Shown: positions 1 to 37,153 of the stretch, piece after piece
Layout of the letters: each line of letters opens with the position of its first letter
Position numbering within the stretch: position 1 is the stretch's first letter
The notes under the pieces: generated by a model
Database searches by the model: none
What the model was told of the DNA's origin: nothing
The model's input: only the letters and a program-made list of their open reading frames with translations
Translations under genes and position numbers: made by a program
From: Burkholderiaceae bacterium
Lineage (GTDB): Bacteria > Pseudomonadota > Gammaproteobacteria > Burkholderiales > Burkholderiaceae_D
NCBI GenBank assembly: GCA_019751755.1
Contig: JAIENA010000208.1
Span: forward strand, 1 to 37,153
DNA length: 37,153 nucleotides
Direction of reading: 5' to 3'

Positions 1-2642
1 AGGTGGTAGCGGATCTCAAGCGCCTGCGGGGCTTTGGTGCTGGCCTGTTGCAGGATTTGCGCGGCACGCTTGGCGTCCCCCTGCTCCACCAGGATCCAGC
101 CCAGTGTATCCATCACAGCCGGCTCGCTGCTGGCCAGTTTGTACGCGGCTTCGGCCGTGGCCAGCGCGCGGCTGTCCTTGCTTTGCTGATAGGCATAGGC
201 AAGGTTGTTCAAGATCGCGGCGTTGTTCGGCGTTTGCTTGGCCATCGCTTCGAGTTGTTCGGCGGCCTGTTTGTATTGTTGATCACGCAGGCTCAGTTCG
301 GCGCGGAACAGCGGCAAGCGCAGATCCTTCGGGTATTGCTGGATGGCCTGAGCGAGGCGCTTGTCGCCCTCGGCGGCTTTACCGGACTCGCGCAGCGCGT
401 TGACGAGTCGGGTCAGCAGTTCGGTATTTTTCACCAAGGCGAACGACTTTTCATACAACGGCAGGGCTTGCGCCGCTTTGCCGGTCTTCATCAGGACATC
501 CGCTTCCAGCATATAGCCGGTGGCCACCTCCGGATGGTTTTTTTGCAGTGCGCGGGCCTGGCTAATCGCCTGGTCATATTGTTTTTTGTTCGACAACAGT
601 TCCACATAAGCGACTTGCGCCACCGGATAATCCGGCTGCAATTGCAGCGCTTTCTTGATGTCGTCTTCCGCCGCCCCCGGATTTTTCAGCTGCATGTGCA
701 GGTTGGCGAGCGCCAGGTGGACCCCGGCATTCCTGGGTTGGGCGCCGGCCAGCTTGCTGTACGTTTCCAGCGCGCCATTCAAATCTTTGGTCGCCATTTG
801 CGACTTGGCCAGCAACTCCAGCAACTCGGGACTACCTGGATTAGCCACCTGCATCTTGCGCGCCAGGGTCAGTGCTTTTTGCTGCTGCTCGGTCCCCAGG
901 TATTGGCCAATCAGGCGCGCGGCAGGGCCGATGGCTTCCGGATTTTCCGCCTGCGCCAGTTCCAGCCAGCGGGTCGCTTCCGGCGTGTTCTTTTCGAGCG
1001 CCGCCAGGGCCGCCATGGCCGTCATGGCTTCCGCGCTCTTCTTGTTTTTATCGAGGAAGCGCTGTAAGGCCGCCTTGGCTTCGGCCGGCTTTTTCTCCGC
1101 CATGGCCAGCATGGCCAGGTTGCCGGTGGCGGAATAGTAATCCGGCTTCAGGCTGGCGGATTTTTCGAAACTGGCGCGGGCCGCGACAAAGTCTTTCTTG
1201 CCGACCTGCATCAGGCCTTTCAGTTCGTGCACCACTTCATTGTTGGGGAACTGCTTTTCCAGCTCGGTGACGCTGCCTTGCGCCTTGTCAAAATTCTTTT
1301 GCGACAGGTAGGCGCGCGTCAGCACCAGTCCCGACTGCGGCGTCTTGTCGAGTTTGACGGCCTTCTCAATTTCGGCGATGCCCTTGGCGGTATCACCTTT
1401 TTGCAGCAGGCTCACGCCCAGCTGGACGTGCAGGTTGGCTGATTCCGGCGCCTTGCTACTGGCTTTTTCAAAGTATTCCGTCGCCTTGCTGAAGTCGCGC
1501 GCCTGCATGTAGGTTTCACCGGCCAGCGCGAACACTTGCAAGTCCTCGGTGCCACCTTTCAGCGCCGGCGTCAGTACGCTCAGCGCATCGGGGCTCTGGC
1601 CGGTTTTCAGCAAGGCGCTGGCCAGCATTTTGCGGGCGTAGACATTGTCGGGGAATTTTTCCACGTATTTGCGCAGGTGCTGCTCGGCTTGCTGCAGCGA
1701 ACCCTGGCGCAAGGCCACGGCGCCCGCCAGCAAGATGGTGGGCATATGGTCGGGGGCGATGCGCAAGACCTTCTGGATGTTTTCTTCGGCCGCCGCATTC
1801 TTGTTTTGCGAGAAATCGAGCAATGCTTGCGTATACGTGACCAGCATGCTGCCCGGCGTGATTTTTTTTGCCTTGTCCAGGTCGGTCTGGGCCTTGTCGT
1901 ACTGGCCGTTCGCCAATTCCAGGTAGGCTTTTTCAATGTGGGCGAAACGGTGGTTTGGCTTTACCGCCAGCACCTTGTCATACTGCGCAATGGCTTCGTC
2001 GGTCTTGCGCTGGACACGCAGCAAATCCGCCTTGAACATCAGTGCTTCCTGGCTTTGCGGCGACGCCGCCAGCGCCTGGTCCGCCAGGCGCATGGCGCCG
2101 TCGGGGTCGCCGTTGATTTGCGCCAGGCGGCCTTTGGCCGCCAGCAGCAGCGCGTTATTCGGCTGGGCTTGCAGGGCCTGTTCCAGTACCGCGCTCGATT
2201 CGTCGCGCTTGTTCAAGGACAGCAGCGCTTCGGCGCGGTACAACATCAGGTCCGGGGTGTTTTTCTTGGCTTCTTCGGCGGTTTCGTCCAGCACTTTCTG
2301 GGGCTGCCCTTGCGCCAGCAGAGCCCGGGCCAGCACGGTGGCGGTCTTGTCGGATGGGTACTTGAGGCTGATCGCGCGGCGGATTTCCTTCTCGGCCGCC
2401 GCGCCGTCGCCATTTTCAATGTAGGCCGAGGCCAGCAGGAAGCGCGCTTCGGCATCCTCAGGATTGGCTTGCAGCGCGTTCTTCAACTGGATCATGGCGG
2501 CGTTCGTGTCGCCTTTTTGCTGATATTGCTTGGCTTGCGCGACCAGCGTCTCGCTCGACTCTTGTTTCTTACATGCAACTAGACCGGTGGACAGGGCAGC
2601 AACCATGGTGGCCAGCGCCAGCTTGTTTACGCGATGAGACAT
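1..2642 (-). CDS. prsT: PEP-CTERM/exosortase system TPR-repeat lipoprotein PrsT (3' end outside window)
   Basis: This is a large TPR protein of the exosortase-A system. It starts at 2642 and stays open for 880 codons to the left edge, so its last few tens of residues are missing. The N-terminus is a lipoprotein signal: MSHR, a hydrophobic stretch, then a lipobox LVAC with Cys24, followed by KKQESSE. From about residue 30 it is back-to-back TPR motifs (for example NAAMIQLKNALQANPEDAEA and NALLLAAKGRLAQ). Near the edge the reading AVMDTLGWILVEQGD is typical of C-terminal PrsT repeats. The start has an AAAGGA ribosome binding site. PrsT occurs in PEP-CTERM/EPS clusters and probably acts as a scaffold in envelope export; that role is family knowledge and not visible here. 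The decarboxylase and ligase genes lie upstream on the same strand. The long open frames on the opposite strand are its shadows. Confidence 0.9.
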   Translation of the reverse strand, partial: MSHRVNKLALATMVAALSTGLVACKKQESSETLVAQAKQYQQKGDTNAAMIQLKNALQANPEDAEARFLLASAYIENGDGAAAEKEIRRAISLKYPSDKTATVLARALLAQGQPQKVLDETAEEAKKNTPDLMLYRAEALLSLNKRDESSAVLEQALQAQPNNALLLAAKGRLAQINGDPDGAMRLADQALAASPQSQEALMFKADLLRVQRKTDEAIAQYDKVLAVKPNHRFAHIEKAYLELANGQYDKAQTDLDKAKKITPGSMLVTYTQALLDFSQNKNAAAEENIQKVLRIAPDHMPTILLAGAVALRQGSLQQAEQHLRKYVEKFPDNVYARKMLASALLKTGQSPDALSVLTPALKGGTEDLQVFALAGETYMQARDFSKATEYFEKASSKAPESANLHVQLGVSLLQKGDTAKGIAEIEKAVKLDKTPQSGLVLTRAYLSQKNFDKAQGSVTELEKQFPNNEVVHELKGLMQVGKKDFVAARASFEKSASLKPDYYSATGNLAMLAMAEKKPAEAKAALQRFLDKNKKSAEAMTAMAALAALEKNTPEATRWLELAQAENPEAIGPAARLIGQYLGTEQQQKALTLARKMQVANPGSPELLELLAKSQMATKDLNGALETYSKLAGAQPRNAGVHLALANLHMQLKNPGAAEDDIKKALQLQPDYPVAQVAYVELLSNKKQYDQAISQARALQKNHPEVATGYMLEADVLMKTGKAAQALPLYEKSFALVKNTELLTRLVNALRESGKAAEGDKRLAQAIQQYPKDLRLPLFRAELSLRDQQYKQAAEQLEAMAKQTPNNAAILNNLAYAYQQSKDSRALATAEAAYKLASSEPAVMDTLGWILVEQGDAKRAAQILQQASTKAPQALEIRYH

Positions 2643-2715
2643 AGGATTCCTTTGATGTATAAGGGCTGCGCACTACTGACGTGAAGGTGCCAACATGCCA
2701 TCCATTATGTTGGCA
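2642..2715 (-). promoter_or_regulatory. prsT upstream region with a perfect 9-bp inverted repeat
   Basis: Within the 134-bp gap between the decarboxylase stop and the prsT start, TGCCAACAT (2688-2696) and ATGTTGGCA (2707-2715) form a perfect inverted repeat with a 10-nt spacer. No T-run follows it on the minus strand, so it does not look like a terminator of the decarboxylase gene. It could be an operator or an mRNA hairpin for prsT. Between it and the start, the minus strand carries TTCACG and TATACA separated by 18 bp, a weak sigma-70-like pair. The arms contain TTGGCA, which resembles the -24 element of sigma-54 promoters, but a matching TTGC -12 element is not present at the right distance. 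Confidence 0.4.
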
Positions 2716-2776
2716 TGTAACACGCGGTGTAGCAATAGAAATAACAATGCAAGACCGGCACCGGCGGGCCTGGCGC

Positions 2777-4027
2777 TCAGTCGCGCCGGCCGACCAGCAC
2801 TTCCATCGCAGCCGGGTGGCTGAGGAAGGCGCCAGGGCTGGCACTCAGGCCATAGGCGCCTGATTGCAACACGGCAACCAGGTCGCCGGGGCCGGCTTGC
2901 GCCAGGTCCATCTGGTCGGCCAGCAAATCGAGCGGGGTACACAGCGGCCCGACCACGGACACGGTTTCACGCGGCCCGTGCTGGACCCGGTTGCCGATCA
3001 CCACCGGATAATTCTTGCGGATCACCTGGCCGAAATTGCCCGACGCCGACAAATGGTGGTGCAAGCCGCCATCGGTGACCAGGTAGGTGCGTCCGCGCGA
3101 GGTTTTGCGCTCAATCACGCGGCTGACATACAGGCCGGCTTCACCGACCAGGTAGCGACCCAGCTCGATGACGATTTGCACCCCCGGCAGGGCGCGCAGC
3201 ACCTCCGGCAGTAAGGTGCGCAGGCCGTCACCCACGGCCTGCACATCGAGCCGTTCTTCGCCGGGGAAGTAGGGAATGCCAAAGCCGCCGCCGATGTTGA
3301 GCGTGCGCAGCGGCGTCGGCGCGTGGGCCGCCAGGCGCAGCGCCAGGGCAAAGGTTTTTTCATGGGCTTCGCGCAGCGCGGCCACCTTCAGGTTTTGCGA
3401 ACCGCTGAAGATGTGGAAGCCATGGAAGTCGACTTCCAACTGCGCCAGGCGCGCCAGCACGTCGGGCGCGCATTCGGCATCGATGCCGAACTGCTTGGGG
3501 CCGCCGCCCATTTTCATGCCGGACGATTTCAGTTCGAAGTCGGGATTGATGCGCAGCGCCACTTGCGGGCGCAACTGCAAGCCTGCGCCGATGGCGGCCA
3601 GGCGCTCCAGTTCGCCGGCGGATTCGACGTTCAGCACAATGCCGGCCGCCACCGCGCGCGCCAAATCCGCGTCGCTCTTGCCGGGCCCGGCAAAGCTGAT
3701 GTGTTGCGGCGCGATGCCGGTATCGAGCGCGACCCGCAATTCGCCGCCGGAGGCGACATCAATGCCGTCGACCAGGCCGGCCATATGCTGCACCACGGCC
3801 GGCATCGGGTTCGCTTTCATCGCATAGTGCAGCGCGATTTCCGGTGGCAGCGCGGCGCGCAGTTCGCCCACGCGGCGCGTCAGCGCGCCCCGGTCATAGG
3901 CGTAAAACGGGGTTTGTCCGACTTGCGCGGCCAGCCGTGGCAAGGGCGTGCCACCCACCACCAGGCAGTCATCGATGATGGGGAATTGCTCGAGCGGGGC
4001 GTGTTGAGGACGGGCGGGCGTGGTCAT
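2777..4027 (-). CDS. PLP-dependent decarboxylase, exosortase-A system-associated
   Basis: This 416-residue fold-type III PLP enzyme is related to diaminopimelate/ornithine decarboxylases. The PLP Schiff-base lysine is Lys71 in YAMKANP. The phosphate-binding glycine loop is GGGFGIPYF, the substrate-loop motif is ELGRYLVGEAG, and GPLCTPLDLLA carries the Cys found near the active site of this family. Its length matches the exosortase-A associated subfamily, which sits beside the acyl-CoA ligase and ACP and is thought to supply a decarboxylated amino-acid building block. The substrate is unknown. It lies 43 bp downstream of the ligase and upstream of prsT on the same strand, so an operon of ligase, decarboxylase and perhaps prsT is likely. 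The start at 4027 gives MTTPARPQ; later starts would remove conserved N-terminal residues. Confidence 0.9.
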   Translation of the reverse strand: MTTPARPQHAPLEQFPIIDDCLVVGGTPLPRLAAQVGQTPFYAYDRGALTRRVGELRAALPPEIALHYAMKANPMPAVVQHMAGLVDGIDVASGGELRVALDTGIAPQHISFAGPGKSDADLARAVAAGIVLNVESAGELERLAAIGAGLQLRPQVALRINPDFELKSSGMKMGGGPKQFGIDAECAPDVLARLAQLEVDFHGFHIFSGSQNLKVAALREAHEKTFALALRLAAHAPTPLRTLNIGGGFGIPYFPGEERLDVQAVGDGLRTLLPEVLRALPGVQIVIELGRYLVGEAGLYVSRVIERKTSRGRTYLVTDGGLHHHLSASGNFGQVIRKNYPVVIGNRVQHGPRETVSVVGPLCTPLDLLADQMDLAQAGPGDLVAVLQSGAYGLSASPGAFLSHPAAMEVLVGRRD

Positions 4028-4070
4028 GGGGGGAAAAAATCAGGCAAAAATCAGGGGCGGGCCGCCACGG

Positions 4071-5648
4071 TCAGGCTTGGAAGCTGTCGGCGTAGTGCAG
4101 GCTCAATAATTTACGGTCGATCTTGCCGTTCGGATTGCGTGGCAGCGGCGCGTCCGCCATCACGATCCGTTGCGGCAGCATGTAGCCGGGCAGGTGCGGT
4201 TTGATGGCCGCCAGCAGCGCTTCCGCCGTGGTGTCCGCCGCGGCGTGTGCGATCACGATAATCGCTTGTCCCAGGGTGGGGTGCGAGGCGCCGATGGCGG
4301 CCGCTTCCAGCACGCCGCCGCGGGCATAGATCACTTCTTCGACTTCGGTCGGGCTGACGCGATAGCCGGAGGTCTTGATCATTTCATCGGTACGCGAAAT
4401 GAAATACAGGAACCCTTCGGCGTCGCGGCGCACCGTGTCGCCCGACCACACCGCCCATTCCGGCATGGCCAAGGCGGCGCCGCCTGGTGCCAGATACGGT
4501 TTAAAGCGCTCGGCGGTCTTGGCCGCATCATTCCAGTAACCCAGCGACACCAGCGCGCCACGGTGCACCAGTTCGCCCGGTTCATCGGCGTCGCATTCGC
4601 TGCCGTCGGGACGCAGCACCAGCACTTCCGCATTGGGGATGGCCCGGCCCATCGAATCGGGGCGGCGCGCCAGTTCAGACGGCGGCAAATAGGTGGAACG
4701 GAACGCTTCGGTCAAGCCATACATCAGGTACGGTTGCGCCTGCGGCAGCGCCTGGCGCAAGCGGTCCAACGTCGGGCGCTGCATGGCGCCGCCGGAATTG
4801 GTCCAGTAGCGCACGGTGCAATCGGCCGGCCAGTCGAGCGCCGCCAGTTGCAGCCACAGCGGCGGCACCGCTGCCAGGCCCGTGATGCGTTCGGCCACCA
4901 CGGCTTTGACGACGTCGCGCGGCAGCAAATGGTTCAGCAGCACGGCCGTGGCGCCGACGCGGAACGCGGTGGTCAGCTGGCTCAGGCCATAGTCAAAGCT
5001 GAGCGGCAGCACCGCCAGGATGCGGTCCTGCGCCGTGTTGTTCAGGTAAGTCGACACGCTGGCGGCGCCCGCCACCAGGTTGCGGTGCGACAGCACCACG
5101 CCCTTGGGTTTGCCGGTGCTGCCCGATGTGTACAGGATGGCGGCCATGTCGCGGTCGATGCCGGTGCGGGGTGGGGCGCCGGGGGGCGCCGCGAGGGCGC
5201 TGTCCCAGCCCAGCACGCCGATGCCCGGCAAGTCCGGCAGGGGCGCGCCGGACGGATTGACGGCAATCACCGTGGCCAGGTCCGGGCATTGCGCCAGCGC
5301 AGGCGCCAGCAGGCGCAGACGGTCGGCGCTGGTGACCAGAATCCGGACGTTGCAGTCGGCCAGAATATACGCGACTTGCTCCGGTTTCAGCAGCGGATTG
5401 ACCGGCACGAAGACGCCGCCGGCGGCCGCGGCGCCAAACATGGCGGCCACGTTTTCCACATTTTTTTCCATGCAGACCGCGACCCGCTCACCGCGTTCCA
5501 ATCCCAGCGCGGCCAGCGCATCGGCGGCGCCGCGCACGGCGCCGGCCAGCGCCGCATAATCGAGGCGGCGCGTGCCATAAACCAGCGCTTCGGCGCCTGG
5601 CGTGCGGCGCGCGCTGTCAAAAATGAAATCGTGTATCAGCTCGCTCAT
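4071..5648 (-). CDS. Acyl-CoA ligase (AMP-forming), exosortase-A system-associated
   Basis: This is a 525-residue ANL-superfamily adenylating enzyme. Signatures are the A3 P-loop YTSGSTGKPKG at residues 173-183, the YGLTEAF motif, the hinge region RTDEMIKTSGYRVSPTEVEE, and a C-terminal NPNGKIDRK whose Lys is the usual catalytic lysine. It would activate a carboxylic acid as the acyl-AMP and pass it to CoA or to the carrier protein encoded divergently at 6887. The frame stays open upstream to 5870, but that extension is low-complexity and unlike the family, so I start at MSELIHDF. The Shine-Dalgarno there is weak. It is the first gene of the minus-strand unit and is divergent from the FemAB-like gene across a 180-bp gap. 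Confidence 0.9.
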   Translation of the reverse strand: MSELIHDFIFDSARRTPGAEALVYGTRRLDYAALAGAVRGAADALAALGLERGERVAVCMEKNVENVAAMFGAAAAGGVFVPVNPLLKPEQVAYILADCNVRILVTSADRLRLLAPALAQCPDLATVIAVNPSGAPLPDLPGIGVLGWDSALAAPPGAPPRTGIDRDMAAILYTSGSTGKPKGVVLSHRNLVAGAASVSTYLNNTAQDRILAVLPLSFDYGLSQLTTAFRVGATAVLLNHLLPRDVVKAVVAERITGLAAVPPLWLQLAALDWPADCTVRYWTNSGGAMQRPTLDRLRQALPQAQPYLMYGLTEAFRSTYLPPSELARRPDSMGRAIPNAEVLVLRPDGSECDADEPGELVHRGALVSLGYWNDAAKTAERFKPYLAPGGAALAMPEWAVWSGDTVRRDAEGFLYFISRTDEMIKTSGYRVSPTEVEEVIYARGGVLEAAAIGASHPTLGQAIIVIAHAAADTTAEALLAAIKPHLPGYMLPQRIVMADAPLPRNPNGKIDRKLLSLHYADSFQA

Positions 5649-5828
5649 GGGGCCGCATGGTACGCGCAGCCTGTGGGGCTGTCCATCGCTGCGGCAAGCG
5701 CCCTGTGATAAAGTGGCAACGATTTGGCGGGCTGCCCGCGCGCCCGTTGTTGTTGCTTCGTTGTGGCTTCGTTGTCGCTGCGCTCCTTGCTTCGCTTCTT
5801 GCTTCTTATTTCGCGCTGATTTCCCTTC
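5649..5828. promoter_or_regulatory. Divergent intergenic region, ligase / FemAB-like gene
   Basis: This 180-bp gap must hold the promoters of both arms of the exosortase-accessory locus. I see no convincing -35/-10 pair. The plus strand carries a pyrimidine-rich stretch of degenerate short direct repeats built around GCTTCGTTGT and CTTGCTTC (about 5753-5808). The ORFs that cross the region on either strand look like shadows. Confidence 0.35.
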
Positions 5829-6887
5829 ATGACCTGGACCCTGACCCCGGCTGCCGACTTCCCCGCCCATGCCGGCCGCTGGAATGCGCTCAATGCCGCC
5901 GGCGCGGCTTCCCCGCTGCTGGAAGCGGATTTTATTATTCCTTTATTGCAATATTTTGGCGCAGCGGGGGCGCTGCTCGCCCGTTGTGAACAGCATGGCC
6001 GCACCGTTGCCATGACCGTGTTGGTCCAGCAACGCCCGGGCGTCTGGGCCACGTTCCAGCCGGCACAGCAGCCACTGGCCATGTGGCTGCAACTGCCGGG
6101 CGAAGATGCGGCGCGCCTGCGCGAGACGCTGATGCAGGCATTGCCTGGAGGCAAACTCCTGTTGGCGGTGATGCAGTGCGACCCGGCGCTGGCGCCCCGT
6201 CCGGTGGACGCCGGCCGGGTGCAAACGCTCGATTACATGGACACCGCCCGCATCACGCTGGGGATGGCGTATGACGATTACTGGGCGGGGCGCGGCAAGA
6301 ATTTGCGCAACAACCTGAAAAAACAGCGCAGCCGCCTGCAGCGCGAAGGCATCGTGACACGGCTCGAGATCTGCACCGCGCCGCAACAGATGGCGCAAGC
6401 CGTGGCCGATTACGGGCGGCTGGAAAGCAATGGCTGGAAGGGCGCGGAAGGCACGGCGGTCCATGCCGACAACGCGCAGGGGGGCTTTTATGGCGCCATG
6501 CTGGCCGCGTTTTGCCACCGTGGCGCCGGCAGCGCGGTGCGCTACTGGTTTAACGACCAGTTGGTGGCGATGGACTTGTGCATCGAAGGCGGCGGCGTGC
6601 TGGTGGTGTTGAAAACCGCTTATGACGAGCGGGTGGCGTCGCACTTTTCCCCCGCGCTGCTGATGCGCGATGACAGCTTCCGTCTACTGTTTGCGCGGCC
6701 GGGTCTGCGGCTGGTGGAGTTTTATGGCCAGGTATTGCCCTGGCACCGCCAATGGACTGACGAGGTGCGCACCATGTACCATATCAATCACTATCGCTGG
6801 CCGTTGTTGCGGCAGTTGCATGGGCAACTGCGGGCACGACGGGGTTCATTCCGGCGACTATCCCGGCGCAATCCTTTGGAGTCATAA
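5829..6887 (+). CDS. FemAB-like protein, PEP-CTERM/exosortase-A system-associated
   Basis: This 352-residue protein resembles the FemAB/XrtA-associated GNAT-fold family. Recognisable blocks are a DYMDTARITLGMAYDDYWAGRGKNLRNNLKKQ-like region around residues 136-167 and the later GWKGAEGTAVHAD and FYGQVLPWHRQW segments. FemAB proteins transfer amino acids from aminoacyl-tRNA to peptidoglycan precursors; in exosortase loci the acceptor is unknown. The start MTWTLTPAADF has little Shine-Dalgarno, but it is the first start in frame that fits the family. It opens the plus-strand operon, and its stop codon overlaps the carrier-protein start (TAATG at 6885-6889), indicating translational coupling. 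Confidence 0.85.
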   Translation: MTWTLTPAADFPAHAGRWNALNAAGAASPLLEADFIIPLLQYFGAAGALLARCEQHGRTVAMTVLVQQRPGVWATFQPAQQPLAMWLQLPGEDAARLRETLMQALPGGKLLLAVMQCDPALAPRPVDAGRVQTLDYMDTARITLGMAYDDYWAGRGKNLRNNLKKQRSRLQREGIVTRLEICTAPQQMAQAVADYGRLESNGWKGAEGTAVHADNAQGGFYGAMLAAFCHRGAGSAVRYWFNDQLVAMDLCIEGGGVLVVLKTAYDERVASHFSPALLMRDDSFRLLFARPGLRLVEFYGQVLPWHRQWTDEVRTMYHINHYRWPLLRQLHGQLRARRGSFRRLSRRNPLES

Positions 6888-7138
6888 TGTATTTGCAAGA
6901 AATCAAGACCATCCTGGCTGACACCCTGAGCCTGCCACCAGGCGCGGCCGATGCGCTGACGGCCGAGTCGGCGCTGATGGGCAGTATCCCGGAACTCGAT
7001 TCGATGGCGGTGGTGCAGCTGATCGCCACCCTGGAAGAACAATTCGGTTTTGCCATCGACGATGATGAAATCGACGCCAGCACGTTTGCCACGGTGGGCA
7101 CCCTGGCGGCTTTCGTCCAGCACAAGCTGACCGCATGA
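6887..7138 (+). CDS. Acyl carrier protein, exosortase-A system-associated
   Basis: This 83-residue acyl carrier protein has the phosphopantetheine attachment motif LDSM with Ser39. The acidic helix following it (EEQFGFAIDDDEID) is typical of helix 2-3 of ACPs. It probably carries the acid activated by the divergent ligase. A good ribosome binding site, TTTGGAG, lies 5 nt before the start, and its end overlaps the next gene by ATGA (7135-7138). This ligase/ACP/decarboxylase/FemAB/hydrolase combination is the known accessory set of exosortase-A genomes. Confidence 0.92.
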   Translation: MYLQEIKTILADTLSLPPGAADALTAESALMGSIPELDSMAVVQLIATLEEQFGFAIDDDEIDASTFATVGTLAAFVQHKLTA

Positions 7139-7998
7139 TCGGTTCCGGCGCCACTGCGCCGGCCGCGCCCGCGCTCCCGCCGCCGCTGCCGTTGTTCTTG
7201 CCGGTGGCCGGGCAGGGCGCCCGTTTTTGCCTGTACCACGCGCCGGCCGGAAAGGGCACGGCGGCGCTGGTGTATGTGCATCCGTTTGCCGAAGAAATGA
7301 ACCGCAGCCGCCGTATGGCGGCGCTGGCGGCGCGCGCCCTGGCGGCACGCGGCGTGGCGGTACTGCAAATCGATTTGCTGGGCTGTGGCGACAGCAGCGG
7401 CGATTTCGGCGACGCCAGCTGGGACGCCTGGCGCACCGATGTGCGGCACGCCGTGGCGTGGCTGCGCGAACGCAGTGGCCATGTGCCCGGCCTGTGGGGC
7501 TTGCGCATGGGCGCCTTGCTGGCGCTCGATTGCGCGCGCGAACTGGCCTGCCCGCACCTGCTGCTGTGGCAACCGGTGCACAGCGGCGCCACCGGTCTGA
7601 CGCAGTTCTTGCGCTTGCAACTGGCGGCCGACATGCTGGACCAGCAGTCGGCGGCCCGCAGCACCACGGCGGCGTTGCGGGCCGCGCTGCGCGCGGGGAC
7701 GCCGCAGGAAATCGCCGGCTACACCCTGGCGCCGGCGATGGCCGATGCGCTCGATGCGCTCGACAGTAAAACGCTGGCGCCGCCTTGTCCCACGCACTGG
7801 TTCGAGTTGGCGCCGGAAGCGGGCCGTCCGCTGCCGCCCGCCGGCGCCGCCGTGCTGCAGGCGTGGCAAGCGCAAGGCGCGGTCGTGCAGGCGCAGGTGG
7901 TGGCGGGCCCGCAATTCTGGGCCACGCCGGAAGTGGCCACCAGTGCCGCGCTGCTCGCTGCCACGGCAGCCGTTTTTGGAGCCGGTCATGTTCCATGA
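7135..7998 (+). CDS. Alpha/beta hydrolase-like protein, exosortase-A associated hydrolase 2
   Basis: This 287-residue protein has an alpha/beta hydrolase fold. VYVHPFAEEMNRSRRMAA fits the oxyanion-hole region and VLQIDLLGCGDSSGDFGDASWDAWRTDV the following strand and helix. At the nucleophile elbow the sequence is GLRMGALLA, so the expected Ser of G-x-S-x-G is replaced by Arg-Met. I believe the hydrolase-2 family often reads GLRxGA here, so this may be a non-hydrolytic or unusual member. It starts inside the ACP stop (ATGA) and overlaps hydrolase 1 by 11 bp, so all four genes are coupled. The first 20 residues are Ala/Pro rich and may be a flexible tail. Confidence 0.85.
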   Translation: MIGSGATAPAAPALPPPLPLFLPVAGQGARFCLYHAPAGKGTAALVYVHPFAEEMNRSRRMAALAARALAARGVAVLQIDLLGCGDSSGDFGDASWDAWRTDVRHAVAWLRERSGHVPGLWGLRMGALLALDCARELACPHLLLWQPVHSGATGLTQFLRLQLAADMLDQQSAARSTTAALRAALRAGTPQEIAGYTLAPAMADALDALDSKTLAPPCPTHWFELAPEAGRPLPPAGAAVLQAWQAQGAVVQAQVVAGPQFWATPEVATSAALLAATAAVFGAGHVP

Positions 7999-8992
7999 CG
8001 GCGGCTATCAGGAGCAGGCGCTGGCGTTCCACTGCGATGCGGCGACCTTGCCGGCCATCCTGACGCTGCCCGTGTCGGCGGCGGGGCAAGCGCCGGCCAC
8101 GCGCGGTGTGCTGGTGATCGTTGGCGGGCCGCAATACCGGGCCGGCAGCCACCGGCAATTCACCTTGCTGGCGCGCAGCCTGGCGCAGCAAGGCATTCCC
8201 GTCCTGCGTTTCGATGCGCGCGGCATGGGCGATGGTGAAGGCGAGCCGCGTACCTTTGACGATCTGGCTGACGATGTGCGGGCGGCCACCGATTGTTTCA
8301 TGGGCGCCGTGCCGGGTTTACGTGACGTGGTGCTGTGGGGCTTGTGCGATGGTGCGGCGGCTGCGGTGTTATATGCCGGCAGTGATCAGCGTATCAGCGG
8401 CCTGGTGTTGCTCAATCCGTGGGCGCGCGATGAGGCGGGGTTGGCGAAAGCCATGCTAAAACACTATTATCTGCGCCGCCTGGCGGATCCCGCGCTGTGG
8501 CGCAAAGTGTTCAGTGGCCGTTTTGACGTGCGGGGATCCGCCGCCTCGCTGGCGCTGCACATTGGTCGAGCGTTGCGGCCAAGCGCCAAGCCGCCGTTGG
8601 CCGGGATCGAACCGGCTGGCGCCGTGTCGGCCCCGGATCCCATGTCGACCGTCGCACCGGCGGCGACACCGCCCGTATCGGCTGCCGCGAGGCCACCGGC
8701 GCCGACCGCTGCGCTGCCATCCATCCCGGCCGTTGCTGCGCCGCCACTTGGCCCGCGCTTGTATGCGGGCCTGCAGCGCTTCCAGGGCCAGGTGCTGCTG
8801 GTGATCAGTCCTGGCGACCTGACCGCCATGGAGTTCCTGGACCTGGCCGGCAGCAGCCGGGCCTGGCGCACGCTGATGCGTGCGCCGCGCATCACGCGCC
8901 GCGACGTTCCCGGCGCCGACCACACGTTTTCGAGCCGGGCCTGGCGCGACCAGGTCGCCGAATGGACTGGACAGTGGCTGCGCTCGTGGTAA
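7988..8992 (+). CDS. Alpha/beta hydrolase, exosortase-A associated hydrolase 1
   Basis: This 334-residue alpha/beta hydrolase has the conserved segments GVLVIVGGPQYRAGSHRQFT, VLRFDARGMGDGEG, and a nucleophile elbow LWGLCDGAAA, implying a Cys nucleophile. The tail DVPGADHTFSSRAWRDQV holds the likely catalytic His. The frame is open upstream from 7745, but the real start is ATG 7988, preceded by GGAG at 7978-7981 and overlapping hydrolase 2 by 11 bp. An Ala/Pro-rich insert of about 60 residues (8578-8755, around residues 197-256) interrupts the domain between the lid region and the strand LLVISPGDL. It looks like a disordered linker and is longer than I expect for the family. Confidence 0.87.
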   Translation: MFHDGGYQEQALAFHCDAATLPAILTLPVSAAGQAPATRGVLVIVGGPQYRAGSHRQFTLLARSLAQQGIPVLRFDARGMGDGEGEPRTFDDLADDVRAATDCFMGAVPGLRDVVLWGLCDGAAAAVLYAGSDQRISGLVLLNPWARDEAGLAKAMLKHYYLRRLADPALWRKVFSGRFDVRGSAASLALHIGRALRPSAKPPLAGIEPAGAVSAPDPMSTVAPAATPPVSAAARPPAPTAALPSIPAVAAPPLGPRLYAGLQRFQGQVLLVISPGDLTAMEFLDLAGSSRAWRTLMRAPRITRRDVPGADHTFSSRAWRDQVAEWTGQWLRSW

Positions 8993-9020
8993 ATTACTGC
9001 AGGAAATATTCGGAGATCAC

Positions 9021-9749
9021 ATGAAATATCTACCTGCGCTGGCGGCGATGTGCCTGCTGGCCACCGCAGCCGCTCCGGCGCTGGCTGCGCCTAAAATTTG
9101 TGGCGTGTTCGACGAGCCCGCCGCGTTATCTGATTACCGTAAAGGCCGGACGGAATTTGCTGTCAGGCTGGCGCAAGTCGAACGCTCCTCGTTTTCGCCG
9201 GACGTGGAAAGTGGCGCCATCGGCATGGCGGCCGTCAGTGGGCTGGACGCCACGCTGGCGGCGTTCCCCAACCATGTGCCGGCATTGAATGCCCTGACGC
9301 GCCTGGCGCTGAAGGAAAAGCGCGCCAAGTTGCCGGGCATGAAGTTTCCGGTGGAATGCTATTACGACCGCGCCCAGCGCTTTGCGCCCGACGATGCGGC
9401 GGTCTATGCCGCCTATGCCGCCTACCTGCTGGGCCTGGGATTGAACGACAAGGCGGTCGAAATGTACGTGCGGGCGGTGGAGCTCGACGGCAGGAATGTC
9501 GTGATCCATTACAACCTTGGCCTGGCGTATTTCAAGCTGAACAATTATGAGCTGGCCAATAAGTATGCGCAGCGCGCGTACAACGCCGGCTTCCCCCTGC
9601 CGGGCTTGCGCAGCCTGTTGCAAAACGCGGGCAAATGGCGCCACATGCCGGATGAGAAAATGCCGCCACCACCGTTGCCCGAAGGCGCCGAGCCCGAGTT
9701 GGCGCCCGCACCGGAACCGCTGCCGGCGCCCGCGCCAGTGAAGGAGTAA
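9021..9749 (+). CDS. Secreted TPR-repeat protein of unknown function
   Basis: This 242-residue protein has a clear Sec signal peptide (MKYLPALAAMCLLATAAAPALAAPK, cleavage after ALA). After a region with one Cys pair (CGVF and VECYYD), the section from about residue 110 to 190 is TPR-like: ALNALTRLALKEKRAK, AAVYAAYAAYLLGLGLNDKAVEMYVRAVELDG, VIHYNLGLAYFKLNNYELANKYAQRAY. It ends in a Pro/Ala/Glu-rich tail that may be disordered. CGGAGA at 9011-9016 supports the ATG at 9021; the longer open frame from 8880 is not needed. It follows hydrolase 1 by 28 bp and precedes a small secreted protein by 3 bp, so it is probably in the same transcript. No specific function is recognised. Confidence 0.8.
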   Translation: MKYLPALAAMCLLATAAAPALAAPKICGVFDEPAALSDYRKGRTEFAVRLAQVERSSFSPDVESGAIGMAAVSGLDATLAAFPNHVPALNALTRLALKEKRAKLPGMKFPVECYYDRAQRFAPDDAAVYAAYAAYLLGLGLNDKAVEMYVRAVELDGRNVVIHYNLGLAYFKLNNYELANKYAQRAYNAGFPLPGLRSLLQNAGKWRHMPDEKMPPPPLPEGAEPELAPAPEPLPAPAPVKE

Positions 9750-9752
9750 GCC

Positions 9753-10067
9753 ATGCATCAAAACTGGACCATTGGCGCTTTGCTGGCGCTGTTTGCCATC
9801 GGTGCGCAGGCCGCCCCCGACCGCCGCCTGGACGGCTTGAAGCAGGTCGAGCGCAGCCGTTGCCTGCTGCAGGGCAATACCGGCCCCGGCGCGCCGAAAA
9901 ACCTGAAACTGGTGCCGAAATATTGCGAGTGCGTCGCCAACAACTATTACGACGGCTTGCCCAAGGACGAAGTCGACGAGTTGCTCAACGCCGGCCAGTC
10001 GGCCGACATCGATGCGCGCAAGGACGTGCGCATGGCGCAGGCGCGCACCGCCTGCAAGGTGCAATAA
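9753..10067 (+). CDS. Small secreted protein with CxC motif, unknown function
   Basis: This 104-residue protein has a signal peptide (MHQNWTIGALLALFAIGAQAAPD). The mature part has four cysteines: SRCLLQ, then YCEC, then a C-terminal TACKVQ, suggesting disulfides or metal binding in the periplasm. It has a strong ribosome binding site, AAGGAG at 9741-9746, inside the end of the preceding gene. It lies between a TPR protein and a ferredoxin on the same strand and is probably co-transcribed. I do not recognise the family. Confidence 0.75.
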   Translation: MHQNWTIGALLALFAIGAQAAPDRRLDGLKQVERSRCLLQGNTGPGAPKNLKLVPKYCECVANNYYDGLPKDEVDELLNAGQSADIDARKDVRMAQARTACKVQ

Positions 10068-10078
10068 GGCGGACGGCG

Positions 10079-10360
10079 ATGCGGGCCACGCTGGCGTCGC
10101 AAGGCTGGAGCTTTGCCACCGATGGCGCCACCACCTTGTTGAAGGCGGCGGAGCAGGGCGGCATCCGGCTGCCCAGTTCGTGCCGCAACGGCACCTGCCG
10201 CACCTGCTTGTGCAAGCTCGACAGTGGTTCGGTGCGCTACCTGATCGAATGGCCCGGCGTCAGCCGCGAAGAAAAGCAGGAAGGCTGGATCCTGCCATGC
10301 GTGGCGGTGGCCGAAACCGACGTGGTGCTGACGGTGCCGGCCGCGCGGCCGCTGCCCTGA
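10079..10360 (+). CDS. 2Fe-2S ferredoxin-like protein
   Basis: This is a 93-residue plant-type [2Fe-2S] ferredoxin domain. The cluster ligands are Cys35, Cys40, Cys43 in SSCRNGTCRTC and Cys74 in WILPC, the usual C-x4-C-x2-C...C arrangement. It has no signal peptide and so acts in the cytoplasm as a one-electron carrier; the redox partner is not in the window. The frame is open upstream from 9860 in the shadow of the previous gene. ATG 10079, 11 bp after the previous stop with GGCGG/GGACGG before it, fits the ferredoxin start. It ends the plus-strand run and converges with the minus-strand gene at 10363, leaving only 2 bp between. Confidence 0.88.
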   Translation: MRATLASQGWSFATDGATTLLKAAEQGGIRLPSSCRNGTCRTCLCKLDSGSVRYLIEWPGVSREEKQEGWILPCVAVAETDVVLTVPAARPLP

Positions 10361-10362
10361 GG

Positions 10363-10707
10363 TCAGACTTCGCCGTCGCCGCTGCCATCAGCTTGCGGCG
10401 GCGGTTTGCCCTCGCGCAGCCTGCTCAGCAGCGCGTTCGCGCTGTCACTCATCGGCAAGCCGTGGCGGCGCAGCAGCTGGACGTGCAGCACCATGTTTTC
10501 CAGCACCAGCTTGGCCGCCACCGCCAGTAAGGTCAGGCGCCGATCTTCTTCGCTGAACGATTCCATGGCGTCGGCCATCTCGCACAGGTGGTTGGCTACC
10601 AGCTCGCGCAAGTCGTGTTCCTCGAACGGCAGATCGGCGAAATCGATCGGGTCTTCCTGTTCCACTTCCCGCATCAGGGCTTGCAGGTCTTCCGGAGTGA
10701 TTGCCAT
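10363..10707 (-). CDS. Conserved hypothetical protein, mostly helical
   Basis: This 114-residue acidic protein is rich in predicted helix: MAITPEDLQALMREVEQEDPIDFADLP and then VANHLCEMADAMESFSEEDRRLTLLAVAAKLVLENMVLHVQLLRRHG. The C-terminal 20 residues are Gly/Pro/Asp-rich. It has no signal peptide, no membrane segment and no catalytic motif that I recognise. It converges with the ferredoxin gene and lies 47 bp downstream of the dehydrogenase gene on the same strand. Confidence 0.65.
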   Translation of the reverse strand: MAITPEDLQALMREVEQEDPIDFADLPFEEHDLRELVANHLCEMADAMESFSEEDRRLTLLAVAAKLVLENMVLHVQLLRRHGLPMSDSANALLSRLREGKPPPQADGSGDGEV

Positions 10708-10754
10708 GGGTGGCTTTCAGAGTTGCCGTGATCTCATTCTAGCGCTAAGCCGGA

Positions 10755-11759
10755 TCAAACCGCATGCACATTTCCCGCAGCGTAACCGGGGTTCAGGATG
10801 TTGACGGGGGCGCCTTGCGCAAACGCCAGTACGTTCTGGAACGCCGCATTGAAATACAGTTCATAGCTGTCCCGCTCGACGTAGCCCAGGTGCGGCGTGG
10901 CCAGCACGTTGGGCACTTTCAGCAAGATCGAATCGGGCGCCAGCGGTTCTTGTTCAAACACGTCGAGCGCCGCCGCGCCCGGACGGCCGGCGCGCAGCGA
11001 CGCTTCCAGCGCGCCGGCCGCCACCAGTTCGGCGCGGCTGGTGTTGACGAACAGGGCGGTCGGTTTCATGCGCTGCAAATCGTCCGCCGTGACAATGCCG
11101 CGGGTGGCGTCCGCCAGCCGCAAATGCAGCGTCAGCACGTCGGCCTGTTCAAAGAACTGTTCGCGCGTGTCGGCCGCGCGGCAGCCGTCGGCCAGCGCCG
11201 CCGCGCGGCTGGCCGGACTGCCCCAGACCAGCACCTGCATGCCAAAGGCTTTGCCATAGCCGGCCAGCAGCTTGCCGATTTTGCCGTAACCCCAGATCGC
11301 CAGCGTACGGCCTTTCAAGACCGTGCCCACGGTGTTGTATTCCGGCAGCGACGACGCGGTTTGCCACTGGCCCGCTTTCAGCTGGATCGCATACGGCACG
11401 ATCTTGCGCTGCGCCGCCATGATCAGGGCCCACGTCAGTTCGGCCGGCGCGGTGGGCGAACCGACCCCTTCGGCAATGGCGATGCCCAGTTCGGTGGCGG
11501 CCGCCACATCGACATGCCCGCTGACCTTGCCGGTCTGCGAAATCAGTTTCAAATTGGGCAACTTGGACAGTAGCGCGCGGTTGAAGCTGGTGCGCTCGCG
11601 GATCAAGACCAGCGCCTCGAACGGCGCCAGCCGGGCGGCCAGTTGGCCGATGCCTTTGGGGGAATTGTTGAAGACTTTAACATCATGTCCGTCAAGCAAC
11701 TTCATGCAGTCCAAGCTACGCGTTGCATCTTGGTAATCGTCTAGGATGGCAATTTTCAT
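10755..11759 (-). CDS. D-2-hydroxyacid dehydrogenase family protein
   Basis: This 334-residue NAD-dependent D-isomer 2-hydroxyacid dehydrogenase has the Rossmann motif WGYGKIG (G-x-G-x-x-G) in its second half. It has the three catalytic positions of the family: Arg in VNTSRAEL, Glu in VFEQEP, His in ATPHLGY. The substrate cannot be read from sequence; glyoxylate/hydroxypyruvate or phosphoglycerate-like acids are the usual ones. The open frame extends to 11810, but MKIAILDDYQDATR at 11759 is the standard N-terminus of this family, so I use it. It is divergent from pckG across 357 bp. Confidence 0.88.
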   Translation of the reverse strand: MKIAILDDYQDATRSLDCMKLLDGHDVKVFNNSPKGIGQLAARLAPFEALVLIRERTSFNRALLSKLPNLKLISQTGKVSGHVDVAAATELGIAIAEGVGSPTAPAELTWALIMAAQRKIVPYAIQLKAGQWQTASSLPEYNTVGTVLKGRTLAIWGYGKIGKLLAGYGKAFGMQVLVWGSPASRAAALADGCRAADTREQFFEQADVLTLHLRLADATRGIVTADDLQRMKPTALFVNTSRAELVAAGALEASLRAGRPGAAALDVFEQEPLAPDSILLKVPNVLATPHLGYVERDSYELYFNAAFQNVLAFAQGAPVNILNPGYAAGNVHAV

Positions 11760-12116
11760 ACGTGTTGTCTTAGTAGAAACATCATTTCGTAGTGTAATAA
11801 CAGGATTCAAAAATCATCCAAATAGCCTACTACAAGAGTCAACCAATTCTCCTACATTTCTGTCGGAATCGCTTGCGGACGGGTGTACAATCGGCGCAGA
11901 TTTTGGGCCCAACAGCGGGTCTGCGCAATACGTTCCATCCGTCCAGATACATAATGTGGACTGGACGCCTGTGAATTTTTTCCGGGCGAACCGACAAGAC
12001 CGCCGTACCGCCGAAGCATTACCGTAATGCCTTCCTGAGCGCATAGCCACAAGCTGACGACGATCCTGCCGTGCCGGGACAAGACAAAGAATTTCTTTAT
12101 TGGCATTGGAGGTACT
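11760..12116. promoter_or_regulatory. Divergent intergenic region, dehydrogenase / pckG
   Basis: This 357-bp region is AT-richer than its surroundings and carries the promoters of both flanking genes. On the plus strand TACAAT at 11886-11891 is a candidate -10 element with no good -35. Short inverted motifs GTCCA (11941-11945) and TGGAC (11957-11961, again 11963-11967) could be part of an operator. The ribosome binding site GGAGGT (12108-12113) precedes pckG by 3 nt. No gene or stable RNA was recognised. Confidence 0.35.
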
Positions 12117-13982
12117 ATGAATCAGCCCATCATGGGTGGCGTTGCAGCCCTGAACGTCCCAGCTTACGTCAAGCATCAAGGTCTTATCAATTGGGTCGCG
12201 GAAACCGCCGCGCTGACCCGTCCGTCCCGCATCTACTGGTGCGATGGCTCGAAAGAAGAATACGACCGCCTGTGCGCGGAAATGGTTGCCGCCGGCACCA
12301 TGAAAAAACTGAACCCGGAAAAGCGTCCGAACTCCTACCTGGCGTGCTCGGACCCGACCGACGTGGCCCGCGTGGAAGACCGCACCTACATTTGCTCGCA
12401 AACCAAGGAAGCCGCCGGTCCGACCAACAACTGGATGGCCCCGGCCGAAATGCGCAGCACGCTGAACGGCCTGTTCGACGGCTGCATGGCCGGCCGTACG
12501 CTGTACGTGGTGCCGTTCTCGATGGGCCCGCTGGGCTCGCCGATCGCGCACATCGGCGTGGAACTGTCGGATTCGCCGTACGTTGCTGTCAACATGCGCA
12601 TCATGACGCGCATGGGCAAGGCCGTGTTCGACGTGCTGGGTGCCGATGGCGACTACGTGCCATGCGTGCACACCGTGGGCGCGCCGCTGGCGGCCGGCCA
12701 ACAAGACGTGGCCTGGCCATGCAACAGCACCAAGTACATCGTGCATTTCCCGGAAACCCGTGAAATCTGGTCCTACGGTTCCGGCTATGGCGGCAACGCG
12801 CTGCTGGGCAAGAAGTGCTTCGCGCTGCGCATCGCCTCCAACATGGGCTTCCAGGAAGCCCAGCAAGGCGGCAAGGGCTGGCTGGCCGAACACATGCTGA
12901 TCCTGGGCGTGGAATCGCCGGAAGGCAAAAAACACTATGTCGCGGCGGCGTTCCCGTCGGCCTGCGGCAAGACCAACTTCGCCATGCTGATTCCGCCGGC
13001 CTCGTTCGGTGGCTGGAAAGTCACCACCATTGGCGACGACATCGCGTGGATCAAGCCGGGCGCCGATGGCCGCCTGTACGCGATCAACCCGGAAGCCGGC
13101 TACTTCGGCGTGGCACCGGGCACCAACACCAAGACCAACTCGAACTGCATGGCGTGCCTGGGCGAAGACACCATCTTCACCAACGTGGCGCTGACCGATG
13201 ACGGTGACGTGTGGTGGGAAGGTTTGACCAAGGAAGCACCGGCGCACCTGATCGACTGGCAGGGTAAAGACTGGACCCCGGCGTCCGGCACCAAGGCCGC
13301 GCATCCGAACGCCCGCTTCACCGTGGCGGCAACGCAAAACCCGGTACTCGATTCGGCCTGGGATGATCCGGCCGGCGTGCCGATCTCCGCCTTCATCTTC
13401 GGCGGCCGCCGTTCCACCACCGTGCCGCTGGTCACCGAAGCGCGCAACTGGGTGGAAGGCGTCTACATGGCTGCCACCATGGGGTCGGAAACCACCGCCG
13501 CCGCCGCCGGCCAGCAGGGCGTGGTGCGCCGCGACCCGTTCGCGATGCTGCCGTTCATGGGCTACAACATGAGCGACTACTTCCAGCACTGGCTGAACCT
13601 GGGCGAGAAAATCGGCGCCGCCAATCCGGGCGCATTGCCGAAAATTTATTGCGTCAACTGGTTCCGCACCGATGCCGAAGGCAAGTTCGTCTGGCCGGGC
13701 TTTGGCGACAACATGCGCGTGCTGAAGTGGATGCTGGAGCGTATCGAAGGCAAGGCGGGCGGCGTGGAAAACGTGTTCGGCACCACCCCGGAATTCGGCG
13801 ACCTGAACTGGGATGGCCTGGACTTCACGCAAGAACAGTTCAACCAGATCACGTCGATCGACAAGGCGGCCTGGCTGGATGAATTGAAACTGCACGCCGA
13901 ACTGTTTGACAAGCTGGCCTACCACCTGCCGCAAGCGCTGGTGGACACCAAGGCGGCGATTGAACAGCGCCTGGCAAATTAA
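12117..13982 (+). CDS. pckG: Phosphoenolpyruvate carboxykinase (GTP)
   Basis: This 621-residue cytosolic enzyme converts oxaloacetate and GTP to phosphoenolpyruvate, GDP and CO2, the entry step of gluconeogenesis. Its length matches GTP-type PEPCK. Signature segments are [13 protein letters not shown] (P-loop beginning at Phe279, with the active-site Cys283 and Lys285-Thr286), PMGPLGSP-like [27 protein letters not shown] with the conserved arginines, and NWFRTD near the nucleotide pocket. It has an excellent GGAGGT ribosome binding site and is followed 20 bp later by a strong intrinsic terminator, so it is a single-gene transcription unit. Confidence 0.97.
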
Positions 13983-14000
13983 GGTATAGCGGCATCACGA

Positions 14001-14027
14001 ATGCGCCCTGCGGGGCGCATTTTTTTT
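14001..14027 (+). terminator. Rho-independent terminator of pckG
   Basis: Perfect 8-bp stem ATGCGCCC / GGGCGCAT (14001-14008 and 14013-14020), loop TGCG, followed by a run of eight T. It lies between pckG and the convergent Mpo1-like gene. Confidence 0.92.
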
Positions 14028-14033
14028 GGGTGC

Positions 14034-14543
14034 TTAGCGTGCGCTGCGCAAGGCTCCGGCGCGCAGCACAATGTCCGCTGCCAACCCTTTATACAGGCCC
14101 AGCAGGAATAGCAGTTCCGCCACCACGAACAGCGGGCCGATGATCAGTCCGCTGAGGTCGTCGACAAAGGCCGGTTTGCGGCCTTCAAAATAATGGCCGA
14201 TGAACTGGAATAGCCAGCCCACGACAAAGCCGCCCACGCCCAGCGTCAGCCAGGTCGCGCTGTCTTGCGCGGCGCTCCATTGCCCCAGCCACAAGGCGGC
14301 GCCCATCAGCGCGCTCATGATGACGCCGAAGCCGATATCGAGCAGGAAGTAATACACCAGTGTCGCGGCGGTGACCAGCGTGGCCACGGACAGCGTGACG
14401 CCTGCCACATCGACGGCGGGCCGTGACAGCAGGATGGCCACGGCGGCCACGATCATCGGGATCCCGATGACATGGGTGGCGATGTTGCGTGTGTCGCGGT
14501 GGTAGGCGGCGTACGTTGACAATTGTTCGGTGATGGTTTTCAT
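14034..14543 (-). CDS. Mpo1-like / DUF962 membrane protein
   Basis: This 169-residue integral membrane protein is of the Mpo1 (YGL010w, DUF962) family. Yeast Mpo1 is a dioxygenase acting on 2-hydroxy fatty acids. The N-terminal block YAAYHRDTRNIATHVIGIP and the later FQFIGHYFEGRKPAF contain the conserved His residues that bind iron in that family. Four or five hydrophobic helices follow (about residues 25-40, 45-65, 70-90, 98-115, 130-155). AGGAG at 14550-14554 supports the ATG at 14543. It is divergent from the Crp/Fnr gene. The bacterial role is inferred from the family only. Confidence 0.85.
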   Translation of the reverse strand: MKTITEQLSTYAAYHRDTRNIATHVIGIPMIVAAVAILLSRPAVDVAGVTLSVATLVTAATLVYYFLLDIGFGVIMSALMGAALWLGQWSAAQDSATWLTLGVGGFVVGWLFQFIGHYFEGRKPAFVDDLSGLIIGPLFVVAELLFLLGLYKGLAADIVLRAGALRSAR

Positions 14544-14598
14544 GCGGGTCTCCTAACGATGGAAAAATCGCATCATGCGGTGGCGGGCCCGGTGGCGC

Positions 14599-14627
14599 TG
14601 TCGGATAGCCGACACAAGCTTTAAAAT
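14599..14627 (+). promoter_or_regulatory. Inverted repeat and -10 element before the Crp/Fnr gene
   Basis: TGTCGG/CCGACA (14599-14604 and 14609-14614) is a 6-bp palindrome with a 4-nt spacer. TAAAAT at 14622-14627 is a candidate -10 only 6 bp before the ATG at 14634. No Shine-Dalgarno is visible, so the transcript may be leaderless if this -10 is used. Confidence 0.35.
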
Positions 14628-14633
14628 GGCCCG

Positions 14634-15320
14634 ATGAACTTGCCGACCGACTACGCCGCCTTGCTGCGCACCGGCAACTGGTTCCAGCAACTAGCCCCCG
14701 CGTTGCAGGACCAGTTGCTGGCGCTGGCCCGCCTGCGCCGGTTGCGCGGTGGACAGCGCCTGTTTGCGCGCGGCGACGCGCCTGATGGCTTGTATGGCAT
14801 GGTGGAGGGCGCGATGCGCATCGGTGGCTGGTCGGAAAGCGGCAAGGAAGCCGTGCTGGCGCTGATCGAACCGCCGCACTGGTTCGGTGAAATTGCCTTG
14901 TTCGACGGCCAGCCTCGCACCCACGATGCGTGGGCCGAAGGCGACGTGACCTTGCTGCATGTGCCACAACAGGGATTGCTGGCCTTACTGTCGGCGCGGC
15001 CCGACTACTGGCGCGCATTGGCACTGTTGATGACGCACAAGCTGCGGCTGACGTTCACCATGATGGAGGAAACCGCGCTGTTGCCCGCTGCCGCGCGGCT
15101 GGCGCGCCGCCTGGTCAGCATGGCCGAAGGCTATGGCGACTGCAAAGACCGCAACCGCCGCCTGCTCTACGTGCCCCAGGAACAACTGGCGCTGATGCTG
15201 TCGCTGTCGCGCCAGACCGTCAATCAGATTCTCAAGCAGTTCGAAGCGCAGCACGCGATTGCCTTGGTGCGGGGCGGGATTGAAATCCTCGATATCGCCC
15301 GGCTGCGCCAGTTGGCGTAA
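14634..15320 (+). CDS. Crp/Fnr family transcriptional regulator
   Basis: This 228-residue regulator has an N-terminal cyclic-nucleotide-binding-like domain (LRGGQRLFARGDAPDGLYGMVEGAMRIGG and PPHWFGEIALFDGQPRTHDAWAEGDVTLLHV). A long dimer helix follows, then a winged helix-turn-helix near residues 170-215 (YVPQEQLALMLSLSRQTVNQILKQFEAQHAIAL). There is no Cys cluster of the Fnr type, so it is not an Fe-S oxygen sensor. The effector is unknown; the Arg and Ser that hold cAMP in Crp are not obvious. It converges with the binding-protein gene at 15325, only 4 bp away. Confidence 0.9.
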   Translation: MNLPTDYAALLRTGNWFQQLAPALQDQLLALARLRRLRGGQRLFARGDAPDGLYGMVEGAMRIGGWSESGKEAVLALIEPPHWFGEIALFDGQPRTHDAWAEGDVTLLHVPQQGLLALLSARPDYWRALALLMTHKLRLTFTMMEETALLPAAARLARRLVSMAEGYGDCKDRNRRLLYVPQEQLALMLSLSRQTVNQILKQFEAQHAIALVRGGIEILDIARLRQLA

Positions 15321-15324
15321 GGGG

Positions 15325-16209
15325 TCACGGTATGCGTTTCAAGTCGTCCAGCTGGAACCACAGTTCCTTGCGCGCCAGCGGCGTCTCCGGTGGCAGCAGG
15401 GGATTGACCAGCTCGACGACGCGCCGCTTGTCGAGCCCGGCCTGGCGCAACCGGGCGCCGAAGTGCCGGTAAAACAGCAGGTCCATCGAACCGTCGGCCA
15501 TGGCGGCTTCCAGTCCTTGCCGGATCTGCTCGGCCAGCCGGGCGTTGGCGCGATGGACAAAGAAATAATCCGCAGTCGGGTAACGCAGGACCAGGTGCGA
15601 CTCCACCGCCAATTCCGGATGACGCGCCGCTTCTGGCCAGATTTCCTGCACGGAACGGGGCAGGTAATCGATGCGGCCGGCCTTGAGCATGCCGAACAGG
15701 CTGTTGTAACTGGAGACCGGGGCCGCATCCGCGCCGTTGGCGCGCAGAATGCCGAGGTCTGGCCAGTCATGCCCTTGCGCCACCTTGTAGGGCGCCAGAT
15801 CGGCCAGCGTGCTCGCATGGCGGTAGCGCCCCTTGTCCGCTTGCCGTACCAGTAACAGCCGCCAGCCGATCAAGCCTTTGCTGATGGGGATCCGGATCGC
15901 CAGTAAGTGCTGCTCCCGTTCGATCGAGGTCATGGTCGCCACCACATGCACTTTCCCGGTGTCGTTTGCCACTTCGGTGAGGGAGCGGTTTTGCTGCATG
16001 TAATGGGGCGTCATGACGACCTGCGCGTTGCTGCCGGCCTTGATCAGTGCCAATTGCAGCAATTGGAAGGCGTAGTCGCCCCGTTCGTCGTCGAGACTCT
16101 CGGGACGGGGGAACAGCAGCACCTCGGCCAGCGCACAAGGCACCACCAGGACGGCGGCCAGCATGACAGCAAAGATGGCGGCAGCCATGCGGGCCCCGGA
16201 TTGCAACAT
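15325..16209 (-). CDS. Periplasmic substrate-binding-like protein (orphan)
   Basis: This 294-residue protein has a signal peptide (MLQSGARMAAAIFAVMLAAVLVVPCALAEV). The mature part resembles a type II periplasmic binding domain: EVLLFPRPESLDDERGDYAFQLLQLALIKAG, a central ISKGLIGWRLLLVRQ, then YNSLFGMLKAGRIDYLPRSVQEIWPEA. The frame is open to 16863, overlapping the TetR gene on the other strand. The start at MLQSGAR gives a proper signal peptide. No permease or ATPase gene is adjacent, so it may act as a sensor or sensor partner and not in transport. Ligand unknown. Confidence 0.75.
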   Translation of the reverse strand: MLQSGARMAAAIFAVMLAAVLVVPCALAEVLLFPRPESLDDERGDYAFQLLQLALIKAGSNAQVVMTPHYMQQNRSLTEVANDTGKVHVVATMTSIEREQHLLAIRIPISKGLIGWRLLLVRQADKGRYRHASTLADLAPYKVAQGHDWPDLGILRANGADAAPVSSYNSLFGMLKAGRIDYLPRSVQEIWPEAARHPELAVESHLVLRYPTADYFFVHRANARLAEQIRQGLEAAMADGSMDLLFYRHFGARLRQAGLDKRRVVELVNPLLPPETPLARKELWFQLDDLKRIP

Positions 16210-16315
16210 GCGCTGCTCCGATGAAGATGATGATTTGATAGTCGCGCAATGCCCCTGGCGCGTCAAGCCGCAACGGACGCCGTTGCATAAAGAATGGGCA
16301 GAATCCCCGTGCATG

Positions 16316-16335
16316 TTTCGCACACCTGTGCTAAA
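16316..16335 (+). promoter_or_regulatory. Probable TetR operator, copy 1 (autoregulatory)
   Basis: TTTCGCAC-ACCT-GTGCTAAA is a near-perfect palindrome (one mismatched pair) directly before the TetR gene. It matches the palindrome at 17002-17021 at 18 of 20 positions. Its position across the likely promoter suggests self-repression. Confidence 0.75.
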
Positions 16336-16338
16336 GTG

Positions 16339-16962
16339 ATGTTCATGGAGACCCCGACCACTAAAAGCGAAGCCACCTACAGCGCCATCGTCCAGGCCGG
16401 CTATGACATGGCGGCCGCCGAGGGGATCGGCAAGGTGTCGCTGGGCGAAATTGCCAAGCGGCTGGGGCTCAGCAAGAGCGGCGTGTTTTCCCGCGTCGGG
16501 TCGCTGGAAGCGCTGCAGGAAGCCGTGCTCGACGAATATGACCGCCGTTTTGCGCAAGATATCTTCCTGCCGTCGTTGCGGCTGCCGCAGGGGCTGCCCC
16601 GGCTGACGGTGCAAATCCAGGCCTGGATCCAGCGCTGCTGTGAAACCGGGCCCCGCACCGGTTGCCTGTACACGGCGGGCGCGTTTGAGTTCGATGATTT
16701 GTCCGGCCCGCTGCGCGACCGCATCGAGCAGGGCGTGCTGCGCTGGCGTGCGTCGCTGCGCAAAACCGTGCTGCAGGCGGTGGAAGTGGGGCATTTGCGG
16801 CCCGATACCGATCCGGAGCAGCTGGTGTTCGAGATTTACTGCCTGATCGTGGGCTTGCTGCACGATGCGCGCTTCATGCGCGATCCGTCCACCCTGAAGC
16901 GCATTTCGGTGGCCTACGGCCGCCTGATTTCAACCTATAAAAGTTTCACGTACCAGGATTGA
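16339..16962 (+). CDS. TetR/AcrR family transcriptional regulator
   Basis: This is a repressor of about 207 residues. The N-terminal helix-turn-helix is IVQAGYDMAAAEGIGKVSLGEIAKRLGLSKSGVFSRVGSLEALQEAVLDEY, followed by an all-helical ligand-binding domain ending in GLLHDARFMRDPSTLKRISVAYGRLISTY. The frame is open from 16294, but that start lies upstream of the palindrome at 16316-16335, so the true start is ATG 16339 or 16345 (METPTTKS). It is followed by a short terminator and then a second copy of the palindrome, just before the peptide/isomerase pair, which is therefore the likely regulon. The ligand is unknown. Confidence 0.88.
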   Translation: MFMETPTTKSEATYSAIVQAGYDMAAAEGIGKVSLGEIAKRLGLSKSGVFSRVGSLEALQEAVLDEYDRRFAQDIFLPSLRLPQGLPRLTVQIQAWIQRCCETGPRTGCLYTAGAFEFDDLSGPLRDRIEQGVLRWRASLRKTVLQAVEVGHLRPDTDPEQLVFEIYCLIVGLLHDARFMRDPSTLKRISVAYGRLISTYKSFTYQD

Positions 16963-16967
16963 GCGGT

Positions 16968-16994
16968 GCCGCACCCGTTGTGTGGCGTTTTTTT
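16968..16994 (+). terminator. Possible intrinsic terminator after the TetR gene
   Basis: GCCGCAC (16968-16974) can pair with GTGTGGC (16980-16986), with one G-U pair, loop CCGTT, followed by G and seven T. It lies 6 bp after the TetR stop and just before the second palindrome. Confidence 0.6.
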
Positions 16995-17001
16995 AAACCA
17001 A

Positions 17002-17021
17002 TTTCGCACGCCTGTGCGAAA
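17002..17021 (+). promoter_or_regulatory. Probable TetR operator, copy 2
   Basis: Perfect palindrome TTTCGCAC-GCCT-GTGCGAAA (8-bp arms, 4-bp spacer), located 13 bp before the 37-residue peptide gene. It is almost the same as the copy before the TetR gene, so the peptide/isomerase pair is probably repressed by that regulator. Confidence 0.8.
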
Positions 17022-17034
17022 CAAGGAGCGCATC

Positions 17035-17148
17035 ATGACCAAGGTCTTGTTTGTTACCGTTGTTGCCTTTTTCCTGCTGATTAACCCGCGTTTTGCCGCG
17101 GCCCTGCGCGCGCTGCCGGAGTCCAACGACGATTTCGGCGCGGTGTAA
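17035..17148 (+). CDS. Small hydrophobic peptide, 37 residues
   Basis: This is a small ORF with a strong ribosome binding site (AAGGAG, 17023-17028) placed directly after the probable TetR operator. The peptide starts MTKVLFVTVVAFFLLINPRFAAA and ends in ALPESNDDFGAV. It has one hydrophobic segment with a signal-peptide-like AAA site, so it could be a single-span membrane peptide or a short secreted one. Its stop is 2 bp before the isomerase start, which has only a weak ribosome binding site, so the small ORF could also serve translational coupling. I know no named family. Confidence 0.6.
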   Translation: MTKVLFVTVVAFFLLINPRFAAALRALPESNDDFGAV

Positions 17149-17150
17149 GC

Positions 17151-17843
17151 ATGGAACCGGTCGATTTCTATTTTGATTTTGGGTCGCCCTACGGTTACTT
17201 CGCCGCCACCTGCGTCGATGAACTGGCGGCGCGCCACGGGCGGACGGTGCGCTGGCATCCGATCATGATGGCGGCCATGCTGCAGGCCACCGGCACTACG
17301 GCGCTGCCGCTGGTGCCGATCAAGGGTGACTACGTGCGGCACGACATCCGCCGCACGGCGCGCCAGCACGGCATTGCCTACCGCCAGCCGGAGCCGTTCC
17401 CGGCATTGCTGGTGGCGCCGGCCCGCGCCATGCTGTGGATCCGGCTGCAATATGGCGAGGAGCTGGCGGTGCGCTTCGCCAAGCGCTGCTACCACGCGTA
17501 TTTTGCCGAACGGGCCGCCTTGGCCGACGCCGCCACCGTCTGCCAGCTGGCGGCGGAACTGGGCGTGGCGGAGGACGCGCTGGCCGCCGCACTGCAGTCG
17601 GACCAGGTCAAAACCCTGTTCAAGCAGGAGACACAGCAGGCGTTGGCGCGCGGCGTGTTCGGAGTGCCGTTCGTCATCGCCGATGGCGAACCCTTCTGGG
17701 GTTTCGACCGCTTCGGCCAGCTCGAAGCGTGGCTGGCTGGGCGCGGCGCCTCCTGGCGTTACTGGGCGCGCAAGGCGCGTGGCCCGGTGGGCGCCAAGTG
17801 GAAAACGCCATCGTCCGCGACCGCCGTCAATGCCGCCAGCTGA
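17151..17843 (+). CDS. 2-hydroxychromene-2-carboxylate isomerase family protein (DsbA fold)
   Basis: This 230-residue thioredoxin-fold protein is of the DsbA / glutathione S-transferase kappa family. The start VDFYFDFGSPYGYFA is the family's typical opening, with Ser in place of the redox CxxC, which suits HCCA isomerase. The C-terminal GVFGVPFVIADGEPFWGFDRFGQLEAWL holds the conserved cis-Pro and the Phe-Trp-Gly segment. HCCA isomerases act on naphthalene-type breakdown products with glutathione; the real substrate here is not known. It is coupled to the preceding 37-residue ORF and is probably under TetR control. Confidence 0.87.
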   Translation: MEPVDFYFDFGSPYGYFAATCVDELAARHGRTVRWHPIMMAAMLQATGTTALPLVPIKGDYVRHDIRRTARQHGIAYRQPEPFPALLVAPARAMLWIRLQYGEELAVRFAKRCYHAYFAERAALADAATVCQLAAELGVAEDALAAALQSDQVKTLFKQETQQALARGVFGVPFVIADGEPFWGFDRFGQLEAWLAGRGASWRYWARKARGPVGAKWKTPSSATAVNAAS

Positions 17844-17974
17844 TCCGGCTGATCCGGTTCATCACGCGGAGGTGCATTCCATGCCGTTGTTTTAACCTTT
17901 CAGCCCGTGGCGCGTGCGGCCGGGCGCGCGCCACCGTACAGTGTAGCCTCCACCATTATTGACTCGAGGCTTGC

Positions 17975-19780
17975 ATGACAATAACCATAACCCGCCGCCT
18001 TGGCGCCGCTAGTGCGCTGCTGTTTGCCCTGATGCTGGGCGCGGCCCACGCCGAGACCGTGGCCCCCGATCTGGAAGGGCGCCGCGCCGCGCTCAATACG
18101 CTGCTCAAGGAACAGTGGGAACACACCATGCGCAACAGCCCGGAGTGGGCCTCGCTGCTGGGCGACAAGCGCTATAACGACCGCTGGTCGGATTTTTCGC
18201 AGGCGGCGATCGATGCCGACAACCGGGCCGACGCGGCATTCCTGCAGCGGTTTGAAGCCATCGACGCCAGCGGCTTCCCGTTGCAGGAAAAGCTGAACCG
18301 CGATTTGATGGTGCGCCAGTTGCAGGAGCGGGTGGAAGCGGCCCGTTTCCGCGACTGGCAGATGCCGCTGGCGCAGAACTCCGGGGTTCACCTCGACATC
18401 CCGATGATGGTGTCGGCGCTGCCGTTCGAGACCGTCAAGGATTACGACGACTACCTCGCCCGCCTGCGCAAGTTGCCGAAGCTGTTCGCGCAAACCCGCG
18501 TCCAGATGGAGCAGGGCGTCAAGGATGGCCTGATGCCGCCTAAATTCCTGATCCCGACTATCGCCCGGCAGTGCCAAGAGGTGGCGGCGTTGAAGCCGGC
18601 CGCATCGCCGTTCGCGGAACCGCTGAAGAAATTCCCCAAGGATTTCCCGGCCGCCGACAAGGCGCGCCTGACCAAGGAAATCCTGGCGGCCGTGCAACAA
18701 GACGTGGCCCCGGCTTACAAGCAGTTGGGCACGTTTGTGAAAACCCGCTACCTGCCGCATGGCCGCAAGGAGGTCGGCATGTGGTCGCTGCCGGATGGCG
18801 CGGCGCGCTACAGCTTCAAGGCCAAGAGCTCGACCACGACCGACATGTCGCCGGAACAAATCCACCAGCTGGGCCTGTCCGAAGTGGCACGGATCGAAGC
18901 GCAAATGCTGCAGGTGGCGCAACAACTCGGCTTCAAGGAACTGAAGTCATTTAACAAGTCGCTGGAAGCGAATGCCGCGCTGCATCCGAAATCGCGCCAG
19001 GAAATCGTCGACCTGTACCAGAAATATACCGACCAGATGTATACCCAGTTGCCGCAGCAATTCGGCATCCTGCCCAAGGCCAAGGTGGAAATCACGCAAG
19101 TCGAAGCGTTCCGCGAAAAAGGCGCCTCGGGCGCCGCCTACCTGCCGGGTTCGCCGGATGGCAAGCGTCCGGGCCGCGTGATGGTCAACACCGGCGACTT
19201 CGCCAAGCGTTCCATCGTGGGCATTGAAACCACGGCGCTGCACGAAGGCGTGCCGGGCCACCATATGCAATTGTCGATTGCGCAGGAAATCGAGGGGCTG
19301 CCCATGTTCCGCCAGCAGGGCAATTACACCGCGTATGCGGAAGGCTGGGCGCTGTATTCGGAACGCCTGGGGCAGGAACTGGGCTTCTTCAAGGATCCGT
19401 ACAGCTATTACGGCCATTTGCAGGATGAAATGCTGCGCGCGATCCGGCTGGTGGTGGATACCGGCCTGCACTACAAGAAGTGGTCGCGCCAGCAAGTGGT
19501 GGACTTCTTCCACGACCATTCCGGCATCGAGGAAGTCGAGGTCCAGAGTGAGACCGACCGTTATATCGTGTGGCCGGGCCAGGCGCTGGGCTACAAGATC
19601 GGCCAGCTGAAGATTCTGTCGCTGCGTGACTACGCGAAACAGGAATTGGGTCCGCGCTTCGACATCCGCACATTCCACGACCAGGTGCTGGGCGCGGGCG
19701 CGTTGCCGATGGATGTGCTGGAAGCCCGGATCAAGGACTGGGTGGCGTCTGAAAAGGGCAACGCCACGGCGCAGCAGTAA
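17975..19780 (+). CDS. DUF885 family protein (putative zinc metallopeptidase)
   Basis: This 601-residue protein starts with a signal peptide (TRRLGAASALLFALMLGAAHAET) and so is periplasmic or exported. The DUF885 hallmark ALHEGVPGHHMQLS occurs with His423 to His430. The downstream YAEGWALYSERLG provides a conserved Glu, consistent with a metallopeptidase-like zinc site of the HExxH-related kind. Its length fits the family (about 580-620). GAGG at 17966-17969 precedes the start. It converges with uvrA. Specificity is unknown; members are loosely linked with carboxypeptidase-type activity. Confidence 0.88.
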   Translation: MTITITRRLGAASALLFALMLGAAHAETVAPDLEGRRAALNTLLKEQWEHTMRNSPEWASLLGDKRYNDRWSDFSQAAIDADNRADAAFLQRFEAIDASGFPLQEKLNRDLMVRQLQERVEAARFRDWQMPLAQNSGVHLDIPMMVSALPFETVKDYDDYLARLRKLPKLFAQTRVQMEQGVKDGLMPPKFLIPTIARQCQEVAALKPAASPFAEPLKKFPKDFPAADKARLTKEILAAVQQDVAPAYKQLGTFVKTRYLPHGRKEVGMWSLPDGAARYSFKAKSSTTTDMSPEQIHQLGLSEVARIEAQMLQVAQQLGFKELKSFNKSLEANAALHPKSRQEIVDLYQKYTDQMYTQLPQQFGILPKAKVEITQVEAFREKGASGAAYLPGSPDGKRPGRVMVNTGDFAKRSIVGIETTALHEGVPGHHMQLSIAQEIEGLPMFRQQGNYTAYAEGWALYSERLGQELGFFKDPYSYYGHLQDEMLRAIRLVVDTGLHYKKWSRQQVVDFFHDHSGIEEVEVQSETDRYIVWPGQALGYKIGQLKILSLRDYAKQELGPRFDIRTFHDQVLGAGALPMDVLEARIKDWVASEKGNATAQQ

Positions 19781-19793
19781 TCAGCCGCCCCGG

Positions 19794-19838
19794 GACTATC
19801 CCGCGAGTCTGCCCTAGGGGATAACGTCCCGGATAGTC
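19794..19838. terminator. Inverted repeat between the convergent DUF885 and uvrA genes
   Basis: GACTATCC (19794-19801) and GGATAGTC (19831-19838) form a perfect inverted repeat in the 74-bp convergent gap. No T-run follows on either strand, so a bidirectional terminator role is only a guess. Confidence 0.3.
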
Positions 19839-19854
19839 TCAGGCAGCGTGGCCC

Positions 19855-22728
<2,874 letters not shown>

Positions 22729-22851
22729 TGCTGTGCCTGGATGGTGAGGGTGGCCAAAGATCGAACCCGGTACTATAGCCGGGTTTGCCCCGTGTCGCCG
22801 TGCTTCGATTGATGTGGAACAGGCGCGCGCGTGGCAAGGATGGTGCAAATA

Positions 22852-22867
22852 CTGTATATAATACCAG
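22852..22867. promoter_or_regulatory. LexA (SOS) box between uvrA and ssb
   Basis: CTGTATATAATACCAG is CTG-N10-CAG, the LexA box pattern of gamma- and betaproteobacteria. A perfect TATAAT (22857-22862) lies inside the box, so LexA binding would block a promoter there. It is 124 bp from the uvrA start and 141 bp from the ssb start. Confidence 0.85.
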
Positions 22868-22925
22868 TGTTCGGTCCGCCGTGCGCGGCGCGGCAACAAA
22901 TTCTCGGGCCCGCCGGGCGTTGGCT

Positions 22926-22931
22926 TATAAT
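22926..22931 (+). promoter_or_regulatory. Candidate -10 element of ssb
   Basis: Perfect TATAAT about 76 bp before the ssb start. The -35 region (near 22903) is poor, so a second promoter inside the LexA box remains possible. Confidence 0.5.
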
Positions 22932-23007
22932 CGCGGTCTACGCAAATTCAGCCCGCCCGTTTGCAAAGTTTCGACACGGGGCGGCCGCAGTTCAACAGGA
23001 GCTATTC

Positions 23008-23514
23008 ATGGCATCAGTTAATAAAGTCATCATCGTCGGCAACCTGGGCCGTGATCCGGAAATCCGTTACATGCCAAGTGGCGACGCCATCGCCAACATC
23101 GCCGTGGCGACGTCCTACAAGTCGAAAGACCGCAACACCGGCGAGCAAAAAGAGCAGACCGAGTGGCACCGCATTTCCTTCTTCGGCCGTCTGGCCGAAA
23201 TCGTCGGCCAATACCTGAAAAAGGGTTCGTCGGTGTACGTCGAAGGCCGCCTGCAAACCCGTAAATACACGGACAAGGATGGCGTTGAGAAGTACGCGAC
23301 CGACATCATCGCGGAAAACATGCAAATGCTGGGCGGTCGCGCCGGCGGCATGGGTGGCGGCGACGGCATGGATGACGGTGGTGGCTACGACGCCCCGGTA
23401 TCGCGTCCAGCCCCGCGTCCACAGCCGCAGCCGCAGCAAGCGGCGCCGGCGCCACGTCCGGCCCCGCGCCCGGCGCCGAACTTCTCGGATATGGATGACG
23501 ATATTCCGTTCTAA
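23008..23514 (+). CDS. ssb: Single-stranded DNA-binding protein
   Basis: This 168-residue OB-fold protein binds single-stranded DNA in replication, recombination and repair. The start [24 protein letters not shown], the [36 protein letters not shown] block and the acidic tail ending DDDIPF are diagnostic; the tail binds partner proteins. A Gly-rich then Pro/Gln-rich linker (about residues 112-155) separates them. AGGAG (22997-23001) sets the ATG at 23008; upstream open frame is not coding. A strong terminator follows. Confidence 0.97.
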
Positions 23515-23544
23515 TCAGCATCACTTGCGTCAAGCAAGAATATA

Positions 23545-23577
23545 AAAAGGGGAGCTTTTCAGCTCCCCTTTTCTTTT
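23545..23577 (+). terminator. Rho-independent terminator of ssb
   Basis: AAAAGGGGAGC (23545-23555) pairs with GCTCCCCTTTT (23562-23572), loop TTTTCA, with a T-rich tail CTTTT. It begins 31 bp after the ssb stop. Confidence 0.92.
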
Positions 23578-23724
23578 CCATGAATGGCGGTGTTGCATGA
23601 TGTGGTGAGCTGGTCACTTTTCGCCAGCGACCGCTTGTTCAGTGGCGGCGGCTGGATTACAGTCGGGTTGTTGCTATATCGGTATATATTAGCGCCGCCC
23701 TGTGCGGGCCGGGGAGTAGGCACT

Positions 23725-24480
23725 GTGGCACGCTGGTCCGTCTGGATTGCACTGACACTGATACTGGTTGGCCGCTGCGCCGATGCGGCTGACCTCACGG
23801 TCGGCTTCAATATCGACCGTCCCCCCTATGTCTACCTCGATGCCGCCGGCAGCGTGGCCGGGATCGAAGTCGAGGTGGCGCGCGCGGTGCTGGCCCGGCT
23901 CGGGTATGGCATGAAAAGTCGCGCGCTGTCGAAATCACGCATGCTGCCCGCGCTGAAAGGGCGGCAGGCCGACATCATCATGTCGGTGCATGGCCGTGAT
24001 GAGCCGGGCGTGTATTACTCGGACGGGGTGGTGGAATACTGGAATATTGCCGTCAGCCGCCAGGCCGATCGCATCCGCCTGGCCAGCGCTGCCGACCTTG
24101 ACCAGTACCGCTTTGTCATCTGGCAGCGTGGCTGGGCCGACCTGGGGCCGGCGTTTGCCGCGCGCTACCGGCCCGATGCGCAGGGCCGTTTCCGCAATAA
24201 TTACTTCCAGAGCAGTACCCAGGATGCCCAGGCGCGCGTGTTCTGGGCGCGTCGGGTCGAGGTGATGGTGGTGGACCGCCTGGTCTTCCAATGGTATCGG
24301 CGCCAACTGGCCGCGACCATGAACACCGACGACGACGTGGACTACCACAATATTTTCCCTCACCCCACCGTGTTTGCCGCCGCCCTGGCCGACCGCGACC
24401 TGCGCGACCGCTTCAACGCCGCCCTGAAGGCCATGCGCGCCGACGGCGGCTACCAAAACATCGTCAACCGCTATCCCTAA
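23725..24480 (+). CDS. Periplasmic substrate-binding protein, family 3-like (orphan)
   Basis: This 251-residue protein has a signal peptide (WSVWIALTLILVGRCADAADL). A bacterial extracellular solute-binding family 3 domain follows: LTVGFNIDRPPYVYLDAAGSVAGIEVEVARAVLARLGY, then PALKGRQADIIMSVHGRDEPGVYYSDGVVEYWNIAVS, and a final FNAALKAMRADGGYQNIVNRY. The frame is open upstream to 23584. I choose GTG 23725 because GGGGAG (23711-23716) precedes it and the signal peptide begins there. No permease or ATPase is adjacent. It might be a stand-alone sensor protein; ligand unknown. It is the second such orphan here (see 15325-16209). Confidence 0.75.
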   Translation: MARWSVWIALTLILVGRCADAADLTVGFNIDRPPYVYLDAAGSVAGIEVEVARAVLARLGYGMKSRALSKSRMLPALKGRQADIIMSVHGRDEPGVYYSDGVVEYWNIAVSRQADRIRLASAADLDQYRFVIWQRGWADLGPAFAARYRPDAQGRFRNNYFQSSTQDAQARVFWARRVEVMVVDRLVFQWYRRQLAATMNTDDDVDYHNIFPHPTVFAAALADRDLRDRFNAALKAMRADGGYQNIVNRYP

Positions 24481-24947
24481 GCCCGGAACAGTGGCGGAAA
24501 GCGTTACTTGCTTGTCATCTTGCCGTGGTATTTCTTTTTTAAAATGACCGATGGGACTGGTTCCAGCCTGTGTTTGCGTCGTTGCAGCCCCGAGACAATG
24601 GGAAAAAAGGTGCTCCGTGGCAAATGTTGCCCTGAGCACTTACGCTATACTCGTCTTTCCGTCTTATAAACTTTAGCCGTTAAAAGTTTACTTAACGAAA
24701 GGATGACAACGGTCGCTTTGTACTTGGCGCACCGTCGAACTGAGGGACAGTCCACTCTTTTTGTTTACTAAAGTAAACGGCTCTGTTGTCGTTAAGAATG
24801 AAAAGCGGAGTCTTCGGCGACTGGTTTAAGCAGTTGTGATCAAGAATTCAGCAAGACCTAATACCTTTTAAACATCGATAGGGAATGGAGCAAAGCCGCT
24901 CCAGTTCGTGTCTACCCAGAGTTCAGTAGTACCCCTAGGAGAATGAG
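24481..24947 (+). promoter_or_regulatory. 467-bp leader upstream of the giant octapeptide-repeat gene
   Basis: No ORF, tRNA or known RNA was recognised here. It is clearly AT-richer than the genes around it. Inverted repeats seen are TAAACTTT/AAAGTTTA (24667-24674, 24683-24690), GTTTAC/GTAAAC (24763-24768, 24773-24778) and TGGAGC/GCTCCA (24886-24891, 24898-24903), the last about 45 nt before the start codon. The -10-like hexamers TATACT (24646-24651) and TATAAA (24665-24670) have no strong -35 at 16-18 bp. AGGAGA (24937-24942) is the ribosome binding site. A long structured 5' leader is plausible. Confidence 0.45.
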
Positions 24948-27900
24948 ATGAGCATCGTCACCAGCCTGACTACGTTGCAGATTGCTAATTTATCGACTTT
25001 GCAGATTGCCGGTCTCGCTACCGCCGATATCGCGGGTTGGAACACCGAACAGTTCGGTGCGTTGACCACGGATCACATGGGGGTCTTCACTACTGCGCAA
25101 ATCCCTGCGTTCACCTCGAACCATTTGGCCAACGCCCTGTCGACGGCCCAGGCGGCCGCGATGACGTCGACCCAGCTGAACGCCATGACCAGCGCCCAGG
25201 CTGCCGCGCTGAACTCGGATGCCTTGGCCGCGTTTGAAACGTCGGACATCGTCGGCCTCAAGACCACCGCGATTGCCGCGCTGAAATCGTCGCAGCTGTC
25301 GGCCATGACCACCGAGCAGGTCGCCGCGCTGGGCACCAACCAGGTGGCGGCGCTGACCACCTTGCAACTGTCGACCGGCTTTGCCACCAACCAGATCGTG
25401 GCCCTGAACTCGACCCAGGCTGCCGTGCTGAGCTCGGCCCAAGTGGCAGCGCTGACCTCCGACTCCATCGCCGCGATGGAAACGGAAGACTTTTCCGTCC
25501 TGAAAACGTCGGCCATCGGCGGCCTGAAAACGGTCCAGCTGTCGGTTCTGACCACCGACCAGATCGTTTCGCTCAATACCCAGCAAGTGTTCGCCCTGGG
25601 CAGCGCCCAGACCGGCGCACTGGCCACCAATGTGCTGGCCGCGATGGAAACCAACGACTTGGCCGCGCTTAAGAGCAGCGCCGTGGTTGGCTTGACTTCC
25701 GATCAGGTTAGCGCACTGACCACCGACCAGGTTGGCGCACTGACGACTGGCCAGATTGCTGGCATGAGCACCAATCAGCTGGCCAATGGCTTGCTGACCA
25801 ACCAGGTGGCGGCCCTGTCGTCGAGCCAACTGGGCGCCTTGTCGACCACCCAATTCGCTTCGCTGTCGAGCGACGCGATCGCCGCGATTGAAACCGCCGA
25901 CCTGGCCGGCCTGAAATCGTCCCAGATCGCCGCGCTGAAAACCGTGCAGGCTGCCGGCCTGACGACCGACCAGGTTGCCAACCTCGGCACCAACCAGATT
26001 GTCGCGCTGAGCACCAACGTGGTGGCCAACGCCCTGAATACCCAGCAAGTGGCCGCCCTGACCAGTTCCCAGGCTGCCGTGCTGAGCTCGGCTCAGGTGT
26101 CGGCGCTGACCTCCGACGCCATCGCCGCGATGGAAACGGAGGACTTCTCTGTCTTGAAGACCAACGCCATTGCCGGCCTGAAAACCGCCCAGCTGTCGGC
26201 CCTGACCACCGACCAGGTGGCGTCGATGTCGACCCAGCAAGTTGCCGCCCTGGGCAGCGCGCAGATGGCTGGCTTCAGCACCAGCGCGCTGGCCGCGATG
26301 GAAACCAATGACCTGGCCGCGCTGAAAACCAGCGCGCTGACGGGCCTGACCTCCGATCAGGTGGCCGGCCTGACCACCGACCAGGTGGGCGCCCTGACCA
26401 CGTCGCAAATGGCGGCGCTGACCACCAACCAGCTGTCGAACGGTATGTCGACGCTGCAAATCCAGTCGCTGTCGTCGATCCAGCTGGGTGCGCTGTCGAC
26501 CACGCAATTTGCTTCGCTGTCGAGCGACGCGATTGCCGCGATTGAAACCACCGAAATCGTCGGCCTGAAGACCACCGTGATCGCCGCGCTGAAAACGGTG
26601 CAGGTGGCCGGCCTGACGACCGACCAGATCGCCAACCTGGGCACCAACCAGGTTGTCGCGCTGACCACCAACGCGCTGGCCAATGGCTTCGCCACCAACC
26701 AGATCGCCGCCCTGACCAGCACCCAGGCTGCCGTGATGAGCTCGCAGCAAATCGCGAACTTGACGTCGGACCAGCTCGCCGCGATGGAAACGGACGACTT
26801 CTCGGTCTTGAAAACCAGCGCGATCGCCGGCCTGAAAACCGCCCAGCTGTCGGCCCTGAACACTGACCAGGTGGTGTCGATGTCGACCGCCCAGGTCGCT
26901 GCCCTGAGCAGCGCGCAAATGGCCGGCTTCAACACCGCCGCGCTGGCCGCGATGGAAACCAACGACGTGGCCGTGTTGAAAACCAACGCGATTGCCGGCC
27001 TGACGACCGACCAGGTGGCCGCCCTGACGACCGACCAGATCGGCGCCATGACGTCCGCGCAAGTGGGTGGCATGACCACCAACCAGCTGGCCAACGGCTT
27101 GTCGACGCTGCAAGTGCAGGCGTTGACCTCGATCCAACTGGGTGCGCTGTCCACTCTGCAATTCTCGTCGTTGACGTCGGATGCGATCGCCGCGATTGAA
27201 ACCTCGGATATCATCGGCCTGAAGACCACCGTGATCGCCGCCATGAAAACGGTGCAGATCGCCGGCCTGACGACCGACCAGGTTGCTAACCTGGGCACCA
27301 ACCAGGTCGTTGCGCTGACCACCAACGCGCTCACCAACGGCTTCGCCACCAACCAGATCGTTGCCCTGAGCAGCACCCAGGCCGCAGTGATGAGCTCGCA
27401 GCAAATCGCGAACCTGACCTCGGACCAGATCGCCGCGATGGAAACGGACGACTTCTCGGTCTTGAAAACGAGCGCGATTGCCGGCCTGAAAACCGCGCAA
27501 CTGTCGGCCCTGAACACCACGCACGTGGTGTCGATGTCGACCCAGCAAGTCGCCGCCCTGAGCAGCGCCCAAATGGCCGGCTTCGGCACCGACGCGATCG
27601 CCGCGCTCGAAACGCAAGATCTGGCCGCACTGAAAACCAGCGCGATTGCTGGTTTGACGACCGACCAGGTTGGCGCCATCACGACCGACCAGATCAGCAA
27701 CATGACGTCGTCGCAGATCGCCGCGATGACCACCAACCAGATCACCAACGGCCTGAACACCGCGCAAGTGGTGGCCATGACCTCGACCCAACTGGCCGGC
27801 CTGTCCACGCTGCAATTCGCCGCGCTGACCTCGGACGCCATCGCCGCGATTGAAACCACCGACATCATCGGCCTGAAAACCACCGTGATCGCCGCGATGA

Positions 27901-30900
27901 AAACGGTGCAAGTGGCCGGCCTGACGACCGACCAGATCGCCAACCTGGGCACCAACCAGGTTGTCGCGCTGACCACCAACGCGCTGGCCAATGGCTTCGC
28001 CACCAACCAGATCGCCGCCCTGACCAGCACCCAGGCCGCCGTCTTGAGCTCGCAGCAAGTGTCGAACCTGACGTCCGACCAGATCGCCGCGATGGAAACC
28101 GATGATTTCTCGGCCCTGAAAACGAGCGCGATTGCCGGCCTGAAAACCGCACAACTGGCGGCCCTGAACACCACGCACGTGGTGTCGATGTCGACCCAGC
28201 AAGTCGCCGCCCTGAGCAGCGCCCAAATGGCCGGCTTTGGCACCGACGCGATCGCCGCGATCGAAACGCAAGATCTGGCCGCATTGAAAACCAGCGCGAT
28301 CGCTGGTTTGACGACCGACCAGATTGGCGCCATCACGACCGACCAGATCGGCAACATGACGTCGTCGCAGATCGCCGCGATGACCACCAACCAGATCACC
28401 AACGGCTTGAACACCGCGCAAGTGGTGGCGATGACCTCGACCCAGCTGGCTGGCCTGTCCACGCTGCAATTCGCCGCGCTGACCTCGGACGCGATCGCCG
28501 CGATTGAAACCACCGACATCATCGGCCTGAAAACGACCGTGATCGCCGCCATGAAAACGGTGCAGGTGGCCGGCCTGACGACCGACCAGATCGCCAACCT
28601 GGGCACCAACCAGGTTGTCGCGCTGACCACCAACGCGCTGGCCAATGGCTTCGCCACCAACCAGATCGCCGCCCTGACCAGCACCCAGGCTGCCGTGATG
28701 AGCTCGCAGCAAATCGCGAACTTGACGTCGGACCAGATCGCCGCGATGGAGACCGAAGACTTCTCGGCCCTGCGCACGGTGGCGATTGCCGGCCTGAAAA
28801 CCGCGCAACTGTCGGCCCTGAATACCGATCACGTGGTGTCGATGTCGACCCAGCAGGTGGCCGCCCTGAGCAGCGCCCAGATGGCCGGCTTCAGTACCAC
28901 TGCCATTGCCGCGATGGAAACCCAAGACCTGGCCGCGCTGAAAACCAACGCCATTGCTGGCCTGACCACCGACCAGGTGACCGCCATCACGACCGAGCAG
29001 ATCGGCAACATGACGTCGTCCCAGATCGCCGCGATGACGACCAACCAGATCGCCAACGGCCTGACCACCGCGCAAGTGGTGGCCATGACCTCGACCCAAC
29101 TGGCTGGCCTGTCCACGCTGCAATTCGCCGCGCTGACCTCGGACGCCATCGCCGCGATTGAAACCACCGACATCATCGGCCTGAAAACCACCGTGATCGC
29201 CGCGATGAAAACGGTGCAAGTGGCCGGCCTGACGACCGACCAGATCGCCAACCTGGGCACCAACCAGGTTGTCGCGCTGACCACCAACGCGCTGGCCAAT
29301 GGCTTCGCCACCAACCAGATCGCCGCCCTGACCAGCACCCAGGCTGCCGTGATGAGCTCGCAGCAAATCGCGAACTTGACGTCGGACCAGATCGCCGCGA
29401 TGGAGACCGAAGACTTCTCGGCCCTGCGCACGGTGGCGATTGCCGGCCTGAAAACCGCGCAACTGTCGGCCCTGAATACCGATCACGTGGTGTCGATGTC
29501 GACCCAGCAGGTGGCCGCCCTGAGCAGCGCCCAGATGGCCGGCTTCAGTACCACTGCCATTGCCGCGATGGAAACCCAAGACCTGGCCGCGCTGAAAACC
29601 AACGCCATTGCTGGCCTGACCACCGACCAGGTGACCGCCATCACGACCGAGCAGATCGGCAACATGACGTCGTCCCAGATCGCCGCGATGACGACCAACC
29701 AGATCGCCAACGGCCTGACCACCGCGCAAGTGGTGGCCATGACCTCGACCCAACTGGCCGGCCTGAATACGCTGCAATTCGGTGCGCTGACCTCGGACGC
29801 CATCGCCGCGATTGAAACGGCGGACATCATTGGCCTGAAAACCACCGTGATTGCCGCACTGAAAACCGTGCAGGTGGCGGGCCTGACGACCGACCAGATC
29901 GGCGCCCTGGGCACCAACCAGGCGGTCGCATTGTCCACCAACGCACTGACCAACGGCTTTAACACCGCCCAGATCGTTGCGCTGAACACGTCGCAGGCTG
30001 CCGTCCTGAGCTCGCAGCAAGTGGCGAATCTGACCTCTGACCAGATTGCCGCGCTGGAAAGCGACGACCTGGCGGTGCTGAAAACCTCGGCGATCGCCGG
30101 ACTGAAGACGGCCCAGTTGTCGGCCCTGAACACTGCGCAAGTGGTGGCGCTGGCCACCAGCCAGATGGCCTCGCTGTCGAGCGCCCAGATGGCGGGCTTT
30201 AGCACCACTGCCGTGGCCGCACTGGAAACCGATGACTTGGGCGCGCTGAAATCGTCCGCAGTGATCGGCCTGACGTCCGACCAGATCGCAGCGATCACGA
30301 CCGACCAGATCGGGACGCTGAAAACCAACCAGGTAGTGGCGCTGACCACCAACCAGTTGGCCAACGGCCTGTCCACCGCACAAGTGGCGGCGATGGCATC
30401 GAACCAGTTGGCGGCGCTGAGCACGCTGCAGTTCGCTGCGCTGACCTCCGACCAGGTGGGCGCGATCGATACCGATGACATCAGCGTGCTGAAGACCACC
30501 GTGATCGCCGCACTGAAGACCGTGCAGATCGCCGGCCTGACGACCGCACAGATCGGCGCGCTGGGTACCAACCAGGCCGTCGCGCTGTCCACCAATGCGC
30601 TGGCGAATGGCTTCAACACCGCCCAGATCGTTGCGCTGACCAGCACCCAGGCTGCGGTGCTGAGCTCGACGCAAGTGGCTGCGCTGAGCTCCGACTCGGT
30701 CGCGGCGCTGGAAACCGATGACTTCTCGGCCCTGCGCACGGTGGCGATTGCCGGCCTGAAAACGGCCCAGCTGTCGGCCCTGACCACTGACCAGGTGGTG
30801 TCGATGACCTCGGCCCAGGTGGCGGCCCTGACCAGCGCCCAGATGGCCGGCTTCAGCACCGCCGCGATTGCCGCGCTGGAAACGGCTGACCTGGCGTCAC

Positions 30901-32015
30901 TGAAAACCACGGCGATCGCCGGCCTGACCACCGACCACGTGGCCGCGCTGACCAGCGACCAGCTGGCAGGCATGACGACGCAACAGTTCGCCGGCTTGAG
31001 CAGTGTCCAGATCAAGGCGCTGACCACGCTGCAGATCTCGCAGATCGAGACCCAGGACTTGGCGGCACTGAAGACCGCGACGATCCGCGCGTTGACCACC
31101 GACCAGGTGATCGGCATCACCACGCTGCAGATCTCGACCCTGGCCAGCGCGCAAGTGTGCGCCTTGACCTCGGATCAGATCCAGGCCATGACCACGGACC
31201 AGATCGGCGCCTTCCACAGCCCGTTCTACACCCCGATCGTGCTGGACCTGGGCAACAACGGCATCGATACCCTGGCCTACAGCGCAGGTGTCGAGTTCGA
31301 CATGCTGGCCAATGGCGCCAAGGCAGGCACCGGCTGGGTGGGTGGCGGCGACGGCTTGCTGGCCCTGGATCGCAACGGCAATGGTTCCATCGATGATGGT
31401 TCCGAACTGTTCGGCTCCGGCACCACGCTGGCCAACGGCCAGAAAGCCGGCAACGGTTACCAGGCCCTGGCTGAACTGGACAGCAACGGCGACGGCGCCA
31501 TCACCAGCGCGGATGCCGCCTTCGGCGACCTGCGTGTGTGGGTGGATGGCAACGCCGACGGCATCAGCTCGGCAAGCGAACTGAAATCGCTGGCGGATCT
31601 GAACATCAGCAAGCTGAACCTGAACGGCAAGTCCGATGTGTCGCTGAACAACGGCAATATCGTGGGCATGACCTCGACCTACGAAACCGCCGATGGCCAG
31701 ACCCACGCGGCAGCCGACGTCTGGTTCGCCGGCAGCAACGTGACGCCGGGTGCAGCCGACCTGCGCGGCAACGTCAGCGGCCTGGTGCAGTCGATCTCGT
31801 CCTTCGGCAGCGCGGCGCCAGTGGCGACCGGTTCGCTGACGCTGGAAGCCGGCGGCAACGTCAGCAGCAGTGTGGCGAACCTGGCGGCAGCGATCAGCCA
31901 GTTCGACGCGACCAAGCTGAACGGTGCGGCGGATCTGGCGGCAAGCGACAGCGACCTGCGTCTGAAGGCCCTGTCGAGCAGCGCCGGCCTGGGTGGCATT
32001 CTGGCTGCGAAGTAA
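24948..32015 (+). CDS. Giant octapeptide-repeat protein with C-terminal calcium-binding, T1SS-like domain
   Basis: This is a 2355-residue protein. After a 6-residue prefix MSIVTS it consists of about 258 tandem octapeptides (residues 7-2088), consensus L-[ST]-[ST]-x-Q-[VIL]-x-[AG], with 9-residue variants at fixed places and no signal peptide. From residue 2089 (FHSPFYTPIVLDLGNNGIDTL) the sequence changes. A domain follows with WVGGGDGLLALDRNGNGSIDDGSELFG (loop at Asp2141), DSNGDGAITSAD (Asp2178) and DGNADGISSASE (Asp2200), which are EF-hand-like calcium loops. Such C-termini are known from FrpC-like and other type I secreted proteins, so export by a type I system as a surface or biofilm adhesin is the best guess. 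No secretion genes are in the window. Only one Cys (AQVCAL) is present. It ends before a very strong terminator. The exact function is unknown. Confidence 0.85.
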   Translation: MSIVTSLTTLQIANLSTLQIAGLATADIAGWNTEQFGALTTDHMGVFTTAQIPAFTSNHLANALSTAQAAAMTSTQLNAMTSAQAAALNSDALAAFETSDIVGLKTTAIAALKSSQLSAMTTEQVAALGTNQVAALTTLQLSTGFATNQIVALNSTQAAVLSSAQVAALTSDSIAAMETEDFSVLKTSAIGGLKTVQLSVLTTDQIVSLNTQQVFALGSAQTGALATNVLAAMETNDLAALKSSAVVGLTSDQVSALTTDQVGALTTGQIAGMSTNQLANGLLTNQVAALSSSQLGALSTTQFASLSSDAIAAIETADLAGLKSSQIAALKTVQAAGLTTDQVANLGTNQIVALSTNVVANALNTQQVAALTSSQAAVLSSAQVSALTSDAIAAMETEDFSVLKTNAIAGLKTAQLSALTTDQVASMSTQQVAALGSAQMAGFSTSALAAMETNDLAALKTSALTGLTSDQVAGLTTDQVGALTTSQMAALTTNQLSNGMSTLQIQSLSSIQLGALSTTQFASLSSDAIAAIETTEIVGLKTTVIAALKTVQVAGLTTDQIANLGTNQVVALTTNALANGFATNQIAALTSTQAAVMSSQQIANLTSDQLAAMETDDFSVLKTSAIAGLKTAQLSALNTDQVVSMSTAQVAALSSAQMAGFNTAALAAMETNDVAVLKTNAIAGLTTDQVAALTTDQIGAMTSAQVGGMTTNQLANGLSTLQVQALTSIQLGALSTLQFSSLTSDAIAAIETSDIIGLKTTVIAAMKTVQIAGLTTDQVANLGTNQVVALTTNALTNGFATNQIVALSSTQAAVMSSQQIANLTSDQIAAMETDDFSVLKTSAIAGLKTAQLSALNTTHVVSMSTQQVAALSSAQMAGFGTDAIAALETQDLAALKTSAIAGLTTDQVGAITTDQISNMTSSQIAAMTTNQITNGLNTAQVVAMTSTQLAGLSTLQFAALTSDAIAAIETTDIIGLKTTVIAAMKTVQVAGLTTDQIANLGTNQVVALTTNALANGFATNQIAALTSTQAAVLSSQQVSNLTSDQIAAMETDDFSALKTSAIAGLKTAQLAALNTTHVVSMSTQQVAALSSAQMAGFGTDAIAAIETQDLAALKTSAIAGLTTDQIGAITTDQIGNMTSSQIAAMTTNQITNGLNTAQVVAMTSTQLAGLSTLQFAALTSDAIAAIETTDIIGLKTTVIAAMKTVQVAGLTTDQIANLGTNQVVALTTNALANGFATNQIAALTSTQAAVMSSQQIANLTSDQIAAMETEDFSALRTVAIAGLKTAQLSALNTDHVVSMSTQQVAALSSAQMAGFSTTAIAAMETQDLAALKTNAIAGLTTDQVTAITTEQIGNMTSSQIAAMTTNQIANGLTTAQVVAMTSTQLAGLSTLQFAALTSDAIAAIETTDIIGLKTTVIAAMKTVQVAGLTTDQIANLGTNQVVALTTNALANGFATNQIAALTSTQAAVMSSQQIANLTSDQIAAMETEDFSALRTVAIAGLKTAQLSALNTDHVVSMSTQQVAALSSAQMAGFSTTAIAAMETQDLAALKTNAIAGLTTDQVTAITTEQIGNMTSSQIAAMTTNQIANGLTTAQVVAMTSTQLAGLNTLQFGALTSDAIAAIETADIIGLKTTVIAALKTVQVAGLTTDQIGALGTNQAVALSTNALTNGFNTAQIVALNTSQAAVLSSQQVANLTSDQIAALESDDLAVLKTSAIAGLKTAQLSALNTAQVVALATSQMASLSSAQMAGFSTTAVAALETDDLGALKSSAVIGLTSDQIAAITTDQIGTLKTNQVVALTTNQLANGLSTAQVAAMASNQLAALSTLQFAALTSDQVGAIDTDDISVLKTTVIAALKTVQIAGLTTAQIGALGTNQAVALSTNALANGFNTAQIVALTSTQAAVLSSTQVAALSSDSVAALETDDFSALRTVAIAGLKTAQLSALTTDQVVSMTSAQVAALTSAQMAGFSTAAIAALETADLASLKTTAIAGLTTDHVAALTSDQLAGMTTQQFAGLSSVQIKALTTLQISQIETQDLAALKTATIRALTTDQVIGITTLQISTLASAQVCALTSDQIQAMTTDQIGAFHSPFYTPIVLDLGNNGIDTLAYSAGVEFDMLANGAKAGTGWVGGGDGLLALDRNGNGSIDDGSELFGSGTTLANGQKAGNGYQALAELDSNGDGAITSADAAFGDLRVWVDGNADGISSASELKSLADLNISKLNLNGKSDVSLNNGNIVGMTSTYETADGQTHAAADVWFAGSNVTPGAADLRGNVSGLVQSISSFGSAAPVATGSLTLEAGGNVSSSVANLAAAISQFDATKLNGAADLAASDSDLRLKALSSSAGLGGILAAK
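24966..31211 (+). repeat. Octapeptide repeat array with a 654-bp (27-unit, 218-residue) super-repeat
   Basis: The basic unit is 24 bp. A block of 27 units (25 of eight residues, two of nine) makes a 654-bp super-repeat. The anchor LGTNQ (GGCACC or GGTACC at 25332, 25986, 26640, 27294, 27948, 28602, 29256, 29910, 30564) recurs at exactly 654 bp eight times with no indel. Copies: 25305-25958, 25959-26612, 26613-27266, 27267-27920, 27921-28574, 28575-29228, 29229-29882, 29883-30536, and a final copy from 30537 that has lost three units. The array starts mid-period with units 14-27 (24966-25304). In each period the nine-residue units are numbers 4 and 21, and acidic E-T-x-D units are numbers 8, 15 and 25, each usually followed by an L-K unit. 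Confidence 0.95.
28566..29757 (+). repeat. Nearly identical pair of super-repeat copies
   Basis: By direct reading, 28566-29103 is identical to 29220-29757 (538 bp, offset 654). Just before the block the two copies differ at several bases. The segment 29109 to about 29345 instead matches 27801 to about 28037 (offset 1308), so the array is a mosaic. Confidence 0.85.
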
Positions 32016-32054
32016 TCATGTGACGGGCGGCAGCACGCTCGCTTAGCACGCAAA

Positions 32055-32086
32055 AACGGCAAGACTACGGTCTTGCCGTTTTTTTT
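32055..32086 (+). terminator. Strong intrinsic terminator after the first giant gene
   Basis: Perfect 11-bp stem AACGGCAAGAC / GTCTTGCCGTT (32055-32065 and 32070-32080) closed by the loop TACG, i.e. C(UACG)G in RNA, one of the very stable UNCG-type tetraloops, followed by eight T. It separates the two giant genes. Confidence 0.95.
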
Positions 32087-32099
32087 AGTTTAGTTTTTC

Positions 32100-32128
32100 C
32101 TGACGGTATCTTGTTTTTTATTTAAAAT
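32100..32128 (+). promoter_or_regulatory. Candidate promoter of the second giant gene
   Basis: CTGACG (32100-32105) and TAAAAT (32123-32128) have the ideal 17-bp spacing, 4 of 6 and 5 of 6 matches to sigma-70 elements. The first base after the terminator T-run is only 13 bp upstream, so the second gene can have its own start of transcription. Confidence 0.6.
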
Positions 32129-32159
32129 CGTACTTCCGCCTTTACGCCTGCGAGATAGC

Positions 32160-35100
32160 ATGTTTACGCTTTCGACAATGAGAACTGACCAGTTGGCCAG
32201 TATGACCATCCTGCAAATGGCGGGATTGAGCAGTTCTGAGCTGGCAACACTGAGCACTACTCAGTTGCGCCTGTTTTCGGCGGCGCAAATCGGTGCGCTG
32301 TCAACGAATGCGATTGCGAACCTCAGCACCCATCACGTGACGGCGCTGAGCGCGACGCAATTGGGCGGCGTGCAATCGGCCCAGATCGGTGCGCTGACGT
32401 CGCTGCAGGCGTCGCTGCTCGATACCACGCAGGCCGGGGCGCTGTCGGCGGCGGCCGTGGTCGGCCTGGCGCCAACCGGCGCGGCGGGACTGAAAAATAC
32501 CGTGCTGGCGGTGTTCTCGGCCAGCCATCTGGCGGGCTTGAAAACCGCCACCATCGCGGCTCTGCGCAGTGACCAGGTGGCGGCCATCGATGACACGCTG
32601 GTCGCGGCCTTGACCACGGCGCAAGCCGCGGCGCTGGGCAGCATGCAATTGGCCGGACTCGATGCCAGCGCGATTGCCGCGCTGGAGCTGGCCGATGTCG
32701 CGGCGCTGCGCCCGGCCACCGTGGCGGCGTTCAGCAATACACAATTGGCCGCGCTGGGCGCGACTCGCTTTGCCGCTCTCACCACCGCGCAAACCGCGGC
32801 GTTGAATACCGTGCAACTGGCGCAGGGCGTGACGACGAACCAGGTGGCGGCATGGAATACCGCGCAAGCGGCGGTCTTGAACAGTGCGCAACTGGCGGCC
32901 CTGCCGGCGGCCTCGCTGGCGGCGCTGCCGACGCAGCTGATTGCCGCCTTGAAACCTGTGACACTGGCCGCATTGACGTCGGCGCAGGCCGGCGGCTTGT
33001 CCGCTGTGCAGGTGGCGGCGCTGACCACGGCGCAGGCCGCTGCGCTGGGCAGCGCCTCGGTGCGCGCGCTGGGTGCCAGCGGCATTGCCGCGCTGGAAAG
33101 CATCGACCTGGCGGCGTTGAAAACCCAGGCCATCGCCGGCTTGTCGTCGGAGCAGGTGGCGGCGCTCGATAGCGCCCAGGTCCGGGCCCTGAAGACATCA
33201 CAAATTGCCGCGCTGGGCACGCTGCAACTGGCGCAAGGCTTTGACATCGGCCAGGCCGCCGGGTTGACGCCGGCGCAATTTGCCGCGTTGAGCGCCGCGC
33301 AATTCGATGCGCTGCCGGACGATTTATACACGGTGCTGGACACGGCCGACGTGCGGGCGTTGCCGCTGGCGGCGCTTGGCCGCCTGTCGTCGGCCGATCT
33401 GGCGCACTGGAGCAATACCCAGTTGCAGGCCTTGAGTACGGCGCAACTGGTGAGCCTGGCGTCGACCGCCCTGGCCGGCCTGTCCGCCAGCCAGGTGGGC
33501 AGCTTGGGCACCGCGCAAGTGGCACGCCTGGTGCCATCGGCGCTGGCCATGCTGTCGACCGCGGCGCTGGCGGGCTTGACCAGCCAGCAAATTGCCGCCA
33601 TCAGTCCCGCCACCCTGACCGCGTTGCCGACCGCGCAGTTGGCGCGCCTGGATACCGCGCAGATCGTGGCCCTGACGACGGCCCAGGTCGCCGCCTTCAA
33701 AACCAGCCACCTGGCCGCGTTGAGCACGGCGCAACTGGCGGCGTTGGAAACCCGCGACCTGGCCGCCTTACCGGCCGCCACCTTCGTTGGCATGAGCACG
33801 GCGCAACTGGCGTCGCTCAGCACGGCGGCCATGCGGGTCATGTCGCCGGCCCAAGTGGCGGCGCTGACCTCGGTGCAATTGCAATACGGACTCAGTACCG
33901 CCCAACTGGCGGCCTGGACCACCGCGCAACTGGCCGTGCTGTCCGTGCCCCAGGTCAGTGTTCTGCCGGGCGCGGCGCTGGTCGCTATCAGTGGCTTGAA
34001 ACCGTCGTCGGTTGCCGCGCTGTCGTCGGTGCAGGTGGCGGACTTGTCCACCAGCCAACTGGCGTCGCTGAACACGGCGCAAATCGTGGCACTGACCACG
34101 GCGGCGCTGGCTGGCTTGTCGGGCGAGCAGTTGGTGGCGCTGACGGGCGCGCAAGCCGGTGCGCTGACCGCACTGCAATGGAACAGTTTGCCGCTGGAAG
34201 TCTTGGCCAGCCTGGGCAGTGAAGAAATCTCCGCGCTGAAGCCGGCCGTGCTGAATGCACTGAATAGTACTTTCCTGGCCGGCCTCGACAGCATGCAAGT
34301 CCGTGCGCTCACCACCTTGCAGGCGGCGGCGCTGGGCAGCACCCAGTTGGCCGCGCTGGGCGCGGCGGGACTGGCCGTCATGGACACCGTGGATATTGCC
34401 GCGCTGGCCGCCGCCGCGCTGGGCAAACTCGACCCGGCGCTGTTGCAAGCCTTGCCCAGTGCCTCGCTGCGGGCGCTGACCACGGCGCAACTGACGGCGC
34501 TGACCACCGCGCAACTGGCCGGCTTGTCGAGCAGCCAGCCTGCCGTGCTCAGTTCGCAGCAAATCGCGGCATTGAGTTCCACCCAGTTTGCGGCGCTGCC
34601 GGGCAGCCCGGCTGACTTCCTCGGCACGGCCGCGCTGGCCGGCCTGAAACCGGGCTTGCTGGCGGCCTTGTCGTCGGCTGAACTGGCGGCGTTTGGCACG
34701 CACCAGATTGCCGCGCTGGGGTCGGCGCAATTGGCGGCGCTGCCCAGCATCAGTATTGTGGGCTTGAGCTCGGAGCAGGTACGCGCGTTCAACAGCGCGC
34801 AATTGAGCGTCCTGCCGGCGTCGGTGCTGGGCTACCTGTCGACCGCCGCGATTGCCGCGTTGGACAGCCGCCAGCTCGGTTATCTGCCGCTGACGGCGCT
34901 GGCGGCGCTGAGCTCGGCGCAACTCGCGGCCTTTGGCACGCAACAACTGGTGGCGCTGACCACGGCGCAAGCGGCGTCGCTGACGTCGCGTCAGCTGGCC
35001 GCGCTGGACAGCGCGGACCTGGCTGTGCTGGAAACCGCCGACTTTGCCGTGCTGCAGGCCAGTGTCTTGGCGATGCTGTCGTCCAGCCAACTGGCCGGCC

Positions 35101-37153
35101 TGGGGACCGCCCAGGTGCGGGCGTTGACCAGTGTCCAGTTGGCCGCGCTGTCGACCGCACAATGGGCCGCCGGTTTCACCAGCAGCCAGTTGGCGGCGCT
35201 GACGCCGGCCCAACTGTCGGCCTTGAACAGCGCGCAATTTTCCGCCTTGCCGGGCGGCCCGCTGGCCTACCTCAGTACGGCGGCGATCCGTGAATTGAAG
35301 GCCGTCATGCTGGCGGCGCTGGCCTCGCAGCACGTGGCGCAACTGACATCCGAACAATTGGGGGCGTTGCGCAGCGACCAGATCGGCGCGCTGTCCACGG
35401 CCGGGATTGCCGGTTTCGATCATGCCCAAGGCGGGCAACTCAATTCCCAGCAAGTCGGCGCATTGAGCCCAATGCAAGTGGCGTTCTTGTCCACCGCCGC
35501 GCTGTCCGGCATGAATACGGCGCAAATCGGCTGGATCAAGCCGCTGACGGTTGCCGGTTTAACGTCGAAACAGTTGAACGCGCTCGACGAGGCGGCGCTG
35601 GTCGCGTTGACCACCGCGCAAGTGGCCGCACTGACCAGCACGCAAGTGGCGGCGCTGGCCAGCGACGCGTTGCTGGCGCTGGAAACCAATGACTTTGCTG
35701 CCCTGAAGCCGAATGTGATTGCCGCGCTGTCGACCGCGCAATTGCGCGCGCTGGACGCCGAAGCGCTGACTGCGCTGACGCCGCTCCAACTGGCCGCGTT
35801 GACCACGGCGCAAATGGCTGGCGGCGGCCTTGGCACGGAACAGTTGGTGATGTTGACGACGGCCCAATTGGGCGCCTTCAGCAGTACGCAATTTGCCGCG
35901 CTGCAAACGGCGCCAGCCTCGTTCCTTGGGCGCGACACGATTGTCGGCCTGAAGCCTGCACTGTTGGCGGCCTGGCATTCCGGGCAAGTGGCGGCGCTGT
36001 CGGGCGACCAGTTTTCCGGTCTGACACCGGCGCAAATCCTGGCGTTTTCGCCGGCCGGCCTGGCCGGTCTGACGTCCGCCGCGCTGGACGGGTTGTATGC
36101 GCTGCAGGCCGCCGCGCTGACCTCGGTCCAGTTGCGGGCCTTGTCCACGGCGGCGCAGGCGGGATTGTCGCAAGAGATGCTGGCCCTGTTGAAACCGGCT
36201 GCGCTGGCTGGTTGGACCACCCAGCAGATGACGGCCCTGACGCTGGACCAGATTTATGCGCTGACTACCGCGCAGGCGGCGGCACTTGATGCAGTGCAAG
36301 TGGCGGCGCTGGGCACGGAGGCCGTGTCTGCGCTGGAATTGGCAGACGTGATGGCATTGCGCACCTCGGCTATTGCCGCGCTGTCGACGGCACAGATTGC
36401 TGCACTCGATATTAACCAAGTCAGTGTGCTGACACCCGCGCAATGGGCGGCGTTGACCACTGCCCAGCTGGTGAATGGCCTGGATGCAGCGGAGTATGCT
36501 TCCCTGAATTCGCAACAGCTGGGGGCGCTGAACAGCAGGCAATTCGCTGCGCTGTCCACGGCCGCCATCGCTGTCTTGCCGGGGATCGCGCTGACCGGTG
36601 TGAAGCCGGCGGTTGTGGCGACCTGGACTTCGCAGCAAATCAATGTGCTGCATGAGGGGGCGCTGACCTCCTTGAAAGGGGAGCAGTTCGCAGCGTTGTC
36701 GAGCTCGGTCATGGCGGGGCTGGCCACCCGCCATGTGGCTGAAATGACGCTCAGCCAAGTCAACGCGATGTCCGCGCTGCAACTGAATGCGCTGCCCACC
36801 GCAACCATGGCGCAATTCGACGCTTACCTGCTGGAAGGATTGAACACGGCTGCCATGGCGGGACTGAAGGCGGAGCAGGTCGCGCAATGGAGTGAAGTCG
36901 CTCTGCAGTCACTGTCAACCAGGCAATTTGCGGCCATGACGTCGCAGCAAGTCCGCGGTCTGACCACGCTGGCGATTGCCTCCCTGGAAAGCCAGGATGT
37001 GGCGGCGATACGGTCTTCGGCAATTGCCGGGCTGAGTACCAGCCAGATGGCTGCGCTGGACGCTTCTTCGCTGCGGGCCCTGACCCCGGGGCAACTGGCG
37101 GCACTGAGCACGGTACAACTGGCGCAGCTGTCGTCAGCGCAAATCGGCGGTTT
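32160..37153 (+). CDS. Giant octapeptide-repeat protein, paralogue 2 (3' end outside window)
   Basis: This protein is open for at least 1664 codons and cut by the right edge. After a 6-residue prefix (MFTLST) the octapeptide repeat begins with MRTDQLAS, the same layout as the upstream gene. Units are more varied, with many Ala, Pro and Gly substitutions (for example LPAASLAA, LKPGLLAA). The 27-unit period is nevertheless kept: the nine-residue Gly units appear at 32817, 33228, 33879, 35163, 35814 and 36468, with spacings 411, 651, 1284, 651 and 654 bp. There is no signal peptide, and no C-terminal domain is reached. The ribosome binding site is weak; ATG 32178 (MRTDQ) is an alternative start. 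It is probably exported like its neighbour; function unknown. Confidence 0.85.
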   Translation, partial: MFTLSTMRTDQLASMTILQMAGLSSSELATLSTTQLRLFSAAQIGALSTNAIANLSTHHVTALSATQLGGVQSAQIGALTSLQASLLDTTQAGALSAAAVVGLAPTGAAGLKNTVLAVFSASHLAGLKTATIAALRSDQVAAIDDTLVAALTTAQAAALGSMQLAGLDASAIAALELADVAALRPATVAAFSNTQLAALGATRFAALTTAQTAALNTVQLAQGVTTNQVAAWNTAQAAVLNSAQLAALPAASLAALPTQLIAALKPVTLAALTSAQAGGLSAVQVAALTTAQAAALGSASVRALGASGIAALESIDLAALKTQAIAGLSSEQVAALDSAQVRALKTSQIAALGTLQLAQGFDIGQAAGLTPAQFAALSAAQFDALPDDLYTVLDTADVRALPLAALGRLSSADLAHWSNTQLQALSTAQLVSLASTALAGLSASQVGSLGTAQVARLVPSALAMLSTAALAGLTSQQIAAISPATLTALPTAQLARLDTAQIVALTTAQVAAFKTSHLAALSTAQLAALETRDLAALPAATFVGMSTAQLASLSTAAMRVMSPAQVAALTSVQLQYGLSTAQLAAWTTAQLAVLSVPQVSVLPGAALVAISGLKPSSVAALSSVQVADLSTSQLASLNTAQIVALTTAALAGLSGEQLVALTGAQAGALTALQWNSLPLEVLASLGSEEISALKPAVLNALNSTFLAGLDSMQVRALTTLQAAALGSTQLAALGAAGLAVMDTVDIAALAAAALGKLDPALLQALPSASLRALTTAQLTALTTAQLAGLSSSQPAVLSSQQIAALSSTQFAALPGSPADFLGTAALAGLKPGLLAALSSAELAAFGTHQIAALGSAQLAALPSISIVGLSSEQVRAFNSAQLSVLPASVLGYLSTAAIAALDSRQLGYLPLTALAALSSAQLAAFGTQQLVALTTAQAASLTSRQLAALDSADLAVLETADFAVLQASVLAMLSSSQLAGLGTAQVRALTSVQLAALSTAQWAAGFTSSQLAALTPAQLSALNSAQFSALPGGPLAYLSTAAIRELKAVMLAALASQHVAQLTSEQLGALRSDQIGALSTAGIAGFDHAQGGQLNSQQVGALSPMQVAFLSTAALSGMNTAQIGWIKPLTVAGLTSKQLNALDEAALVALTTAQVAALTSTQVAALASDALLALETNDFAALKPNVIAALSTAQLRALDAEALTALTPLQLAALTTAQMAGGGLGTEQLVMLTTAQLGAFSSTQFAALQTAPASFLGRDTIVGLKPALLAAWHSGQVAALSGDQFSGLTPAQILAFSPAGLAGLTSAALDGLYALQAAALTSVQLRALSTAAQAGLSQEMLALLKPAALAGWTTQQMTALTLDQIYALTTAQAAALDAVQVAALGTEAVSALELADVMALRTSAIAALSTAQIAALDINQVSVLTPAQWAALTTAQLVNGLDAAEYASLNSQQLGALNSRQFAALSTAAIAVLPGIALTGVKPAVVATWTSQQINVLHEGALTSLKGEQFAALSSSVMAGLATRHVAEMTLSQVNAMSALQLNALPTATMAQFDAYLLEGLNTAAMAGLKAEQVAQWSEVALQSLSTRQFAAMTSQQVRGLTTLAIASLESQDVAAIRSSAIAGLSTSQMAALDASSLRALTPGQLAALSTVQLAQLSSAQIGG
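32178..37153 (+). repeat. Diverged octapeptide array of the second giant gene
   Basis: Tandem 24-bp coding units continue to the window edge with no unique spacer between them. DNA identity between units is low, but protein phase is constant. Acidic units recur at the same period positions as in the first gene (for example LELADVAA, LDTADVRA, LETRDLAA, MDTVDIAA, LETADFAV, LETNDFAA), often followed by an L-K unit. One copy has lost five residues at period position 25 (ISGLKPSS, near 33991). Confidence 0.85.

What the first reader, a model, noticed from the sequence alone, without database searches (positions are those of the whole stretch)
24948..32015. Giant protein built from octapeptides in an exact 654-bp super-repeat
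About 258 octapeptides (L-[ST]-[ST]-x-Q-[VIL]-x-[AG]) are ordered into 27-unit blocks, and nine anchors sit exactly 654 bp apart over 5.2 kb with no indel. That two-level order resembles ice-nucleation proteins (octapeptide with higher-order periods), but the consensus is different. The unit could be a short capped helix (S/T-x-x-Q capping box) in a solenoid, or one face of a beta-solenoid with T/S-T/S ladders. I recall no named family with this 27-unit architecture.
Basis: partly seen in the sequence, partly recalled or inferred. Interest (0 to 1): 0.85.

Follow-up and report, generated by a model that had tools for sequence, protein, structure and literature searches.

The report
Giant screw-like protein of tiny helices
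A bacterium related to Pseudoduganella carries a gene for a 2,355-residue protein made of 258 eight-residue repeats ordered in a 27-repeat super-pattern; the repeats are predicted to form one tiny helix each, and the whole likely stacks into a long exported rod whose super-pattern would reflect the pitch of a screw.

Summary
In detail: ORF 24948-32015 (2355 aa) holds 258 consecutive octapeptides, with nine anchors exactly 654 bp apart. The family is named: Pfam PF20080, ALTTAQ repeat (1412 bits). The C-terminus is a FrpC self-processing-module homologue with Thr where FrpC's cleaved Asp-Pro bond has Asp, so self-cleavage is not expected. In two Pseudoduganella genomes the gene sits beside a second ALTTAQ gene and a type I secretion ABC/HlyD pair.

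New here: 27 octads is one word of a grammar. Across 37 related proteins, acidic E-T-x-D octads are 7 or 10 octads apart in 610 of 1010 gaps (shuffled mean 9%). The window's block reads 7-10-10; a sister class reads 7-10 (17 octads). 7, 10, 17 and 27 are near whole turns of a screw of about 3.4 octads per turn, so the super-repeat probably records helix pitch and keeps a charged stripe on one face. Pitch, export and fibre/adhesin function are inferred; four of 37 proteins mostly break the rule.

The parts
24948..32015 (+). ORF of the giant ALTTAQ-repeat protein, 2355 aa
   Evidence: PF20080 1412.1 bits, 72 stretches
24966..31211 (+). 258 consecutive octapeptides (residues 7-2088), some units of nine residues; one short helix per octad predicted for the parts modelled (residues 1-440 and the last dozen octads)
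   Evidence: segmentation; AF2 models; DSSP per octad position
25476..30722 (+). Span of nine anchors of the 654-bp (27-octad) super-repeat
   Evidence: anchor positions; autocorrelation
31233..31742 (+). Homologue of the FrpC self-processing module (residues 2096-2265), EF-hand-like loops kept, Thr instead of Asp before the Pro
   Evidence: 6sjw E 1.4e-37, alignment, paralogue/orthologue alignment, Foldseek 6sjw prob 1.00, TMt 0.79
31743..32012 (+). C-terminal tail ending GGILAAK, low confidence in the model; possible secretion signal (inference)
   Evidence: pLDDT under 50 for most of it; similar ends in paralogues
32160..37151 (+). Second ALTTAQ gene, 1664 aa seen, open at the contig end; no exact super-repeat, top octad lags 27, 17, 7
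   Evidence: its contig C491 ends at 37153
23584..24480 (+). Upstream gene, solute-binding protein family 3 (PF00497), also upstream in L014

Best explanation
The gene encodes an ALTTAQ-repeat (PF20080) protein whose 258 octapeptides are predicted to form one short helix each and would stack into a long, stiff, screw-like alpha-solenoid, likely exported by a type I secretion system and likely used as an extracellular fibre or adhesin stalk. Shown: the repeat family, the 27-octad period, the C-terminal FrpC-type module with Thr-Pro in place of Asp-Pro, and type I secretion genes beside two orthologues. Predicted: the helix per octad (modelled for residues 1-440 and the last dozen octads, extended to the rest). 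Inferred: about 3.4 octads (27 residues) make one turn, so 7, 10, 17 and 27 octads are near whole turns (2, 3, 5, 8); gains and losses of those lengths keep the acidic E-T-x-D octads and the K octads after them on one face, and block amplification in such steps lengthens the rod without breaking the stripe. Inferred: after export the C-terminal module would fold on binding Ca2+ and start or cap the folding of the rod; without the Asp it would not cut itself or cross-link. Rod length would be roughly 75 nm (258/3.4 turns at about 1 nm per layer, recalled spacing).
For: Family. Helix per octad: mean pLDDT 95.2, pTM 0.81; 52 of 53 octads with four or more helical residues in a row; the C-terminal model also starts with a row of short helices. 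A 120-residue solved chain 'HeliScrew4' (9zem), mostly L-[ST]-P-[ED]-[QK]-[IVF]-A-A octads, matches residues 1459-1558 at E 1.1e-13. Pitch: the mean octad-lag profile of 37 proteins (clipped at +-0.06) is positive only at 7, 10, 17, 20, 27, 34 and 37 of lags 1-40; the best single period for lags 1-26 is 3.38 octads, r 0.65. 610 of 1010 gaps between E-octads are 7 or 10, against a shuffled mean of 8.8% and a maximum of 11.4% in 200 shuffles. E-octads have D at position 5 in 97%; K follows at position 2 of the next octad in 45%. Block steps: orthologues are 218 and 219 residues shorter. Export: C39-like/ABC and HlyD genes directly follow in L014 (Pfam) and, by ORF, in L015; C516 of the own genome begins inside an ALTTAQ gene followed by such a pair; ABC and HlyD genes are also near ALTTAQ genes in L017 (Rhodobacteraceae) and, with an outer-membrane channel, L021 (Pseudomonas). 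Spread: the C-terminal module is found in 57 of 60 genomes of the genus, own included.
Against: I could not read model coordinates, so the pitch is from sequence alone. In P0001 alone the strongest frequency is about 9 octads, not 3.4; the mean charge spectrum of the 37 proteins peaks first at 9.0, then 5.4, and only third at 3.38 octads (all are harmonics of 27), and octad positions 5, 6 and 8 peak at 5.4, 2.44 and 2.46. Lags 3, 14, 24 and 31, also near whole turns, are not positive. 198 of 1010 E-octad gaps are 1-6. Four of 37 proteins (L017, L020, L021, L022:1-2154) have 28% or fewer gaps of the allowed lengths; three more have 50-60%. Gaps are pseudo-replicated: after collapsing spans at 50% identity, 47 of 156 are 7 or 10. 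The 37 proteins were not a random draw. In one search, only 8 of 52 PF20080 proteins peaked at 3.36-3.42. VIA ranges against a designed armadillo protein suggest about 29 residues per turn rather than 27 (6s9o; 42 residues per ARM repeat recalled). No secretion, binding or surface data. Two ORFs scanned beside L020 gave no T1SS match; the neighbours of L016, L013 and L009 were not scanned for one.
Confidence: 0.62

Rival explanations
1. The 27- and 17-octad periods are only relics of unequal crossing-over in a repeat gene; the solenoid is real, but the lengths carry no structural meaning.
For: Middle blocks look like recent copies: W5-W7 are 92-96% identical, G5-G7 88-93%. DNA and protein identity at one block step are alike (0.745 and 0.757). 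The preferred lags could all descend from one old 7- and 10-octad duplication.
Against: The same few lags recur in proteins without long exact blocks, such as P0002 and L013, and in other proteobacterial groups. Gaps of 8, 9, 11-16 and 18 octads between E-octads are rare (36 of 1010).
Confidence: 0.25
2. A beta-solenoid, perhaps ice-binding or ice-nucleating, with T/S ladders.
Against: AF2 gives helices and no strand for residues 1-440 at mean pLDDT 95; no ice-nucleation match among Pfam hits at E<=1.
Confidence: 0.03
3. A Ca2+-triggered clip-and-link protein like FrpC, which cuts itself and attaches the repeat rod to neighbouring proteins.
For: C-terminal module matches FrpC SPM structures (6sjw), Pro kept, EF-hand-like loops kept.
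Against: The residue before the Pro is T in 25 and S in 5 of the 30 ALTTAQ proteins in which the motif pattern was found (39 examined, two of them duplicates). The reported chemistry uses the Asp side chain (PMC7078468, passages).
Confidence: 0.07
4. A soluble secreted or cytoplasmic scaffold that uses the groove of the solenoid to bind partner proteins, as armadillo proteins and mesothelin do, rather than a fibre or adhesin stalk.
For: The nearest folds found are mesothelin and armadillo proteins.
Against: Type I secretion genes next to the orthologues; varying block number fits a length-tunable surface rod better (inference).
Confidence: 0.2

Closest known systems
Pfam PF20080 ALTTAQ repeat
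   Same: Same octapeptide; 1412 bits, cut-off 26.4.
   Different: The Pfam model is 38 residues long and cannot show the 27-octad block or the 7/10 spacing. No paper in the held library contains 'ALTTAQ' or, from 2015 on, 'PF20080'.
HeliScrew4, PDB 9zem
   Same: Solved 120-residue chain of similar octads, E 1.1e-13.
   Different: Only 120 residues, mostly Pro at octad position 3; I saw its sequence, not its structure, title or origin, and found no paper with the name. It is not among the 50 fold matches shown (library to 2026-04-08).
Mesothelin (and armadillo/HEAT solenoids)
FrpC self-processing module (6sjw, 6sjx)
   Same: Sequence and predicted fold of residues 2096-2265.
   Different: Thr replaces the Asp of the cleaved Asp-Pro bond.
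Type I-secreted giant adhesins (SiiE; LapA recalled)
   Same: Giant repetitive protein next to ABC and HlyD genes; no obvious signal peptide by eye (not tested).
   Different: SiiE is a chain of 53 immunoglobulin-like domains (start of abstract); this one is predicted as one continuous row of short helices.

Membership tests
PF20080 ALTTAQ repeat | Match to the curated model above its gathering score | tested here: met
   1412.1 bits, cut-off 26.4, 72 stretches
FrpC-type self-processing module (clip-and-link) | Homology to the SPM domain | tested here: met
   6sjw E 1.4e-37; Foldseek prob 1.00, TMt 0.79
FrpC-type self-processing module (clip-and-link) | Asp-Pro bond at the N-terminal edge | tested here: not met
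   Thr-Pro in the window, L014, L015, C516; Ser-Pro in L011
FrpC-type self-processing module (clip-and-link) | EF-hand-like Ca2+ loops | tested here: met
   By sequence only: D-x-N-x-N-G and related loops aligned with 6sjw; Ca2+ binding not measured
RTX proteins | Glycine-rich nonapeptides (PF00353) | tested here: not met
   No such match in P0001 at E<=1; some other ALTTAQ proteins carry PF00353
Type I secretion substrate | ABC and HlyD genes adjacent | tested here: met
   Adjacent to the orthologue pair in L014 and by ORF in L015; C516 of the own genome; in the window itself the contig ends before them
Type I secretion substrate | Secretion shown by experiment | not testable with these tools
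   -
Ice-nucleation proteins | Match to the family model and beta-solenoid fold | tested here: not met
   Not among Pfam matches at E<=1; all-helical model of residues 1-440
Mesothelin / ARM-HEAT solenoids | Fold match over most of the model | tested here: inconclusive
Screw of about 3.4 octads per turn (my proposal) | Pitch measured on coordinates | not testable with these tools

The most novel reading that the evidence does not exclude
ALTTAQ proteins of this kind are built on a two-letter grammar of 7- and 10-octad words (two and three turns of a screw of about 3.4 octads per turn). The 27-octad (7-10-10) and 17-octad (7-10) super-repeats are two tilings that approximate the same non-integer pitch, so that an acidic/basic stripe runs along one face of a length-tunable extracellular rod: the gene's repeat lengths are a readable record of a protein's helical pitch.
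Probability: 0.5. Interest if true: 0.75.

Novelty: new variant of a known kind. Interest (0 to 1): 0.6.

Why it matters
If the pitch reading holds, exact super-repeats in solenoid genes can be used to read helical geometry from DNA, which is testable at once on coordinates. It would also define a class of type I-secreted surface rods made of one continuous screw of tiny helices instead of bead-like domains. Proteins with the same C-terminal module are in 57 of 60 genomes of this genus, yet no paper was found under the repeat's name or Pfam accession. The array changes length in 218-residue steps, which makes it a modular scaffold.

Tried and rejected
Beta-solenoid and ice nucleation: rejected. 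Other hits of the repeats, HTH_25 (61.7 bits, cut-off 24.6) and LRR_EndoS (48.5, cut-off 27.9) in P0001 and P0002, CAAP1 in P0002, and below their cut-offs SAM_DprA and FldB, also LRR proteins of the PDB: some pass the cut-off as a sum, but for HTH_25 and LRR_EndoS in P0001 no single stretch passes; I took them as echoes of L-x-x-L patterns, not relatives. Thr/Ser-Pro as a special mark of ALTTAQ proteins: rejected, because of 175 parsed non-ALTTAQ SPM domains only 35 have D-P, with 43 S-P, 24 T-P, 20 A-P, 16 P-P and 37 other pairs (200 domains in all, 17 without the motif, 8 in ALTTAQ proteins of which 6 T-P and 2 parsed at another place). In one search one PF20080 protein, P0007, has Ala at a motif match. 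A first spectrum over 52 mixed PF20080 proteins peaked at period 2 in the mean, from subfamilies with 16-residue alternation; 8 of 52 peaked at 3.36-3.42. So the 3.4 signal is a property of the set fetched by similarity to this protein, not of all PF20080. The seven non-mesothelin Foldseek rows at E<=0.001 have prob 0.35-0.63 and TM of 0.18 or less. In the block matrix the L015 blocks appear out of register and were not used. Paper searches were seen as listings only, apart from passages of PMC7078468 (found, read) and PMC10035497 (read).

Dropped rows: L001-L008 and L023-L034 (pieces) were left out; L035 gave two proteins of the same length and period as those of L015 (its contig has the same length, 111201) and was dropped, 39 to 37 proteins. 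Several of the 37 are fragments or run off their contigs (for example L010, L018, L019, L022, P0002). The 20 stretches were picked by hand for long frames and spread of genomes, not at random. The list was cut ('more matches are not listed').

Full report
Check of the observation. ORF 24948-32015 is real and whole. The 8-residue and 218-residue periods and the exact 654-bp spacing of nine anchors are confirmed. Two units of each block have nine residues, so 27 x 8 + 2 = 218. The nine-residue sites split the block into 137 and 81 residues, that is 17 and 10 units.

What it is. The repeat is Pfam PF20080, ALTTAQ repeat (1412 bits; second gene 670 bits). NCBIfam has nothing above a cut-off. No paper with 'ALTTAQ', 'HeliScrew' or, from 2015, 'PF20080' is in the held library. 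A solved chain named HeliScrew4 (9zem, 120 aa) matches residues 1459-1558 at E 1.1e-13; I saw its sequence in the alignment, not its structure or title, and that it is a designed protein is only my guess.

C-terminus. Residues 2096-2265 match the FrpC self-processing module (6sjw 1.4e-37; aligned). The AF2 model of the last 367 residues is weaker (mean 68.2), but it finds 6sjw at prob 1.00, TM by target 0.79. FrpC cuts its Asp414-Pro415 bond on Ca2+ binding and links the Asp to a lysine (PMC7078468, passages). Here the residue before the Pro is Thr; in the four other proteins aligned it is Thr, Thr, Ser, Thr. Among 39 ALTTAQ proteins examined (two of them duplicates) the motif pattern was found in 30, with T 25 and S 5. 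Among wider homologues non-Asp residues are also common (140 of 175 parsed), so this is not special to ALTTAQ proteins. I read the module as a Ca2+-folded end domain without clip-and-link activity (inference).

Neighbours and export. Upstream lie uvrA, ssb and a solute-binding protein gene. Downstream is a second ALTTAQ gene cut by the contig end. The own genome has further ALTTAQ genes on C440, C516, C461 and C431. In Pseudoduganella ginsengisoli (L014) and P. rivuli (L015) the order is: P0001 orthologue, P0002 orthologue, C39-like/ABC gene, HlyD gene (Pfam for L014, where a solute-binding gene also lies upstream). ABC and HlyD genes also lie near ALTTAQ genes in a Rhodobacteraceae MAG (L017) and, with an outer-membrane channel, in Pseudomonas fluvialis (L021). 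The ABC protein's C39 match starts at profile position 14; from recalled motifs the catalytic Cys seems absent, as in RTX transporters. Two ORFs beside L020 gave no match; the neighbours of L016, L013 and L009 were not scanned for secretion genes.

Evolution of the blocks. Orthologues have 2137 and 2136 aa against 2355, 218 and 219 fewer. End blocks pair across species (W1-G1 83%, W2-G2 80%, W9-G8 75%), while W5-W7 are 92-96% alike and G5-G7 88-93%; W8 is an exception, closer to G5-G7 (87-89%) than to W7 (85%). So the array seems to grow and shrink by whole blocks in its middle.

The 7/10 grammar. Relatives show periods of 216-218 residues (27 octads) or 134-136 (17 octads). By octad lag, the top lag is 27 in 23 and 17 in 9 of 37 proteins; the other five top lags are 37, 34, 24, 10 and 7. 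The mean lag profile, clipped at +-0.06, is positive only at 7, 10, 17, 20, 27, 34 and 37, all sums of 7 and 10. One octad type carries this: E at position 2 (or D with an acidic or N position 5), with D at position 5 in 97%, often followed by a K octad (45%). Gaps between such octads are 7 (270) or 10 (340) in 610 of 1010 cases; the sums 17, 20, 27, 34 and 37 add 154; gaps of 1-6 make 198. Shuffled octads give 8.8% for 7 or 10, at most 11.4% in 200 shuffles. With spans collapsed at 50% identity, 47 of 156 are 7 or 10, and 94 of 156 are in the whole set. P0001 reads 10, then 7-10-10 eight times, then 7-7. Of 230 nine-residue units with an E-octad within 14 octads, 173 have it exactly five octads on.

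Interpretation. 7/2 = 3.50, 10/3 = 3.33, 17/5 = 3.40, 27/8 = 3.375. The 17-octad class and the 27-octad class thus share a frequency near 0.294-0.296 per octad, and the best single period for lags 1-26 is 3.38 octads (r 0.65). In the charge spectra proteins of the 17 class such as L013, L017, L020, L051 and L054 peak at 3.39-3.41, while proteins of the 27 class mostly peak at 9.0 or 5.4, with 3.38 as the third peak of the mean; 3/27, 5/27 and 8/27 are harmonics of one block and the spectrum alone cannot choose. I infer a screw of about 3.4 octads (27 residues) per turn, on which E-octads fall along one face. Against it: P0001 alone peaks near 9 octads; lags 3, 14, 24, 31 are not positive; positions 5, 6 and 8 prefer other periods; L017, L020, L021 and L022:1-2154 often use gaps of 3-6 octads; and VIA ranges against a designed armadillo protein hint at about 29 residues per turn.

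Function. Most likely a long, stiff extracellular rod, exported through the adjacent type I system, folding with Ca2+ at its C-terminal module, with a charged stripe for lateral or surface contact. The module is in 57 of 60 genomes of the genus (own included), with one to seven matches each where present. The adhesin or matrix role is inferred from analogy with type I giant adhesins (recalled).

Verdict. A member of a known repeat family with a higher-order architecture for which I found no description in the searches named above. The finding is sound; its claim of no named family is not.

Noticed in passing
window 32160-37151 and contig ends: Four contig ends of this draft genome (C491 end, starts of C516, C461, C431) lie inside ALTTAQ genes, so the repeats probably broke the assembly.
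   Followed up: partly
window 1-9749: TPR protein, PLP-dependent decarboxylase, AMP-ligase, GNAT-type protein, alpha/beta hydrolases: by recall an exosortase/exopolysaccharide-type cluster.
   Followed up: no
L009:2389-10608: ALTTAQ protein of 2739 aa with a 134-residue period (two short of 17 octads), beside flagellar-type genes by their N-terminal sequences (recalled); its longest octad run is only 42.
   Followed up: partly
L021:2-18391: Pseudomonas fluvialis ALTTAQ ORF of 6129 aa, open at its start, with E-octads often at 5-5-7 spacing (sum 17), near ABC, HlyD and outer-membrane channel genes.
   Followed up: partly
proteins P0025, P0052, P0056, P0058-P0060 and others: Other PF20080 proteins alternate every second octad (16-residue period) and prefer lags such as 4, 6 and 10: a different subfamily, perhaps with another pitch.
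   Followed up: no
P0036, P0040, P0064, P0112 and others: PF20080 arrays share proteins with PF00648 (calpain-type, recalled), LysM, filamentous-haemagglutinin (PF05860) or G8 domains: the octad array is used in many architectures.
   Followed up: no
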